DNA of 64,000 nt, from NCBI RefSeq assembly GCF_016864015.1, contig NZ_CP045067.1, forward strand, positions 531,001 through 595,000. The letters run 5' to 3'. Made by a program: the position numbers and the translations under genes. Every line of letters begins with the position of its first letter. Positions within the stretch are counted from its first letter, which is position 1. The stretch comes from Lacinutrix sp. WUR7. GTDB taxonomy: Bacteria > Bacteroidota > Bacteroidia > Flavobacteriales > Flavobacteriaceae. Positions 1-64,000 of this stretch are shown piece after piece. The notes beneath the pieces were generated by a model. It had not been told where the DNA came from. It saw nothing but the letters and a program-made list of their open reading frames with translations, and searched no databases.

Positions 1-27
1 AGATAGCTTGAGTAATGGTTTTTTCAT
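1..27 (-). CDS. Start of an unknown gene, cut by the window edge
   Basis: Nine codons are visible on the minus strand, reading MKKPLLKLS from an ATG at position 27, with the frame open to the edge. A short lysine-rich start followed by leucines suits the beginning of a signal peptide or membrane anchor. The product cannot be identified from this. It points the same way as tatA, about 270 bp upstream of it, so it could lie downstream in the same direction. Confidence 0.35.
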
Positions 28-299
28 TTTATAAAAATTTAAGGTTAGTCCTTAAATATATGAATTATTCTTAAAAAAAACCTAAAATAAATATCGAACT
101 GATAAATAAACCATGTTAATAATAGCAAACACACATATATAAACTTGTGCATTTGAAGTTTAATAATAGTTCTGAATTTGCGTTAGCGGTAGAAATGGCA
201 TCCTTTTTTTGCTTTCATATATGGCAAAAAAAGACCTGACTGCCGTCAGGCAGGTATAATGCATGACGCGACCCTTGTGGTAACGCCCAAATAATTAAT
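28..299. other. Intergenic region with one structured element
   Basis: No gene is seen here. Positions 28-177 are AT-rich and featureless. Positions 178-290 are clearly richer in G+C and hold the nested inverted repeats described in a separate entry. Confidence 0.5.
178..290. repeat. Nested inverted-repeat element (probable interspersed repeat)
   Basis: An outer pair GCGTTA (180-185) and TAACGC (281-286) encloses two hairpins: CTTTTTTTGC (203-212) with GCAAAAAAAG (224-233), a perfect 10-bp arm, and CCTGAC (235-240) with GTCAGG (245-250). The local base composition differs from the flanks. This looks like an interspersed repeat or a structured RNA. On either strand the first hairpin has only moderate terminator character. 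A genome-wide copy count would decide; none can be made here. Confidence 0.4.
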
Positions 300-587
300 T
301 TATAATTTACGACGTACAGAACCAGTAAAATCTTCTAAATCTTCTTTTACTTTTTTAAGTTCTTCATCCACATCTTTGGTAATGCTGGTGTCGATACCAT
401 TTTTCTCTGCACTTTTGGTTATTTCATGCTTAATATCATTGGTTGCGTCTTTAAGTGTGCGCATACCTTTACCTAAACCTCTAGCGATTTCTGGTATTTT
501 ATCTGCACCAAAAACCATGACCACAACAAATAGTATTAAGACTATTTCTGGGCTGCTAATGAATAAAAATGTTGTTTGTAGTATCAC
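300..587 (-). CDS. tatA: Twin-arginine translocase subunit TatA/TatE family
   Basis: This 95-residue protein has the standard TatA plan: a short N-terminus, one membrane segment at about residues 12-26, the hinge FGADKIPEIARGLGKGMR at about 26-43 with the conserved FG, K and P residues, an amphipathic helix, and a charged C-terminal tail rich in Lys and Glu. TatA multimers form the channel through which TatC delivers folded proteins across the inner membrane. The start is GTG at 587; the next in-frame Met is inside the membrane segment, so GTG is preferred. A -7 box ends only 4 bp before this codon. tatC is not in the window. A likely client, an M15 peptidase with a twin-arginine signal, lies at 20872. 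Confidence 0.9.
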   Translation of the reverse strand: MILQTTFLFISSPEIVLILFVVVMVFGADKIPEIARGLGKGMRTLKDATNDIKHEITKSAEKNGIDTSITKDVDEELKKVKEDLEDFTGSVRRKL

Positions 588-591
588 GGTA

Positions 592-599
592 CAAATATA
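592..599 (-). promoter_or_regulatory. -7 promoter box of tatA
   Basis: The minus strand reads TATATTTG, an exact match to the Bacteroidetes -7 consensus TAnnTTTG. It ends 4 nt before the GTG start, so transcription would begin at or beside the start codon and the mRNA would be leaderless or nearly so. No clear -33 TTG box is seen. Confidence 0.5.
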
Positions 600-621
600 G
601 TGAGATGTTTATTAGAAATAA

Positions 622-651
622 AAAAAGCCGACTGTTAAAAGTCGGCTTTTT
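622..651 (-). terminator. Intrinsic terminator after the M1 aminopeptidase gene
   Basis: Arms AAAAGCCGACT (623-633) and AGTCGGCTTTT (640-650) form a perfect 11-bp stem with a 6-nt loop and T-runs on both strands. It lies 17 bp past the aminopeptidase stop codon and separates that gene from tatA. Confidence 0.85.
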
Positions 652-667
652 AAAAAATATTTTAAAA

Positions 668-2974
668 TTAGTTTCTTACTTCTTTTTTAAATTTGTCGAA
701 TTTGCTTTCCGTTACTTCTCTTGGCCAAGCATTATTTGAAGTATCTACATCTGCTGTTTCTAAATTTGGATCTACTTTAATAGACACAATTTCTTTTTCT
801 GAAGCAATAGCTTTACTAACTTCTTTATCGTTTAATCTCCAGATTTGTGCTGGATATGTAACTGTTTTTGATGTACCATCTGCGTATGTATATTCTGCAA
901 TAATAGGCATTACCAATCCTCCTGGCTTTTCGAAAGTTACTTTATAAAAGAATTTTGGCTCTTTTATTTGTGCTCTTTCTTCTGGAGTAAAGTTATCCAT
1001 TACATACTCATTTAATGTTGGCGAGTTTTCTAAAGCGGATTTACCTTTTAATGTATCATCAAAATCTTCACTTCCTTCTTCTACAAAAAATACTAAAGGT
1101 GGTAAGTCACTTAATTTCATTCCTCTTTGCTCAGCAATTTTTTTAATTTCTGCATTTGGCTCATTAGATACGTAGTATTTTTTCACTTCTTTCACTCCGA
1201 TATCTACGTAGTCTGTAGTATAAAACCAACCTCTCCAGTACCAATCTAAATCGAATGCAGAAGCATCTTCCATTGTTCTAAAGAAATCTTCTGGTGTTGG
1301 GTGTTTAAACATCCATCTTCTTGAGTATTCTCTAAATGCGTAATCAAATAATTCTGGTCCCATTACTGTTTCTCTTAGAATATTAAGAGCTGTTCCTGGC
1401 TTACCATACGCATTGTTACCAAATTGGTACGTATTTAATCCTTTTGTCATGATTGGAGCAATAAAATCTTGATCTCCTCCCATATAGTTTACAATTTTAG
1501 AGGCTGGACCACGACGAGAAGGATATGCTGTTTGTCCTTCTGAAAGTGCACCTGGATACCATTTACCAAAATCTTGTTCTGCTACGTATTGTACAAAAGT
1601 ATTTAGACCTTCGTCCATCCAAGTCCATTGTCTTTCATCACTGTTTACAATCATTGGGAAGAAGTTATGTCCAACCTCATGAATGATTACTGACATCATA
1701 CCAAATTTTGTTCTATCGCTATAGTTACCTTCTGCATCTGGACGACCATAATTCCAGCAAATCATTGGGTATTCCATACCTTGTTGTTTTGCGTGTACTG
1801 AAATTGCTTTGTGGTATGGATAATCGAAAGTCATACGAGAATACGACTTTAATGTACTTGCTACTGCTTTAGTAGACCAATCTTCCCAAAGTGGGTTTCC
1901 TTCTTTTGGGTATAAAGAAACAGCCATTACATCTTTGTTTCCAATTTTAACAGCCATCATATCCCAAATGTACTTTCTTGAAGTAGCAAAACCAAAGTCA
2001 CGAACGTTTTCTGCGTATAGCTTCCAAGTTTTTGTTTTTGTAGATTTTATTTTTTCGGCAGCTTCTGCTTCCGCTTGCGTTACAATTACAACAGGCTCAT
2101 CATAAGATTTTTTTGCTTTCTCGTAACGTTTCATCATTTCTTTAGAAAAGACTTCTTTTCTGTTGGTAAGTTTTCCTGTACCATCTAAAATATGATCTGC
2201 AGGAACGGTGATATTTACTTCAAAGTTTCCGAAAGGTAAAGCAAATTCATCTCTTCCCCAGAACTGTGAGTTTTGCCATCCTTCTACATCGCTATATACT
2301 GCCATTCTTGGGTAGAATTGTGCTATAACGTAGTTTCTATTATCGCTATCTGCAAAGTACTCGTAACCAGATCTTCCTCTTCCGTTTACGTGATCGTTAA
2401 TATTGTACCACCATTTTATAGAGAACGAAAATTTTTGTCCTGTTGCTAATGGTGTTGGTAACTCTACACGCATCATCGTACGATTTATCATGTGCTGTAA
2501 TGCACGACCGCTGGTATCTTTTACTTCTTGAATGTTAAATCCACCATCAAATGCTTCTGTTAAGTATTTGTTTGCAAAACTTCCTGGTGTTTCTGCTGGC
2601 TGTGAAGCATCATCACTAATTAAAGGTGTTTTAGAGTCTTTAGCTCTCATGTTTTGATCTAACTGTACCCAAAGATATTTTAATACGTCTGGAGAATTGT
2701 TAGTATATGTTATGGTTTCATAACCAGATAATTTAGCATTTACATCATCTAATACTAGATCCATTTTGTAATCTGCCTGCTGCTGGTAGTAAGCAGCACC
2801 CGGAGCTCCAGATGCGGTTCTGTACATATTAGGTGTAGAGAACTCATCATAGAGTTGTTTAAATTTGTTGTTGTTTGTGTGGCCTTGCTCTCTTTCTACA
2901 GGTTCTTCTTCTTGGGCGAACACACCAGCAGTAAGAAATAAAGCGGAAAGGAATACGTACTTCAATTTATTCAT
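668..2974 (-). CDS. M1 family metallopeptidase (aminopeptidase N-like), exported
   Basis: The 768-residue product starts with a signal peptide (about residues 1-20, ending VFAQE). The gluzincin motif HEVGHN is at 432-437 and the third zinc ligand is E455 in TWMDEG, giving HExxH-x18-E as in family M1. The substrate-binding GAMEN-like motif is GMEYP at 399-403, a short variant common in bacterial M1 relatives. M1 enzymes remove N-terminal residues from peptides; export suggests nutrient peptide digestion in the periplasm or at the surface. There is no T9SS sorting domain. The upstream neighbour, a DUF6702 gene, is 63 bp away and on the same strand, a pairing I recall as common in flavobacteria; co-transcription is an inference. 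Confidence 0.9.
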   Translation of the reverse strand: MNKLKYVFLSALFLTAGVFAQEEEPVEREQGHTNNNKFKQLYDEFSTPNMYRTASGAPGAAYYQQQADYKMDLVLDDVNAKLSGYETITYTNNSPDVLKYLWVQLDQNMRAKDSKTPLISDDASQPAETPGSFANKYLTEAFDGGFNIQEVKDTSGRALQHMINRTMMRVELPTPLATGQKFSFSIKWWYNINDHVNGRGRSGYEYFADSDNRNYVIAQFYPRMAVYSDVEGWQNSQFWGRDEFALPFGNFEVNITVPADHILDGTGKLTNRKEVFSKEMMKRYEKAKKSYDEPVVIVTQAEAEAAEKIKSTKTKTWKLYAENVRDFGFATSRKYIWDMMAVKIGNKDVMAVSLYPKEGNPLWEDWSTKAVASTLKSYSRMTFDYPYHKAISVHAKQQGMEYPMICWNYGRPDAEGNYSDRTKFGMMSVIIHEVGHNFFPMIVNSDERQWTWMDEGLNTFVQYVAEQDFGKWYPGALSEGQTAYPSRRGPASKIVNYMGGDQDFIAPIMTKGLNTYQFGNNAYGKPGTALNILRETVMGPELFDYAFREYSRRWMFKHPTPEDFFRTMEDASAFDLDWYWRGWFYTTDYVDIGVKEVKKYYVSNEPNAEIKKIAEQRGMKLSDLPPLVFFVEEGSEDFDDTLKGKSALENSPTLNEYVMDNFTPEERAQIKEPKFFYKVTFEKPGGLVMPIIAEYTYADGTSKTVTYPAQIWRLNDKEVSKAIASEKEIVSIKVDPNLETADVDTSNNAWPREVTESKFDKFKKEVRN

Positions 2975-3037
2975 TGGATAAAATTTTGTTAGAAATCATG
3001 CCCAAATTAGTAAAATTTTAAAAATATTAACCATTTT

Positions 3038-3541
3038 TTAATTAAAGTTTAACACGCCTTTGGCATTTCCTTTTCTTAATAGAAGACTTTTATTTTTACC
3101 ATTAATATTGGTTCTAATAATATTTTCTTGCTCTTCAAATAGATCCATTAATACTTTATTGGTTATTTCAAAACGCTTAACCTCTTTAACACCTTCGATT
3201 TCGAGGTAGACAAAAATAATTTCATCTTCATATTCCTTACCTAAATAATGAAACGGTATAAGTTCTCCATTAATTTCTATTTGTATTTTCTCCTTTAGAT
3301 ATCGTTCTACATACATATCAATTGTAGATAATTCATTTTCTATATCTAATGTGATTTTTGCATCATAACGTTCCCGAAGTAATCTTTCAAAATCGTCAAT
3401 AAAAATTCTAGAAGTGATTTGTATTGCTTCTTTTTCTTTTACATATTCTACACTTGTTACACTTACGTAGTATTTATGCATTGTTGTAAATGCCAGCATT
3501 GGTAGTACGAAAAGTAGTAAGGCGATTTTTAGATTCTTCAT
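3038..3541 (-). CDS. DUF6702 family protein, exported
   Basis: The 167-residue product has a signal peptide (about residues 1-20) and then the block MHKYYVSVTSVEYV, which I recognise as the start of the DUF6702 domain. The rest is a single small domain rich in beta strands (ITSRIFIDDFERLLRERYD, IEINGELIPFHYLG, FVYLEIEGV). Its biochemical role is unknown. It ends 63 bp before the M1 aminopeptidase gene on the same strand, so the two may form a transcription unit. The start at 3541 is the only ATG that retains the signal peptide. Confidence 0.7.
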   Translation of the reverse strand: MKNLKIALLLFVLPMLAFTTMHKYYVSVTSVEYVKEKEAIQITSRIFIDDFERLLRERYDAKITLDIENELSTIDMYVERYLKEKIQIEINGELIPFHYLGKEYEDEIIFVYLEIEGVKEVKRFEITNKVLMDLFEEQENIIRTNINGKNKSLLLRKGNAKGVLNFN

Positions 3542-3656
3542 ATTTATTATTGTGTCCGCTTGCGCTGAAGTTATTACGGTGGCGTAAAACGGAAATCTTT
3601 TTTATTAAACGCAAAAGTAATTGATTTTATAGCTTCAAAAAGTATTCCAAAGCAAC

Positions 3657-4430
3657 TTAATCTTCTTTGCTATTCATCATTAATTTATAAGCCGTTAATT
3701 TTTCCTTTAAAAAAACCAAAATTTCTAAATCGTTTTTTCCATTACAGATCTTAGTGAAATTAGCATCCTCTGAAACAAAATAAAAGTAATCCATGATTTT
3801 ATCTTCGTGTAATGGGTTTTCGTAAAATAAATCATTAGAAAATTTCGTTTTCACCTGATACATAAAAACTTCAATCTCATCCAATCTTATTCTATTTTTT
3901 AGCTTTTTTGTTCTTCCACTTATAGCATTTAAAATGGGGTTTAAAGGAATAAAACCACCTCCTGTGGTTGCTTCATTAAGTAATCTTTGGTTATGGGTTT
4001 TTAGTAGTCCTTGATAACTTGGTATACCAAGACTTAACGAGGTTATTGGTTTTCCTTCAACAGCATTTAAATCTGTAATTAAATCTCCGGTTAGCATTTT
4101 ACCTATTACCACTTCGTCTAGCTCATTGACTTGTTCTTCGAGTGTTATTATTATTTTTTTAGACAAAATATGCTCTATACTAATAATCAAAGTTTCTATT
4201 TTGTTTTGAATAGAGGAAACGATCAACGTATCATTCCGTTTTACCGGAATTACAAACTTTCCTTTTGCATTTGTAATAGTGAACTTTTGCGAAGTTTTAT
4301 TTATGATATGGATATTTTCCACATCGCCTATGCTCCTAATTTCACCATGTATTTCAATGGTTTGTGACCAAGAAACACAAATACTAAACAGGCTAAAAAC
4401 AAACAAAATTATATTCTTAATCCTCTTCAT
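3657..4430 (-). CDS. Secreted carboxypeptidase-regulatory-like protein, third of three tandem paralogues
   Basis: The 257-residue protein has a signal peptide (about 1-22), then one beta-sandwich domain like the carboxypeptidase D regulatory domain: EIHGEIRSIG, NIHIINKTSQ, GKFVIPVKRNDTL, then ELDEVVIG at about residue 108. In TonB-dependent SusC-like receptors this same domain and DEVVV motif precede the plug, but here no plug or barrel follows; the remaining 150 residues are an unknown helical region. It overlaps the upstream paralogue by 14 bp, which implies translational coupling. The C-terminal part is the most divergent of the three. Function unknown; a role in envelope protein folding or receptor partnering is only a guess. 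Confidence 0.7.
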   Translation of the reverse strand: MKRIKNIILFVFSLFSICVSWSQTIEIHGEIRSIGDVENIHIINKTSQKFTITNAKGKFVIPVKRNDTLIVSSIQNKIETLIISIEHILSKKIIITLEEQVNELDEVVIGKMLTGDLITDLNAVEGKPITSLSLGIPSYQGLLKTHNQRLLNEATTGGGFIPLNPILNAISGRTKKLKNRIRLDEIEVFMYQVKTKFSNDLFYENPLHEDKIMDYFYFVSEDANFTKICNGKNDLEILVFLKEKLTAYKLMMNSKED

Positions 4431-5214
4431 TTAGCATTTTTAAAAACAGCTTACTTTGCGTTAGCAAAAACTCTAAAAGATGTACTTCGTTTTCTTTTTT
4501 AAGCAATTCATAATCCAATTGATTTACTTCTAAAAAGGCATAGAAAGCTTCCACTTTATCAAATGGAATATTAAAATTATCACTAATATATTTTGGTGCA
4601 TATACATCTGCTAAATCATATATTTTTTTAGCATCTCTTGCCTTTAACTCTTCGTAATTAAGTTTCTTTTTCTTTTTAAAGGAAACGCCAAACAGTTTTA
4701 ATATTTCCATTGGATCAAACCCATTATAAAGCTCTCCTTTCTTCACAAGAACATTATCTGGCTTATTCATTCTAATATCCTCAAAGTCCAAATTATCCAT
4801 GTTTCCCATACTAATGGGAATAGGTTTAAAATAATCTGCATTTTCCACATCTACTACTAATTCTCCCGATAAATTATGAGTAAGAATAACAACTTCATCT
4901 AAAGTATTCACTTCTTCTTTTACTAAAATGGTAACCGTTTTACTTTTAATTATTTCATCACTGATAATTACTTTCACCTCTTTAAACGAAATAGCAGAGA
5001 TAACCAAAACATCCTTTGGTTTTACAGCAATAGTAAACGCTCCATTTACATTTGTAATGACTCCTTTTTTTGAAGTACTATTGTACACATTGATATTTTC
5101 TAAATCTGAAGATTCTGAGACAATCTTACCTTTAATTTCTACAGTTTGTGCCCAAGAGGTTTGTAAACAAATAATTAAAAGAAAAATAAGCTTAATTCCT
5201 GTTTTTTTCTTCAT
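4417..5214 (-). CDS. Secreted carboxypeptidase-regulatory-like protein, second of three tandem paralogues
   Basis: The 265-residue product repeats the plan of its neighbours: signal peptide (about 1-22, ending WAQT), regulatory-like domain (EIKGKIVSESSDLENINVYN, TNVNGAFTIAVKPKD) and the motif LDEVVIL at about residue 105, then a helical tail. The tail holds LYNGFDPMEILKLFGVSF, close to FYNGVDFVKITNWLIKPRF of the first paralogue, and both end with an ELL/LLEFLLTQSKLFL-type helix. The gene overlaps the upstream one by 23 bp and the downstream one by 14 bp. Role unknown. Confidence 0.7.
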   Translation of the reverse strand: MKKKTGIKLIFLLIICLQTSWAQTVEIKGKIVSESSDLENINVYNSTSKKGVITNVNGAFTIAVKPKDVLVISAISFKEVKVIISDEIIKSKTVTILVKEEVNTLDEVVILTHNLSGELVVDVENADYFKPIPISMGNMDNLDFEDIRMNKPDNVLVKKGELYNGFDPMEILKLFGVSFKKKKKLNYEELKARDAKKIYDLADVYAPKYISDNFNIPFDKVEAFYAFLEVNQLDYELLKKENEVHLLEFLLTQSKLFLKMLNEED

Positions 5215-5998
5215 TTAAAAACAATTGACTTTGGGTTACTAAGTATTCTATTAACTGTATGTCTTTTCCAGCATCTAAAAGCCTTTTATCTGTATTGTTT
5301 TTTTCGGCAAAAATAATAAAGGCTTCTACTTTTTCTTTAGGTATTTCAAAATTTGTACTAATAAAATCATTTGTATAGCTGGTCATTAAATCATTAAAAT
5401 TGGAAAACTTTTGGTCGTTTTTATCCTTGCTATTTTTAGATTTGAACCTTGGTTTTATTAACCAATTAGTGATTTTTACAAAATCTACACCATTATAAAA
5501 TTGATCTTTTTTAAGTATCATATTCTCAACTGCAGCGTATTGTGGTTCTGTATATTGAAAGTCTTCTGCATTTTCAACATCAGAATAAATAGCATCTATA
5601 TCTAAATTAAAAGTTCTTAGTTTATTTAAATCTGTAGTTAAGTTACCTGAGAGTCCGAAGGGCAAAATAACAACCTCATCTAAATTATTTATACGTTCTA
5701 CCAAAAAAGCAGTAAGTTGTCTAGAAGCAATAATATCTTCAGTAATCCTTACCATAAAGGTTTTAAACTGTAAAGCGGATATTTCTATTTCATCATTTAA
5801 AGCAACATGTATTTTAAATTCACCATTGCCATCTGTAAAAGTACGGTTGTTTGAAGTTTTGTTGAAAACCACTAAACCATCTACCTCGTTAATTTCAACA
5901 ATAACCTTTCCGTTTATCTCAATTCTATCTAGAGTTTGACCGAATGCAGTATAAGAAATAGATAATAAAAAAGTAAATAATAGTAATAAATGCTTCAT
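5192..5998 (-). CDS. Secreted carboxypeptidase-regulatory-like protein, first of three tandem paralogues
   Basis: This 268-residue protein opens the three-gene unit. It has a signal peptide (about 1-21, ending TAFGQT), a single beta-sandwich of the carboxypeptidase regulatory type (RIEINGKVIVEINEVDGLVV, GNGEFKIHVAL) and LDEVVILPFGLSG at about residue 107, followed by a helical C-terminal region ending in a conserved QLIEYLVTQSQLFL helix. The three genes arose by tandem duplication and have since diverged to low identity, so the copies probably have separate partners. The divergent pepE gene starts 146 bp away, and the promoters of both units must lie in that gap. Confidence 0.7.
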   Translation of the reverse strand: MKHLLLLFTFLLSISYTAFGQTLDRIEINGKVIVEINEVDGLVVFNKTSNNRTFTDGNGEFKIHVALNDEIEISALQFKTFMVRITEDIIASRQLTAFLVERINNLDEVVILPFGLSGNLTTDLNKLRTFNLDIDAIYSDVENAEDFQYTEPQYAAVENMILKKDQFYNGVDFVKITNWLIKPRFKSKNSKDKNDQKFSNFNDLMTSYTNDFISTNFEIPKEKVEAFIIFAEKNNTDKRLLDAGKDIQLIEYLVTQSQLFLNEEKNRN

Positions 5999-6066
5999 AG
6001 TATATGGTTTTACATGTTAAAGAAAAGAATTCAAATCTTAAATAAAATACAATAGCCAATTAAACT

Positions 6067-6096
6067 TTTGTTAAAACTCTTTATTACTTAAATTTA
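6067..6096 (+). promoter_or_regulatory. Promoter of pepE
   Basis: A TTTG at 6067-6070 is followed after 18 bp by TAAATTTA at 6089-6096, one mismatch from TAnnTTTG. Box identity and spacing suit a Bacteroidetes promoter. It would give a leader of about 40 nt before the ATG at 6145. Confidence 0.4.
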
Positions 6097-6144
6097 CAAC
6101 AAATTAATGGAATTTAAAAGACTTCTATTCCTAGAAATACAACC

Positions 6145-6852
6145 ATGAAAAATATTATTATAGCCAGTACTTCTACCATATATGAAAGCGATTATTTAGA
6201 ATACCTTTTAGAAGAATTAGCCCACTTTTTTAAAAATGCCTCTACTATTTTATTTATCCCTTATGCAAGACCTGGCGGAATTTCGCATGACGAATACACC
6301 TTAAAAACAAGTGTAGCTTTTAATAAAATTAACAAACAGATTATTGGTATACATACATTTAAAAATCTAACGGAAGCAATTAATAATGCCGAAGCCATTT
6401 TTGTTGGCGGCGGAAACACCTTTGTTTTAGTAAGTCAGTTACATAGAAATAAATTACTTTCTAGTATAAAAGATGTGGTAGAAAACGGTACGCCATATTT
6501 AGGAACAAGCGCAGGTAGTAATATTTGTGGTCTAACGATGAACACGACTAACGATATGCCAATAGTACAACCACCAAGTTTTAAAACGTTAGGTTTAGTA
6601 CCTTTTAATATCAATCCGCATTATTTAGATCCAGATCCAAACTCTACACATAAAGGAGAGACTCGAGAAACTAGAATTAAAGAATTTCATATTTACAACT
6701 CACAACCAGTTATTGGTTTAAGAGAAGGAAGTTGGTTAGAAGTTAAAGAAAACAGAATAACTTTAAAAGGAAAACTACAAGCTAGAATTTTTGAACACAA
6801 CCAAACACCTTATGAAGTAGAAACAAATACAGACCTTAGTCATTTAAAATAA
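6145..6852 (+). CDS. pepE: Dipeptidase E (peptidase family S51)
   Basis: The 235-residue cytosolic enzyme matches peptidase E, which cleaves Asp-Xaa dipeptides. The nucleophile elbow GTSAGSN places Ser122; Asp137 (TTNDMPI) and His159 (INPHY) complete the expected triad with the same spacing as the E. coli enzyme, whose residues are about two positions lower. The glycine-rich FVGGGNTF segment at 86-93 is the usual substrate-binding loop. Length is normal for the family. It stands alone on the plus strand, with its own promoter and a weak terminator just after the stop. Confidence 0.93.
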   Translation: MKNIIIASTSTIYESDYLEYLLEELAHFFKNASTILFIPYARPGGISHDEYTLKTSVAFNKINKQIIGIHTFKNLTEAINNAEAIFVGGGNTFVLVSQLHRNKLLSSIKDVVENGTPYLGTSAGSNICGLTMNTTNDMPIVQPPSFKTLGLVPFNINPHYLDPDPNSTHKGETRETRIKEFHIYNSQPVIGLREGSWLEVKENRITLKGKLQARIFEHNQTPYEVETNTDLSHLK

Positions 6853-6887
6853 AAAAGCTCTACTATAGGACGAAGCTTTAATTTTTT
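6851..6887 (+). terminator. Weak terminator after pepE
   Basis: Arms AAAGCT (6854-6859) and AGCTTT (6874-6879) with a 14-nt loop precede a six-T run. The text also resembles the hairpin of the first 116-bp repeat that follows, so it may be a decayed further copy of that array. Confidence 0.4.
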
Positions 6888-7504
6888 AAAACAAAAAAGC
6901 TCCATCGTTAGATGAAGCTTTGTGAGCGAGAGACCAGGTTTACTTCGTCTACGCCCTGCATAAACTTCTCACCTTAAATCTTCAATACTAACAAATTTAT
7001 AAAACAAAAAAAGCCTCATCGGTTAAGATAAGGCTTTAAGAGCGAGAGACCAGGTTTACTTCGTCTGCGCTCTGCATAAACTTCTCACCTTAAATCTTCA
7101 ATATTATTAACTCTATAAAACAAAAAAAGCCTCATCGGTTAAGATAAGGCTTTAAGAGCGAGAGACCAGGTTTACTTCGTCTGCGCTCTGCATAAACTTC
7201 TCACCTTAAATCTTCAATACTAACAAATTTATAAAACAAAAAAAGCCTCATCGGTTAAGATAAGGCTTTAAGAGCGAGAGACCAGGTTTACTTCGTCTGC
7301 GCTCTGCATAAACTTCTCACCTTAAATCTTCAATACTAACAAATTTATAAAACAAAAAAAGCCTCATCGGTTAAGATAAGGCTTTAAGAGCGAGAGACCA
7401 GGTTTACTTCGTCTGCGCTCTGCATAAACTTCTCACCTTAAATCTTCAATACTAACAAATTTATAAAACAAAAAAAGCCTCATCGGTTAAGATAAGGCTT
7501 TAAG
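6888..7504 (-). repeat. Five 116-bp tandem repeats downstream of tRNA-Gly
   Basis: Read on the minus strand, each unit contains an intrinsic terminator, an AT-rich spacer, a segment beginning GGTGAGAAGTTTATGCAGAG and then the last 16 nt of the tRNA-Gly gene. The copies of that tRNA tail (plus-strand GCGAGAG) begin at 6926, 7042, 7158, 7274 and 7390, with the true tRNA at 7506, an exact 116-bp period. The four units nearest the tRNA are almost identical; the most distant differs at a dozen positions and has another terminator sequence. Within a unit GTTTA pairs with TAAAC and GAGA with TCTC, so a compact RNA hairpin is possible. No open reading frame runs through the array. It resembles the tyrT (rtT) repeats of E. 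coli in plan, not in sequence. Confidence 0.9.
7470..7501 (-). terminator. Intrinsic terminator of the tRNA-Gly gene
   Basis: On the minus strand AAGCCTTATC pairs with GATGAGGCTT around a TTAACC loop, with one mismatch, followed by seven T. It begins 4 nt after the tRNA 3' end. The same hairpin recurs every 116 bp at about 7354, 7238, 7122 and 7006, and in altered form at about 6894. Confidence 0.8.
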
Positions 7505-7577
7505 AGCGAGAGACCAGGTTCGAACTGGCGACATTCAGCTTGGAAGGCTGACGCTCTACCAACTGAGCTACTCTCGC
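7505..7577 (-). tRNA. tRNA-Gly (anticodon UCC)
   Basis: The minus strand folds as a 73-nt cloverleaf. The acceptor strands are GCGAGAG and CTCTCGC, the D arm has GCTC/GAGC, the anticodon stem TCAGC/GCTGA holds the loop CTTCCAA with anticodon TCC, and the T arm CCAGG-TTCGAAC-CTGG is intact. The discriminator base is U and CCA is not encoded. The gene reads GGA codons (and other GGN by wobble). Confidence 0.95.
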
Positions 7578-7587
7578 ATTCGGATGG

Positions 7588-7595
7588 CAAAATTA
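7588..7595 (-). promoter_or_regulatory. -7 promoter box of the tRNA-Gly gene
   Basis: The minus strand reads TAATTTTG, an exact TAnnTTTG match, ending 10 nt before the mature tRNA 5' end. The short leader suits a tRNA gene. No convincing -33 box is seen. Confidence 0.5.
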
Positions 7596-7721
7596 ATTAT
7601 TTTTATGATATAAAAAAGCTTTTTCAATAAAAATATTATGTTTTTTAACGAGAATAAACAACCTTTTATCGATAAAATATTGTTTCCACTCTGTAAATCA
7701 TACGAATAGGAGCTCACCAAG

Positions 7722-7729
7722 TATTTTTG
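7722..7729 (+). promoter_or_regulatory. -7 promoter box of the giant fibre gene
   Basis: TATTTTTG matches TAnnTTTG and lies 24 bp before the ATG at 7754. It covers an in-frame TTG at 7727, so that codon would be upstream of transcription; this is the main reason for placing the start at 7754. Confidence 0.5.
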
Positions 7730-7753
7730 ATTTTTGAATTTAAAGTCTATAAA

Positions 7754-10700
7754 ATGAAAAATGCCCTATTACTATTTGCTTTCCTACTTTCTTCTAGTAT
7801 GTTTTCCCAAGTTAAAATTGGAGACAATCCTAACGCGATTGACAATAATTCTATTTTAGAATTAGAAAGCACTGAAAAAGTTTTAGTCGTTACCAGAATA
7901 ACAACTGCACAAATGAATGCAATTACTCCTATTAATGGAGCAATCATTTATAACACAGAAGAAGATTGTTTATACCAATACAATAACTCATCTTGGACGA
8001 GCTTGTGTGTAGATGTAATGGCAAATGAGACGATAACAACATTGATAGATAACAATGACGGCTCTCTAAGTTACACAAACGAAGAAGGAACCATTACAAC
8101 AATTATTAAATCGGCATTTACAGACAATGGCGATGGAACTTTTACATTTGATAATGGAAATGGTGCACCACTAACATTAGACATCTCTGCATTAGAAACT
8201 ATTACTTCCCTTTTAGATAATGCAGATGGGACTTTCACTTATACTTCTGAAAACGGGACAGTAACAACCATTGATACAAATAGCGCCGAAACATTAACTA
8301 CAATATTATTAAACGCCGATAATACCAACATCGATTATACAGATGAAGACGGCATTACTACACAATTAGATTTATCTGCTATAGTTGCAAATTTAGAAGC
8401 ACTTACTACATTAGTAGACAACAACGACGGAACATTAACTTACACCGATGAAGATGGAAATCCGACTATTTTAGATGTTGCTAACTTGGAAACACTTACT
8501 TCGATCGCTTTAAATACAGACAATACTAACATCGATTATACAGACGAAGATGGCGTTACTACACAATTAGATTTATCTACAATAGTAGCAAATCTGGAAG
8601 CACTTACTACACTAGTAGACAACAACGACGGAACATTAACTTATACCGATGAAGATGGAAATCCGACTGTTTTAGATGTTGCAAACCTAGAAACATTAAC
8701 ATCCATTGCTTTAAATGCCGATAATACAAACATCGATTATACAGACGAAGATGGCATTACTACACAATTAGATTTATCTGCTATCGTTGCAAATTTAGAA
8801 GCACTTACTACATTAGTAGACAACAACGACGGAACATTAACTTACACCGATGAAGATGGAAATCCGACTATTTTAGATGTTGCTAACTTGGAAACTTTAA
8901 CATCCATTGCTTTAAATACAGACAATACCAACATCGATTATACAGATGAAAACGGCATTACTACACAATTAGATTTATCTGCAATCGTAGCAAACCTAGA
9001 AGCTTTAACAACATTAGTAGACAACAACGACGGAACATTAACTTACACCGATGAAGACGGAAATCCAACTATTTTAGATGTTGCAAACTTAGAAACATTA
9101 ACATCCATTGCTTTAAATGCCGATAATACAAACATCGATTATACAGGTGAAGATGGCGTTACTACACAATTAGATTTATCTGCAATAGTAGCAAATCTGG
9201 AAGCTTTAACAACATTAGTAGACAACAACGACGGAACATTAACCTACACCGATGAAGATGGAAATCCAACTGTTTTAGATGTTGCTAACTTAGAAACTTT
9301 AACTTCTATTGCTTTAAATGCCGATAATACAAACATCGATTATACAGATGAAGATGGTGTTACTACACAATTAGATTTATCTGCAATCGTAGCAAATTTA
9401 GAAGCACTTACGACATTAGTAGACAACAACGACGGGACATTAACTTACACCGATGAAGATGGAAATCCGACTGTTTTAGATGTTGCTAACTTGGAAACAT
9501 TAACATCCATTGCTTTAAATGCCGATAATACAAACATCGATTATACAGACGAAGATGGCATTACTACACAATTAGATTTATCTGCAATCGTAGCAAATTT
9601 AGAAGCACTTACGACATTAGTAGACAACAACGACGGAACATTAACTTACACCGATGAAGATGGAAATCCAACTGTTTTAGATGTTGCTAACTTGGAAACT
9701 TTAACTTCCATTGCTTTAAATGTTGATAATACTAACATCGATTATACAGATGAAGATGGCGTTACTACACAATTAGATTTATCTGCAATCGTAGCAAACC
9801 TGGAAGCTTTAACAACCTTAGTAGACAATAACGACGGAACATTAACCTACACCGATGAAGATGGAAATCCGACTATTTTAGATATTGCTAACTTGGAAAC
9901 ATTAACATCCATTGCTTTAAACACAGACAACACCAATATCGATTATACAGATGAAGATGGCGTTACTACACAATTAGATTTATCTGCAATCATAGCAAAT
10001 CTGGAAGCACTTACTACATTAGTAGATAACAACGACGGAACATTAACTTACACCGATGAAGATGGAAATCCAACTATTTTAGATGTTGCAAACTTAGAAA
10101 CATTAACATCCATTGCTTTAAATGCCGATAATACAAACATCGATTATACAGATGAAGATGGCGTTACTACACAATTAGATTTATCTGCAATCATAGCAAA
10201 TCTGGAAGCACTTACTACATTAGTAGATAACAACGACGGAACATTAACTTATACCGATGAAGATGGAAATCCGACTATTTTAGATGTTGCTAACTTAGAA
10301 ACTTTAACTTCTATTGCTTTAAATGCCGATAATACAAACATCGATTATACAGATGAAGATGGTGTTACTACACAATTAGATTTATCTGCAATCGTAGCAA
10401 ATTTAGAAGCACTTACGACATTAGTAGACAACAACGACGGGACATTAACTTACACCGATGAAGATGGAAATCCGACTGTTTTAGATGTTGCTAACTTGGA
10501 AACATTAACATCCATTGCTTTAAACACAGACAACACCAATATCGATTATACAGATGAAGATGGTGTTACTACACAATTAGATTTATCTGCAATCGTAGCA
10601 AACCTAGAAGCTTTAACAACATTAGTAGACAACAACGACGGAACATTAACTTACACCGATGAAGACGGAAATCCGACTATTTTAGATGTTGCTAACTTGG

Positions 10701-13700
10701 AAACACTTACTTCGATCGCTTTAAATACAGACAATACTAACATCGATTATACAGACGAAGATGGCGTTACTACACAATTAGATTTATCTACAATAGTAGC
10801 AAATCTGGAAGCACTTACTACACTAGTAGACAACAACGACGGAACATTAACTTACACCGATGAAGATGGAAATCCGACTGTTTTAGATGTTGCTAACTTA
10901 GAAACTTTAACTTCCATTGCTTTAAATGTTGATAATACTAACATCGATTATACAGATGAAGATGGCGTTACTACACAATTAGATTTATCTGCAATCGTAG
11001 CAAACCTGGAAGCTTTAACAACCTTCGTAGACAATAACGACGGAACATTAACCTACACCGATGAAGATGGAAATCCGACTGTTTTAGATGTTGCCAATCT
11101 GGAAACACTTACTTCGATCGCTTTAAATACCGATAATACAAACATCGATTATACAGATGAAGATGGTGTTACTACACAATTAGATTTATCTGCAATCGTA
11201 GCAAACCTGGAAACTTTAACAACATTAGTAGACAACAACGACGGAACATTAACCTACACCGATGAAGATGGGAACCCAACTGTTTTAGATGTTGCAAACC
11301 TAGAAACATTAACTTCTATTGCTTTAAATGCCGATAATACAAACATCGATTATACAAACGAAGATGGCGTTACTACACAATTAGACTTATCTGCTATCGT
11401 AGCAAACCTGGAAGCTCTAACAACATTAGTAGATAATAACGACGGAACATTAACCTACACCGATGAAGACGGAAACCCAACTGTTTTAGATATTGCTAAC
11501 TTAGAAACTTTAACATCCATTGCTTTAAATACAGACAATACCAACATCGATTATACAGACGAAGATGGTGTTACTACACAATTAGATTTATCTGCAATCG
11601 TAGCAAACCTGGAAACTTTAACAACATTAGCAGACAACAACGACGGAACATTAACCTACACCGATGAAGATGGGAACCCAACTGTTTTAGATGTTGCAAA
11701 CCTAGAAACATTAACTTCTATTGCTTTAAATGCCGATAATACAAACATCGATTATACAGACGAAGATGGCGTTACTACACAATTAGACTTATCTGCTATC
11801 GTAGCAAACCTGGAAGCTCTAACAACATTAGTAGATAATAACGACGGAACATTAACCTACACCGATGAAGATGGAAATCCGACTATTTTAGATGTTACTA
11901 ACTTAGAAACTTTAACTTCCATTGCTTTAAATACCGATAATACAAACATCGATTACACAGATGAAGATGGCGTTACCACACAATTAGATTTATCTGCAAT
12001 CATAGCAAATCTGGAAGCACTTACGACATTAGTAGACAATAACGACGGAACATTAACTTACACCGATGAAAATGGAGCGCAAACAACAATTAATGCTGCA
12101 AACTTAGAAACACTAACAACTCTAACGAATAATGGAGATTTAACCTATACCTATTTAAATGAAGCAGGCACAACAGTTGAAATTTCCGTAATAGATAACG
12201 ACAACGATTCCACAAATGAACTACAAGATTTGTTTTTAAATGGAACAGAATTACAGTTATCTAATCCTGCTACTCCTAATAATTTAGTGGATTTAACTAG
12301 TCAAATTACGTTAGAAATGTTTGCCGATGCTCCAAATCCGAATAGCGAAATATATTGGAATGGCACACAATGGGTATATGGTATTCGTGTAGTCAGTGTT
12401 AATAATTCTGTACCAGATCCAAGTGGAAATATAAATATCCCTATTGGAAATGTATATACAGGTCCAACAACAAGCACCGGAGATATCGGAGTAATTGAAG
12501 TTGGTGGAACACCGCAAGAAGGAGATATATATGTTGTAAACAGTGATGCCCCAGATCCAGCTCAAGTTGGAGCGACTTATATTTATGATAACGATTCCTC
12601 TGTTTGGATTGCAATAGATCCTTTTAATGCGGCTCTTTATGATCCTAGATATGTAAATGTTTCCGGAGATACTATGGTTGGAAACTTAGACATGAACGGA
12701 AACACGGTAACGGATTTAGGTCAACCAACTGGACCAAGCGATGCAACTCCAAAATCTTATGTGGATGCTATTGGTTTAGTGGATAATGGCGATGGAACTT
12801 TTAGTTTACAAAAACCAGACGGAACTATGGATACTGTAAATAAAGCGACATTAACAGCTAATTTAAATGGTACCTACACTTTTGATAATAACGACGGAAA
12901 CCCAATAATAATAGACATTTCAGCATTAGAGACTTTAACTTCTATTGCTCTTAATACCGATAACACTAATATTGATTATGTAGATGAAGATGGCATTACT
13001 ACACAATTAGATTTATCTGCAATCGTAGCAAATCTAGAAGCTTTAACAACTTTAGTAGACAACAACGACGGAACGTTAACCTATACCGATGAAGATGGAA
13101 ACCCAACGATTTTAAACGTTGCCAATCTAGAAACATTAACCGCTATAGCATTAAATCCAGACAATACAAATATCGATTATACAGATGAAGATGGTATTAC
13201 TACACAAATAAACCTTTCCAGCTTAGTTAACAATTTAGAAACTGTAACTACCATTACAGACAATACGAATGGTACTTTTACGTATTTGGATGAAAACGGA
13301 ACCGCAACAATCATATCGATTACAGATAATGATAATGACGCAACAAACGAAATTCAAACTGTAACCTCTACCGACAGTTCCGTTACAGTAACGACAGATA
13401 CAAACAACAATATCGATTTAAGTGTTACTCCTTTTGATGAAACTGCTTTACAATCTCAAATCACTACAAATGCAGATGATATTGATACTTTAGAAACAGA
13501 GCAAGTAACGCAAAATGCAAATATTCAAACAAATGCAGATGATATTGATACTTTAGAAACGGAACAAACAACGCAAAACACAGCTATTACAGATAATGCA
13601 ACGGCAATAGCAGATCATATTACTGCTGATGAAGATACAGATGCAACGAATGAAATTCAAACCGTAGCTTCTTCCGATAGTTCTGTTACAGTAACGACAG

Positions 13701-16700
13701 ATGCAAATAACAATATCGATTTAAGTGTTACTCCTTTTGATGAAACTGCTTTGCAATCGCAAATCACTACAAATGCGGATGATATTGATACTTTAGAAAC
13801 GGAACAAACGACGCAAAATACAGCTATTACAGATAACGCTTCAGATATCACTGACAATACAACTGCAATCGCAGATCATATTACTGCAGATGAAGATACA
13901 GATGCAACGAATGAAATTCAAACCGTAGCTTCTACCGACAGTTCCGTTACAGTAACGACAGATGCAAACAACAATATCGATTTAAGTGTTACTCCTTTTG
14001 ATGAAACGGCTTTGCAATCGCAAATCACTACAAATGCAGATGATATTGACACTTTAGAAACGGAACAAACGACGCAAAATACTGCAATTGCCGATAACGC
14101 AACTGCCATTACAGATAACGCTTCAGACATTTCAGATAACGCTTCAGACATAACAGACAATGCAACTGCAATAGCAGATCATATTAATGCAGATGAAGAT
14201 ACAGATGCAACAAACGAAATTCAAACCGTAGCTTCTACTGATAGTTCGGTTACAGTAACCACAGATGCAAACAATAATATCGATTTAAGTGTTACTCCTT
14301 TTGACGAAACTGCTTTGCAATCGCAAATAACAACTAACGCTGATGATATTGATGCACTGGAAACAGAGCAAACGACGCAAAACACAGCTATTACAGATAA
14401 TGCAACTGCAATCGCAGATCACATTACTGCAGATGAAGATACAGATGCAACTAATGAAATCCAAACAGTAACTTCTCCAGATAATTCAGTAACCGTTACT
14501 CCTAACGGAAACGATTTTGAATTAAGCGTTACTCCTTTTGATGAAACTGCTTTACAAACACAAATCACAACCAATGCAGATGATATTGATACTTTAGAGG
14601 CGGAACAAGTAACACAAGATGATGCCATTACGGACAATGCAACTGCAATCGCAGATCATATTACTGCGGATGAAGATACAGATGCAACTAACGAAATCCA
14701 AGCAGTAACTTCTCCAGATAATTCAGTAACCGTTACTCCTAACGGAAACGATTTTGAATTAAGCGTTACTCCTTTTGATGAAACTGCTTTACAAACACAA
14801 ATCACAACCAATGCAGATGACATTGATACGTTGGAAGCGGAACAAATAACACAAGATAATGCTATTACTGATAACGTTTCAGATATTACTGACAATGCAA
14901 CTGCAATCGCAGATCATATTACTGCGGATGAAGATACAGATGCAACTAATGAAATCCAAGCAGTAACTTCTCCAGATAATTCGGTAACGGTTACTCCTAA
15001 CGGAAACGATTTTGAATTAAGCGTTACTCCTTTTGATGAAACGGCCTTACAAACGCAAATCACAACCAATGCAGATGATATTGATACGTTGGAAGCGGAA
15101 CAAATAACACAAGATGATGCTATTACCAATAACGTTTCAGATATTACTGACAATGCAACTGCCATCGCAGATCATATTACTGCAGATGAAGATACAGATG
15201 CAACTAACGAAATCCAAGCAGTAACTTCTCCAGATAATTCGGTAACGGTTACTCCTAACGGAAACGATTTTGAATTAAGCGTTACTCCTTTTGATGAAAC
15301 TGCTTTACAAACACAAATCACAACCAATGCTGATGATATTGATACTTTAGAAGCAGAACAAGTAACACAAGATGATGCTATTACTGATAACGTTTCAGAT
15401 ATTACTGACAATGCAACTGCCATCGCAGATCATATTACTGAAGATGAAGATACAGATGCAACTAATGAAATCCAAACAGTAACTTCTCCAGACAATTCAG
15501 TAACGGTTACTCCTAACGGAAACGATTTTGAATTAAGCGTTACTCCTTTTGATGAAACGGCCTTACAAACGCAAATCACAACCAATGCAGATGATATTGA
15601 TACGTTGGAAGCGGAACAAATAACACAAGATGATGCTATTACCAATAACGTTTCAGATATTACTGACAATGCAACTGCCATCGCAGATCATATTACTGCA
15701 GATGAAGATACAGATGCAACTAACGAAATCCAAGCAGTAACTTCTCCAGATAATTCGGTAACGGTTACTCCTAACGGAAACGATTTTGAATTAAGCGTTA
15801 CTCCTTTTGATGAAACTGCTTTACAAACACAAATCACAACCAATGCTGATGATATTGATACTTTAGAAGCAGAACAAGTAACACAAGATGATGCTATTAC
15901 TGATAACGTTTCAGATATTACTGACAATGCAACTGCCATCGCAGATCATATTACTGAAGATGAAGATACAGATGCAACTAATGAAATCCAAACAGTAACT
16001 TCTCCAGACAATTCAGTAACGGTTACTCCTAACGGAAACGATTTTGAATTAAGCGTTACTCCTTTTGATGAAACTGCTTTACAAACACAAATCACAACCA
16101 ATGCAGATGATATTGACACTTTAGAAGCAGAACAAGTAACACAGAATGATGCTATTACGGACAATGCAACTGATATCGCAGATCACATTACTGCAGATGA
16201 AGATACAGATGCAACTAATGAAATCCAAACAGTAACTTCTCCGGATAATTCAGTAACCGTTACTCCCAACGGAAACGATTTTGAATTAAGCGTTACTCCT
16301 TTTGATGAAACGGCCTTACAAACGCAAATCACAACCAATGCAGATGATATTGATACTTTAGAAGCAGAACAAGTAACACAAGATGATGCTATTACGGACA
16401 ATGCAACTGCAATCGCAGATCATATTACTGCGGATGAAGATACAGATGCTACTAATGAAATCCAAGCAGTAACTTCTCCGGATAATTCGGTAACGGTTAC
16501 TCCTAACGGAAACGATTTTGAATTAAGCGTTACTCCTTTTGATGAAACTGCTTTACAAACGCAAATCACAACCAATGCAGATGATATTGATACGTTGGAA
16601 GCGGAACAAATAACACAAGATAATGCTATTACTGATAACGTTTCAGATATTACTAACAATGCTACTGCAATTGCAGACCACATTACTGCAGATGAAGATA

Positions 16701-19246
16701 CAGATGCAACTAACGAAATCCAAGCAGTAACTTCTCCAGACAATTCAGTAACGGTTACTCCTAACGGAAACGATTTTGAATTAAGCGTTACTCCTTTTGA
16801 TGAAACTGCTTTACAAACACAAATCACAACCAATGCAGATGATATTGACACTTTAGAAGCAGAACAAGTAACACAAGATGATGCTATTACGGACAATGCA
16901 ACTGCAATCGCAGATCATATTACTGCGGATGAAGATACAGATGCTACTAATGAAATCCAAACAGTAACTTCTCCAGATAATTCAGTAACCGTTACTCCTA
17001 ACGGAAACGATTTTGAATTAAGCGTTACTCCTTTTGATGAAACTGCTTTACAAACACAAATCACAACCAATGCAGATGATATTGATACGTTGGAAGCGGA
17101 ACAAATAACACAAGATGATGCTATTACCGATAACGTTTCAGATATTACTGACAATGCAACTGCCATCGCAGATCATATTACTGCTGATGAAGATATAGAT
17201 GCAACTAATGAAATCCAAGCAGTAACTTCTCCAGATAATTCGGTAACGGTTACTCCTAACGGAAACGATTTTGAATTAAGCGTTACTCCTTTTGATGAAA
17301 CCGCTTTACAAACACAAATCACAACCAATGCAGATGATATTGATACGTTGGAAGCAGAACAAGTAACACAAAACGATGCTATTACTGACAATGCAACTGC
17401 AATCGCAGATCATATTACTGCGGATGAAGATATAGATGCAACTAATGAAATCCAAGCAGTAACTTCTCCAGATAATTCGGTAACGGTTACTCCTAACGGA
17501 AACGATTTTGAATTAAGCGTTACTCCTTTTGATGAAACCGCTTTACAAACACAAATCACAACCAATGCAGATGATATTGATACGTTGGAAGCAGAACAAG
17601 TAACACAAAACGATGCTATTACTGACAATGCAACTGCAATCGCAGATCATATTACTGCGGATGAAGATATAGATGCAACTAATGAAATCCAAGCAGTAAC
17701 TTCTCCAGATAATTCGGTAACGGTTACTCCTAACGGAAACGATTTTGAATTAAGCGTTACTCCTTTTGACGAAACGGCCTTACAAACGCAAATCACAACC
17801 AATGCAGATGATATTGATACTTTAGAGGCGGAACAAGTAACACAAGATGATGCCATTACGGACAATGCAACTGATATCGCAGATCATATTACTGTAGATG
17901 AAGATACCGATGCAACTAACGAAATTCAAATGATAGAATCTACAGACGGTTCAATTAGTGTTAGTAACGACGGTGATAACAATTATGATTTATCCATAAC
18001 TATTCCTGCTAATAATGATAACGATAGTACAAATGAACTTAACAGCACTGTAATTCTTAATGGTACAAATCTTGAAACTACAGATGCTGGAGGAACAATT
18101 ACTACAGATCTTTCATCCTTATCTTCAAATGTAACACAAGTAGTAACTACTGGTAATGCTATTGCAACACATACCTCTGGTGATGGCACTGCCATAGCAA
18201 TCGAAGAAACAGTAACAACATTAGTTGATAACACAGATGGTACGGTAACCTACACAAATGAAAGTAACGTTTCTACTACCGTTGGAATTGTTGGACCGCA
18301 AGGACCTGCCGGTGCAGACGGAATAAATGGTGTTGATGGAGCAACTGGAACTGCTGGTGCAGACGGAATAAATGGTGTCGATGGAGCAACTGGACCTGCC
18401 GGTGCAGACGGAATAAATGGTGTTGATGGAGCAACTGGACCTGCTGGTGCAGACGGAATAGATGGTGTCGATGGAGCAACTGGACCTGCCGGTGCAGACG
18501 GAATAAATGGTGTTGATGGAGCAACTGGACCTGCTGGTGCAGACGGAATAGATGGCGTTGATGGTGCAACTGGACCTGCTGGTGCAAACGGAATAGATGG
18601 TGTTGATGGAGCAACTGGACCTGCTGGTGCAGACGGAATAGATGGCGTTGATGGTGCAACTGGACCTGCTGGTGCAAACGGAATAGATGGTGTTGATGGT
18701 GCAACTGGACCTGCTGGTGCAAACGGAATAGATGGTGTTGATGGTGCAACTGGACCTGCTGGTGCAAACGGAATAGATGGTGTTGATGGAGCAACTGGAC
18801 CCGAAGGACCTGTAGGTCCTTCCGGAACTTATATCGGTCATTTTATAATTACAGGAACAGGAAATCAAACAATTACAGGACTTCCCTTTGAACCTTCACA
18901 GATAACATTTCAGGCCTATCCTAATATTGAAAGTGAAAATATAAATAACGACAATGGTGTTAATAATAACGATAACGGATTTAATAATTCTTTTGGAGGA
19001 ATGACAGGTTATGCAAGAGGAACGACCCAGCAAGTAATTTATGTTGGTGGTAGTGGATCATCCATTAATGATATTTCTCGTTACGCTTCAAGCACACATT
19101 GCATAGGTATTAGATACTCCAATAATAACGGAGATAATTTAGGTTTAACATCTGCAAGTTTCACCTCTTTTAATGCAACCGGTTTTACAATAAACGTAGA
19201 TAACAAAACAGAGAATATACTCGTAATTTACACAGCTTATGAATAA
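7754..19246 (+). CDS. Giant repetitive fibre-like secreted protein (3830 aa)
   Basis: The product begins with a clean signal peptide (MKNALLLFAFLLSSSMFSQ). Order of parts: a unique region to about residue 172; 19 units of exactly 67 residues (about 173-1445); a unique region with a phage tail-fibre-like motif, GDTMVGNLDMNGNTV and later PKSYVDA, at about 1638-1672; two more diverged 67-residue units (about 1716-1830); 18 units of 79-101 residues with heptad coiled-coil parts (about 1862-3385); a linker; 11 collagen-like 15-residue units (about 3514-3690); and a C-terminal head of about 140 residues. Asp, Asn and Thr dominate and Cys is nearly absent. This is the build of a long trimeric surface fibre. 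It has no T9SS sorting domain of its own; the overlapping downstream gene does. Cell attachment or adhesion is inferred, not shown. Confidence 0.9.
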   Translation: MKNALLLFAFLLSSSMFSQVKIGDNPNAIDNNSILELESTEKVLVVTRITTAQMNAITPINGAIIYNTEEDCLYQYNNSSWTSLCVDVMANETITTLIDNNDGSLSYTNEEGTITTIIKSAFTDNGDGTFTFDNGNGAPLTLDISALETITSLLDNADGTFTYTSENGTVTTIDTNSAETLTTILLNADNTNIDYTDEDGITTQLDLSAIVANLEALTTLVDNNDGTLTYTDEDGNPTILDVANLETLTSIALNTDNTNIDYTDEDGVTTQLDLSTIVANLEALTTLVDNNDGTLTYTDEDGNPTVLDVANLETLTSIALNADNTNIDYTDEDGITTQLDLSAIVANLEALTTLVDNNDGTLTYTDEDGNPTILDVANLETLTSIALNTDNTNIDYTDENGITTQLDLSAIVANLEALTTLVDNNDGTLTYTDEDGNPTILDVANLETLTSIALNADNTNIDYTGEDGVTTQLDLSAIVANLEALTTLVDNNDGTLTYTDEDGNPTVLDVANLETLTSIALNADNTNIDYTDEDGVTTQLDLSAIVANLEALTTLVDNNDGTLTYTDEDGNPTVLDVANLETLTSIALNADNTNIDYTDEDGITTQLDLSAIVANLEALTTLVDNNDGTLTYTDEDGNPTVLDVANLETLTSIALNVDNTNIDYTDEDGVTTQLDLSAIVANLEALTTLVDNNDGTLTYTDEDGNPTILDIANLETLTSIALNTDNTNIDYTDEDGVTTQLDLSAIIANLEALTTLVDNNDGTLTYTDEDGNPTILDVANLETLTSIALNADNTNIDYTDEDGVTTQLDLSAIIANLEALTTLVDNNDGTLTYTDEDGNPTILDVANLETLTSIALNADNTNIDYTDEDGVTTQLDLSAIVANLEALTTLVDNNDGTLTYTDEDGNPTVLDVANLETLTSIALNTDNTNIDYTDEDGVTTQLDLSAIVANLEALTTLVDNNDGTLTYTDEDGNPTILDVANLETLTSIALNTDNTNIDYTDEDGVTTQLDLSTIVANLEALTTLVDNNDGTLTYTDEDGNPTVLDVANLETLTSIALNVDNTNIDYTDEDGVTTQLDLSAIVANLEALTTFVDNNDGTLTYTDEDGNPTVLDVANLETLTSIALNTDNTNIDYTDEDGVTTQLDLSAIVANLETLTTLVDNNDGTLTYTDEDGNPTVLDVANLETLTSIALNADNTNIDYTNEDGVTTQLDLSAIVANLEALTTLVDNNDGTLTYTDEDGNPTVLDIANLETLTSIALNTDNTNIDYTDEDGVTTQLDLSAIVANLETLTTLADNNDGTLTYTDEDGNPTVLDVANLETLTSIALNADNTNIDYTDEDGVTTQLDLSAIVANLEALTTLVDNNDGTLTYTDEDGNPTILDVTNLETLTSIALNTDNTNIDYTDEDGVTTQLDLSAIIANLEALTTLVDNNDGTLTYTDENGAQTTINAANLETLTTLTNNGDLTYTYLNEAGTTVEISVIDNDNDSTNELQDLFLNGTELQLSNPATPNNLVDLTSQITLEMFADAPNPNSEIYWNGTQWVYGIRVVSVNNSVPDPSGNINIPIGNVYTGPTTSTGDIGVIEVGGTPQEGDIYVVNSDAPDPAQVGATYIYDNDSSVWIAIDPFNAALYDPRYVNVSGDTMVGNLDMNGNTVTDLGQPTGPSDATPKSYVDAIGLVDNGDGTFSLQKPDGTMDTVNKATLTANLNGTYTFDNNDGNPIIIDISALETLTSIALNTDNTNIDYVDEDGITTQLDLSAIVANLEALTTLVDNNDGTLTYTDEDGNPTILNVANLETLTAIALNPDNTNIDYTDEDGITTQINLSSLVNNLETVTTITDNTNGTFTYLDENGTATIISITDNDNDATNEIQTVTSTDSSVTVTTDTNNNIDLSVTPFDETALQSQITTNADDIDTLETEQVTQNANIQTNADDIDTLETEQTTQNTAITDNATAIADHITADEDTDATNEIQTVASSDSSVTVTTDANNNIDLSVTPFDETALQSQITTNADDIDTLETEQTTQNTAITDNASDITDNTTAIADHITADEDTDATNEIQTVASTDSSVTVTTDANNNIDLSVTPFDETALQSQITTNADDIDTLETEQTTQNTAIADNATAITDNASDISDNASDITDNATAIADHINADEDTDATNEIQTVASTDSSVTVTTDANNNIDLSVTPFDETALQSQITTNADDIDALETEQTTQNTAITDNATAIADHITADEDTDATNEIQTVTSPDNSVTVTPNGNDFELSVTPFDETALQTQITTNADDIDTLEAEQVTQDDAITDNATAIADHITADEDTDATNEIQAVTSPDNSVTVTPNGNDFELSVTPFDETALQTQITTNADDIDTLEAEQITQDNAITDNVSDITDNATAIADHITADEDTDATNEIQAVTSPDNSVTVTPNGNDFELSVTPFDETALQTQITTNADDIDTLEAEQITQDDAITNNVSDITDNATAIADHITADEDTDATNEIQAVTSPDNSVTVTPNGNDFELSVTPFDETALQTQITTNADDIDTLEAEQVTQDDAITDNVSDITDNATAIADHITEDEDTDATNEIQTVTSPDNSVTVTPNGNDFELSVTPFDETALQTQITTNADDIDTLEAEQITQDDAITNNVSDITDNATAIADHITADEDTDATNEIQAVTSPDNSVTVTPNGNDFELSVTPFDETALQTQITTNADDIDTLEAEQVTQDDAITDNVSDITDNATAIADHITEDEDTDATNEIQTVTSPDNSVTVTPNGNDFELSVTPFDETALQTQITTNADDIDTLEAEQVTQNDAITDNATDIADHITADEDTDATNEIQTVTSPDNSVTVTPNGNDFELSVTPFDETALQTQITTNADDIDTLEAEQVTQDDAITDNATAIADHITADEDTDATNEIQAVTSPDNSVTVTPNGNDFELSVTPFDETALQTQITTNADDIDTLEAEQITQDNAITDNVSDITNNATAIADHITADEDTDATNEIQAVTSPDNSVTVTPNGNDFELSVTPFDETALQTQITTNADDIDTLEAEQVTQDDAITDNATAIADHITADEDTDATNEIQTVTSPDNSVTVTPNGNDFELSVTPFDETALQTQITTNADDIDTLEAEQITQDDAITDNVSDITDNATAIADHITADEDIDATNEIQAVTSPDNSVTVTPNGNDFELSVTPFDETALQTQITTNADDIDTLEAEQVTQNDAITDNATAIADHITADEDIDATNEIQAVTSPDNSVTVTPNGNDFELSVTPFDETALQTQITTNADDIDTLEAEQVTQNDAITDNATAIADHITADEDIDATNEIQAVTSPDNSVTVTPNGNDFELSVTPFDETALQTQITTNADDIDTLEAEQVTQDDAITDNATDIADHITVDEDTDATNEIQMIESTDGSISVSNDGDNNYDLSITIPANNDNDSTNELNSTVILNGTNLETTDAGGTITTDLSSLSSNVTQVVTTGNAIATHTSGDGTAIAIEETVTTLVDNTDGTVTYTNESNVSTTVGIVGPQGPAGADGINGVDGATGTAGADGINGVDGATGPAGADGINGVDGATGPAGADGIDGVDGATGPAGADGINGVDGATGPAGADGIDGVDGATGPAGANGIDGVDGATGPAGADGIDGVDGATGPAGANGIDGVDGATGPAGANGIDGVDGATGPAGANGIDGVDGATGPEGPVGPSGTYIGHFIITGTGNQTITGLPFEPSQITFQAYPNIESENINNDNGVNNNDNGFNNSFGGMTGYARGTTQQVIYVGGSGSSINDISRYASSTHCIGIRYSNNNGDNLGLTSASFTSFNATGFTINVDNKTENILVIYTAYE
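8270..12088 (+). repeat. 19 tandem 201-bp repeats (67-aa units) in the giant gene
   Basis: Units start at 8270 and recur every 201 bp without a single length change; I checked the phase at units 2, 3, 10 and after the last. The consensus runs LDVANLETLTSIALN, NTNIDYTDEDGVTTQ, LDLSAIVANLEALTTLV and DNNDGTLTYTDEDGNPT. Variation is confined to a few sites (T/A/V after ALN, V/I after EDG, V/I after NPT, I/V in AIVAN). The first and last units are the most diverged. Each unit alternates two near-copies of a DxDGxxTxxD hairpin, so the fold may be a beta-solenoid or beta-prism. Confidence 0.92.
13337..17908 (+). repeat. 18 tandem 237-303-bp repeats with coiled-coil heptads in the giant gene
   Basis: Units start at DATNEIQ. 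Each has a beta part (SVTVTPNGNDFELSVTPF) and a helical part with hydrophobic residues every seventh position (I-TTNADD-I, A-I-TDNATA-I-ADH). Observed lengths are 101, 87, 101, 80, 79 and 86 residues; differences within each of two subtypes (base 80 and base 79) are always 7, 14 or 21 residues, that is, whole heptads. Asn at the second core position is typical of trimeric coiled coils. The last fourteen units are nearly identical in DNA. Confidence 0.9.
18293..18825 (+). repeat. Collagen-like 45-bp repeats in the giant gene
   Basis: Eleven units of 15 residues follow the Gly-X-Y rule without a break: GPQGPAGADG, then GINGVDGATGPAGAD with N/D changes, ending GPEGPVGPSG. Bacterial collagen-like runs form trimeric triple helices, consistent with the trimeric coiled-coil repeats before them. 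Confidence 0.92.
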
Positions 19247-20387
19247 GACACTCCGTATTTTAATAATCGTTACTGTTCTCTTTTCACAAAGTGGAAAATC
19301 GCAAACAGCATTTCATAATTTTGGAAATGTACAAATCCATGACGAAGGTCAGATAGGCTTCCATATGGACCTAGAAAACGATGGTACATTTAATGAAAAT
19401 TTAGGTTTAGCTGGATTTTACAATACCGATAACGCATTAACTATTTCTGGAACCGAAATACCAAAGTTCTATGAAATGGAAGTAGATGTTATAGATAATC
19501 TTTTGCTAGAAATAAATACCGAAGTAGAAAATTCACTAAGCTACCTCAACGGAAAAATCATTACACCAAGATTAACTCCTAGTATTTCTTTAGATTTTTT
19601 AAATGACGCTATTTATGTTTTAGAAGATAATCAAAGACATACAGATGGTTATAGTTCCTATTTTGGAGATAATGAATTTACATTTCCAATTGGAGACGAT
19701 AATAAATTAAGACCTTTAATCACTCCTTTTCAAAATGGTTCTCCTGAATTTTCGGCAGCATATTTTAATGAAGATCCTAACTTCCCATCTACGTTTAGTG
19801 AAACTTTTAACACTTCCCTTTCCGAAGGAATTATAAACAACGTAAACATAAATGAATTTTGGGATTTTAATGGTACCCAAGAAACACCAGTAACTTTAAC
19901 TTGGAATTCAGATAGCGACATTAATGCCTTAGTAGATGATTTACTAAACCTTCGCGTTGTAGGCTGGAGTGCTACAGAAAACCAATGGACAGATTTAGGC
20001 AATGTAGATTTTACAGGAAACATCAATACAGGAACCATTACTTCTACTTCCTTTGTACCAAACGATTATGAAATTATAACTTTTGGATCTTTAATTGGAA
20101 GTGATGGCATTACTGTTTATAATGGAATTAGTCCGAATGGAGATGGCAAAAATGATGTCTTTATAATTGAAGGAGTCCAATTATTTAGAAACACTTTAAA
20201 AATATATAACCGTTGGGGAAGAACCGTTTATGATGTTGAAAACTACAAAAACGATTGGAATGGCATTACAAACAAAAAGGTATTAGTTGGCGATAGTAAA
20301 AAACTTCCTGTTGGTACTTATTTTTATGTTTTAAACTTGCACGATGAAAATAAAGAATATGCCGGTTGGTTATATATTAATTATTAA
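19239..20387 (+). CDS. Secreted protein with type B T9SS sorting domain (gliding-motility C-terminal domain)
   Basis: The 382-residue protein starts with a signal peptide (about 1-21) and ends in a CHU_C/type B sorting domain: VYNGISPNGDGKNDVF at about 292-307, LKIYNRWGRTVYD, NDWNG, LPVGTYFYVLNL and a final AGWLYINY. The middle region, about residues 22-280, is unique beta-rich sequence that I do not recognise. The ATG overlaps the end of the giant gene by 8 bp, so the two are translationally coupled and probably made in step. Type B domains send proteins through the T9SS to the surface. Because the giant protein lacks such a domain, this protein may anchor or escort it; that is an inference from gene order. 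Confidence 0.85.
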   Translation: MNKTLRILIIVTVLFSQSGKSQTAFHNFGNVQIHDEGQIGFHMDLENDGTFNENLGLAGFYNTDNALTISGTEIPKFYEMEVDVIDNLLLEINTEVENSLSYLNGKIITPRLTPSISLDFLNDAIYVLEDNQRHTDGYSSYFGDNEFTFPIGDDNKLRPLITPFQNGSPEFSAAYFNEDPNFPSTFSETFNTSLSEGIINNVNINEFWDFNGTQETPVTLTWNSDSDINALVDDLLNLRVVGWSATENQWTDLGNVDFTGNINTGTITSTSFVPNDYEIITFGSLIGSDGITVYNGISPNGDGKNDVFIIEGVQLFRNTLKIYNRWGRTVYDVENYKNDWNGITNKKVLVGDSKKLPVGTYFYVLNLHDENKEYAGWLYINY

Positions 20388-20808
20388 GCTTTTTCAGAAA
20401 ATGATAACCCGGTTTTTTAAAGCCTAGATTCTCGTAAAATCGATGCGACGCAGGATTTTCTATATATGCATTTAGTTCTATAGCTTCTACATTTTTAGTT
20501 TTTACATAATCTGTAATCCATTCCATAAACTGTTTTCCTAAACCATGATTTCGATATGCATCCTCAATATATACATGATCTAATTCCACACTTTTTCCAG
20601 AATAATGTCTCGTACAAAACCACATACCAGAAATACCAATGAGTTTATCGGAATCAAAAATTCCAGCACATTCATAATTTTGATGTACTATATCTTGAAA
20701 ACGTTTTTCCAGAATTTCTATAGAAACTTTTCCTTCATTTAACTTATTAATCAAAGGAAGGATTGTTGAAATATTTTCTTTTTCAATTATTTTAAACGAA
20801 AAATGCAT
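20377..20808 (-). CDS. GNAT family N-acetyltransferase
   Basis: The 143-residue protein has the GNAT core: strand and loop GIFDSDKLIGISGMW (49-63), VELDHVYIEDAYRNHGLGKQ (74-93) containing the acetyl-CoA pyrophosphate-binding R/QxxGxG/A motif as RNHGLG, then the C-terminal AYIENPASHRFYENLGF. It would transfer an acetyl group from acetyl-CoA to a small amine or protein; the substrate is not evident. It converges on the preceding gene with an 11-bp overlap of the 3' ends. Confidence 0.85.
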   Translation of the reverse strand: MHFSFKIIEKENISTILPLINKLNEGKVSIEILEKRFQDIVHQNYECAGIFDSDKLIGISGMWFCTRHYSGKSVELDHVYIEDAYRNHGLGKQFMEWITDYVKTKNVEAIELNAYIENPASHRFYENLGFKKPGYHFLKKLNN

Positions 20809-20834
20809 AAGGTAATTTTTGTTGTAAATTTAAT

Positions 20835-20842
20835 TAATTTTG
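20835..20842 (+). promoter_or_regulatory. -7 promoter box of the M15 peptidase gene
   Basis: TAATTTTG matches TAnnTTTG exactly and gives a leader of about 25 nt before the TTG start at 20872. Confidence 0.45.
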
Positions 20843-20871
20843 GCTCGTAATTTGTAATACTTTATCTGAAT

Positions 20872-21600
20872 TTGAAAAGAAGAAACTTCATAAAGAAAAC
20901 CACTTTAACAGGAATAGCCTTAGCTACAATTCCTAGTTTTGCATGTTCTCAAAATATAATTTCTTCGGAAGAACTTATAGGTAAAGGCAAACCTATTCTT
21001 TTTGGAAAAGATTATCAATTAAGAGAAGAAGCACATCTTGCTTTTCAGAATATGAAAACCGAAGCTTTAAAAGAAGGCGTACACATTCAAATAGTTTCCA
21101 GTTACAGAAATTTTGAACATCAAAAAAGTATTTGGCAACGGAAATACAAACGCTATAGAAGTCAAGGTTTTTCCGAAGAAAAAAGCATTCAAAAGATCAT
21201 TGCATACTCTACAATACCTGGAACATCCAGACATCATTGGGGAACAGATATGGATATAATTGATGCTAGCGTACACGCACCAAAATATGTGCTTCGTGAA
21301 GAAAACTTTCATGGAGATGGCGCATACATCCACTTAAAAAAATGGATGGATCAACACGCAAATTCTTTTGGGTTCTATTTGGTATATACAGGAGACAGTC
21401 ACCGAAAAGGTTTTAAATATGAACCTTGGCATTTTAGCTACAAACCATTATCACAAAATTATTTAAAAAACTATAAAAATTTAAACATGCAAGAGCTGCT
21501 TCAAAATGAAGAATTATTAGGAAGTCCTTATTTTTCAGAAGCATTTATAAGTAAATATCGAAATGAAAATATTTTAGATATTAACCCAGAACTTTTGTAA
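20872..21600 (+). CDS. M15 family D-alanyl-D-alanine carboxypeptidase-like, Tat-exported lipoprotein
   Basis: Zinc-site motifs are those of VanY/M15B enzymes, which trim the terminal D-Ala of peptidoglycan stems: SSYRNFEHQ at 76-84, SRHHWGTDMD at 119-128 (His121 and Asp128) and EPWH at 184-187 (Glu184 and His187). The N-terminus MKRRNFIKKT carries a twin-arginine motif, and a lipobox-like SFAC (Cys25) follows the hydrophobic stretch, so a Tat-exported lipoprotein is likely. The start is TTG; the next Met is residue 61, past the signal, which makes TTG the only sensible choice. The 242-residue length is normal. The M48 gene follows 30 bp later on the same strand and may be co-transcribed. Confidence 0.85.
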   Translation: MKRRNFIKKTTLTGIALATIPSFACSQNIISSEELIGKGKPILFGKDYQLREEAHLAFQNMKTEALKEGVHIQIVSSYRNFEHQKSIWQRKYKRYRSQGFSEEKSIQKIIAYSTIPGTSRHHWGTDMDIIDASVHAPKYVLREENFHGDGAYIHLKKWMDQHANSFGFYLVYTGDSHRKGFKYEPWHFSYKPLSQNYLKNYKNLNMQELLQNEELLGSPYFSEAFISKYRNENILDINPELL

Positions 21601-21630
21601 CTTTAAATCTTTACAACTAACATAAAAAAC

Positions 21631-22404
21631 ATGAGATCAGGCAATCTAAAAGTAAGACTAATTATAGGTTTATGTATCGCTGCATATTTTGGCTTTAAAT
21701 ATTTTACATCGCAAGAAGTAAATCCGTATACCGGAAAAAAACAGGCCATTTCTATGTCGGTAGATGAAGAAATACAAATGGGCTTACAAAGTAGAGATCA
21801 AATGGCAGCGCAACATGGTGGTTTATATCCAAACGAAAGCTACCAAGCATTGGTTGACAATGTTGGGAATAAACTAATAAACAACAGTATTGCTAAAGAA
21901 ACACCTTATAAATATGAATTTCATTTATTGGCCGATCCGCAAACCATAAATGCTTTTGCATTACCTGGCGGACAAGTTTTTATTACTTATGCGCTATTTT
22001 CTCAATTAGAAAACGAAGACCAATTAGCAGGTGTTTTAGGTCATGAAATAGGCCATGTACTTGGTAAACATAGTGCAGAGCGTATTGCAAATAGTGAACT
22101 TTGGCAAGGACTTTCTACTGCAGGATCTGTTGGTGGAGATATTGGTGGATTAATTGGAGGTGTTGGTCAGAACTTAATTTTAAAAAATGGTCGTGGTGAC
22201 GAGCTAGAAAGTGATGATCTTGGTGTACGTTTTATGTTAAGAGCTGGTTATGACCCAGAAGAAATGATTGATGTTATGGAAATTTTAAAAGCTGCTGCTG
22301 GACCAAATCGTGTTCCAGAATTTCAAAGCTCGCATCCAGACCCTGACAATCGTATAGAAAAAATTAGAGAATCTATTCAAAAGTATAGAGCTCAATTTCA
22401 ATAA
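21631..22404 (+). CDS. M48 family metalloprotease, membrane-anchored
   Basis: The 257-residue protein has one N-terminal membrane segment (about 9-25), then a periplasmic or outer-leaflet M48 domain. The zinc motif HEIGH is at 138-142 and the third ligand lies in ELESDD, probably Glu193. NAFALPGGQVFI (107-118) and the final SSHPDPDNRIEKI are family signatures seen in BepA/LoiP-type proteases, which degrade misfolded outer-membrane proteins. There is no TPR domain, so it is closer in size to LoiP/YcaL. It follows the M15 peptidase and is closed by a strong terminator. Confidence 0.88.
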   Translation: MRSGNLKVRLIIGLCIAAYFGFKYFTSQEVNPYTGKKQAISMSVDEEIQMGLQSRDQMAAQHGGLYPNESYQALVDNVGNKLINNSIAKETPYKYEFHLLADPQTINAFALPGGQVFITYALFSQLENEDQLAGVLGHEIGHVLGKHSAERIANSELWQGLSTAGSVGGDIGGLIGGVGQNLILKNGRGDELESDDLGVRFMLRAGYDPEEMIDVMEILKAAAGPNRVPEFQSSHPDPDNRIEKIRESIQKYRAQFQ

Positions 22405-22442
22405 AAAAAAGCCTTGAGAGAATTCTCTCAAGGCTTTTTTTT
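22404..22442. terminator. Strong bidirectional terminator
   Basis: Arms GCCTTGAGAG (22411-22420) and CTCTCAAGGC (22425-22434) form a perfect stem around AATT, flanked by A7 and T8, serving the M48 gene on the plus strand and the ankyrin gene on the minus strand. Confidence 0.92.
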
Positions 22443-22459
22443 ATTGAAAAAGGAAATTG

Positions 22460-22846
22460 TTATTTCTCCATTGCCTTTTTAATTACAGCCATAGCTTCTG
22501 TAGCTTTAGATATTTTGGCATATTTTTTTGCGGTATAGCCATCTTTAGACCTTGAACTTAAGGACGCTCCATGATCTATTAAAAGTTTTAAAATTTCAGC
22601 TCTGTTAAATTTTGCCGCATACATAGCTGGACTTAATCCATTCCATTTTTCATTTACATTTGCACCTAAATCTAATAACTTTTTAACCGTTGATAAATCG
22701 CCTTTAATTATAGATAAATGAAATGGACTTGCCTCCATAACGGTCTCTACATTGATTTGGTTTTTGTCTTCTAATGAAGGGTTTGCATATAAAGTTCCAA
22801 CTGTGAAACTTAATGCGATTGCTGACATAATGATTGTTTTTTTCAT
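22460..22846 (-). CDS. Small exported ankyrin-repeat protein
   Basis: The 128-residue protein has a signal peptide (about 1-21, ending LYANP) and two and a half ankyrin repeats: SPFHLSIIKGDLSTVKKLLD (40-59), LSPAMYAAKFNRAEILKLLI (71-90) and a final partial repeat DGYTAKKYAKISKATEAMAV. Ankyrin repeats bind other proteins; exported bacterial examples often act as partners or inhibitors, sometimes of catalases or secreted enzymes. No partner is evident nearby. It converges on the M48 gene and shares its terminator. Confidence 0.8.
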   Translation of the reverse strand: MKKTIIMSAIALSFTVGTLYANPSLEDKNQINVETVMEASPFHLSIIKGDLSTVKKLLDLGANVNEKWNGLSPAMYAAKFNRAEILKLLIDHGASLSSRSKDGYTAKKYAKISKATEAMAVIKKAMEK

Positions 22847-23075
22847 GATGAATGATTTTAATTGATTAATAAATTTGATTTTGATTATACAATAAAGACG
22901 ACAGGAATTACAAACTGTTACACAATAACCCTATAAATAACATTTATTTAACATTCTGTAATCAAACACGTTATGCTATAATTAATAACACTTTCCTTAT
23001 ACACCACAAGGAAACCTTAAACTATTTTTTAGCAAGCTTCATCGTATTTAATATGTTATTTCTGTTATAATAAAT

Positions 23076-23083
23076 TATATTTG
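23076..23083 (+). promoter_or_regulatory. -7 promoter box of gpmI
   Basis: TATATTTG matches TAnnTTTG exactly, 21 bp before the ATG at 23105. An in-frame TTG at 23081 falls inside the box and is therefore rejected as a start. Confidence 0.5.
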
Positions 23084-23104
23084 AATACTAAATACTATCG
23101 CAAC

Positions 23105-24622
23105 ATGAACAAAAAAGTAATTCTTATGATTTTAGATGGTTGGGGAAAATCTCCTGACCCAAAAGTTTCAGCAATAGATAATGCAAATACACCTTTTATA
23201 GATTCGCTTTATACAAAGTACCCAAACGCAACTTTACGCACAGATGGTTTACATGTTGGTTTACCAGAAGGACAAATGGGGAATTCTGAAGTTGGACACA
23301 TGAATCTTGGTGCTGGACGTATTGTATATCAAGATTTAGTAAGAATAAATTTAGCTGTAAAAAATAAAACATTAGCACAAGAAAAAGTACTTATAGATGC
23401 TTTTAACTATGCGAAAGAAAACAATAAAGCTGTACACTTTTTAGGTTTAGTTAGTGATGGCGGCGTACACTCTCACATTAATCATTTATTAGGTTTAGTG
23501 GATGCTATTGAAGACTCTGGAGTTAAAAATTCTTTTATTCATGCATTTACAGATGGTCGTGATGTAGATCCAAAATCTGGGTATGGTTTTATTACAGAAT
23601 TAGAAGAATATCTTAAAAACAAAAACACCAAAATAGCTTCAGTTACTGGAAGATATTATGCAATGGATAGAGATAAACGTTGGGAACGCGTAAAGCTAGC
23701 CTATGATGCAATGGTTAATGGAGAAGGCGAACATTCTACAAATATTTTAAAATCGATTCAAGAGAATTATGATAATGACATTACAGACGAATTTATTAAA
23801 CCTATAATAGCTGTAGATGCATCCAATCAACCAATTGCAAAAATTAAAGAAGGGGATGTAATTGTGTTTTTTAATTTCAGAACAGACCGAGGAAGACAAT
23901 TAACAGAGGCTTTATCGCAAAAAGACTTTCATGAACAGAACATGCATAAATTAAACTTGTATTATGTAACCATGACCAATTATGATGATTCTTTTACAGG
24001 AATGCATGTGATTTATGATAAAGATAATTTAAAAGAAACACTAGGTGAAGTTCTAGAAAAACACAACAAAAAACAAATACGTATTGCTGAAACAGAAAAG
24101 TATCCACATGTTACTTTTTTCTTTTCAGGAGGAAGAGAAGAACCTTTTAAAGGAGAAACCAGAATATTAAAAAACTCTCCTAAAGTTGCTACTTACGATT
24201 TGAAACCAGAAATGAGTGCTTTTGAACTAACAGAAGCTCTTTTACCAGAACTTAAAAAAGGTGAAGTAGATTTTGTATGCTTAAACTTTGCTAATGGAGA
24301 TATGGTTGGACATACAGGAGTTATGGCAGCTGCTATTAAAGCTTGCGAAGCTGTAGACAACTGTGTAAAAGAAGTGATAACTACTGCTCTAGAAAATGAT
24401 TACACAACCATTCTTATTGCAGATCATGGAAATTGTGAAACCATGATAAATCCGGATGGATCACCAAATACCGCACATACCACAAATCCGGTTCCAATTA
24501 TTTTAATAGATAAAGATTTAAAACATATTAAAGATGGTATTTTAGGAGACATTGCTCCTACTATTTTAAAACTTATTGGTGTAGAACAACCTAAAGTAAT
24601 GACCCAACATTCTTTAATATAA
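23105..24622 (+). CDS. gpmI: 2,3-bisphosphoglycerate-independent phosphoglycerate mutase
   Basis: The enzyme interconverts 3- and 2-phosphoglycerate in glycolysis and gluconeogenesis. The 505-residue product has the expected metal and catalytic signatures: LMILDGWG with Asp11, MGNSEVGHMNLGAGR with the phosphorylated Ser61, FTDGRDVDP, NFRTDRGRQLTEA, NFANGDMVGHTG, and the C-terminal metal site ADHGNCE followed by HTTNPVP. Length is that of the family. The start at 23105 (MNKKVILMILDG) is chosen over an upstream TTG that lies in the promoter. A lipoprotein gene follows 5 bp after the stop. Confidence 0.97.
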   Translation: MNKKVILMILDGWGKSPDPKVSAIDNANTPFIDSLYTKYPNATLRTDGLHVGLPEGQMGNSEVGHMNLGAGRIVYQDLVRINLAVKNKTLAQEKVLIDAFNYAKENNKAVHFLGLVSDGGVHSHINHLLGLVDAIEDSGVKNSFIHAFTDGRDVDPKSGYGFITELEEYLKNKNTKIASVTGRYYAMDRDKRWERVKLAYDAMVNGEGEHSTNILKSIQENYDNDITDEFIKPIIAVDASNQPIAKIKEGDVIVFFNFRTDRGRQLTEALSQKDFHEQNMHKLNLYYVTMTNYDDSFTGMHVIYDKDNLKETLGEVLEKHNKKQIRIAETEKYPHVTFFFSGGREEPFKGETRILKNSPKVATYDLKPEMSAFELTEALLPELKKGEVDFVCLNFANGDMVGHTGVMAAAIKACEAVDNCVKEVITTALENDYTTILIADHGNCETMINPDGSPNTAHTTNPVPIILIDKDLKHIKDGILGDIAPTILKLIGVEQPKVMTQHSLI

Positions 24623-24627
24623 TAATT

Positions 24628-25167
24628 ATGAGAAATTTATATTTTATTTTTATAGCCTTAATTTGTTTTGCGTGTAAAGAACAGCCAATAAATGTAACCG
24701 TTCCTGATGAAGAGGAAGAGACAATTATGTTATTAGGACCAGCAAATGAAGAAGGCTTACAACAAGAACCTTTTAATAGTTGGTACCATACAACCTATAC
24801 CAATTATAAAATCAATGATTCTTTAGTATCTCTTATTAAACCAAAACTAGCAGATGTTTCTATTAAATTATTTATGGGGACTTGGTGCGAGGACAGTCAA
24901 CGAGAAACTCCTGGTATTTATAAAATTTTAGATGCTGCTAATTTCAACTTGAAAAACCTGCAGTTAATTGCTGTAGACAGAGACAAGGTAACCCCTCAAA
25001 AACTGGAAGAAAACTATAACATTACGAATGTTCCAACCCTGATTTTTTTCAAAGATGGTAAAGAAATGAATAGAATAGTTGAATACCCTATAGAAAGTTT
25101 AGAACAAGATATTTTACATATTCTAAGCAATCAACCTTATAAAAACGCTTATTTTGAAGAAGAATAA
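24628..25167 (+). CDS. Thioredoxin-like lipoprotein with CxxS site
   Basis: The 179-residue product has a lipoprotein signal (LICFAC, Cys16) and a thioredoxin fold: LFMGTWCEDSQRETPGI at 86-102 in the active-site position, and the cis-proline motif NVPTLIFF at about 133-140. The active site is WCEDS, so only the first cysteine is present. Such single-Cys thioredoxins cannot act as ordinary disulfide reductases but can form mixed disulfides, or serve as isomerase-like or structural proteins. It is probably co-transcribed with gpmI (5-bp gap). A role in envelope redox balance is inferred. Confidence 0.8.
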   Translation: MRNLYFIFIALICFACKEQPINVTVPDEEEETIMLLGPANEEGLQQEPFNSWYHTTYTNYKINDSLVSLIKPKLADVSIKLFMGTWCEDSQRETPGIYKILDAANFNLKNLQLIAVDRDKVTPQKLEENYNITNVPTLIFFKDGKEMNRIVEYPIESLEQDILHILSNQPYKNAYFEEE

Positions 25168-25171
25168 TTTA

Positions 25172-25179
25172 TATATTTG
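25172..25179 (+). promoter_or_regulatory. -7 promoter box of the HAD phosphatase gene
   Basis: TATATTTG matches TAnnTTTG exactly and lies in the 28-bp gap after the thioredoxin-like gene, 17 bp before the ATG at 25196, so this gene can be transcribed on its own. Confidence 0.45.
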
Positions 25180-25195
25180 CAGTTAATGAATTTCT

Positions 25196-25615
25196 ATGAA
25201 TTTAAACGATAAACTTATTCTTGCCATTGATTTTGATGGAACCATTGTAGATGATGCATATCCAAAAGTTGGGAAACCAAAACTTTTTGCTATTGAAACA
25301 CTTAAAAAACTACAAGAAGATGGCCATCGTTTAATATTATGGACCTATAGATGTGGAAAACCTTTAGAAGAAGCTGTCGCTTTTTGTAAAAGTAAAGGCA
25401 TTGAATTTTATGCGGTAAATAAAAGTTTTCCTGAAGAGCAATTTGATGCATCTAAGAGTAGAAAAATTCACGCTGATTTATTTATAGATGATAGAAATAT
25501 TGGTGGATTTTTAGGCTGGGGAGAAGTATACCAACATCTTTCGAACCCTAAATACAATCAAAAAACACCTCCCAAAAAGAAAGGATTCTTTTCCTTTTTA
25601 AGAAAAAATCACTAG
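25196..25615 (+). CDS. HAD superfamily hydrolase (BT0820-like)
   Basis: The 139-residue protein has the HAD motif I DFDGTIVDD at 12-20 (nucleophile Asp12), motif II in LWTYRCGK, and motif IV in LFIDDRNIGG. There is no cap domain, so it is a small C0-type enzyme that may act on macromolecular or large phosphorylated substrates. It resembles the structurally characterised Bacteroides BT0820 group; substrate unknown. The C-terminus is lysine-rich (KTPPKKKGFFSFLRKNH). Its 3' end overlaps that of the convergent CoA-transferase gene by 4 bp. Confidence 0.8.
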   Translation: MNLNDKLILAIDFDGTIVDDAYPKVGKPKLFAIETLKKLQEDGHRLILWTYRCGKPLEEAVAFCKSKGIEFYAVNKSFPEEQFDASKSRKIHADLFIDDRNIGGFLGWGEVYQHLSNPKYNQKTPPKKKGFFSFLRKNH

Positions 25616-26883
25616 CCTTTTATCAAATCAAAATACTGTCTATCTATAGTTTCTCTATGGTCTGGATGCGCAATATGAACTAGTGCTTTGACACGGTCTT
25701 TAATTGTTTTCCCATATAGATTAGCAATACCATATTCGGTTACAATATAATGCACGTGTGCTCTAGTAGTTACTACTCCTGCTCCTGGCTTTAAACAAGC
25801 AACAATTCTACTTATACCTGATTTAGTAGTTGATGGTAAAGCAATAATAGCCTTTCCTCCTTCACTTAAAGATGCACCTCTAATAAAATCCATCTGACCT
25901 CCTACTCCAGAATACATATGTGCTCCTATAGAATCTGCACAAACTTGTCCGGTAAGATCGACTTCTATAGCAGAATTAATAGCGACCATCTTTGGGTTTT
26001 GTTTTATTTTTAAAACATCATTCGTGTAATTGGATGCCCGCATTTCTACAAAAGGATTATCATCTACATAATCGTACAAACGTTTCGATCCAACTAAAAA
26101 AGTAGACAATGCACGACCTCGATTTATACCTTTATAGTTTCCATTAATAACATCTTTTAATATTAAATCAATCACACCATCGGAAAACATTTCCGTATGC
26201 AACCCTAAATCTTTATGATTTGTTAATCTAGTTAAAACGGCATTAGGTATACTACCAATTCCCATTTGTAAGGTACTTCGATCTTCAATTAATCCGGCTA
26301 CATAATCCCCAATTTGACTTTCAATAGCTGTTGGTTCTGCAATATCATGTGTTGGCAAATCAACATTAGACTCTACGAACAAATCAATTTCAGAAACATG
26401 AATAATTCCTGCTCCATGTGTTCTAGGCATATTTCTATTTACTTGTGCAATTACATGATTTGCATTATCAATTGCTGCTGATGTAGCTTCTACAGAAACG
26501 CCTAAAGAACAATAACCATGTTTATCTGGAACAGAAACATGAATTAGTGCCACATCTATATCAATAATATTACGCTTAAAAAGTAATGGTAATTCGCTTA
26601 AAAAAACTGGCGTATAGGAACCGTTTCCAGCTTTTAAAGTATGCCTTACATTTTTTCCTATAAAAAAAGAATTCACATGAAAACTCTCCCGTAATTCTGG
26701 GTTTGCATAAGGAGCTTCGCCTTCTGTATGTAAATGGCAAACCTCCACGTTTCGAAGTTCTTCATGACGTGCTGTCATGGCTTGTATAAGTGATTGTGGA
26801 GCTGCTGCTGCTGCTTGTATATAAACTCTACTATTAGACTTAATTACTTTTACTGCTTCTTCTGCACTAACGGACCTATACAT
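25612..26883 (-). CDS. Acetyl-CoA hydrolase/CoA-transferase family protein
   Basis: The 423-residue enzyme belongs to the family of acetate/succinate/4-hydroxybutyrate CoA-transferases. Two related Rossmann-like halves are visible. The catalytic glutamate is Glu231 in GLHTEMFSDGV, which forms the glutamyl-CoA thioester; the oxyanion and CoA-binding loops are QMGIGSIPNAV (206-216) and GQMDFIRGASLSEGGKAI. The likely reaction moves CoA between acetyl-CoA (or propionyl-CoA) and succinate or another acid, tying to central carbon metabolism. The exact acid pair cannot be read from the sequence. It diverges from map across 126 bp. Confidence 0.88.
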   Translation of the reverse strand: MYRSVSAEEAVKVIKSNSRVYIQAAAAAPQSLIQAMTARHEELRNVEVCHLHTEGEAPYANPELRESFHVNSFFIGKNVRHTLKAGNGSYTPVFLSELPLLFKRNIIDIDVALIHVSVPDKHGYCSLGVSVEATSAAIDNANHVIAQVNRNMPRTHGAGIIHVSEIDLFVESNVDLPTHDIAEPTAIESQIGDYVAGLIEDRSTLQMGIGSIPNAVLTRLTNHKDLGLHTEMFSDGVIDLILKDVINGNYKGINRGRALSTFLVGSKRLYDYVDDNPFVEMRASNYTNDVLKIKQNPKMVAINSAIEVDLTGQVCADSIGAHMYSGVGGQMDFIRGASLSEGGKAIIALPSTTKSGISRIVACLKPGAGVVTTRAHVHYIVTEYGIANLYGKTIKDRVKALVHIAHPDHRETIDRQYFDLIKG

Positions 26884-26981
26884 ATACCTAATTATTTATG
26901 TCGCAAAAATAGGAAACAAAAAAAGTATAAAAACTGTCGAATATCATGTTTCAATAAAAAAGTATGCCTTGTTATTTTTAG

Positions 26982-26989
26982 TATATTTG
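26982..26989 (+). promoter_or_regulatory. -7 promoter box of map
   Basis: TATATTTG matches TAnnTTTG exactly, 20 bp before the ATG at 27010. Confidence 0.5.
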
Positions 26990-27009
26990 CACCACATTTA
27001 TATTACATT

Positions 27010-27828
27010 ATGATCATAGTAAAAACAAGAGAAGAAATAGAATTAATGCGTGAAGCAGCATTAGTAGTATCTAAAACCTTAGGTGAAATCGCTAAAGCAG
27101 TAAAACCTGGAGTGACCACTTTAGAATTAGATAAAATTGCGGAAGCATGCATTAGAGACCAAGGAGCAATTCCTGGTTTTTTAGGATTGTACGATTTCCC
27201 TAACACACTTTGTATGAGTCCGAACTCACAAGTAGTGCATGGTATACCTAATAATACACCTTTGGAGGAAGGCGATATTATATCTATAGATTGTGGTTCT
27301 ATTAAAAACGGTTATTATGGCGATCACGCCTACACTTTTGCAGTTGGGGAGATTGCTCCGGAAACCGAAAAACTTTTACAAGTCACTAAAGAATCTCTTT
27401 ATGTTGGAATAAAAGAATTAAAAGTGGGCAATCGCGTTGGTGATGTTGGTTATGCAATTCAAAAATACTGCGAAGATCATGGTTATGGTGTAGTAAGAGA
27501 ACTTGTAGGTCATGGTTTAGGAACCAAAATGCATGAAGATCCAGAAATGCCAAATTATGGTAAACGTGGTCGTGGTAAAAAGTTCATTGAAGGTATGGTT
27601 GTAGCTATTGAGCCAATGATTAATCTTGGAACAAAAAGCATCAAACAACACAGAGATGGTTGGACGATTACTACGTTGGACAATAAGCCGTCTGCACATT
27701 TTGAACATGATGTTGCTATTTTAGATGGTAAACCAGAACTACTTTCTACTTTTGCTTATATCTATGACGCTTTGGGGATTGTTAGTGATGAGGAAGATGC
27801 GTTTAGACAAAAGGCTTTGATTATTTAA
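27010..27828 (+). CDS. map: Type I methionine aminopeptidase
   Basis: The enzyme removes the initiator Met from nascent proteins. All five metal ligands are present in order: Asp94 (SIDCGS), Asp105 (YGDHAYTF), His168 (VGHGLG), Glu201 (AIEPMI) and Glu232 (HFEHDVAI), with the substrate-side His77 in VVHGIP. The 272-residue length fits a type Ia enzyme without an N-terminal extension. The frame is open further upstream, but the ATG at 27010 starts the conserved domain and follows the promoter closely. In many bacteria map sits by ribosomal genes; here it stands alone. Confidence 0.97.
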   Translation: MIIVKTREEIELMREAALVVSKTLGEIAKAVKPGVTTLELDKIAEACIRDQGAIPGFLGLYDFPNTLCMSPNSQVVHGIPNNTPLEEGDIISIDCGSIKNGYYGDHAYTFAVGEIAPETEKLLQVTKESLYVGIKELKVGNRVGDVGYAIQKYCEDHGYGVVRELVGHGLGTKMHEDPEMPNYGKRGRGKKFIEGMVVAIEPMINLGTKSIKQHRDGWTITTLDNKPSAHFEHDVAILDGKPELLSTFAYIYDALGIVSDEEDAFRQKALII

Positions 27829-27842
27829 GACACAGATTATTT

Positions 27843-28302
27843 CACAGAGATTCGCAGAGCTTTTGTACTTCTATTAATACTATGAGTTATAATAAAATCA
27901 CAGAAAATAGTATTGGCTGCGCAATTGAAGTTCATAAAGCATTAGGCCCTGGATTGTTAGAATCTGCTTATCAAGAATGTTTGCTTTATGAGTTAAAAAT
28001 TATTGGATATGCTGTTCAGAATGAAGTCTCTCGACCTATATTTTATAAAGACATCACTTTAAATCATGGCTATCGAATTGATTTACTCGTTGAAAACACC
28101 ATTGTTGTTGAACTTAAAACTGTAGAATATTTTACTGAAGTCCATACTGCTCAAATTTTAACGTATATGAAACTAGGCAATTACCCTTTGGGTTTGCTAT
28201 TAAATTTCAATACTAAATTACTAAAAAACGGAATAAAAAGATTTATAAACACAACCGAGTAAGCACTCCGTGAAACGCTGTGACTCTCTGCGAAACTCGG
28301 TG
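27843..28302. repeat. Inverted repeats framing the GxxExxY gene
   Basis: A left arm CACAGAGATTCGCAGAG (27843-27859) and a right arm whose complement is CACCGAGTTTCGCAGAG (28286-28302) match at 15 of 17 positions and point inward. Further looser copies of a CAC-GAG / TTTC-C-GAG theme lie at 27830-27842 and 28265-28281. They begin just after map and end 8 bp before the methyltransferase start, so the gene and its frame look like one inserted unit. Confidence 0.7.
27882..28262 (+). CDS. GxxExxY family protein (PD-(D/E)xK nuclease-like)
   Basis: The 126-residue protein carries the naming motif GLLESAY at 24-30 and a PD-(D/E)xK-type core: HGYRIDLLVENTIVVELKTV at about 64-83, where Asp69, Glu80 and Lys82 would be the catalytic set. 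Family members are predicted small nucleases with no settled function. Between the flanking genes map and the methyltransferase it is the only element with inverted repeats around it, and I recall that genes of this family often lie inside such CACAGAG-like repeats. Mobility of the unit is inferred from that. Confidence 0.85.
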   Translation: MSYNKITENSIGCAIEVHKALGPGLLESAYQECLLYELKIIGYAVQNEVSRPIFYKDITLNHGYRIDLLVENTIVVELKTVEYFTEVHTAQILTYMKLGNYPLGLLLNFNTKLLKNGIKRFINTTE

Positions 28303-28309
28303 TAACCAT

Positions 28310-29074
28310 ATGAAAAAAATCTTCAAAATAATTTTAAATATTATCCCAAGACCTTTGCTAATTAGGCTAAGCTACATAGCACGTCCTATTTTAGCATTCT
28401 TTTTAAAAGGAAACACATTTACAGATCCTATTGATGGTAAAAGCTTTAAAACCTTTTTACCTTATGGGTATGGCAAACAACGCAATAACGTACTATCTCC
28501 TTCTACTTTAAGTTTAGAGCGTCATCGATTATTGTGGTTGTATTTAAAAAATGAAACCAATTTCTTTACTGCGGAAAAAAGCGTACTTCATTTTGCACCA
28601 GAACAATGCTTTTTAGATCGTTTTAGAGCGCTGAAAAACCTGAAGTACACCACTACAGATTTACTTTCTCCTATTGCTGATGTAAAGGCGGACATTTGCA
28701 ATCTTCCGTTTGAAGACAATAGTTATGATATTATTTTATGCAATCATGTTTTAGAACATATTCCTGACGACACGAAAGCAATGCAAGAATTATTTCGTGT
28801 GATGAAACCTGGTGGTTATGGAATTTTTCAAATACCGCAAGACCTAAGTAGACATACTACTTTTGAAGACAATTCTATTACAGATAAAAAAGAACGCGCA
28901 AAAATATTCGGACAATATGATCATGTTCGTGTGTATGGTTACGATTATTTCAATAAACTTAGAGAGATTGGTTTTATGGTTAATGAAGTCGATTATACCG
29001 CAACGCTTTCCGAAGGGGAAATTGAAAAATATTGTTTAGCTAAAGGAGAAATTATCCCTGTGGTTTATAAATAA
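28310..29074 (+). CDS. Class I SAM-dependent methyltransferase
   Basis: The 254-residue protein has an N-terminal region without a clear fold, then a Rossmann methyltransferase domain from about residue 85: VLHFAPEQCFLDRF in the SAM-binding motif I position, then the acidic loop and DICNLPFEDNSYDIILCNHV (motifs II-III), LEHIPDD, and FRVMKPGGYGIFQIP. The motif I glycines are replaced (HFAPEQ), a variant found in some lipid and O-antigen-linked methyltransferases. Substrate unknown. The start at 28310 is preferred; an upstream in-frame ATG would lie inside the inverted repeat of the preceding element. The last 38 bp of the gene are duplicated downstream. Confidence 0.8.
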   Translation: MKKIFKIILNIIPRPLLIRLSYIARPILAFFLKGNTFTDPIDGKSFKTFLPYGYGKQRNNVLSPSTLSLERHRLLWLYLKNETNFFTAEKSVLHFAPEQCFLDRFRALKNLKYTTTDLLSPIADVKADICNLPFEDNSYDIILCNHVLEHIPDDTKAMQELFRVMKPGGYGIFQIPQDLSRHTTFEDNSITDKKERAKIFGQYDHVRVYGYDYFNKLREIGFMVNEVDYTATLSEGEIEKYCLAKGEIIPVVYK

Positions 29075-29217
29075 CCATACTTAAACACTAAAAAAACGCT
29101 ATCAAAAAGACCTTTTTTAAAGTTATATCTTAATATATAATTATCTTTGAGATTCCTGCCTACGCAGGAATTTACTACCTAGCTAAAGGAGAAATTATCC
29201 CTGTGGTTTATAAATAA
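29037..29217. repeat. 38-bp direct repeat around a 105-bp insert at the methyltransferase 3' end
   Basis: The 3' end of the methyltransferase gene, 29037-29074 including its stop, recurs exactly at 29180-29217. Between them are 105 bp that contain a perfect palindrome, ATTCCTGC / GCAGGAAT (29152-29159 and 29164-29171). The second copy codes for nothing by itself. Either a small element brought a copy of the gene end with it, or a long target duplication was made on insertion. Confidence 0.85.
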
Positions 29218-29241
29218 AACATTTTACTAAAATTCATTTTA

Positions 29242-29610
29242 ATGACTCAGCAAATTATAATAGTAACTGCGGCCTCTTTTGGTACGCTCTCTGTAATTTT
29301 TGGTGCTTTTGGAGCCCATGCTTTGAAGAAAATTTTATCTACAGACCAATTACAAAGTTTTGAAGTTGGCGTGAAATACCAGATGTATCACGCTATTGTA
29401 TTATTAGCTTTAGGCTTACAACCGAACTTTACAACGGCAGCAATTTACTGGTGTTTTACTATAGGAATTCTGTTATTTTCTTTTAGTATTTACGGGTTGG
29501 TTTTGTCGGATGCCAAAGGAAAAAAGCTTCGTTTTTTAGGACCAATTACACCTATTGGTGGTTTGCTTTTAGTTTCGGGTTGGTTTTTATTATTGATTCA
29601 TTTCTTTTAA
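29242..29610 (+). CDS. DUF423 family membrane protein
   Basis: The 122-residue protein is almost wholly hydrophobic, with four predicted membrane segments (about 5-23, 45-60, 66-87, 98-121). The signature FGAFGAHALK near residue 20 and MYHAIVLLALGL mark the DUF423 (YgdD) family. It is an inner-membrane protein of unknown function. No partner gene is apparent. Confidence 0.88.
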   Translation: MTQQIIIVTAASFGTLSVIFGAFGAHALKKILSTDQLQSFEVGVKYQMYHAIVLLALGLQPNFTTAAIYWCFTIGILLFSFSIYGLVLSDAKGKKLRFLGPITPIGGLLLVSGWFLLLIHFF

Positions 29611-29618
29611 GCAAGAAA

Positions 29619-29702
29619 TTAGATTACATATATCACAATTGCAATCGCAGTATAAAGAGCTATTAAAAAAAACTCTAACTTTTTTTGTTTTAAAAAACTC
29701 AT
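29619..29702 (-). CDS. Possible 27-residue membrane peptide
   Basis: An ATG at 29702 opens a 27-codon frame with a basic start (MSFLKQKKLEFF) and one predicted membrane helix (LIALYTAIAIVIYVI). The composition is what one expects of a real small membrane protein, but AT-rich DNA produces such frames by chance. It starts 22 bp past the terminator of the upstream gene, so it would need readthrough or its own promoter, and I see no clear one. Confidence 0.3.
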   Translation of the reverse strand: MSFLKQKKLEFFLIALYTAIAIVIYVI

Positions 29703-29723
29703 AATTTAGATATTAAATGAAAA

Positions 29724-29755
29724 AAAAGCTGAGCTACCTCAGTAGCCCAACTTTT
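29724..29755 (-). terminator. Terminator after the 105-aa secreted protein gene
   Basis: On the minus strand AAAAGTTGGGCTAC pairs with GTAGCTCAGCTTTT (two mismatches), followed by a run of T. It lies 58 bp past the stop codon at 29813. Confidence 0.7.
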
Positions 29756-29812
29756 AATAAAAACTGATTAATAGCGTCTTTAATATTTTAATATTTTTTA
29801 TCGACTTTTTAG

Positions 29813-30130
29813 TTAGTCCATGACTTTGGAAAGCTTAATCGTTTTCCCACACATATCACTTGTAATTTTAAAAATAACGTCTCCTTTTCTCCCTTTATTT
29901 GCCCAACGTACTTCTTTCCCTGTATTACAAGTAATACTGGTTTTAGAGCCTTTGTTTAAAGAAACAAAACCTGTTCCTGTATAAATGCTCACTTTTTCTT
30001 TAGTATCATTAACTAATGAGAAACTACTTGCAATAGAAATCTCCATATTTTGGGATGCTTTTACAATTTGTTTTTCTTCTGAAAAAGAAAGTAATACGAA
30101 TGCACTTAATGCGATAATTATTGTTTTCAT
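29813..30130 (-). CDS. Small exported protein sharing the LytTR-type promoter module
   Basis: The 105-residue product has a signal peptide (about 1-17, MKTIIIALSAFVLLSFSEE) and a small beta-rich domain with two cysteines (SITCNTGK and DMCGKTI) that could form a disulfide. I do not recognise the family. It has no T9SS sorting domain, unlike the four larger genes upstream, yet it carries the same operator and promoter module. It may be the periplasmic or soluble member of the set. The start is fixed by the signal peptide and the upstream -7 box 27 bp away. Confidence 0.65.
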   Translation of the reverse strand: MKTIIIALSAFVLLSFSEEKQIVKASQNMEISIASSFSLVNDTKEKVSIYTGTGFVSLNKGSKTSITCNTGKEVRWANKGRKGDVIFKITSDMCGKTIKLSKVMD

Positions 30131-30156
30131 GTTGAATTGTTTTAAATTTACTGCTG

Positions 30157-30225
30157 CAAATATGTTATTAAAAACGATTAAGTAATGCTTCTACTTTCTG
30201 AAATCTTGTTTTCAACTTCTAAACC
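30157..30225 (-). promoter_or_regulatory. LytTR-type operator and promoter module, copy A
   Basis: On the minus strand the half-sites AGAAGTTG (30213-30220) and AGAAAGTA (30192-30199) are 21 bp apart, and 30 bp beyond the 31-bp conserved block is CATATTTG (30157-30164), one mismatch from TAnnTTTG. It drives the 105-aa secreted protein gene. Confidence 0.7.
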
Positions 30226-30256
30226 AGAAAAAACCCATAAGCCTCGCACTTACGGG
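30226..30256 (-). terminator. Terminator after the 266-aa T9SS protein gene
   Basis: On the minus strand CCCGTAAG pairs with CTTATGGG (one G-U) around a 7-nt loop and is followed by T6. It abuts operator copy A. Confidence 0.85.
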
Positions 30257-30282
30257 ATTTCTAAATAAAACTTAACGATATA

Positions 30283-31083
30283 CTACTGTTTGATGAATCG
30301 TTTGGTTGCAACGCTTCCTTCTTCATCTTTAATTATAATAATATACACACCATTTCTTAATTCGGAAGTCACTATTTTTTTGGATGTTGTTTCTAAAACT
30401 TTTACTCCTAAAACAGAATAGATTGCTGCGCTTTTTATATTACTATTCATTTCTATATGTAGAACCGAAGTTGTTGGGTTTGGATATAAAGACACTTTCT
30501 TTACTTGAAACTCATGAACACTTAAAATAGTAGGACAATCTTCCAAAAAACTAGCATTAGATGGTGCACCCCAATTAGAGTTAGGTGTAAATCCAGAATC
30601 TATTTGCACGCAATCTACAGTACTACTTACAACATTAAAACGAGTTACATTACTATTATTACCATTTGCCATATTAATAGCTGTTATGGATGTTGTATGT
30701 CCTTTAAAATCGACTAAATCGGTAAGCATACTTAAATCTAAAATACCAGAAATACCAGTCTGCTCTACTAATAACTGTGTCAGTTTTGTGTTTTGAGAAA
30801 CATCAATACTTGTAAGCGAAGGATTTCCAAAAGCTTGCAAACCTACAATCTCTGTAAAAGCTTCAAGTCCTGTTAAGTCTTGAATACTTGAACCGGAAAC
30901 ATTAATAGTTCCTGTATATGCAACGGCCTCGGTATCTTGTATCTCTGCATCGTTATTTGTATTAATATTCGTATTTGCTACTAATATGGCTTTAAAATTT
31001 GTATCCAGAATAGATACATTTTGTGCATTTGTTACTGCAAATATTGAAATAAATGCAAAAATGGAAAGTAATTTTGTTTTCAT
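30283..31083 (-). CDS. T9SS-secreted leucine-rich-repeat-like protein (266 aa)
   Basis: The protein has a signal peptide (about 1-20), a cap segment DTNFKAILVANTNINTNNDA at about 27-46 that recurs in the 698-aa neighbour, then four or five irregular LRR-like turns (IQDLTGLEAFTEIVGLQAFG, LTSIDVSQNTKLTQLLVEQ). The last 75 residues are a type A sorting domain: LYPNPTTSVLHIEM, AAIYSVLGVKVLET and ATKRFIKQ. Such proteins pass the outer membrane through the T9SS and are fixed to the surface. LRR surfaces bind proteins or glycans; the target is unknown. It is transcribed alone from operator module B. Confidence 0.85.
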   Translation of the reverse strand: MKTKLLSIFAFISIFAVTNAQNVSILDTNFKAILVANTNINTNNDAEIQDTEAVAYTGTINVSGSSIQDLTGLEAFTEIVGLQAFGNPSLTSIDVSQNTKLTQLLVEQTGISGILDLSMLTDLVDFKGHTTSITAINMANGNNSNVTRFNVVSSTVDCVQIDSGFTPNSNWGAPSNASFLEDCPTILSVHEFQVKKVSLYPNPTTSVLHIEMNSNIKSAAIYSVLGVKVLETTSKKIVTSELRNGVYIIIIKDEEGSVATKRFIKQ

Positions 31084-31107
31084 AATTATTTTTTATTGAT
31101 TATGCGA

Positions 31108-31176
31108 CAAAACTACTTGGTAAACGTATTTAAAAACTACATCAATTGCTGAAACCTTATTTTCAACTTCTAAACC
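31108..31176 (-). promoter_or_regulatory. LytTR-type operator and promoter module, copy B
   Basis: Half-sites AGAAGTTG (31164-31171) and AGCAATTG (31143-31150) are 21 bp apart; the -7 box TAGTTTTG lies at 31108-31115, 30 bp from the block. No TTG-type -33 box is seen, which suits an activator-dependent promoter. Confidence 0.75.
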
Positions 31177-31179
31177 AAA

Positions 31180-31212
31180 AAAATCTCGTAAGCATGACAC
31201 TTACGAGATTTT
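31180..31212 (-). terminator. Terminator after the 737-aa T9SS protein gene
   Basis: A perfect stem, ATCTCGTAAG with CTTACGAGAT and a 7-nt loop, is followed on the minus strand by T7. It abuts operator copy B. Confidence 0.9.
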
Positions 31213-31233
31213 CAACAATAACTCAACTATTAA

Positions 31234-33447
31234 TTACTGCTTGATAAATCGTTTGGTAGCAATGCTTCCGTTTTCTGCTTCAATTATAATTAAATATAAT
31301 CCAGTTTTTAAATTAGATGTATTTATCGTATTCGATTTTGTTTCTAAAACTTTTGCACCTAAAACAGAATAGATCGTTGCACCTTTTAGGTTGCTATTCA
31401 TTTTAATATTTAAAACCGATGTTGTTGGATTTGGATATAGTTTTATTTCGTTATTAATGCTATCGAATTGGTTTGTGCTTAATGTAGTACCATATTCGTA
31501 AGCTCCCATATCTACAATAGAATTAAAAATACGTTGACCTCCTAACAAATCTGAAGTTGTTGTTACATACGTGTTATCGCCTGCATCTTTAGCTGGTGAA
31601 TTTGACTGTAATGTAAAGTCTGTAGAACTTGCAAACAAAGGATCTGCAGTATTTGTAGCCGTAGTACTTGTAATACTAGCATCGTTAAAATTTAATGGAT
31701 CTATAGAGTTTCTAACATTTAAAGATTGTACCGCATCGTTATACGTATTGGTAATAGATTTTACTGAAGTTGTTGATCCAGGATAAAAATTATTCCAAAA
31801 AATACAATTAACCACTTCTGCATTTATAGTTCCTGCTGTTTTATTAATTGCAACTACTGCTCTACTGTTAATATTAATTCCACTCCCGGTAGAATTATCC
31901 AGATTATTAACATAAGTGTTGTTAATTAATTTTAAATCCATATTTGCATTTGTACCAATAGATATAAACCAAGAAGCTCTTCCACTTAACCCATCACCCG
32001 AGAAGTTTCCTGCAATATTATTATCGAATAAGCTATTTTCAACTCTTACATCCACATTGGTATTATCTCCTAGATATACATACATACCAGCACCAAAAAT
32101 TGACATATTGTTAATAAATTTACTGTTTTCTATTATTAAATCCCCTGTTGTTCCGGAAGTATTGTTTAACTCGAATTCGGCTAATATACCAGCTGCTCCA
32201 GTTTTAGAAATATTATTTTTAATCGTACAGTCTTTAACGGTTAAATTGGATATTGTTTTTTCTTTAAAAATAGCACCAATTCTTGTAGATGTATGATTAT
32301 GCGTATTAGAAATCGTTAAGCCGTCTAGCACTAAGTTTTCGCCTAAACTTGTTATATTTAAAATACTATAACTATTATCGGTTTTACTGGAGTGCGTATA
32401 ACTATTCACAAAATGGTCGTCTACAAAAACATCGTCTCCATTTAAATCTCCAGTTAAAATAGTTTCGTTACTCCCCAAGACACGCTGAGACAATTGTGTT
32501 TCTGTTCCTGCAAAACCACCATAAATACTTAAATTTGGAACTACTACATCAAAAGATGTAGAACGATTGGTAACTGCTGGTTTATATGTTCCAGAAGCTA
32601 CCCAAATTTCATCGCCATCTGTAGCATTTGTAACGGCACTTTGTAAATTTGTATAAGCATTTGCCCAAGTTGAGCCATCATTACTACCAGTTGCATTAGC
32701 ATTAACATAAAACTTAGTTAGTGAATTTGTTGCTGGGTAATAATTAGCTAAATTGGTGATTTGTGTATCTGAAAGTGCCGATTTATATAAATAAATATCA
32801 TCTATACCTCCTGTATAGGTTCCTGTAGGATCTAAAACCATTTGTGCAGAATGCAAAAAAGTATTTATTACTGTACCATTTAGATCTGCAGATCCAGAAA
32901 TATTGTTTTGTAAAATTCCATCTACAAAAACATCTAATTCTAATTCTGTATTGTAATTAACTGGTGTAGTTCTTAATATAATATTATGCCATTGCCCATT
33001 AGTTAATGCAATAGTTTCGTCTGCGTTCCAATCCGCAAGAACTCCGTAGGTTGAATTCCCTACTTTTGAGATTAAATATAATTTTGAATTGTCCAACTCA
33101 AACCTAAACCCGGCACCAGCGGTTCCATATATTTGAAGAATACGTTGTTGTGTTGCAATACTATTGCTTTTTATCCAAAAGCTTAAAGTCATATTATTAA
33201 CGTTTGTAGCGCCTAGAGTATGACCATTTAAAGTACTCATACCTACTAATGCGTCATTTGCAGCACCGTTTCTATCTGGCCCTATTGTTGGATTGGTATT
33301 GCCTGATAGATTTGGACCGCCATTTAGGGCTGTGTTTGTTAAACTTCCGTTAGTAAATTCAAATTTACCATATTGTCCAGAAGGTAAAATTTGTGAAAAT
33401 GATATGCTACATACAAGTAACATTAAATAAAGTAAACGCGTTTTCAT
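31234..33447 (-). CDS. T9SS-secreted LamG and beta-helix protein (737 aa)
   Basis: After a signal peptide (about 1-19) comes a LamG/concanavalin-like jelly-roll at about 25-230 (NNMTLSFWIKSNS, NGQWHNIILRT, GGIDDIYLYKSALSD). A parallel beta-helix follows from about 245 (FYVNANATGSNDGSTWANAY, DEIWVASGTYKP) to about 640, ending with the choice-of-anchor Q pattern SPAKDAGDN and VDMGAYEYG. The type A sorting domain fills the last 75 residues (LYPNPTTSVLNIKM, ATKRFIKQ). LamG plus beta-helix suggests binding of, or action on, polysaccharide, but no catalytic residues of a pectate lyase can be assigned by eye. It is expressed from module C. Confidence 0.85.
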   Translation of the reverse strand: MKTRLLYLMLLVCSISFSQILPSGQYGKFEFTNGSLTNTALNGGPNLSGNTNPTIGPDRNGAANDALVGMSTLNGHTLGATNVNNMTLSFWIKSNSIATQQRILQIYGTAGAGFRFELDNSKLYLISKVGNSTYGVLADWNADETIALTNGQWHNIILRTTPVNYNTELELDVFVDGILQNNISGSADLNGTVINTFLHSAQMVLDPTGTYTGGIDDIYLYKSALSDTQITNLANYYPATNSLTKFYVNANATGSNDGSTWANAYTNLQSAVTNATDGDEIWVASGTYKPAVTNRSTSFDVVVPNLSIYGGFAGTETQLSQRVLGSNETILTGDLNGDDVFVDDHFVNSYTHSSKTDNSYSILNITSLGENLVLDGLTISNTHNHTSTRIGAIFKEKTISNLTVKDCTIKNNISKTGAAGILAEFELNNTSGTTGDLIIENSKFINNMSIFGAGMYVYLGDNTNVDVRVENSLFDNNIAGNFSGDGLSGRASWFISIGTNANMDLKLINNTYVNNLDNSTGSGININSRAVVAINKTAGTINAEVVNCIFWNNFYPGSTTSVKSITNTYNDAVQSLNVRNSIDPLNFNDASITSTTATNTADPLFASSTDFTLQSNSPAKDAGDNTYVTTTSDLLGGQRIFNSIVDMGAYEYGTTLSTNQFDSINNEIKLYPNPTTSVLNIKMNSNLKGATIYSVLGAKVLETKSNTINTSNLKTGLYLIIIEAENGSIATKRFIKQ

Positions 33448-33474
33448 AATTTTTTGTGTTTATATTTAACAGGA

Positions 33475-33543
33475 CAAATATCTAACACGAAGCATCTATA
33501 AAACAGTATGAATTTCTGAAACCTAATTTTCAACTTCTAAACC
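33475..33543 (-). promoter_or_regulatory. LytTR-type operator and promoter module, copy C
   Basis: Half-sites AGAAGTTG (33531-33538) and AGAAATTC (33510-33517) are 21 bp apart; the -7 box is GATATTTG (33475-33482), one mismatch from consensus, at the same 30-bp spacing. Confidence 0.75.
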
Positions 33544-33575
33544 AAAAAATCTCGTAAACACAGCGTTTACGAGAT
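33543..33575 (-). terminator. Terminator after the 698-aa T9SS protein gene
   Basis: A perfect stem, ATCTCGTAAAC with GTTTACGAGAT, is followed by T6 on the minus strand. It abuts operator copy C. Confidence 0.9.
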
Positions 33576-33600
33576 TGATAAAAATAATTAAAACCATTAA

Positions 33601-35697
33601 CTACTGCTTGATAAAACGCTTGGTAGCAATGCTTCCGTTTTCGTCTTCAATGGTAATTAAATAGAGTCCGCTTTTTAAATTAGCTGTATTTAGGGATTTT
33701 GATTTTGTATCTAAAACCTTGGCTCCTAAAACAGAATACACTGTTGCTTGTTTTAGGTTATTCTTCATTTTAATATTTAAAATAGAAGAGGTTGGATTTG
33801 GGTACAAAGATACAGTGTCCTGTGAAAAATCGTTTACACTTAATGTACTGCAATCTACACTATAACTTGCTCCTGAATCTTTATCAGGCCAGTTTGCATC
33901 ACTATATGCTGCATCATCTACTTGAATACAATTAAGGTATTGGTTTTCTGTAGCAATAAGCTTAGTAGCAGTAAAATTAGTATTATTACCATTTGCTACA
34001 TTTAAACTTGTTAAATCATTAAACGGACACCATAATGTTACCAAATCTGCATTACCAGAAACATCTAAACTTGTTAAATCATTTCCATTACAATAAAGTT
34101 CTGTTAACAGGGTATTTGCCGAAACATTTAAATTGGTTAGCAAATTAGAATTACAATGCAAAAGCGTTAAAGCGGTATTAGCAGAAACATCTATACTTGT
34201 TAAAACATTATTAGAACAATATAATTCTGTAAGATTTACAAATGCTTCTATACCTACTAAACTAGAAACAGTATGATAAGCAACATTTATTAATCCTGTA
34301 AAAGCGGTTGCTTCACTACATTGAATTTGGGTATCCCCATTGGTATTTATTGCTGCATTGCCCACTAAATACGCTTTAAAATTTGTGTCTGGTATATTTA
34401 CGGTGCACACAGAACAGTCTAAACTAAAACTGGATACAGCATCCACATCTATCCAATTTGTATCACTATAACTTACATCGTCTACTTCTATACACGATAA
34501 ATATGGATTATTAAGCGCAGACATATTTAGCATATTTGCATTATTTGTATTCGCAACATTCAAACTCGTTAATAGGTTATCATTACAAAACAAATGTTCT
34601 AATAAGGTGTGCGCAGAAAGATCTAAACTTGTTATTTGATTGTCTGCACAATACATTTTTGTTAAAGCAGTGTTTGCCGAGAGGTCTAAATTTGTTAATT
34701 GATTTACGGAACAATTTAAATCAGACAAAGCAGTGTTAGCCGAAAGATTTAAACTGGTCAATTGATTAGTAGTACAAGATAGTTTTATTACATTCGGATT
34801 ATTAGAAAGATCCAAATTAGATATTTGATTATCGTTACAAAACAAATAAATTAAAGCGGTATTATTTGAAAGATCTAAACTCGATATTTGGTTATCTGAA
34901 TAGTTCAAATAAGTCAATGCAGTATGATTGGAAAGATCCAAACTCGAAATTTGATTACTGTAGCAAGTTAGATATGTTAAAGCCGTGTTATTTGAAACAT
35001 CTAAACTTGTTAATTGGTTATCGTAACAATATAATTTTGTTAAAGCTGTAAAAGCTTCAATACCTGTTAAATCTGAAATAGATAAACTATTACAATATAT
35101 TGCTCCGCTAAAAGCACTTGCTTCACTACATTGTATTTCTGTATCCCCATTGGTATTTATGGCTGTGTTGGCAACTAAATAATTTTTAAAATTAGTATCG
35201 GGAATATTTACATTACATACAGCAGGAATAGAGAATACAATATCATCTATAGAAAATCGGTCTGTACCACTACTACTTGTAATTGTAAAACTAGTAACAT
35301 TTGTCCAATTCACCTGTACAGTACTTCCTGTGGATATGGCTATATTTTGCACAACATTAGCGTTTGTTCCTCCTGTTGGTGTGAATGTCCAGTCTGCAGC
35401 AGTATCCGCATTTCCATCAAAGGCAAATATAGATTGCACATCTATTGCTTCACTAAATGTAACCGTAAAAGAAGTAACATTTCCACTAGAAATAATAGCG
35501 TTCCCATTAGACCCTGCATATCCGCCAGCATTTAGTATCGTTACAGTATTAGAAGAATTTGTACATGTTGCTTGCAAGCTTCCAATAGTCTGTCTTACAA
35601 AATTAGTCCCAAAATAGGATACGGAGCTCCAATCGAAAGTTTGCGCATAACTGAATGTGGAGAATAAGCTAATTAATAGTAATAATCGTATTTTCAT
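33601..35697 (-). CDS. T9SS-secreted leucine-rich-repeat protein (698 aa)
   Basis: Parts in order: signal peptide (about 1-18); a beta-sandwich domain at about 20-158; a cap NIPDTNFKNYLVANTAINTN at 164-183; about nine 21-residue LRRs of the form LTxLxCxxNQLTSLDLSxNTA (about 208-400); a second cap NIPDTNFKAYLVGNAAINTN at 434-453; five more LRRs; and a type A sorting domain ending ATKRFIKQ. The whole cap-plus-LRR block has thus been duplicated inside the gene. These are the internalin- or BspA-like LRRs often found in surface adhesins. At DNA level the repeats have a 63-bp period on 34540-35060. It is transcribed from module D. Confidence 0.87.
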   Translation of the reverse strand: MKIRLLLLISLFSTFSYAQTFDWSSVSYFGTNFVRQTIGSLQATCTNSSNTVTILNAGGYAGSNGNAIISSGNVTSFTVTFSEAIDVQSIFAFDGNADTAADWTFTPTGGTNANVVQNIAISTGSTVQVNWTNVTSFTITSSSGTDRFSIDDIVFSIPAVCNVNIPDTNFKNYLVANTAINTNGDTEIQCSEASAFSGAIYCNSLSISDLTGIEAFTALTKLYCYDNQLTSLDVSNNTALTYLTCYSNQISSLDLSNHTALTYLNYSDNQISSLDLSNNTALIYLFCNDNQISNLDLSNNPNVIKLSCTTNQLTSLNLSANTALSDLNCSVNQLTNLDLSANTALTKMYCADNQITSLDLSAHTLLEHLFCNDNLLTSLNVANTNNANMLNMSALNNPYLSCIEVDDVSYSDTNWIDVDAVSSFSLDCSVCTVNIPDTNFKAYLVGNAAINTNGDTQIQCSEATAFTGLINVAYHTVSSLVGIEAFVNLTELYCSNNVLTSIDVSANTALTLLHCNSNLLTNLNVSANTLLTELYCNGNDLTSLDVSGNADLVTLWCPFNDLTSLNVANGNNTNFTATKLIATENQYLNCIQVDDAAYSDANWPDKDSGASYSVDCSTLSVNDFSQDTVSLYPNPTSSILNIKMKNNLKQATVYSVLGAKVLDTKSKSLNTANLKSGLYLITIEDENGSIATKRFIKQ

Positions 35698-35725
35698 AAT
35701 ATCTTTTTTTTAATGATTTATGAAG

Positions 35726-35794
35726 CAAAACTACTTCCTAAATGCATTTAAAAATTGTTCCAATTTCTGAAATACCGCTTTCAATTTCTAAACC
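35726..35794 (-). promoter_or_regulatory. LytTR-type operator and promoter module, copy D
   Basis: Both half-sites read AGAAATTG (35782-35789 and 35761-35768), an exact direct repeat 21 bp apart. The -7 box TAGTTTTG is at 35726-35733, 30 bp from the block. Confidence 0.78.
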
Positions 35795-35828
35795 AAAAAA
35801 TCCCGTAAACACAAGGCTTACGGGATTT
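35793..35828 (-). terminator. Terminator after the 1093-aa T9SS protein gene
   Basis: AATCCCGTAA pairs with TTACGGGATT, followed on the minus strand by T6. It abuts operator copy D. Confidence 0.88.
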
Positions 35829-35851
35829 ATAACAATAATTAAAACTACAAA

Positions 35852-38800
35852 CTACTGCTTAATAAAACGCTTGGTAGCAACGCTTCCATTTTCGTCTTCT
35901 ATGGTGATTAAATACATTCCTGTATTTAAATTAGATGTATTTATAGTAGACGATTTAGTTTCTAAAACCTTGGCTCCTAAAACAGAATACACTGTTGCTT
36001 GTTTTAGGTTATTCTTCATTTTAATATTTAAAACAGAAGATGTTGGATTTGGGTAGATTTTGATCTCATTTTCATTTAACTGAAAAGTACTAACTCCTAA
36101 TGTAAAATCATATTCATAAGCTCCCATATCTACAGTAGTATCTACGGTTCTATTATTTCCATTTATATCTGTAACGATATGCGCTGGTAAGGAAGCATTA
36201 CTTCCGGTATTTATTGCTGCAGATCCTGCACTTAATGTGAATTTATTATTTGTTGGATTCACAAACATAGGATCACTAGCAGATCCTCCAATCATTCCTA
36301 ACTCCACAATACTATTATTTACCACAGAAAACGAAGTTGTTATTGCTATTGGAAAACCTGTTCCTACTCCATTTCCGTATATAATACTATTTTCAACCGT
36401 ACTGTTCGATGCCTGATTCATAGTAATTACATTTTCATTAAACCCTGTGTTATTAGATAGTGTAGAATTTACTAATTCAAACTCTAGAGCTGAAGCATTC
36501 CCTGAAGTACTAGCCGACAAGAATAAACAAGCAGAACTATTTAGTGATGTATTATTATAAAACACACTATTTACAACAGATCCTTTTGCAAAAATTTGAT
36601 ACTGTTGCGAACCTGAAAACATCATTACTGGTAAATCTTGAGAATAGTTTTCTCTAATAATACAAGACTCAAAATCTACATCGTGTGTGACATGTTGTAA
36701 TCCGCAAGGAGAAAAAGCAGCATATACGGCTACACTAGTTCCTGTATTTTTTTCTAAAATAGAATTTTTAATAGAAGCTGTTAAGCTATCGCCATAAAGG
36801 TATGGATTCGCATAAATTGCGCCTCCTCTTAAATCATAAGATTGATCAATATCTGGAGTTGCACAATTGTTGTCTGTTGCGCCATTTGCATTACCACCAG
36901 TTATAGTAAAACCATCTACTAATACATTTTGCGCATTCCCTCTAATAGAAATTACGTGGTATGCATTATCTTGTCTTGTTGCTTCTGTATCTATAATATT
37001 GGCATTATCATCTGCATTTAAATCGCCACTTAAGATAGTTACATTTGTTTTTGGGTTTCTTTCTGAAACTAGCGTTTCTGTTGTATTAAAACCACCATAA
37101 ACTTTAACATCTCCAGGAATGGTAAATGTTGCTTTTCTAGGGTTTGCATTGGTAGTACTAGGATTATATAATCCTTGCGCCACCCATATTGGTGTTTCCA
37201 TTGTAGCTATTGCTAAAGCGTCTTCTAAATTCACAAAAGCATCCGTCCATGTGGAACCATCATTTAATCCTGTAGCAGCACCATTCACAAATAATACTGG
37301 ATTTACCGTTTGAAAAGTTCCGGTTGCTGAATATGTTCCTGAAGAAGATACACAAGAAGCTCTAACTATTATATCATACATTGTATTAGGATCTAATCCC
37401 GTAATTGTATAAGGATTGCTAACATTAGAAACATTCACAAAATTGGATGTTCCTGTAGGATTGTAACTAATATCCCATACCGTTTCTAATCCTCCAGCGG
37501 TCCATGACACATCTACTGTTGTAAATGTTTCATTCGAACTAACAATATTAGTTGGTATTCCTGAACAATCTAAATTACCATATTCATAAGCCCCCATATC
37601 TACGGTAGTATTCATAAAACGAGTTCTACCACTAATATCATTTAATATGGTACTTGGAATAAAACTATTATCTCCCGCGTCAATTGCTGGCGAACCAGTA
37701 TTTAATTGAAATAAGTTAATACCACTATTAATAAATAAAGGATCGACATTTGTTGCTCCCTGTTGTCCACCTTCTACAATACTATTAGAAACTACAGATC
37801 CAGAAGTAGTAATGGAGAAAGGAGTTGTACTTCCATTATCATAAATAATAGAATTTCTTATTTTACTGTTCGAAGCTTGTGCCATTTCAACAACACTTCC
37901 ATTAGCTCCAACATTATTAGCAAAAGTAGCATTTACAACAGTAACGTTCAAACCACCAGTATTTCCACTATTTGTAGTACTAGCTGCTAATGACAAACAA
38001 GATGCACCATTTAAAGATGTATTGTTATAAAATAAACTATTGGTTACAGTACCATACGCATTATAACCTTCCCCTGAAGATCCGTGATATTCAAAGGCTC
38101 CCGAATTTAAAGAGTAATTATTTGTAATTACACAGTTTGTAAAATTACCTCTAAAATATCTATTATGCGTTGCTGCATTTACTGGACCAAAGCCAGCAAA
38201 AACACTACCATATGTTGCTGAGTTTTTTTCTAAAACACAATTTTGAATGGTGGCAGTTACATTGTTTGAAGTAACCACAGGATTTAGAAATACAGCTGCT
38301 CCTCTTCTGTCTGAATATTGTGAATACACATATCCCCAAACATAATAACCACCATTAGCATTTCCACTCGAAATGGTAAACCCGTCTACAATTACATTTG
38401 CAATCGCTCCTTTCATACTTAAAACATGATATGCATTATCTTGTCTCGTAGCTTCATCATCTGTAATAACATCATTATCATCTCCTAATAAATCTCCACT
38501 TAAAATGGTAACATTATTAGTCACGTCTCTTTGTGAAACCGTAGTTTCCGAAGTATTAAAACCACCATAAAGTTTCGTTCCGTTTAATACTGTAAATGTT
38601 GCTTTTCTAGGATCTGCATTCGTAGTTGTTGGTATATAAGTTCCTTGTGCTACCCAAACCTGATCATTACCAGTAGCAATAGCCAAAGCATCTTCTAGAT
38701 GTGCAAAGGCATCACTCCAAGTGGTTCCATCATCTGCACCTGTTGCTGCATGATTAACATAAATAACACTTCCACTTAATGTGGTGAAATTTGTAGCTAA

Positions 38801-39133
38801 AGTCCAAGCCGTTGCAGTACCATTACAGTTTCCTTGCAAGTATACGTCATACGATGTGTTAGGAGTTAATCCAGTAATTGTTTGTGTATTTCCAGAAATA
38901 TTAGCGATATCTGTTCCAAAGGAAACAGGAAACCCAAATTGCACATATCGCAATGTCGTATCTGTAGAAGAAGAGGTCCAAGACACATCTGCAGCATTTG
39001 GCGCAATATTATAAACAGAAACATCTTCAGGCAAACAATTAGCCCTGTAAACATCCATAACATTGGAGATAGAAGATTCTGCGAAAGAATAGCTACTTAT
39101 AAATAGTAATAAGTAAAGTAAGCGTGTTTTCAT
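35852..39133 (-). CDS. T9SS-secreted protein with two fibronectin III and two beta-helix domains (1093 aa)
   Basis: The protein has a signal peptide (about 1-18), a fibronectin III domain (about 36-118, VSWTSSSTDTTLRYVQFG), a beta-helix starting VIYVNHAATGADDGTTWSDA and closing with VDMGAYEYG (about 520), a second fibronectin III domain (about 522-610), a second beta-helix starting LFVNGAATGLNDGSTWTDA and closing VDMGAYEYD (about 1010), and a type A sorting domain ending ATKRFIKQ. The two halves are clearly an internal duplication. Both helices end in the choice-of-anchor Q pattern (PAIDAGDN and AAINTGSN). Function is likely binding or modifying of extracellular glycans. It is transcribed from module E. 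Confidence 0.87.
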   Translation of the reverse strand: MKTRLLYLLLFISSYSFAESSISNVMDVYRANCLPEDVSVYNIAPNAADVSWTSSSTDTTLRYVQFGFPVSFGTDIANISGNTQTITGLTPNTSYDVYLQGNCNGTATAWTLATNFTTLSGSVIYVNHAATGADDGTTWSDAFAHLEDALAIATGNDQVWVAQGTYIPTTTNADPRKATFTVLNGTKLYGGFNTSETTVSQRDVTNNVTILSGDLLGDDNDVITDDEATRQDNAYHVLSMKGAIANVIVDGFTISSGNANGGYYVWGYVYSQYSDRRGAAVFLNPVVTSNNVTATIQNCVLEKNSATYGSVFAGFGPVNAATHNRYFRGNFTNCVITNNYSLNSGAFEYHGSSGEGYNAYGTVTNSLFYNNTSLNGASCLSLAASTTNSGNTGGLNVTVVNATFANNVGANGSVVEMAQASNSKIRNSIIYDNGSTTPFSITTSGSVVSNSIVEGGQQGATNVDPLFINSGINLFQLNTGSPAIDAGDNSFIPSTILNDISGRTRFMNTTVDMGAYEYGNLDCSGIPTNIVSSNETFTTVDVSWTAGGLETVWDISYNPTGTSNFVNVSNVSNPYTITGLDPNTMYDIIVRASCVSSSGTYSATGTFQTVNPVLFVNGAATGLNDGSTWTDAFVNLEDALAIATMETPIWVAQGLYNPSTTNANPRKATFTIPGDVKVYGGFNTTETLVSERNPKTNVTILSGDLNADDNANIIDTEATRQDNAYHVISIRGNAQNVLVDGFTITGGNANGATDNNCATPDIDQSYDLRGGAIYANPYLYGDSLTASIKNSILEKNTGTSVAVYAAFSPCGLQHVTHDVDFESCIIRENYSQDLPVMMFSGSQQYQIFAKGSVVNSVFYNNTSLNSSACLFLSASTSGNASALEFELVNSTLSNNTGFNENVITMNQASNSTVENSIIYGNGVGTGFPIAITTSFSVVNNSIVELGMIGGSASDPMFVNPTNNKFTLSAGSAAINTGSNASLPAHIVTDINGNNRTVDTTVDMGAYEYDFTLGVSTFQLNENEIKIYPNPTSSVLNIKMKNNLKQATVYSVLGAKVLETKSSTINTSNLNTGMYLITIEDENGSVATKRFIKQ

Positions 39134-39159
39134 AATAAATAAGTTTATAGTTTATGAAA

Positions 39160-39228
39160 CAAAACTACAAGTGAAGTCTATGAAAAAATGAAACCAATTT
39201 CTGAAACACCGTTTTCAACTTCTAAACT
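39160..39228 (-). promoter_or_regulatory. LytTR-type operator and promoter module, copy E
   Basis: Half-sites AGAAGTTG (39216-39223) and AGAAATTG (39195-39202) are 21 bp apart; the -7 box TAGTTTTG is at 39160-39167, 30 bp from the block. It is the first of the five tandem modules, lying just beyond the sensor kinase gene. Confidence 0.78.
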
Positions 39229-39262
39229 AAAAAACCTAATAAACATCTTACTTACAAGGTTT
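39229..39262 (-). terminator. Imperfect terminator after the propeller kinase gene
   Basis: On the minus strand AAACCT pairs with AGGTTT, with a looser inner stem (GTAAGT with TTTAT), followed by T6. It abuts operator copy E, in the same arrangement as the other modules, but lies about 130 bp from the kinase stop. The gap 39263-39394 holds nothing I recognise. Confidence 0.5.
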
Positions 39263-39394
39263 AAACAAAAATATTTTACACTATTTGGTATTCTTTTTAC
39301 AAGAGAAGTTATGTCCTGTTTAGTCTGGGGTTCTTTTCGTGAAGTTTGCAGAAACCTTATTACTTTAAAACGTATTAAAAATAAAAAGTCTCGT

Positions 39395-42319
39395 TTAATC
39401 TATTGTAAATGGAATGATAACATCTACTTGTGTTCCGATAGGATTTTCACCATCAAACAAATCAATAATAGTGACACCTACCTGTTTTTCTTTTCCGTAG
39501 TTTAATAATGCTAAACGATCTTGTGTTGCTTTGGTAGCAAAAGACGCATGCTTTTTACGTCCGCGATTTTTAATCTTATCGGCTTGTTCGCGTCCTACAC
39601 CATTATCAATAATAACACATTTTATGGTATTAGTCGCTAGATGGATATGGAAACTAATTTCTAGTTTCCTATCTGTTTTACGGTGTAACAATCCGTGTTT
39701 TAAAGCATTTTCTACATAAGGCTGAATTAGCATGGTTGGGATATATACCAAATTAGGGTTTAAATCTCCAGTAGCAGTAATTGCATAACTTAGCTTATCC
39801 TCAAAACGTAGTTTCTCTAATTCCAAATACATTTCTAAGCAATTAATCTCTTCTTGTAATGTGATCTTTCCTCTTGTACTATGGCTTAAATACGTTCGAA
39901 TTAAATCGGCAAACTTCCCTAAATACTCACTTGCTAGTCTACTTTTATTTAAAACAATATAATCTTGAATAGAATTAAGTGCATTGAAGATAAAATGCGG
40001 ATTCATTTGTGACCGCAAATTCTCTAATTTTAAAGCGATTAATTCGTTATCTAAAGAGAGTTGTTTTATCTCTAATTGTTTTGCCTTTTCTTTATTTTTC
40101 AACTTCCTTTTATAGTAAAAAACAATAAGACTTATTATGGATAAACTATAGAACAAAATAAACCACCATTTTTTCCAAAAGGGTAATTTTATATGTAGTT
40201 TAATACTTTTAATTCCATTATCACTAACCTCTTTATCATTTGTAGGACGTACTTGAAACGTATATTTACCTGCAGGCAAACTACTATATTTTATGCTATT
40301 TATGTCTAAATCTGTAGTAATCCAATTTTCATTATATCCTAACAAACGGTATTGATAGGTTTTATTTTTATTATATAGAATACCATTCACATTAAAACCA
40401 AATTGTATCGCATTCTGATTATAATCTAAATCATAATCGGTTGTTAGCTCTACTGATTTTTCATTGATTTTTATGTCGGTAAAATAAATTTCTGGGAATG
40501 AAATGGTTTTAAATACTTTATCCTTATCAAAAGAAAAAACACCTTTATTTGAAGACAAGACCACTTGATTCTTTAAAATTTCAATACCAGATATTTTATA
40601 AGACAATATACCGTCTGTTTCTGTTAAATTCTTAAACGTCTTCAAATCGGCATTAAACAATTGCAGCCCATTTGGAGTTGCTATCCAAACAGAATTTTGA
40701 TTTCCCTTTAAGTATGTAATTTGATTAGAAAGCAACCCGTTTTCTGTAGAATAGCGTGCAATAACTTGATTATCTCGTATCGCTAATATTCCATTTTTAA
40801 AGGTACCAACCCAAACGATGCCGTCTGCAGTTTCTGTAATAGAGATAGCCGAAATTTCTTTACCTTCATATTGTATGGTTGTCGCTTTTAAAGCATCATC
40901 TAACACTAATAAATTATCTACAAAACCAATAAAAACAGTATTATTTCTAGAACTAGCATGTGTAGTATACACTCGTTTATCTCTTGAATATATTTTTACT
41001 ATTTCAGAATCTTCATTTAAAAAACACAATCTTATGTACGTTCCAAACAATGTTGTATTTGCATCTAAACGAGAAAAACTTTTTACACCTTTAAAATCTC
41101 CTTTTCTTGTTGCCAACAAGGAGTTATTATTTACAAAATAAGAACCATCATCTGTACTAACATAACTATGTGTTCGCTTTGGGTTATATTGAATAGCAGA
41201 TACTTTATTATTTAAAAAAGAAGATGTTTTGTAAGCAGAAGTATTTACATTAAGGAAACCTACTTGTCCCGCTTTAGAGCCAAAAAAGACTACGGAATCA
41301 TTTACTTTGTTAATAGCCATGATATCGTTGCTTTTTTCAGGCAACATATGCTTTACCACTTCAATATTAGGTATTAAATAAATACCATTGGCAAGTGTGG
41401 TTACCCAATAATTATGATCTTTATCTATAAGAACATCCGTAACTATTTCCTCTTTTAAAATTTGTCTTTTTAGCTGGAATTCTTCTTTATCATTTTCATA
41501 AATAAAAATTCCTTTATTGGTTAAAACCCATAAATCATTATGAATTACTTTTATAGAAATAATTCTTAGATCTGTTAAAAGTTCTAATCCTTTAATTAAG
41601 GTAGTAGTGCCTGCTTTTAGGTTTATACTTCTAAATGTATTTTTAAAATGAAACTGTTGTGAAAAAAATAAAGTACCGTTTAATTCAAACACATACGTTT
41701 GTCCTTGTGCTGTAGATAGTCCGTTAGCATCTCTATAATTAACATTAAACAAAAAATCACGGGTCTCTTTTAGGTCTTTATCTAAGATTTTAATGGTCTT
41801 AAAACTCATAATTAGATATGCGTCTTTTAAGGATAACAATTGATTTCCTCCTTCGTCAATTATCTGTTTTAAAAGAATCTTCTTGGACAATAAATCAACA
41901 ACATAAAAAGCCCTATTAGTAGTGATTAAAACCTTATTATTATTCACTTCAAAATTTGCAAGCTGCCCTTTTAATTCTTCTTTTAAATCTATAAAAGTAA
42001 CTAGTTGATTATTTTCAACATAAAAGAATTGTCCTGAAATATTGGTACACCAAACGCGTCCTTGCGCATCTTCAAAAAGTCCAAAAACCGACAAGCCTCG
42101 TTTTTCTGGATTGGAATATTGTGTATAGGTTATACCATCATATCGATACAAACCACTATCGGAAGCGAGCCAAATAAAACCTTTAGGATCTTCTAAAATA
42201 CCATAGAATTCAATATCTGGTAACCCATCTTTTTCAGTAATATGAATAGACACAGGCTCTTGCGCATAGGTTATGCGGAAAAACAACAGAAAGAATATAA
42301 AAAGTAGGTTTTTATTCAA
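39395..42319 (-). CDS. Two-component sensor: regulator-propeller, Y_Y_Y and LytS-type histidine kinase
   Basis: The 974-residue protein has a signal peptide (about 1-19), then a periplasmic beta-propeller made of two-component regulator propeller repeats (ITEKDGLPDIEFYGILEDPK, GFIWLASDSGLYRYDG, TADGIVWVGTFKNGILAI, NSVWIATPNGLQLFN). A Y_Y_Y domain follows at about 640-725 (YQYRLLGYNENWITTD). After a membrane segment near 732-750 comes a LytS-type kinase: NPHFIFNALNSIQDYI with His775, and the ATP-binding VENALKHG and DNGVGREQ. In hybrid relatives this sensor layout reads polysaccharide breakdown products, but here no regulator is fused; the partner is the LytTR gene just upstream, 108 bp away. 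The ligand is unknown. Confidence 0.9.
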   Translation of the reverse strand: MNKNLLFIFFLLFFRITYAQEPVSIHITEKDGLPDIEFYGILEDPKGFIWLASDSGLYRYDGITYTQYSNPEKRGLSVFGLFEDAQGRVWCTNISGQFFYVENNQLVTFIDLKEELKGQLANFEVNNNKVLITTNRAFYVVDLLSKKILLKQIIDEGGNQLLSLKDAYLIMSFKTIKILDKDLKETRDFLFNVNYRDANGLSTAQGQTYVFELNGTLFFSQQFHFKNTFRSINLKAGTTTLIKGLELLTDLRIISIKVIHNDLWVLTNKGIFIYENDKEEFQLKRQILKEEIVTDVLIDKDHNYWVTTLANGIYLIPNIEVVKHMLPEKSNDIMAINKVNDSVVFFGSKAGQVGFLNVNTSAYKTSSFLNNKVSAIQYNPKRTHSYVSTDDGSYFVNNNSLLATRKGDFKGVKSFSRLDANTTLFGTYIRLCFLNEDSEIVKIYSRDKRVYTTHASSRNNTVFIGFVDNLLVLDDALKATTIQYEGKEISAISITETADGIVWVGTFKNGILAIRDNQVIARYSTENGLLSNQITYLKGNQNSVWIATPNGLQLFNADLKTFKNLTETDGILSYKISGIEILKNQVVLSSNKGVFSFDKDKVFKTISFPEIYFTDIKINEKSVELTTDYDLDYNQNAIQFGFNVNGILYNKNKTYQYRLLGYNENWITTDLDINSIKYSSLPAGKYTFQVRPTNDKEVSDNGIKSIKLHIKLPFWKKWWFILFYSLSIISLIVFYYKRKLKNKEKAKQLEIKQLSLDNELIALKLENLRSQMNPHFIFNALNSIQDYIVLNKSRLASEYLGKFADLIRTYLSHSTRGKITLQEEINCLEMYLELEKLRFEDKLSYAITATGDLNPNLVYIPTMLIQPYVENALKHGLLHRKTDRKLEISFHIHLATNTIKCVIIDNGVGREQADKIKNRGRKKHASFATKATQDRLALLNYGKEKQVGVTIIDLFDGENPIGTQVDVIIPFTID

Positions 42320-42328
42320 GATCTAGGA

Positions 42329-42370
42329 ATTGTAGATAAAGCTACAATAAAATATACTTTAAAAGTATAT
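42329..42370 (-). promoter_or_regulatory. Two inverted repeats before the propeller kinase gene
   Basis: A hairpin ATTGTAG / CTACAAT (42329-42335 and 42342-42348) sits 9 bp before the kinase start, and next to it is a 19-bp palindrome ATATACTTT-A-AAAGTATAT (42352-42370). The first could affect translation; the second has the look of a dimeric repressor site. No promoter box is clear in this 108-bp gap. Confidence 0.4.
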
Positions 42371-42427
42371 ATCTAACTCTTAAAAAAATATTTCTATTAT
42401 AGAATCGTTATTAAGGAATAAAAAAGG

Positions 42428-43180
42428 CTACCCTATATTCTGAACAATGGTCAAGAATTCTTCTTTTTTATCATTAGAAATAGATACGGTTTTATCATTT
42501 TCCATGACAATATATCCACCTTCTTTTTTAATATATTCTTTGATATAGGAAAGATTTATAAGGTGGGAACGGTGTGGACGATAGAATGTCTTTAGTTCCT
42601 GAAGAATATCTACAAAAAATTTCAATGGCTTACTTACCAAAATGCTACCATAAGTAACCGTAGAAACATTGGTGTACATTCCATCTGCTTCTAGCATAAT
42701 AATATCTGTAAAATTAACAAACTTAATCCCATCTGCATTTGGCAATCCTATTTTTTTAAAGTTGGAATCTTGCAAGCTCGCTTTCAATTCTGTTAGGCGT
42801 TTATTGATTTGAGTATTACCCAAAAAGGCAACTGCTTTATCTACTGCTGCTTTTACCTGACTTGGTCTTACGGGTTTTAATAAATAATCTATTGCAGAAA
42901 GTTGAAAAGCTTGTATGGCATATTCACTATATGCTGTTGTGAAAATAACCTCAAAATTATGTACTTCTTTTTCAATGAAATTTAAAATCTCTAAACCAGA
43001 ATGTTCAGGCATTTCTATGTCTAAAAAAACAATACTTGGTTGTTCTTTTTTTATAAGTGCTACTCCAGAAAGCAAATCTTCTGCTTCAAAAATTTCTGTA
43101 ATTTTCGGACAATTTTCTTCTACTAAAATACGTAGAACTTGCCTTGCTTTTTTTTCGTCATCAATTATAAGTGCCTTCAT
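42428..43180 (-). CDS. LytTR-family response regulator
   Basis: The 250-residue protein has a receiver domain (1-120) with the acidic pocket Asp7/Asp8, the phosphoacceptor Asp54 in VFLDIEMPEHSG, Thr in FTTAYSEYA and Lys in LLKPVRPS. The LytTR DNA-binding domain covers about 145-245: GIKFVNFTDIIMLEADGMYT, then FYRPHRSHLINLSYIKEYIK. LytTR domains bind pairs of imperfect direct repeats about two helical turns apart. It sits between two LytS-type kinases on the same strand (87 and 108 bp gaps), so both probably phosphorylate it. I propose that it recognises the AGAARTTG pairs at the five secreted-protein promoters nearby. Confidence 0.92.
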   Translation of the reverse strand: MKALIIDDEKKARQVLRILVEENCPKITEIFEAEDLLSGVALIKKEQPSIVFLDIEMPEHSGLEILNFIEKEVHNFEVIFTTAYSEYAIQAFQLSAIDYLLKPVRPSQVKAAVDKAVAFLGNTQINKRLTELKASLQDSNFKKIGLPNADGIKFVNFTDIIMLEADGMYTNVSTVTYGSILVSKPLKFFVDILQELKTFYRPHRSHLINLSYIKEYIKKEGGYIVMENDKTVSISNDKKEEFLTIVQNIG

Positions 43181-43267
43181 TGGGTATCTTTATTGTTTTA
43201 ATAAGTAAAATGTAATAGTTAGGAACGCTCTAGTTTTAATTCAAAATTTACTCTAACGTGTTCCAAA

Positions 43268-45244
43268 CTATTGTTTTAGAATTGGTATTTTTAAAATAAC
43301 TTTTGTTCCAGTAGCATGATTATTTTCGTACAAGTCGATAATAGCAACGCCTATCTTTTTTTCACGACCATAATTTAATAAATCTAAACGCTCTGTCGTT
43401 GCTTTTAAGGCAAAAGATTTGTGATGTGATTCTCTTTTACTAGTAATTTCTTTAGACTTTTCTCTTCCTATTCCATTATCTTCAATACTACATTCTATAG
43501 TTTTATTAATAGGCTTCCCTATGGAAATCTTCAGTTTTCTATTATCTTTTTTATGCAATAAACCATGTTTTAAAGCATTTTCTACATACGGTTGAATTAG
43601 CATGGTTGGAATATGTATCTCATCTAAATTAGCTGCTTCATCTACTTCAAAAACATATTCTAGTTTTTCTTCGAAACGTAATTTTTCTAATTGCAAATAG
43701 AGGTTTAAATTATGAACTTCCTCTGGAATGGAAATAAATCCAGTATCGCTAAAATGAAGATAATTACGAATTAAATCGGCAAATTTCCCTAAGTAATCAC
43801 TGGCTAGATTTTTCTTATTTAAAACAATATAATCCTGAATAGAGTTTAAGGCATTAAATATAAAATGCGGATTCATTTGTGCTTTCAATGCTTTTAATTC
43901 GGAATCTCTATATTGCTTTTCAATGGCTAAACGTTTCTGTGTTTCCTTAAGTTCTATGGTTACTAATTCGGCTTTCTTTTTTGCTTTCAATCGACTAAAG
44001 TAAAATACCGATGCTAGCAATATTAAGCCTGCAATAACTAAAACCCCTAGAAACAAGTTTCTATTTTTCTGACTTTCTAGTTTTGAAATAACCACTTGCT
44101 GTTCTGCTTTTTCTTTTTCGCGTTTTGTTTTTTCGGTTTCGTATTTTATTTCAATATCCGCAATAGCATTAAGCTTTTCTATACCATGAATAGAGTCCTT
44201 TATATTTTGGTGTTTATTATAATAATCAAACGCTTTTTTGTAATCTTTTTTTGCATAATACAATTCATAGAGTCCTTTAAAACTTTTTTTAAGGGAATTA
44301 ATATTATCGTTTTTTTTCATGCTATCATGAGCCTTTAAAAAATAACGCTCAGCATCCTCATATTTTTCCCAACGTAAAAAGTTGTAAGCAATATTATGAT
44401 TCATATCTATAACTTTACTTTTAAGACTTAACGAAGTATATAAATCTAATGCTTGTAGGTAATAATTATGTGCTTTCTCATTGTTATCCATATAAGAATA
44501 CAATGCTCCTAAACTAGATTTTAACCCCGCTAGACTTCTAGGTCGTGTTACCTTTTTCTCAGCTTCTAAAGCAAAGGATAATGCTTTTTTAAATTCCTTT
44601 TTTTGCCTGTAGCTATTTGTTAAATTAATACATATTCTACCTATTATACTATTATTTTCTTGTGCTTTTGGGTCGTTATAAACTTCCAGATAATAGTCTA
44701 TAGCTTTATCAAATTCATTAATTTCAGCATATAATGCGCCAATATTCATTTTAAGCCACAACGCATTTGTATATTTGTCTTCATCTTTTTCTAGATATGC
44801 AACGACTTCCTTAAAAGTTTTTAACGCATTGGTATAATCTCCTTTTTCTTGAAGCACCATGGCCTTGCTATTTTTAATAATAGCAACTCCATAGTCGTCG
44901 TTAATGGACCTATACAGCGCAATTGCTTGATCAAAATTTAACAACGCCGAATCGAGCTTTTTTACATCGCTATAATATTCAGATAGTTCTCTTAATGCTC
45001 TTGCTTTATTTATAGTACTGTTGGAAGCTTCGCTTGCTTGTAAATATATTTTTATGAAATGTAAATGAATCTCAGAATTTGCACTTCTATACGTCTTTGT
45101 TACTTCTTTTAATTTCTCTAGTTTTAAACTATCATTATTAATGGCAAACAATAGTGTTTCTACGCTATCAATTTGTTTCTCTTGTTGTGAAAAACTCCAT
45201 TGAAAAACAAATAATGCTATAAGCAGTGGTAGTATTCTTTTCAT
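43268..45244 (-). CDS. TPR-containing LytS-type sensor histidine kinase
   Basis: The 658-residue protein has a signal peptide (about 1-19), about seven tetratricopeptide repeats across 60-360 (ALLNFDQAIALYRSINDDYG, AIDYYLEVYNDPKAQ, KAFDYYNKHQNIKDS), a coiled-coil, one membrane segment at about 397-415 (LFLGVLVIAGLILLASVFYF), a second short coiled-coil and a LytS kinase domain: NPHFIFNALNSIQDYI with His460, VENALKHG and DNGIGREK. The kinase domain is very close to that of the propeller sensor, pointing to duplication. TPR domains usually bind peptides or proteins, so the two sensors likely read different signals. A weak copy of the shared operator lies upstream, which suggests feedback control. 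Confidence 0.9.
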   Translation of the reverse strand: MKRILPLLIALFVFQWSFSQQEKQIDSVETLLFAINNDSLKLEKLKEVTKTYRSANSEIHLHFIKIYLQASEASNSTINKARALRELSEYYSDVKKLDSALLNFDQAIALYRSINDDYGVAIIKNSKAMVLQEKGDYTNALKTFKEVVAYLEKDEDKYTNALWLKMNIGALYAEINEFDKAIDYYLEVYNDPKAQENNSIIGRICINLTNSYRQKKEFKKALSFALEAEKKVTRPRSLAGLKSSLGALYSYMDNNEKAHNYYLQALDLYTSLSLKSKVIDMNHNIAYNFLRWEKYEDAERYFLKAHDSMKKNDNINSLKKSFKGLYELYYAKKDYKKAFDYYNKHQNIKDSIHGIEKLNAIADIEIKYETEKTKREKEKAEQQVVISKLESQKNRNLFLGVLVIAGLILLASVFYFSRLKAKKKAELVTIELKETQKRLAIEKQYRDSELKALKAQMNPHFIFNALNSIQDYIVLNKKNLASDYLGKFADLIRNYLHFSDTGFISIPEEVHNLNLYLQLEKLRFEEKLEYVFEVDEAANLDEIHIPTMLIQPYVENALKHGLLHKKDNRKLKISIGKPINKTIECSIEDNGIGREKSKEITSKRESHHKSFALKATTERLDLLNYGREKKIGVAIIDLYENNHATGTKVILKIPILKQ

Positions 45245-45299
45245 TTATGTTGGATATATTGTAAAAATGAAAAAAATATTAGAAGCACCACCTTTTCAT

Positions 45300-45330
45300 T
45301 TGCTGAAATGCGGTTTTGAGCTTTTAACAG
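45300..45330 (-). promoter_or_regulatory. Weaker copy of the LytTR-type operator, before the TPR kinase gene
   Basis: The 31-bp block matches copy E at 21 of 31 positions, with the first nine bases the same as copy B. Half-sites AAAAGCTC (45318-45325) and AGCAAATG (45297-45304) keep the 21-bp phase. At the expected 30-bp distance the strand reads CATTTTTA (45262-45269), two mismatches from TAnnTTTG. The block is about 10 bp nearer the ATG than in the other copies. Confidence 0.45.
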
Positions 45331-45336
45331 ACTAAA

Positions 45337-46317
45337 TTATGCTTCTGGAAATCCGTTGAGGTTTAAGGTTTCTAGCTCTTGCTTATTATTTTCAAAAATA
45401 ATAAAGGCTTTTAATTCTGGATGTCTTTTTAAGAAGTGCTTCGTTTTGTCAATTCCCATCGCTTGAAATGCGGTTGCATAAGCATCAGCTGTCATGCAAT
45501 TGGAAGTAATTACAGAAACACTTAAGATGTTTGATTTACTTGGATATCCTGTTTTAGCATCTAAAATATGTGCATAGCGATTTCCGTTTTCATCTATTTT
45601 AAACTTTCTATAGGTTCCTGAAGTTGCCATTGCTGCTTCATGCAATGAAATTGCTTCTAAAACTGATTGCGTTCCTTCAAAATTAGGTTTGTCTATACCA
45701 ACGGTCCATGCAGAATTTCTTTCTATATTAATTCCTTTAGAACGTATTTCACCGCCAATTTCGACTAAATAATTATTCACTTTTTTACTTTCCAAAAAAT
45801 CTGCAATCACATCTACGCCATATCCTTTTGCAATGGCATTAAAATCGATAAATGTATTTTTGTGTTTTTTAATGACTGTTCCATCTGCAATACGCACTTT
45901 ATCTAATCCTACAAATTGCATTAAGCTATCAATTTTAAGACTATCTAAACGTTCGATTCTCTTTTCTGGACCAAATCCTAAAGCGTTTACAATAGTTCCA
46001 ATAGTAGGGTCGAAAACACCTTCGGTTTCCTTATAAATTTGTTTGGAAGTTGCTAATACTTTTTCAAAATGTGTATCTACGGAATTGCTTTCGTTTCTAT
46101 TTAACTTAGAAATATCGGAATTGGTTTGATAGGTAGACATCGATTTATTAATCACATAATACAAACTATCTATTTGCTTTTGGTAATTGGTTTCCGCATC
46201 ATAAATTATGGAATAACTGGTTCCGAAAACAGCACCAGAAAGCTTCGTATTTATAGGCTCTTGCTTACAAGCAAAAAATACTGTTGCGATTAAAAGTAGA
46301 CCTAGATATTTCTTCAT
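45337..46317 (-). CDS. apbE: FAD:protein FMN transferase, lipoprotein
   Basis: ApbE moves FMN from FAD to a threonine of target proteins such as NqrB and NqrC, whose genes lie 6 kb away. The 326-residue product has a lipobox (VFFAC, Cys17), the fold-defining GTSYSI near residue 32, FIDFNAIAKGYGVD (about 156-169), VEIGGEIRSKG, MATSGTYRKF, HILDAKTGYPSK and MTADAYATAFQAMG, which include the FAD- and Mg-binding residues. Location is the periplasmic side of the membrane, as its targets need. The upstream small gene is 7 bp away, so the two form a unit. Confidence 0.95.
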   Translation of the reverse strand: MKKYLGLLLIATVFFACKQEPINTKLSGAVFGTSYSIIYDAETNYQKQIDSLYYVINKSMSTYQTNSDISKLNRNESNSVDTHFEKVLATSKQIYKETEGVFDPTIGTIVNALGFGPEKRIERLDSLKIDSLMQFVGLDKVRIADGTVIKKHKNTFIDFNAIAKGYGVDVIADFLESKKVNNYLVEIGGEIRSKGINIERNSAWTVGIDKPNFEGTQSVLEAISLHEAAMATSGTYRKFKIDENGNRYAHILDAKTGYPSKSNILSVSVITSNCMTADAYATAFQAMGIDKTKHFLKRHPELKAFIIFENNKQELETLNLNGFPEA

Positions 46318-46324
46318 TTTAAAA

Positions 46325-46702
46325 TCAATTTAAATTTGTTTCCATTACTTGAATACCATTATATTCAATTAGATATTCTTGATTTAAATATACTGGCAAT
46401 TCTTCGCCATTAGGATTCCCAAGACCAACACCGGCATATAATACTTTAGCATCTTTTTCGGTAGCATGTTTTTTAAAGGATTCCATCCAAATTACATCAT
46501 AATTATTTGGGTTTTCAGGAAGTAATACTGCGCGAACGATTACAAAAAAGTATTGGCTATTTTTATCTATACAGACAAATTGCGGATGTTTTGTTAGCTT
46601 ACTATTTATAGCTACAAATTCAAAACCACGCTGTTCTAAATCTTTACCAACATGGTTCATCGCTAAGTTATGTAATTCTTGTTTTGAAAGTGGTTTACTC
46701 AT
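46325..46702 (-). CDS. Small conserved protein next to apbE, function unknown
   Basis: The 125-residue soluble protein begins MSKPLSKQELHNLAMNHVGK and contains FEFVAINSKLTKHPQFVCID, then a strand-rich middle (FFVIVRAVLLPENPNNYD) and LYAGVGLGNPNGEELPVY. I do not recognise a named domain. Proteins of this kind near nqr and apbE have been given names mentioning the NQR complex in some genomes, as I recall, but the sequence shows none of the cysteines of NqrM and no flavin or iron-sulfur site. The start at 46702 is chosen because the -7 box overlaps the upstream extension. It is 7 bp from apbE. Confidence 0.7.
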   Translation of the reverse strand: MSKPLSKQELHNLAMNHVGKDLEQRGFEFVAINSKLTKHPQFVCIDKNSQYFFVIVRAVLLPENPNNYDVIWMESFKKHATEKDAKVLYAGVGLGNPNGEELPVYLNQEYLIEYNGIQVMETNLN

Positions 46703-46706
46703 GATA

Positions 46707-46714
46707 CAAAAGTA
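46707..46714 (-). promoter_or_regulatory. -7 promoter box of the small gene and apbE
   Basis: The minus strand reads TACTTTTG, an exact TAnnTTTG match ending 4 nt before the ATG at 46702, so the transcript would be nearly leaderless, as for tatA. Confidence 0.5.
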
Positions 46715-46737
46715 ATACAATTACGCTTTAAAATAAA

Positions 46738-46762
46738 AAAGGCTGTCGATTAAGACAGCCTT
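46738..46762 (-). terminator. Terminator after the M43 protease gene
   Basis: A perfect 9-bp stem, AAGGCTGTC (46739-46747) with GACAGCCTT (46754-46762), is followed by T6 on the minus strand. Confidence 0.9.
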
Positions 46763-46785
46763 GATTTTATATAAAAACGAACTAG

Positions 46786-49605
46786 TTATTTAATCACTAA
46801 TTTTTTAGTTGTTTTCTTGCTTCCACTTTCAAACTGTATTAAATATAATCCAGCTGAAACGGTTTCTAAATTAATGGATTTGTTAAAAGTTGCATTACTA
46901 TTATTATAACTATTAGCAAAAACTTTTCTTCCTCTAACATCATATAATGTCACATTAACATTTTGACTTGTACTTAACTTAACGTTAATTTCACCATTAG
47001 ATGGGTTAGGATATAAAGCAAATGTTTCAAAACTATTTTCACCAATACTTAAAGCTTCTGAAGGACCAAAATAATAATTTCCATTTGCTCCTGTGAAAGT
47101 TCCTTCTAAAGTAATATCACTTCCATAACTTCCTATTACAGCTGCAACAGATTCTATAAAATCTCCATCTACTTCTCTAAAGATGACTACATCGGAACGA
47201 TCTCTACCTGTAGCAGATTCCCATCCTAATATTTCATCTTGGGTAAAATAAAACGTATTCGTCACATCTCCAGAAACATTAGCATTTTCTGTTGTCACTT
47301 TATATGCTTTATCTGCAACAAAATTTGAGGAAGTTGCGCTTTCTAAAATTTGAGCTCCAGTACCAGCTCTCATTACAGAAATATCTGTACATCCATAGTC
47401 GAATGTATCATTATTATCTATTTTCGCTATAATATTGTCTGAAGCGCTATCATAAGCATAAACAGTTCCCGTTCCGTTAATGTTCATTTGTGCAGAAGAA
47501 GCTGTATTCACATCTATTTGCACTGCTGTTGTAGCATTTGTAGTAACAGAAACATCATCTAACATAAACACAAACTCATCTGAAGAAACCACATGGAAAG
47601 TTAAATAAACATCTTGTCCATCATAAGCAGACAAATCTAAAGTATATTCCGCCCAGTCTAATGAAGGCTGTGCATAAGGATCAGCTGTTAAATAAGTAAA
47701 ACTAGTAGGGTTGGTATCTGTAGTTGAAACTCCAACTTGATAACGTTCTCCTCCATTATAGTTATCTGTTAAACCTTTAGCCCAATATTTTAATTCACTT
47801 CCTGTACCATTTAATGAAATTAAAGGAGTAAAGATATAATCGTCATTTTCCCAAGGAGTTGCAGATTCATTAAAGCAGTAATATGCTTTATCTCCATTAT
47901 GTGGATCCCAACCAGAACCAACAGAAGATGGCGTTGTTGCACTTGCATTATATACAATGAATGTACCCGTATATCCTTCATTAGTAAAATCAAAATTATC
48001 GGAATTATAAGTAGGGTCACCATCTCCATCTAGCATTGTCCAATCTCCTATATTACCAATTTCAAAATCGGCATAGGTTTCAAATCCATCACTAAACACA
48101 GTTTCTAGGAAAGTACCACCTGGAACAATATCATCATCTGTTAAGGTTAATGTTAACGTTTCATTTCCATTTGTTGCTAATTCGGCGTCACCTCCATTAG
48201 CATTTAATGTCATATTTACAACAATATCTTCATCACCTTCATTAAAACCATCTTCATAAACTCTAATAGTTAAAGTTTGACTATCTAAAACACCAGCAGC
48301 AAAAGTTACAGTAGGCGTTACTATTTCAAAATCCACCATATTTGTTGCAGAACCGGAAGCAGAAAAAGTAACTGTTGCATTAGCAGAAGCTTCTAAACCA
48401 ATATTAACAGCAATATCTATATCTCTAGTAGTACAACTTGTGCCTTCTAATTGAGTTACATCTGGTGTTGCAAAAGCTATAACTGGAGAACTATTACCAG
48501 CAGTAGATGCGACAAGTAAATCAAAATCATCTGCATTTTCTATTACAGTCATTATACGAGCAACTTGATCAAAAGTAAAGATATCCATACAAGCATCATT
48601 CGTGTAATCCATATAGTTTTCCACCATATCATTTCCTAATCCATCTGCAGGACAACTATCTACTGTTGGACATCCACCATTAGATCCAGAAGCATCTGGT
48701 GTATCTGCACAATAATCATCATTTGAACAAGAAGATGTATCTCCCCAGATATGGCGTAAACCAATCCAGTGACCAACCTCATGAGTTAAAGTACGTCCTA
48801 AATTATAAGGAGCCCCACCAGGGTATGGTGTAGCAACAGAACCAATAGTTGAATATAAACACACCACTCCATCTGTTTGCACAGAACCTCCATCTGTATC
48901 TAAACCAGGTAGCGTAGAATTAGAAGGAAACTGTGCGTATCCTAATAATCCGCCAGAAAGGTTAGCTGTCCAGATATTTGCGTATTTTGAACGATCCCAA
49001 ATTGTAGCTTGTTTAACGCCGCCATCCATAGTACCTGTAGACTGTGCTCCAGAATATCCATATACTCTATGAATTCCTGGTTCTGCAAGTGGGTTCCCAC
49101 TTGGATCTACTTGCGCTGGTATAAAATTAATATCTGCTGAATAAGCTGCAGGATGCGTACTTCCTGCCATATTATTAAAGTCAATATTAAGTTGATCTAT
49201 TTGTGCATTTATATATACAGCATCAATATCATAAGCATCTCCTGCTGCACCTGTAATTACATGAAATATAATAGGAATATTATACACAACTCTATTTGCA
49301 GATCCACTAATAGCATCTTGTATCATTCTAGCTTTTTTAGCTTCTACAAGAGGTGCCATCCAATTTTCAAATGCATCCATAGATTTGACTGCTGGATTAT
49401 TCTGCATTCTTAATTCATGTGCTTCAACAGTAGCACAACGTACAACGCCATGTTCATCAAAAAATCTTTGATTTTCATCATTTAATTGTAACCTTTCATT
49501 TGCATTTACTCTTTGATTTTGAACAGATTTAGTTTGTGCCTGAAGGCCCAAAACTGCTAAAAACATAAAATAAAACCATCCTTTTTTAAAGTAACCTTTC
49601 TTCAT
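46786..49605 (-). CDS. M43 family zinc metalloprotease (cytophagalysin-like), T9SS-secreted
   Basis: The 939-residue protein has a signal peptide (about 1-24), a pro-region, and a metzincin domain with HEVGHWIGLRH at 275-285 and the Met-turn NYMDYT (Met332). The cysteine-rich stretch between them (SSCSNDDYCADTPD, GGCPTVDSCPADG) is typical of pappalysin/cytophagalysin proteases. A Calx-beta domain (about 380-490), a choice-of-anchor J domain (about 500-680, FSDGFETYADFE, FMLDDVSV) and a further beta domain follow. The last 75 residues are a type A sorting domain, LYPNPSNGEINVKL to TTKKLVIK, unlike the RFIKQ type upstream. It digests extracellular protein; the ATG at 49605 starts the signal peptide. 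Confidence 0.93.
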   Translation of the reverse strand: MKKGYFKKGWFYFMFLAVLGLQAQTKSVQNQRVNANERLQLNDENQRFFDEHGVVRCATVEAHELRMQNNPAVKSMDAFENWMAPLVEAKKARMIQDAISGSANRVVYNIPIIFHVITGAAGDAYDIDAVYINAQIDQLNIDFNNMAGSTHPAAYSADINFIPAQVDPSGNPLAEPGIHRVYGYSGAQSTGTMDGGVKQATIWDRSKYANIWTANLSGGLLGYAQFPSNSTLPGLDTDGGSVQTDGVVCLYSTIGSVATPYPGGAPYNLGRTLTHEVGHWIGLRHIWGDTSSCSNDDYCADTPDASGSNGGCPTVDSCPADGLGNDMVENYMDYTNDACMDIFTFDQVARIMTVIENADDFDLLVASTAGNSSPVIAFATPDVTQLEGTSCTTRDIDIAVNIGLEASANATVTFSASGSATNMVDFEIVTPTVTFAAGVLDSQTLTIRVYEDGFNEGDEDIVVNMTLNANGGDAELATNGNETLTLTLTDDDIVPGGTFLETVFSDGFETYADFEIGNIGDWTMLDGDGDPTYNSDNFDFTNEGYTGTFIVYNASATTPSSVGSGWDPHNGDKAYYCFNESATPWENDDYIFTPLISLNGTGSELKYWAKGLTDNYNGGERYQVGVSTTDTNPTSFTYLTADPYAQPSLDWAEYTLDLSAYDGQDVYLTFHVVSSDEFVFMLDDVSVTTNATTAVQIDVNTASSAQMNINGTGTVYAYDSASDNIIAKIDNNDTFDYGCTDISVMRAGTGAQILESATSSNFVADKAYKVTTENANVSGDVTNTFYFTQDEILGWESATGRDRSDVVIFREVDGDFIESVAAVIGSYGSDITLEGTFTGANGNYYFGPSEALSIGENSFETFALYPNPSNGEINVKLSTSQNVNVTLYDVRGRKVFANSYNNSNATFNKSINLETVSAGLYLIQFESGSKKTTKKLVIK

Positions 49606-49867
49606 TTTGCATTAATTAATTAATTAAGACTACAAGATAATGAAAACTATTAGTTTTTTTTTAACAATTTTCATCAATATGCTAAAAATTAACATTTAAA
49701 AGGACTTAAAATGAGAATTAACTATAAAAAAAGCAACACTTTCGCATTAAACAAGTTCAAATTTAATTCAATTATATTAGAGTTGTAAAACAAAAAAAAC
49801 CAACACGAAAGTGTTGGGTTTTTTTTATAATAAGATACTGAAACTAGTTCAGTATAACTAGAAGTGT
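49606..49867. other. Intergenic region between the M43 protease and nqrF
   Basis: It holds the nqr terminator and the upstream region of the M43 gene, including four and a half TTAA repeats at 49609-49626. No gene or clear -7 box is seen. Confidence 0.5.
49792..49822 (-). terminator. Terminator of the nqr operon
   Basis: On the minus strand CCAACAC pairs with GTGTTGG around TTTC, followed by eight T. It lies about 46 bp past the nqrF stop. Confidence 0.85.
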
Positions 49868-51181
49868 CTATCCTCCAAAGTCATCAAAACGGATATTCTC
49901 ATCATCTATTCCGAAATCCTCTCCCATTTTTTGAACCGCTTGATTCATTAATGGTGGTCCACAGAAATATAATTCGATATCTTCTGGAGACTCATGTTTC
50001 GATAAATATTGGTCGATAACTACTTGATGTATAAACCCTGTAAATCCATCTCCATTTTCATCATTAATATCCTTTTTAAGTTGCCAGTTATCTGCTTCCG
50101 TAGGATCTGATAATGCAATAAAGAATTTAAAGTTCGGGAAATCTTTTTCTAATGCTCTAAAGTAATGGATGTAGAATAATTCTGCTTTAGAACGTCCTCC
50201 ATACCAATATGTTACTTTTCTCCCTGTTTTAATGGTTCTAAACAGTTGGTATAAATGAGAACGCATAGGTGCCATTCCTGCTCCACCACCAACATATAAC
50301 ATTTCTGCATCGGATTCATTAATAAAGAATTCACCATAAGGTCCAGAGATCGTTACTTTATCCCCAACTTTTTGATTGAAAATATAAGAAGATGCTACAC
50401 CTGGATTTACATCCATCCATCCACCTTTGGCGCGATCGAAAGGAGGTGTTGCAACACGTACATTCAACATAATTTTTCTACCTTCTGCAGGATAAGAAGC
50501 CATAGAATATGCTCTTTCCACAAGTTCGTTATTTTTCATAACTAAAGGCCATAAACCAAACTTTTCCCAATCTGGTTTAAATTTGTCTGGCTCTCCTGGG
50601 TGATCTTGCGGATGTGCAGTAACATCCATGTCTGCATATTTTATTTCACAACTAGGGATTTCAATTTGAATATATCCTCCAGCTTTGTAGTTCATATCTT
50701 CAGGGATTTCCACTACAAATTCTTTAATAAATGTTGCTACGTTATAGTTTGAAACTACCGTTGCTTCCCATTTTTTAATTCCGAAAACTTCTTCTGGAAT
50801 TGTAATTTCCATATCTTGTTTCACTTTTACCTGACAAGATAAACGTGCACCATCTGCTAATTCTTTTCTAGAAAAATGAGGTGTTTCTGTAGGTAATGCT
50901 TCACCACCACCAGAAAGTACGTGACATTCACATTGTATACATGTTCCACCTCCACCACATGCTGATGGTAAGAATATTTTTTGTGCTCCTAAAGTTGATA
51001 GTAAACTGTCTCCAGAACTTACTTCAATTTCACGCTCTCCATTAATGGTAATTTTTACAGGACCCGATGGAGATAATTTCTGCTTTACAAATAACAACAG
51101 AGATACTAATACTAAAGTTACTAGTAAAAAAGCTGCTACGGTTGCTATTATGGTTCCTAATGTGCTTGCTGCTAATATCAT
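49868..51181 (-). CDS. nqrF: Na+-translocating NADH:quinone reductase subunit F
   Basis: NqrF takes electrons from NADH to FAD and a 2Fe-2S cluster, the entry point of the Na+ pump. The 437-residue protein has one N-terminal membrane helix (about 8-32), a ferredoxin domain with cluster ligands Cys75, Cys81, Cys84 and Cys116 ([18 protein letters not shown]), the FAD motif [10 protein letters not shown] and the NADH motif [12 protein letters not shown]. It is the last gene of the operon and follows nqrE with a 1-bp gap, before the terminator. Confidence 0.97.
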
Positions 51182-51182
51182 G

Positions 51183-51899
51183 TTACTCGTTTATTGTTAT
51201 GTTGTTAGCTAACTCCTTAGAGCTTTCTTTATCTACAGTTTCTACTTGCACTGTTTTATCTTCTTTTGTTTCTTCTTCATCTCCACCAGTTAACATTCCA
51301 CCAAAGCTCATAAAACCAATTGCCATTAAACCAGTAATGATAAATGTAATTCCTAATCCTCTTAGTGCTGGAGGCACGTTAGAATATCTGATTTTTTCAC
51401 GAATAGCTGCAATTGCTAAAATTGCTAAAAACCAACCTATTCCAGAACCAACACCATAAACAGTTGCTAATCCTAAAGTTGGAATCTCACGAGATTGCAT
51501 GAATAAAGAACCACCTAAAATGGCACAGTTTACAGCAATTAATGGTAAGAAAATACCAAGTGAATTATATAATGAAGGTGAAAATTTCTCCACCACGATT
51601 TCCACTAATTGCACCATGGTTGCAATCGTTGCAATAAACATGATAAAAGAAAGGAAACTTAAATCGTAATCTGCATATTCTGCACCTAACCATTTTAAAG
51701 CTCCTGGTTGTAATACATACTGATCTAACAACCAGTTTAAAGGTACTGTAATTGCTAATACAAAGATTACTGCAGCTCCTAAACCAACTGCTGTACTTAC
51801 TTTTTTAGATACTGCAAGGTATGAACACATTCCTAAGAATACGGAAAACACCATGTTATCTATAAATATCGATTTTAAAAATAATTCTAAATATTCCAT
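51183..51899 (-). CDS. nqrE: Na+-translocating NADH:quinone reductase subunit E, with C-terminal extension
   Basis: An integral membrane subunit with six predicted helices and the conserved Cys26 in [13 protein letters not shown] and Cys120 in VNCAILGG, the two that with NqrD ligate the intramembrane iron centre. The usual length is near 200 residues; this one has 238. The extra 38 or so residues at the C-terminus ([20 protein letters not shown] onward) are charged and lack hydrophobic stretches. The gene lies 29 bp after nqrD and 1 bp before nqrF. Confidence 0.95.
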
Positions 51900-51928
51900 T
51901 TTTTTATAGTTTGTTAGTAGTTACTAGC

Positions 51929-52573
51929 TTAATCTTCTATTAATGCTTTGTTTCTACTACGTTGTACCCAAATAATAATTCCAACAACAATTAATGCCAT
52001 TGGAGGCATAATCATAAAACCATTATTTTCGTAACCTAAAGCGTATAATCCTGTTTTTTCAATAGGATCTCCTAATACAGGAATACCTAGTAAAGTTCCA
52101 GCTCCTAAAAGCTCTCTAAAGAATGCTACAATAATTAAAATCACACCGTATCCTAAAGCATTTCCAATTCCGTCAAGAAAAGAACGCCATGGTTTGTTTG
52201 CTAAAGCGAAAGCTTCAAAACGTCCCATAATGATACAGTTGGTTATAATTAATCCGACAAATACAGAAAGTGTTTTACTTAACTCATAAGCAAAAGCTTT
52301 TAGTACTTGATCTACTATAATTACTAAAGCAGCAACTACAATTAGTTGTACAATAATTCTAATTTTTGAAGGTATAATGTTTCGCATTAAAGAGATAACG
52401 ACGTTACCTATAGCTAATACAAATAATACAGAAACAGACATTACAATTGCTGCTTCCAATTCTGCAGTAATTGCTAGTGCAGAACATATACCAAGTACTT
52501 GAATAGTAATTGGGTTATTATCTGCTAATGGATCTGTAATTAATGCTGCGTCTTTTTTTGATAAAAGTCCCAT
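51929..52573 (-). CDS. nqrD: Na+-translocating NADH:quinone reductase subunit D
   Basis: The 214-residue subunit has six predicted membrane helices, homologous to NqrE and inserted with inverted topology. Conserved cysteines are visible in LGICSALAI and TNCIIMGRFEAFA, where they bind the iron centre with those of NqrE. Length and sequence are normal. It follows nqrC with a 3-bp gap. Confidence 0.95.
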   Translation of the reverse strand: MGLLSKKDAALITDPLADNNPITIQVLGICSALAITAELEAAIVMSVSVLFVLAIGNVVISLMRNIIPSKIRIIVQLIVVAALVIIVDQVLKAFAYELSKTLSVFVGLIITNCIIMGRFEAFALANKPWRSFLDGIGNALGYGVILIIVAFFRELLGAGTLLGIPVLGDPIEKTGLYALGYENNGFMIMPPMALIVVGIIIWVQRSRNKALIED

Positions 52574-52576
52574 AAA

Positions 52577-53323
52577 TTAATTCTTTTTTAAGTTTTCGAA
52601 ATAAGGTACATATTGCTTCAGTTCTGATTTTATCATGGCAGCAACACCGTCTCCAGTAATTGTTGCACCTGCTATTGCATCTACCTCATTATCTGTTTTA
52701 TCTTCGTTTTTAGGATCGTTATTACTTTTAGAAATATTAATTCCTTTAAAGCTTCCGTTAGACTTTAGGTGTTCTCCAATAAAGTCATCCATAAAGAAAC
52801 GTTGTTTAATATTTGCACCTAAACCTGCTGTTTCTCCTTTATGATCAAAATAAGCACCTTGTACCACCATGTCTTCATCCATAGCAATATAAGCCCAAAC
52901 GGCATCCCAAAGTCCTTTCCCTCTAATTGGAGCAATATAATATGTTTGACCATCTTTTTCTCCAACAAATAAAGGAAGCTTTCTTATATTACCAGCTTTA
53001 GCGCTTGTTTGTTGTTTTTTCACATCAATAAGATATGCGTTGTCATCTTCTGATACTTTATCTCCTTCAATTACTAATTGTTTTTTGATATACTGTTTAA
53101 ACAATTCCGGAGCTTTTTTGGTAGAAACAAAAATGGCAGAATTCCCTTCATTTTCATTTACTCCCATCGCATACAATATATTTTGCTGCTTCTCTAGTCT
53201 TTCGTTATTATCGATTTTTGGTCTTAATGCTGAAGCTGTAAAAGCTAGCAAACCTCCTACTACAATTACCATTGCTATGGCAAAAAGGATAGTATATGAG
53301 TTTTTATCTGTTCTTTTTTCCAT
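52577..53323 (-). CDS. nqrC: Na+-translocating NADH:quinone reductase subunit C
   Basis: The 248-residue subunit has one N-terminal membrane helix (about 11-31) and a periplasmic FMN-binding domain. The flavinylation motif DAIAGATIT puts the covalent FMN on Thr221; the usual Ser of SGAT is Ala here, a tolerated change. GAYFDHKGETAGLG and IRGKGLWD are family signatures. The FMN is attached by ApbE, encoded at 45337. It follows nqrB with a 2-bp gap. Confidence 0.96.
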   Translation of the reverse strand: MEKRTDKNSYTILFAIAMVIVVGGLLAFTASALRPKIDNNERLEKQQNILYAMGVNENEGNSAIFVSTKKAPELFKQYIKKQLVIEGDKVSEDDNAYLIDVKKQQTSAKAGNIRKLPLFVGEKDGQTYYIAPIRGKGLWDAVWAYIAMDEDMVVQGAYFDHKGETAGLGANIKQRFFMDDFIGEHLKSNGSFKGINISKSNNDPKNEDKTDNEVDAIAGATITGDGVAAMIKSELKQYVPYFENLKKN

Positions 53324-53325
53324 GT

Positions 53326-54531
53326 TTAAGCAACTTTAGTTTTTAAACGCTTCATTCTTCTTTTTACATTTCCTTGCACCACATAATGGTCAATGGTTGG
53401 AGCAAACACATTCATTAATAGAATGGCTAACATAACGCCTTCTGGATATGCAGGATTAAATACTCTAATTAAAATAGAAAGGAATCCGATTAAGAATCCG
53501 TAAATCCATTTCCCTTTATTGGTTTGTGATGCAGTAACAGGATCTGTTGCCATAAACACCGTACCAAAAGCAAAACCACCAATAAGTAAGTGTTGCCAAA
53601 AAGGTGTACTCATTAATCCGTAAAATTTACTTCCATCTGCAATTACTTCCGCATTTACAAGACCATTAAATATTAGTCCCATTGCTAAAGCTCCTAATGC
53701 AGAAGACAACATAATTCTCCAGCTTCCTATTTTAGAAAACACTAAGAATAATGCGGCTAATACAATTAACAGTGTGGAGGTTTCTCCAACAGAACCAGGA
53801 ATAAATCCTAAAAACATATCTGCTACAGAGTGTGTGACTTCATGATTTTGAGCTAGCGTTCCTAAGATAGTTTCCCCAGAAATAGCATCAGGAGTTCCTG
53901 CCAATTCTTTAGCTCCTTCTACCCAAACTTTATCTCCAGACATCCAAGTAGGATATGCAAAGAATAAAAATGCACGAATAGTTAATGCAGGATTTAAAAT
54001 ATTCATTCCTGTACCACCAAATACTTCTTTACCAATAACAACACCAAAGGCAACTGCTACTGCAAGCATCCATAATGGAATATCGATAGGTACTATAAGT
54101 GGTACTAACATTCCTGTTACTAAGTACCCTTCTTCTACTTCGTGACCTTTAATTACTGCGAAAATAAATTCGATAAGTAAACCAACCCCATAAGAAACAA
54201 GGATTAGTGGTAAAACTTTCCAAAGACCAACAACTAAGTTATCCCAAGCCCAAAAAGAAGCACTGAAAAATCCGTTAGCTGCTTCAATTGTTCCAGAAGC
54301 TAAATAATGTTGGTAACCAGCGTTAAACATACCAAATATTAAACATGGTATAAGTGCCATGATTACAATATTCATCGTACGTTTTAAATCGTCGGCTGCT
54401 TTTATATGAGTTCCATTATGTGTGGTCTCATTTGGCAAGTATAAAAAAGTATGGATTGCGTTAAACGCAGGAGCCATCTTTGTTCCTTTATACTTTTCTT
54501 TTAAGTTATGTAAATTACTTTTTAAACCCAT
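53326..54531 (-). CDS. nqrB: Na+-translocating NADH:quinone reductase subunit B
   Basis: The 401-residue integral membrane subunit has about ten helices and carries one covalent FMN, riboflavin and the main Na+ channel residues. The FMN-acceptor motif is DAISGETIL with Thr221 (SGAT-like, Glu replacing Ala). FGGTGMNILNPALTIRAF and GTVFMATDPVTASQTNKGKW are diagnostic. The start codon overlaps the nqrA stop by one base (TAATG), which couples their translation. Confidence 0.97.
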   Translation of the reverse strand: MGLKSNLHNLKEKYKGTKMAPAFNAIHTFLYLPNETTHNGTHIKAADDLKRTMNIVIMALIPCLIFGMFNAGYQHYLASGTIEAANGFFSASFWAWDNLVVGLWKVLPLILVSYGVGLLIEFIFAVIKGHEVEEGYLVTGMLVPLIVPIDIPLWMLAVAVAFGVVIGKEVFGGTGMNILNPALTIRAFLFFAYPTWMSGDKVWVEGAKELAGTPDAISGETILGTLAQNHEVTHSVADMFLGFIPGSVGETSTLLIVLAALFLVFSKIGSWRIMLSSALGALAMGLIFNGLVNAEVIADGSKFYGLMSTPFWQHLLIGGFAFGTVFMATDPVTASQTNKGKWIYGFLIGFLSILIRVFNPAYPEGVMLAILLMNVFAPTIDHYVVQGNVKRRMKRLKTKVA

Positions 54532-55886
54532 TATCCTATCTCTTTTAGCATTAAGTCTAAACCTTTTCTAATAATATCTTGATGTGGTTGTTTAGATACA
54601 CATACAAATTCTGTTAAAGCAAAATCTTCAGGAGCAACTTCGTACATTCCTAAAGCTTCCATTTCGTCTAAATCCTTATACATACAAGATTTTAAAATTT
54701 GCATTGGAAAGATATCTAAAGGAAAAACTTCTTCATAGATTCCTGTTAAAACAAAAGCACGATGTTCTCCATTGGTATTGGTATTTAAATCGTATTTTTT
54801 GTTTGGTGTTAACCAAGAGAATGTTAACGCTCTAGTAGTAGACACTTTATTGAATACTGGTTTATTCCAACCAAATAATTCATAATCATTACCTTCAGGT
54901 ATTACGGTAATGGTATTACTGTAATAATCTAAATAACCATCTGGCTGTACTTGCTTACCGCTTAATACATTTCCAGAAATGATTCTAATGTTATCATTTT
55001 TGTCGACACCATTATCGTAAATCATAGAAGCAACTTCTGCTCCTAATTTAGTAACAAAGTATCTTGGTTTTTTAACGGAAGAACCTGCTAAAGCAACAAT
55101 ACGCTCTGCATTAAACTTTCCAGTTAATAACAATTCACCAATAATAACAAGATCTTGTGCATTTACTGTCCAAACCACTTCTCCTTTATTAACAGGATCA
55201 ATTTTGTTGATTTGTGTACCAACATTTCCTGAAGGATGTGGTCCAGAGACTTTATGAATAGTTGCCCCAGAAACATTTGCTAAAGGTGAGTTACTATTTT
55301 TACCAACAGAAACATGAACTTGTCCCTCTGTTAATTTAGTTAACGCAGTAACTGCAGCTTGTAATTCTGCTTCTTTACCTTGAAGGGTAAAATCTAAATC
55401 TGCAACCAAAGGTGCAGAAGCATAAGCAGAAACAAAAATTGCTTTTGGCGCATTGTCTGGATTTGCAATTACATCATAAGGACGTTGTTTAATAAAAGGC
55501 CAACATCCAGAAGCTAACAAATGTGCTTTAACGTCTGCTGCTTTTGCAGTATCTACGTTAAACTTACCATTATCTTGGTAAGATTGCTCTTTGTCTGCCT
55601 GAATTTTAACTGCTAAAATTTTACGCTTTTCTCCACGAGGAATGTCAATAATTTCACCAGAAACTGGAGAAACAAATTTTAAAGCTTCGTTAGACTTATC
55701 GTAAAAAATAGGTTCCCCTGCTTTTACTTTAGTTCCAACTTTCGCAATCAATTTTGGAATAACACTGTGGAAGTCTTCTGGCCTAATAGAAAAGAAGTTA
55801 CTGATAATGGCATTTTCTTTTGCCTTTTCTGCAGCTCCTTGTAACTTAATATCTAGACCTTTTTTAATCTTAATGTCGTTTGACAT
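54531..55886 (-). CDS. nqrA: Na+-translocating NADH:quinone reductase subunit A
   Basis: NqrA is the peripheral subunit on the cytoplasmic side, next to the quinone site. The 451-residue protein begins IKIKKGLDIKLQGAAEK, then FHSVIPKLIAKVGTKVKAGE and VSPVSGEIIDIPRGEKRK of the barrel-sandwich domain, SGPHPSGNVGTQINKIDPVN, and ends with the conserved EFVCVSKQPHQDIIRKGLDL. It has no membrane helix. It is the first gene of the six-gene operon; a -7 box lies 64 bp upstream. Confidence 0.97.
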   Translation of the reverse strand: MSNDIKIKKGLDIKLQGAAEKAKENAIISNFFSIRPEDFHSVIPKLIAKVGTKVKAGEPIFYDKSNEALKFVSPVSGEIIDIPRGEKRKILAVKIQADKEQSYQDNGKFNVDTAKAADVKAHLLASGCWPFIKQRPYDVIANPDNAPKAIFVSAYASAPLVADLDFTLQGKEAELQAAVTALTKLTEGQVHVSVGKNSNSPLANVSGATIHKVSGPHPSGNVGTQINKIDPVNKGEVVWTVNAQDLVIIGELLLTGKFNAERIVALAGSSVKKPRYFVTKLGAEVASMIYDNGVDKNDNIRIISGNVLSGKQVQPDGYLDYYSNTITVIPEGNDYELFGWNKPVFNKVSTTRALTFSWLTPNKKYDLNTNTNGEHRAFVLTGIYEEVFPLDIFPMQILKSCMYKDLDEMEALGMYEVAPEDFALTEFVCVSKQPHQDIIRKGLDLMLKEIG

Positions 55887-55949
55887 ATTATAAATCTATT
55901 TGTTAATAGTTATAGTGTTTTAAATTTTTAAGTTCCTTAAAAATCGATG

Positions 55950-55957
55950 CAAATTTA
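55950..55957 (-). promoter_or_regulatory. -7 promoter box of the nqr operon
   Basis: The minus strand reads TAAATTTG, an exact TAnnTTTG match, giving a leader of about 57 nt before nqrA. Confidence 0.45.
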
Positions 55958-56082
55958 CGAATAAATCCATAAAATCATGGCTAAATATCGTCTTCAATAC
56001 TATTTATACTCAATCTAAATAAATCAATCGCCTTAGGCACAAAATTTGCTTATATTTACTGCAAAACAACAATTTTACTCTT

Positions 56083-57330
56083 GTGAATTACAAATATTTA
56101 ATACTAACACTCCTATTTTCAGCTACAATTTTTGCTCAAGTTGCAAAAGAAGTCGCTCCTCCTGATTACATAAAAACAATCAATTTTAAAGGAAATACTG
56201 CAGAAAGCCAATTACCAGTTTTAAAGCTTGGAGAATACTTAAAACTAGAATTTGATGCTTTAAATGGAGACGAAGAAGACTATTATTATGTTATTGAACA
56301 TTATAATTACGACTGGACACCTTCCGTTTTATCTAAAATCGAATATTTAGATGGTTTTGATAACCAACGTATACGTACGTATGAAAATTCATTTAACACC
56401 TTACAAATATTTTCTAATTACCAACTTACTATTCCTAATCAACAAACACGTCGATTAAAGGTGTCTGGAAACTATATGATTAAAATTTATAATGATTATG
56501 ATGAATTAGTTTTCTCTAGAAAATTTATGGTTTACGAAAACATTGCCAATGTTGGTGTTACCATAAAACGTTCGCGTGATGTTAGAGACATAAAAAGCAA
56601 ACAAACCGTTGATATTAGCATCTCTTCTAATACCTTACAATTCACAAACCCAAAGCAAACCATAAAAACAGTTATTGTACAAAACAACAATTTAAACACT
56701 GCTATTTCTGGAGTAGAACCAATGTATACTTTAGGAAATGAACTTATTTATAAATATGACACGGAAACTAGTTTTTGGGCCGGAAACGAATATTTATGGT
56801 TTGAAAACAAAGATGTTAGAGCAGCAAACACAGGTATTCAGTTTATAGATTTAAAAGATTTATATCATAATTACCTATACACCAATCCCGTAAGACACAA
56901 CAAACCGTACACCTACAATCCGGACATTAATGGTAATTATTTGATAACCGCAGTAGATGCTAACAATTCTAGTATTGAAGCAGATTATGTATGGATGTTT
57001 TTCTCTTTATTATTAGACGAATTACCAAAAGACAAAGAAGTTCATATCTATGGCAATTTTAATAATTACACTATTGATGAAAGCACAAAAATGACTTTTA
57101 ATGCAGAACGAGGCGTTTATAAAAATGAAATGCTTTTAAAACAAGGATTTTATAATTACAAATATGTAGTGGTAGATAAATCTGGAAACATAGACGAAGG
57201 CGCTATTAGCGGAAACTTTTGGCAAACAGAAAACAACTATAAAGTATTGGTTTATTACAGAGATATAGGAGCGCGTTATGATAAAATTATTGGTTTAGGT
57301 GAAGCTAGCTCTGTTAATATTACAAATTAA
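56083..57330 (+). CDS. Type IX secretion system plug protein (DUF5103)
   Basis: The 415-residue protein has a signal peptide (about 1-19, ending TIFAQ) and the DUF5103 layout: an N-terminal beta domain (PPDYIKTINFKG, EDYYYVIEHYNYDWTPSVLS) and a second beta domain near 300-400 (GNFNNYTIDESTKMTF, FYNYKYVVVDKSGNI). In the T9SS the plug protein closes the SprA translocon when it is empty, on the periplasmic or outer-membrane side. That suits the many T9SS substrates in this window. The start is GTG at 56083, required to keep the signal peptide. A box TATATTTA at 56051-56058, one mismatch from the -7 consensus, may be its promoter. Confidence 0.85.
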   Translation: MNYKYLILTLLFSATIFAQVAKEVAPPDYIKTINFKGNTAESQLPVLKLGEYLKLEFDALNGDEEDYYYVIEHYNYDWTPSVLSKIEYLDGFDNQRIRTYENSFNTLQIFSNYQLTIPNQQTRRLKVSGNYMIKIYNDYDELVFSRKFMVYENIANVGVTIKRSRDVRDIKSKQTVDISISSNTLQFTNPKQTIKTVIVQNNNLNTAISGVEPMYTLGNELIYKYDTETSFWAGNEYLWFENKDVRAANTGIQFIDLKDLYHNYLYTNPVRHNKPYTYNPDINGNYLITAVDANNSSIEADYVWMFFSLLLDELPKDKEVHIYGNFNNYTIDESTKMTFNAERGVYKNEMLLKQGFYNYKYVVVDKSGNIDEGAISGNFWQTENNYKVLVYYRDIGARYDKIIGLGEASSVNITN

Positions 57331-57396
57331 TGGAAATATTTCATTATATTCATATTAAAGAAATACTAAAATAAGTTTTAATTATTTATTTTTTAG

Positions 57397-57404
57397 TATT
57401 TTTG
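57397..57404 (+). promoter_or_regulatory. -7 promoter box of apaG
   Basis: TATTTTTG matches TAnnTTTG exactly, 32 bp before the ATG at 57437. Confidence 0.45.
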
Positions 57405-57436
57405 ATTATTAAACCCCTTGATTATCAGAAGTTAGA

Positions 57437-57823
57437 ATGGTTCAACAAGTTACAAAAGGCATAAAAATTTCGGTAGATACTACTTTTGAAGGCACGTTTT
57501 ATAAGAATTATAAAATACAATTTGCCTTTGGATACCAAGTAACTATTGAAAACCAGAGTAAAGACTCTGTGCAACTGAACGCAAGACATTGGACGATTTT
57601 TGACGCCTTAAACCATGTAGAAACGGTTTCTGGTGAAGGTGTTATTGGTAAAAAACCAGTTTTAAAACCTGGAGAATCTCACACGTATAATTCGGGATGT
57701 TTACTTACTTCTCCTTTTGGAGCAATGAAAGGCTATTATGAAATGGTGAATTTTAGTAACACCAAAAAGTTTCATGTTGCCATTCCAACTTTTAAGTTGA
57801 GTGCTCCTTTTGCATTAAATTAA
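57437..57823 (+). CDS. apaG: ApaG family protein
   Basis: The 128-residue cytosolic protein is a single ApaG/DUF525 beta-sandwich: YQVTIENQSKDSVQLNARHW at about 34-53, FDALNHVETVSGEGVIGKKP and LKPGESHTYNSGCLLTSPFG, ending GYYEMVNFSN. The fold resembles fibronectin III. ApaG was linked to Co2+/Mg2+ efflux phenotypes in enteric bacteria, but no biochemical role is settled. Length is normal. It stands alone with its own promoter. Confidence 0.92.
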   Translation: MVQQVTKGIKISVDTTFEGTFYKNYKIQFAFGYQVTIENQSKDSVQLNARHWTIFDALNHVETVSGEGVIGKKPVLKPGESHTYNSGCLLTSPFGAMKGYYEMVNFSNTKKFHVAIPTFKLSAPFALN

Positions 57824-57826
57824 TGC

Positions 57827-58030
57827 TGTCCTTTCCAGCTTGTCGAGACAAGCTAACTAAAGACAAATCATTCCAATTCATTTTACGCTAACCGAAAAGA
57901 ACACGTTTTAAAAAAAACGCTTTACTCTTTTTATTCTAAATTAATTTTGTCATTTCGAGCTTGTCGAGAAATCTAACAAAGGACAAATTCTCTCCATTTA
58001 TTTTACTTAAAAAGGAAAGAACAAGTATTT
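57827..58030. repeat. Two diverged copies of an interspersed repeat
   Basis: A segment around CAGCTTGTCGAGACAAGCTA (57836-57855) recurs as TCGAGCTTGTCGAGAAATCT (about 57955-57974), each followed by CTAAC-AA-GACAAA and, further on, by ATTTTAC and GAAAGAACA. The copies are about 120 bp apart. The first holds a perfect AGCTTGTC / GACAAGCT hairpin. TCATTTCGAGCTTGTCGAGA-like sequences are a common short interspersed element in Bacteroidetes genomes. No gene lies in 57824-58057. Confidence 0.6.
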
Positions 58031-58057
58031 TAATGGTGACTACTCACTGCATACTGT

Positions 58058-59050
58058 TTACTCTTTTATCTCAAACCTGTACACCTTTCCGTGTTGTTCT
58101 ACATGGAAAAACTTACAATTCGAATAATGTATAAAATCATAAGATTCGTGATAATCAAATCCTTCTTCATTCACTTCATACAAAGCATGTACATCTATAT
58201 TTCCATGCGGTGAAATTCGTTTATACCAATAATCTAAACTATTTTCCGTAGCATGCAATTCATACCAAGCTCCTGCGGCAATACCAGAAAGCCATTGTGC
58301 TTTTTCATGTAAATCGGCTACTGCCTTCGGATGTAATGTACCCACAAAATTTGGCGTATGCCCTTTTAATTTATCTAAGAAATACAATCTATTATCTTTA
58401 CTTACAGAAGATGCGTATTCCGAAATCTCTCCTTTTTCGGAAACTTCATAAACCTTATTTTCCGTATCTGCAATTACCACATTACCAACGGTACTTGGTG
58501 TAAACCATTTCGATTTTTGCAGTTTCTTATTTATTACGGAATCGGTCACTGAAGCAATTAAAGCATCGGTTACAAAACGCGCACAATTACAGGCATCTTT
58601 AACAAAAGCGGCATAACGAATAAAATCACGCTGTTGCATTTTTGTTACATGCTGTCTCGCTAAATCATAATCTACAGCATCACAAACCGAAGCGATTAAT
58701 TTCCCATCACCATGCGTTAGTTTTGGATGCGTACTTAGAAACTCTAAAATTTCGTTTAGATTCTCTATTTTGTTATTTTCAATTTTAGCAACCAAAGGAA
58801 ATGCTAATTCATGATCGGTATCTTTTCCTCGAACTCTTCCGTTAGGTTCTGGCGTAATATATCTTCCAAAATCATGATATTCTAAAGTTCCCGTTGCTTT
58901 TTCAATTAAAACTAAAGCTGCATGTCCTGCTCGTAGATAATCCTTTTTTCCAACTCCTATAAACCGCAAATATGGTGAATACCATTCATCTGCAACCATA
59001 ACAATAGTTTCTGGATATGCCAATGTTAAAATAATTCCTGTATTACTCAT
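58058..59050 (-). CDS. DUF6695 family protein
   Basis: The 330-residue protein begins MSNTGIILTLAYPETIVMVA and continues with DEWYSPYLRFIGVGKKDYLR and AGHAALVLIEKATGTLEYHD, a block I associate with DUF6695. The repeated pattern of HG and CD residues (LTHGDGKLIASVCDAVDYD, CNCARFVTDALI) suggests a papain-like amidase fold of the NlpC/P60-related kind, which would make Cys-His pairs functional, but this is unproven. The start at 59050 overlaps the end of the NRDE gene by 8 bp, so the pair is coupled; the open frame further upstream lies inside that gene and is rejected. Confidence 0.65.
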   Translation of the reverse strand: MSNTGIILTLAYPETIVMVADEWYSPYLRFIGVGKKDYLRAGHAALVLIEKATGTLEYHDFGRYITPEPNGRVRGKDTDHELAFPLVAKIENNKIENLNEILEFLSTHPKLTHGDGKLIASVCDAVDYDLARQHVTKMQQRDFIRYAAFVKDACNCARFVTDALIASVTDSVINKKLQKSKWFTPSTVGNVVIADTENKVYEVSEKGEISEYASSVSKDNRLYFLDKLKGHTPNFVGTLHPKAVADLHEKAQWLSGIAAGAWYELHATENSLDYWYKRISPHGNIDVHALYEVNEEGFDYHESYDFIHYSNCKFFHVEQHGKVYRFEIKE

Positions 59051-59768
59051 GAATAGTCTCTGAAAATAAAAATGTTTTTGAAAATACCGTATTGTTTTGA
59101 AGGTTTTCAAAAGACATGAAAATTTCTTCTTTTCTTTTTACAACTTGAGTAACGCTAGTGGTTTTCACAGATCCTCTATCCATAATAACACCATATTCTG
59201 TATTATCTATATTGGTATTTTTATGAAATTGTAACGCTTTCGCGGAAGACAATTCGTTTCTGGATTTAAAATCTTCAAACCATTGGGTACGTTCTTCGCG
59301 CATGGCTTTGGTATATAATGTAGAAGAAGACCAAACTCTAGCTTCTTTTGGTAATTTGGTGAAGTGTTTTTGGGTACCATCCCAAACCAATTCGTACAAA
59401 TGTAAATCAGTATCCCAATCGGCAATCACTATAGTGAATGGCTCTATATCCTGAAGGTTATAATTTTCAATTGTAGAAACAATTTCTTCCGAAGCTAATA
59501 AATCGGTAACCACAACTCCGCGACTTAATGTGTAATGTTCTTTTCTTTGATGCGATTCAAAACCGCCATTTAGTAAACAGATTAACCTGTTTTTTTCGCT
59601 AACACCAATCCATGTTCCACCTGATTTTTCATCTTTTGGAAACAACATTTTTGTATTATTTACCAAGTAAAAATCTGGAGGTAAAGAAACACGATTTGGC
59701 GCTTCGTCTCTGTTGGACGTTAAGACAAAATCATTATCTCCTTTTGTAAAAATAGTTACTGTACACAT
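59043..59768 (-). CDS. NRDE family protein (TANGO2-like)
   Basis: The 241-residue protein starts MCTVTIF and has SNRDEAPNR at about 18-26, the signature of the NRDE/TANGO2 family, which has an N-terminal-nucleophile hydrolase fold with Cys2 as the candidate nucleophile after Met removal. GGTWIGVSEKNRLICLLN (about 51-68) is also typical. The role in bacteria is unknown; the human homologue is linked to heme or lipid metabolism. The ATG at 59768 is chosen because Cys must be residue 2. It is translationally coupled to the DUF6695 gene, a pairing that hints at a shared hydrolytic task. Confidence 0.85.
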   Translation of the reverse strand: MCTVTIFTKGDNDFVLTSNRDEAPNRVSLPPDFYLVNNTKMLFPKDEKSGGTWIGVSEKNRLICLLNGGFESHQRKEHYTLSRGVVVTDLLASEEIVSTIENYNLQDIEPFTIVIADWDTDLHLYELVWDGTQKHFTKLPKEARVWSSSTLYTKAMREERTQWFEDFKSRNELSSAKALQFHKNTNIDNTEYGVIMDRGSVKTTSVTQVVKRKEEIFMSFENLQNNTVFSKTFLFSETIHE

Positions 59769-59869
59769 GTTTGTTGTAGTCTTTAATCGGCACAGCAACT
59801 TACAAAAAAAATCTTATAATTTAACTTGCCTTTAATATTTCAAAGAATTACTAATCTATAAAAATATCG

Positions 59870-59877
59870 TAACTTTG
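59870..59877 (+). promoter_or_regulatory. -7 promoter box of pruA
   Basis: TAACTTTG matches TAnnTTTG exactly, 35 bp before the ATG at 59913. Confidence 0.5.
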
Positions 59878-59912
59878 CACTTCAAATTTTACAACTAAAA
59901 ACTCAAAATAAA

Positions 59913-61541
59913 ATGGGAAAAGGATTTTTTAATGTTCCAATCGCAATAAACGAACCTGTAAGAGCGTATGCTCCTGGTTGCGAGTATCGTGAAGCTATTT
60001 CAAAAACATATAAAGAAATGTACAACAGCAATTTAGACGTGCCAATGTACATAAACGGGAAAGATGTTACAACGGGTAACACTAGAACAATGTCTCCTCC
60101 TCATGATCATAAACATATTGTTGGTCAATACCATTTAGCTGAAAAATCTCATGTAGACGAGGCTATTTCTACTGCTCTTGAAGCAAGAAAAGGTTGGTCT
60201 CAAGTGCCATGGCAAGATCGTGCTGCTATCTTTTTAAAAGCTGCCGAATTAATTGCAGGTCCTTACAGAGCAAAAATAAATGCTGCTACTATGATGGCAC
60301 AATCTAAAACAATACATCAAGCAGAAATTGATGCTGCTTGTGAGTTAATAGACTTTTTACGTTTTAACGTACAGTTTATGACAGATATGTACCACGAACA
60401 ACCAGAAAGTACTAGTGACGCATGGAATAAGATTGAATACAGACCATTAGAAGGTTTTGTTTACGCGGTATCTCCATTTAACTTTACGGCTATTGCTGGT
60501 AACTTACCTGCTTGTATGGCAATGATGGGAAATGTGGTAGTATGGAAACCTAGTGATTCTCAAATATACTCTGCAAAAGTAATTATGGATGTATTTAAAG
60601 AAGCTGGTGTACCTGCTGGTGTAATTAATGTAGTATTTGGTGATCCTGTTATGATTACAAATACAGTATTAGCTAGTCCAGATTTCTCTGGTTTACACTT
60701 TACAGGTTCTACTTATGTATTTAAAGAATTATGGAAACAAATTGGAAACAATATCCATAACTACAAAACATATCCAAAAATTGTTGGAGAAACAGGAGGT
60801 AAAGATTTTATCGTTGCACACAAAACTGCAAACCCTAAACAAGTAGCAACTGCTATTGTTAGAGGTGCTTTTGAGTTTCAAGGACAAAAATGTAGCGCTG
60901 CTTCTCGTGCTTATGTTTCTAAAAGTATTTGGAACGAAGTGAAAGAGCAAGTAATTAAAGATGTAAAATCTTTTAAAATGGGATCTCCTGAAGATATGAG
61001 TAATTTTATAACTGCTGTTATTCATGAAGGTTCATTCGATAAGCTTGCAAAATATATTGACCAAGCTAAGACGGATAAAGATGCTAACATTATTGTTGGT
61101 GGTGGTTACGATAAAAGTAAAGGTTACTTTATTGAGCCTACAGTAATTGTAGCAGAAGACCCAAAATACACGACCATGTGTGATGAATTATTTGGACCTG
61201 TTATTACTATTTATGTTTTTGAGGATGATAAATATTCGGAAACATTAAAACTTGTTGACGAAACTAGTGACTACGCTTTAACTGGAGCAATTTTAGCAAC
61301 AGACAGATATGCGGTTATTGAAGCAACAAAAGCTTTAGAAAACTGTGCTGGAAACTTCTATATCAATGACAAGCCAACTGGCGCTGTTGTAGGACAACAA
61401 CCATTTGGAGGTGCTAGAGGTTCTGGAACAAACGATAAAGCTGGAAGTATTTTAAACTTACAACGTTGGGTTTCACCAAGAATGATTAAAGAAACATTTG
61501 TAACTCCTACAGATTACAGATATCCTTTTTTAGGAGAATAA
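59913..61541 (+). CDS. pruA: L-glutamate gamma-semialdehyde (1-pyrroline-5-carboxylate) dehydrogenase
   Basis: The enzyme oxidises glutamate semialdehyde to glutamate with NAD+, the last step of proline breakdown. The 542-residue protein is a full aldehyde dehydrogenase of the free-standing P5CDH type: PFNFTAIAGNLP for NAD binding, the general base Glu293 in KIVGETGGKDF, the nucleophile Cys327 in EFQGQKCSAASRA, and ELFGPVITIYVF and QQPFGGARGSGTNDKAG near the C-terminus. No proline dehydrogenase domain is fused and no putA-like gene is in the window. It has a good promoter and terminator of its own. Confidence 0.96.
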   Translation: MGKGFFNVPIAINEPVRAYAPGCEYREAISKTYKEMYNSNLDVPMYINGKDVTTGNTRTMSPPHDHKHIVGQYHLAEKSHVDEAISTALEARKGWSQVPWQDRAAIFLKAAELIAGPYRAKINAATMMAQSKTIHQAEIDAACELIDFLRFNVQFMTDMYHEQPESTSDAWNKIEYRPLEGFVYAVSPFNFTAIAGNLPACMAMMGNVVVWKPSDSQIYSAKVIMDVFKEAGVPAGVINVVFGDPVMITNTVLASPDFSGLHFTGSTYVFKELWKQIGNNIHNYKTYPKIVGETGGKDFIVAHKTANPKQVATAIVRGAFEFQGQKCSAASRAYVSKSIWNEVKEQVIKDVKSFKMGSPEDMSNFITAVIHEGSFDKLAKYIDQAKTDKDANIIVGGGYDKSKGYFIEPTVIVAEDPKYTTMCDELFGPVITIYVFEDDKYSETLKLVDETSDYALTGAILATDRYAVIEATKALENCAGNFYINDKPTGAVVGQQPFGGARGSGTNDKAGSILNLQRWVSPRMIKETFVTPTDYRYPFLGE

Positions 61542-61557
61542 AATTATAGTATTTTAG

Positions 61558-61597
61558 TAAAAACCCTTAAAATTTTATCATTTTAAGGGTTTTTTTA
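61558..61597 (+). terminator. Terminator of pruA
   Basis: AAAACCCTTAAAA pairs perfectly with TTTTAAGGGTTTT around an 8-nt loop and is followed by further T. Confidence 0.92.
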
Positions 61598-61683
61598 TAC
61601 CTTTTATCTTAAAATGACACCTAATTAAAAAACTCTTAAGAGAACTTCATATATTTAAAGTGATTAATCAATCCCTTAATTTT

Positions 61684-64000
61684 ATGAAAAATTTTTACAT
61701 TCTAGTATTTTCACTAGTAACCCTCTCTGCTTTTGCCCAAAACAAAAAGGCATTTCTTAAGTTGGATACTTCAGACATGGAAACTTCGGTTTTAGCACAA
61801 AAATCGGTGATCACAGACATCACTAGCTACAACCAAAAAACAATCAACAATTTAAGCTTTTACCAAGCATACAAAACCATTGCCCAAGGTGATTTACAAG
61901 AACGTCTTTCACCTTTACAAAGCTTAAAAGAAAAAAGTAAACAAAGCTACTTTACTAAAATAATTCCGTTAGCAATAATGCATAGTGAGTTTGAATCTAT
62001 AACAGATGCCGCCATGCAAAACAATATCGTAACCAAAGATGCGCAAGGAAACCTATTAAGAACCAACACAGAAACTCCCGTTTTTGAAAAAAGCACCATT
62101 ACACTTGCAACGGCTTTACGTACAGAAACAAAAGGTTTGCAAACTACTTTTCGTTTAGATGCTAGCAATATATTTAACACTACAAACCATAGTATTCAAA
62201 ATATTGCAATAGATTTTAATGACGGATTAGGAAAAAGAAACATTACCACCAATCAAAACATCGTTGTAGCATATCCTGGCCCTGGAAAAAAGACCTTACA
62301 TTTTGAAATCACATTAGATAACAATAACATTATTACTAGAAACGCTAGCATAGAAATCAAATACTCTAATGCGGATTTATACACTAATTTTAATCGTGTA
62401 ATAAGCACCTTTAATGCTAGTCTTCCAACCAACTTACTAGCTCCTTATGGGGAACCTACTTCATACCCTGGAACCGGTGAATATGAAATATTTGCTAGTG
62501 CCGATGGCATCATAGACAAACCAATTTTTCTGGTAGATGGATTTGATCCTGGTGATGGCAGACCAATTAACGGCTATACCGATATTATATCTGGAAACTA
62601 CGTAGACGGACTTTATGACCTCCTTAATTTTAATGATGGTGGAAACACTTCTAATCTTGGTGATTTGGTAAGAGCCGAAGGATTTGATGTTATCATTTTA
62701 AATTTCCCTATTTATACAAGAGCTGCAGATGCAAAAGTAGTAGATGGCGGTGTAGATTTTATAGAGCGTAACGCTATGTTATTGGTAGAATTAATAAATT
62801 ATATTAATACCGAAGAAAAAATAGGGGATGCTCAAAACGTGATTATTGGTCCGAGTATGGGAGGTTTAATTTCTAGATATGCACTAAATTATATGGAAGC
62901 GGAAAATATGGATCATGAAACTAGATTATGGATTTCTTTTGATGCACCGCATCATGGTGCAAATGTACCAATTGGCTTTCAGCATCAATTCAATTTTCTT
63001 GCATTTGGCTTAGATGACTTCTGGGTATTAGGAGACCAAAATGTGGAAGAATTACAACCAATTATTGATGGCATGTTACGTTCTTCTGCAGCAAGACAAA
63101 TGCTAACCGATCAATTTGAACCACATATTACAAGTAGCGATGGTGTTACCTTTAATAGTTCTCGATCTTTGCCAAGAGCACACGCTTTTAAAGGTATTTT
63201 GGACGGAAGAATGAATACAGCAAACGGTTCTATTTTTCCAGAACAAACACGTAATATTTCCATAATAAATGGAAGTGGTAGTAATAATCGTTATCCAGAT
63301 AATTCGCCTCAAGAAAATGATTTGGTACCTGGAAGCCAAATTGTAAATGCAAATATTGATCTTTTCGATATTGCAACCTTAAAAGTAAGAACCTATTTTA
63401 CACCAAATGCAGGAACGCAAATTGAAAACAGTAAAGTACATTTAGACTTTCCTTGGTGGTTCGCTCTAGCAAACGACAGAGAAAATAACGCAAGCTCGAC
63501 GGCCTTTTCATACTCCAATGGAATTGACGCTGCTTCTGGAGGTTTATTTGATATTAAAAAATTAACAACAGATTTAGGTGCAGATGGACTAGTTGGTGAT
63601 TTTTTAAACTCCTTAAAAATCGATAAATTTAATTTTATTCCAAGTGTTAGCGCTATGGCTTTTGAAACAACGACCAATGAAATTAACTGGTTTCATACAC
63701 CATCTGGAATAACTACTGCTAGAGCAACATCTAACATCACACCTTTTGACGCTTGGTACATGCCAACAGAAAACCAACCACATGTCACTTTAACAGAAGG
63801 GAACGTTGCTTTTGCTTTAAATGAAATTTTTCAAGAAACATTGTCTACAGATACCTACATAGAAAACAGCATTAAACTAGAACAAAATCCTATCACAAAT
63901 GCGTTACATATTTTAAGCACAAAGACTTTTCAAAACGCAAAAATAACTATTGTAGATGTAACAGGAAAAATAGTATATCATAACAATATGGCTTTAAATG
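61684..64000 (+). CDS. T9SS-secreted alpha/beta-hydrolase (lipase-like), incomplete at the right edge
   Basis: An ATG at 61684 opens a frame that stays open for 772 codons to the window end. It begins with a signal peptide (MKNFYILVFSLVTLSAFAQ). From about residue 275 there is an alpha/beta-hydrolase domain: KPIFLVDGFDPGDG, the nucleophile elbow IIGPSMGGLISRYAL with Ser391, and FDAPHHGANVP downstream, a pattern of PGAP1-like or triacylglycerol lipases. Near the edge, IKLEQNPITNALHI and KITIVDVTGKIVYHN are the start of a type A sorting domain, so only about 30 residues are missing. Substrate is probably a lipid or ester; the region before the hydrolase domain is unrecognised. Confidence 0.85.
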   Translation, partial: MKNFYILVFSLVTLSAFAQNKKAFLKLDTSDMETSVLAQKSVITDITSYNQKTINNLSFYQAYKTIAQGDLQERLSPLQSLKEKSKQSYFTKIIPLAIMHSEFESITDAAMQNNIVTKDAQGNLLRTNTETPVFEKSTITLATALRTETKGLQTTFRLDASNIFNTTNHSIQNIAIDFNDGLGKRNITTNQNIVVAYPGPGKKTLHFEITLDNNNIITRNASIEIKYSNADLYTNFNRVISTFNASLPTNLLAPYGEPTSYPGTGEYEIFASADGIIDKPIFLVDGFDPGDGRPINGYTDIISGNYVDGLYDLLNFNDGGNTSNLGDLVRAEGFDVIILNFPIYTRAADAKVVDGGVDFIERNAMLLVELINYINTEEKIGDAQNVIIGPSMGGLISRYALNYMEAENMDHETRLWISFDAPHHGANVPIGFQHQFNFLAFGLDDFWVLGDQNVEELQPIIDGMLRSSAARQMLTDQFEPHITSSDGVTFNSSRSLPRAHAFKGILDGRMNTANGSIFPEQTRNISIINGSGSNNRYPDNSPQENDLVPGSQIVNANIDLFDIATLKVRTYFTPNAGTQIENSKVHLDFPWWFALANDRENNASSTAFSYSNGIDAASGGLFDIKKLTTDLGADGLVGDFLNSLKIDKFNFIPSVSAMAFETTTNEINWFHTPSGITTARATSNITPFDAWYMPTENQPHVTLTEGNVAFALNEIFQETLSTDTYIENSIKLEQNPITNALHILSTKTFQNAKITIVDVTGKIVYHNNMALN

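Follow-up and report, generated by a model that had tools for sequence, protein, structure and literature searches.

The window analysed here, a 64,000-nucleotide stretch of the Lacinutrix sp. WUR7 genome, carries on its minus strand a two-component locus that adjoins a row of five genes for exported proteins. Domain searches identified a response regulator (42428..43180) with a receiver domain (PF00072, 79.4 bits) and a LytTR domain (PF04397, 58.2 bits), both above the cut-off, and this protein is the proposed operator-binding factor. It lies between two sensor kinase genes that both encode a His_kinase domain (PF06580; 82.9 and 75.7 bits in the two kinases), one of which combines it with TPR repeats (43268..45244) and the other with a Reg_prop propeller and Y_Y_Y domain (39395..42319; the listed TTG start was assigned mechanically). 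The first-pass annotation called this regulator the only LytTR protein in view, which holds for the window, but the genome has 15 LytTR matches in total. Likewise, the two sensors that it described are present at this locus, but both sensor types occur in just 5 of 45 orthologous loci as we labelled them.

The five exported proteins, all encoded on the minus strand, are a 1093-aa protein with FN3 (35852..39133), a 698-aa protein with LRR (33601..35697), a 737-aa protein (31234..33447), a 266-aa protein with an LRR-like match below the cut-off (30283..31083) and a 105-aa secreted protein (29813..30130) that is a recurring target in relatives. Domain searches found a C-terminal type IX secretion system (T9SS) sorting domain (PF18962/TIGR04183) in the first four; as a correction to the earlier description, the 105-aa product has none. 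The exported proteins may act as adhesins. For the 105-aa protein, no Pfam family was found at E 0.001, and the matches at E ≤1 were weak and inconsistent; a structure model (pLDDT 78, from 8 sequences) had no structural match at E ≤0.001, and its weak matches to thaumatin-like structures are not regarded as reliable.

Five 31-bp blocks, which the first-pass annotation had placed ahead of these genes, are all present at their positions and were treated here as a 32-bp motif on the minus strand. To score them we used a matrix built from 51 sites of relatives, after 11 of 62 sites that precede sensor genes had been dropped; sites of the window were excluded, and the three nearest relatives (L034-L036) were included but down-weighted. 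A model termed R1 comprised 34 target sites, without L034-L036 and with L053, which has the same block as its genus mate G004. Blocks 1 to 5 head the matrix ranking in the window: block 1 (30193..30224, 34.5 bits) before the 105-aa gene, block 2 (31144..31175, 36.1 bits) before the 266-aa gene, block 3 (33511..33542, 36.5 bits) before the 737-aa gene, block 4 (35762..35793, 39.7 bits) before the 698-aa gene and block 5 (39196..39227, 42.2 bits) before the 1093-aa gene. A weaker block 6 (45298..45329, minus strand, 27.2 bits), located before the TPR histidine kinase gene, ranks sixth, and the first match below it, inside an ORF, reaches 15.8 bits. The pattern GTTTAGAARTTGAAA-N6-TTTCAGMAA has 5 exact matches in the 64 kb versus 0 in 100 dinucleotide shuffles, well above what chance would give, and no further match exists in the window at up to 3 mismatches, in agreement with the first reading.

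Each block is a direct repeat of a TTYAGAARYT-like half-site at a step of 21 bp. This step and the occurrence of AGAAATTG twice in copy 4 had been described correctly, but the second half-site proposed earlier, AGMAATTG, fails in copy 1, where it ends in AGAAAGT. Outside the window, 57 of 62 blocks stand 53-71 bp ahead of a called start codon.

Promoters of Bacteroidota sigma-A have a -33 TTTG element. As the first-pass annotation had noted, no such box is evident here: TTTG was found at 2 of 67 sites, while a control stretch had it in 1 of 67, and its absence fits an activator-dependent promoter, as expected. The -7-like box also reported earlier follows all five blocks, 30 bp past the block end as first drawn, which corresponds to 28 bp past the 32-bp motif. 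On the minus strand, these boxes are CATATTTG (30157..30164), GATATTTG (33475..33482) and, in three copies, TAGTTTTG (31108..31115, 35726..35733 and 39160..39167). Across 68 sites, a box with at most one mismatch to TAnnTTTG, the -7 consensus of the Bacteroidota sigma-A promoter in the accessible text of PMC9723704, lies at exactly 28 bp in 59 and at 27 bp in 5 more. The box of block 6 is weak, with 2 mismatches and an offset of 27. A scan for sigma-70 promoters returned 83 sites versus 82.1 expected and hence no excess. Directly upstream of blocks 1 to 4, intrinsic terminators of minus-strand transcription are located at 30234..30256 (that of the preceding gene), 31179..31213, 33548..33576 and 35798..35828, and upstream of block 5 there is a weak hairpin (39228..39266, minus strand; z -1.36) for which the terminator scan made no call.

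Because this whole layout is common to the five copies, with similar hairpins and with sorting domains that are alike, the block could be a functionless leftover from a time when an intergenic module comprising terminator, promoter and start was recently duplicated in tandem. Sequence identity is unevenly distributed over the module, however. When the five copies are compared pairwise, the two half-site regions average 0.97 and 0.93 identity but the six bases that separate them 0.40. The 28-bp spacer stands at 0.45 and the upstream stretch at 0.51 (ungapped); the -7 box reaches 0.76, and core gap, spacer and flanks together span 0.40-0.55. The block has therefore been held back from drift and not only recently copied.

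In the 3.99-Mb genome, the five blocks are limited to this one locus. The many unrelated copies that the first-pass annotation had named as a possible contrary outcome were not seen; the scan gave two extra matches, each with 3 mismatches and each inside an ORF. Block 6 ranks sixth genome-wide, but at an E value of 0.0023 versus 0.0028 for the next match it is indistinguishable from background by the genome scan alone. The motif is no general rule for the LytTR proteins of this genome, as a search within about 5 kb of its 14 further LytTR genes found no TTYAGAA pair between genes at a distance of 20-22 bp and with at most 1 mismatch. Across the genome, TTYAGAA pairs with gaps of 8-24 bp number 91 versus 44 for the reversed pattern, a count that was set aside as evidence because the core can probably also be read as Leu-Glu codons in coding frames.

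The regulator has the DNA-binding motif FYRPHRS, which corresponds to the FhRhHRS motif of LytTR domains described in the available part of PMC4227749. Among the window protein and its 45 orthologs, some of them truncated, F, P, H, R and S are invariant, with Y at 0.98 and the first R at 0.67. The LytTR-type geometry postulated earlier agrees with the rule of 9-11-nt repeats and 11-13-nt spacers stated in the text available from PMC4847170, because half-sites of 10 nt at a step of 21 bp leave an 11-nt spacer.

We compared 80 of 141 related loci, in which the orthologous group was defined by identity and neighbourhood, and found the same block beside orthologous regulators in other Flavobacteriaceae, where the first-pass annotation had suggested looking. 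Loci with no usable neighbour gene were left out (4 of 45 orthologous loci upstream and 5 of 45 downstream; 2 of 35 on each side in the other group). Of the evaluable orthologous loci, 33 of 40 have a site of at least 15 bits before the next gene after the regulator, and 36 of 41 have one before the sensor-kinase gene upstream, whereas the other related LytTR loci have such sites in 0 of 33 cases on the target side and 1 of 33 on the sensor side. In the orthologous group, exact YAGAA pairs at 21 bp are limited to 19 of 42 regions at sensor genes and 14 of 40 at targets; the half-sites of the remaining regions are variants.

Seven of the 40 loci have no block at the gene directly after the regulator: in L034-L036, L040 and L053 a propeller kinase gene comes next and the blocks lie further on, in L065 another response regulator follows, and in L067 the block is present but the next called gene begins 343 bp on. 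The sensor gene scores below 15 bits in 5 of 41 loci (L053, L054, L063, L065 and L075). Because the block recurs across more than twelve named genera, single-target loci included, and also ahead of the sensor gene, the reading as a duplication leftover is already contradicted by conservation outside duplicated arrays, and we regard it as very improbable.

Because species are not independent, certainty is overstated both by the shuffle test (all 200 shuffles beaten by 33 target-side and 37 sensor-side orthologous regions; in the other LytTR group 200 shuffles beaten, at lower scores, by 1 of 33 target and 5 of 33 sensor regions) and by the Fisher test of co-occurrence, in which 7 of 8 genomes with the block have the regulator ortholog compared with 20 of 299 overall (p 1.5e-8). 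A block match in genome G184 was rejected because it lies inside an ORF. Within the genus, genome G002 lacks both ortholog (best match 48%) and block, and the five other genomes have both; in G082, the block on C4 is unlinked to the regulator and stands ahead of another T9SS cargo gene. The exact degenerate pattern is absent from 13 of the 20 regulator-bearing genomes. Six (G035, G089, G113, G159, G162 and G211) have a profile site at E ≤1e-3 beside the regulator, G247 and G141 have weaker ones, and none was seen for G063, G074, G085, G091 and G253 among the profile matches listed, to about E 0.1 (the G085 and G063 assemblies are fragmented). The block tracks the orthologs of this regulator and not LytTR genes in general, which upholds the proposed tie between the two. 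Conservation at orthologous loci and this co-occurrence together make block 6, the weak block previously noticed at the TPR kinase, very probably real.

The protein that would bind the block is predicted from sequence, and the GAAA-N6-TTTC core forms a short inverted repeat that could be a dimeric-repressor site. The block might belong to another regulator, or to a repressor that works from this same position. We consider this improbable given that the block follows this particular LytTR ortholog and that the spacing of YAGAA pairs has its peak at 21 bp both here and in a sister LytTR group; the upstream position and the missing -33 box fit an activator.

Most probably, then, the block serves as operator for the adjoining LytTR response regulator, an AgrA-like activator that controls its own operon and a local regulon made up mainly of T9SS-exported proteins. 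Two regulator subunits would bind the two direct half-sites, two helical turns apart, on one face of the DNA; with the start site placed as in Flavobacterium psychrophilum, the operator would extend from about -72 to -41. The bound regulator would recruit RNA polymerase to a promoter that has a -7 but no -33 box, and it is for this reason that we take it to be an activator. Phosphate could reach it from either the TPR-type or the propeller-type kinase, and the activated regulator would turn on the adjoining exported-protein genes, most of which may be insulated by the terminator ahead of the block. Through block 6 it would also turn on its own sensor-regulator operon, giving positive feedback; the local regulon with feedback proposed initially is supported by the comparison, in which the block precedes both targets and sensor gene.

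A T9SS sorting domain is present in 36 of 52 scanned targets of block-bearing loci, a set that we selected from all targets. Between the 1093-aa gene of L034 and the 835-aa gene of L035, identity is 0.89 upstream and 0.98 in the sorting domain but 0.50 in the body, so that the bodies resemble interchangeable cassettes with a constant operator at one end and a constant sorting signal at the other. In the BLAST comparison of bodies, the 105-aa protein had nothing left after trimming, therefore has no body match and was dropped from the 22. Such differing bodies between near-identical ends could also mean that the block is retained as a joint at which recombination swaps bodies, and not as an operator. 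This is very unlikely, as the block is also kept at single-target loci and sensor genes, and the fixed distance to the -7 box would be left unexplained; the block may nevertheless serve as operator and joint at once.

A 21-bp pair also exists in the sister LytTR group, but its half-sites end differently: where targets of the present system have RYT as the three bases behind the shared YAGAA core, the sister group has AAA or, in some cases, AGA. RYT occupies both half-sites in 12 of 14 exact pairs at targets but in 7 of 19 at sensor genes. It is conceivable, though we would lean against it, that recombination exchanges the bodies of surface-protein cassettes whose two fixed ends are the operator and the sorting signal, with sister LytTR systems separated by this three-base discriminator. 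We lowered our already tentative estimate slightly because the discriminator is clear at targets and not at sensor genes. If this were true, each incoming body would be born under the same two-component control.

PorXY-SigP of Porphyromonas gingivalis similarly ties two-component control to type IX secretion in Bacteroidota, but in the descriptions available it acts on secretion machinery genes and not, as here, on cargo genes. It is not known to be a LytTR system. AgrA of Staphylococcus aureus autoregulates its own operon, in likeness to the feedback proposed here through block 6. It is also a LytTR response regulator, and its weak promoters are preceded by two direct repeats with their centre near -60 (PMC4227749, available part). 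Repeat sequence, phylum, promoter class (a -7 box here) and kinase types differ, and no peptide-signal gene was recognised at the window locus, though without a dedicated search. YpdA/YpdB-yhjX of Escherichia coli shares a LytS-type kinase with a LytTR regulator, tandem repeats of about 10 nt and a very small target set (PMC4847170, available part), but has one target gene where we find an adjoining row of exported proteins and the sensor gene. F. psychrophilum has a comparable tandem array, in which 17 genes for LRR surface proteins are induced together by plasma, and the accessible text of PMC9723704 names no regulator or operator for them.

In the titles and displayed abstract openings of the open-licence papers that our searches listed, we found no description of an operator of a Bacteroidota LytTR regulator. 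The block provides a candidate for one, with sequence, geometry, promoter, sensors and targets, and together with the half-site ending of the sister group it makes site discrimination by LytTR proteins directly testable. It would also offer a handle on the switching-on and renewal of T9SS surface-protein repertoires.

The leftward genes of the window (C1:531001-595000 of the 3.99-Mb genome) run in the order TPR histidine kinase (43268..45244), LytTR response regulator (42428..43180), propeller histidine kinase (39395..42319) and five exported-protein genes, four of whose products end in a T9SS sorting domain. Among the relatives of the regulator in the family Flavobacteriaceae, its closest named matches belong to Lacinutrix and Oceanihabitans. 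The first-pass annotation had placed a shared block before the five exported-protein genes (30195-30225, 31146-31176, 33513-33543, 35764-35794 and 39198-39228), and the pattern GTTTAGAARTTGAAA-N6-TTTCAGMAA indeed precedes each of them, with five window matches at up to 3 mismatches versus none in 100 shuffles. An intrinsic terminator lies directly upstream of four of the five blocks, and the hairpin of the fifth is weak. The five copies share the half-site regions at identities of 0.97 and 0.93, the six bases between the half-sites at 0.40, the 28-bp spacer from block to -7 box at 0.45 and the stretch upstream of the block at 0.51. Judged by sequence, the blocks are more than mere copies of one another.

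Two extra pattern matches were found in the 3.99-Mb genome, each with 3 mismatches and each within an ORF. A genome-wide scan with a 70-position profile built from 34 sites of relatives returned exactly the six window sites as its top matches. Five of these reached E values of 2.6e-9 or lower; the sixth, the weak block at the TPR kinase gene (45300-45330), showed no separation from the next match (E 0.0023 vs 0.0028). No YAGAA-type pair was detected near the other 14 LytTR genes of this genome, and the operator is therefore a subfamily rule at most.

For the sixth block the genome scan alone is insufficient, and support comes from orthologous loci. We used 80 of 141 loci around regulator relatives, grouped by identity at the best segment into 45 loci treated as orthologous (L034-L078, 60-97%) and 35 remaining loci (L079-L113, 46-58%). 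At up to 5 mismatches the block was present in 44 of 45 orthologous loci, compared with 6 of the remaining 35. The matrix used to score the regions before neighbouring genes was derived from target sites alone (threshold 15 bits, 200 shuffles per region). Of 41 evaluable orthologous loci, 36 had a site of at least 15 bits before the upstream sensor gene (200/200 shuffles beaten in 37), and of 40, 33 had one before the next downstream gene (200/200 beaten in 33), versus 1/33 and 0/33 in the remaining loci, where the 5 upstream and 1 downstream sites beating shuffles all had lower scores. Because the sensor-gene site is kept in orthologous loci, the weak block at the TPR kinase matches a putative conserved feedback site. 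In many loci a block begins a few bases past the regulator stop codon. The operator can be retained before sensor genes of either type, TPR or propeller; the type in L058, L068, L072 and L076 differs from that in most of L034-L078, and sensors can apparently be exchanged under a constant switch.

Promoter geometry was assessed in 68 sites, 6 from the window and 62 external. The distance from the block to a TAnnTTTG box (at most 1 mismatch) downstream of it is exactly 28 bp in 59 sites and 27 bp in 5, which agrees with the -7 box annotated at a fixed distance; the box of the window's TPR kinase site is weak (2 mismatches at 27). As annotated, a -33 element was not evident at the sites of this set. 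With the -7 box at -12 to -5, as described for Flavobacterium psychrophilum (PMC9723704), the operator would by analogy span about -72 to -41, close to the AgrA repeats near -60 (PMC4227749). Published LytTR sites are described as pairs of repeats of 9-11 nt, separated by 11-13 nt and lacking a common sequence (PMC4847170), and the 10-nt half-sites and 11-nt spacer found here fit that rule and the annotated LytTR-like direct repeats. Domains, repeat geometry and motif are those of the LytS/LytTR family, and by analogy the block would be bound and work like an AgrA-type LytTR operator. By eye, a terminator-like hairpin follows the regulator gene in L043 and L045-L049 (about 10752-10821), its T-run also supplying the TTTTTG stretch in the -7 box of the target, and terminator and target promoter seem to overlap there.

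Among 299 family genomes, the regulator (E 1e-80 or better) occurs in 20 and the exact degenerate block in 8, 7 of which belong to the 20 (Fisher p 1.5e-8, relatedness ignored); the match in the eighth, G184, lies within an ORF. The exact pattern is absent from 13 regulator genomes. In 6 of these the profile places a site next to the regulator at E 1e-3 or better, and 5 have none there among the matches listed; weaker sites lie beside the regulator in G247 (E 0.0015) and G141 (E 0.035). The genus mate G002 has a regulator relative at 48% only and no block, and in each of the five remaining genus mates the ortholog is accompanied by one or more blocks. Profile matches at E 1e-3 or better numbered 44 in 25 genomes. 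Of these, 34 share a contig with the regulator and lie no more than 14 kb from it, and 4 belong to a separate contig of G003, whose assembly is fragmented. G184, which has no regulator ortholog, accounts for 2, and the last 4 (two in G200, one each in G082 and G089) are unlinked. Because 34 of 44 matches are this close and 4 unlinked, the predicted regulon is mainly local, as first proposed, and comparison with relatives supports that interpretation overall. The unlinked operator L169 (G082 C4:87874) precedes a 421-aa T9SS cargo gene.

In a sister group (L084-L113, 46-50% identity to the regulator), YAGAA is followed mostly by AAA in pairs 21 bp apart before the next gene (25/28 loci; 19 AAA/AAA, 6 AGA/AAA) and the upstream kinase gene (21/29). 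The window's group has exact YAGAA pairs at 21 bp in 14/40 target and 19/42 sensor regions. Because RYT follows YAGAA in both half-sites of 12/14 target pairs versus 7/19 sensor pairs, the half-site ending differs between the two groups at targets and is loose at sensor genes. Aligned DNA-binding domains contain residues that consistently distinguish the groups.

A T9SS sorting domain occurs in 36 of 52 targets picked by hand, and a window-built model of it matched 30/56 external targets versus 21/606 other ORFs of the same loci; at least 5 of those 21 (in L050, L056, L071, L072 and L073) themselves follow a block that was missed because of the limit of 3 mismatches or the same-strand requirement. 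A role of the targets in adhesion is suggested by their LRR, FN3, laminin-G-like and choice-of-anchor domains. A 105-106-aa exported protein without known family, represented by window 29813-30130 and by the alignment A4 members, is a recurring operator target in several lineages.

Sorting domain and body were compared separately for 22 sorting-domain targets from loci with several targets. For 11 of the sorting domains (two, in L041, at just 0.56 identity) and for none of the bodies, the nearest relative came from the same genome. Same-slot genes of L034 and L035 share upstream modules (0.89) and sorting domains (0.98), with bodies at 0.50 identity or lower; the window's 1093-aa target matches L034 at 0.85 in the body and less closely in the upstream module (0.69) and sorting domain (0.77). 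Differing bodies with like sorting domains, within or between genomes, are seen in window 31234-39133 and in L034, L035, L037, L040 and L069. These sequences suggest that gene bodies may be exchanged between constant ends. Jointly, and tentatively enough that we hold it somewhat doubtful, the targets may be cassettes with constant operator and sorting-signal ends, in sister systems kept apart by a three-base discriminator.
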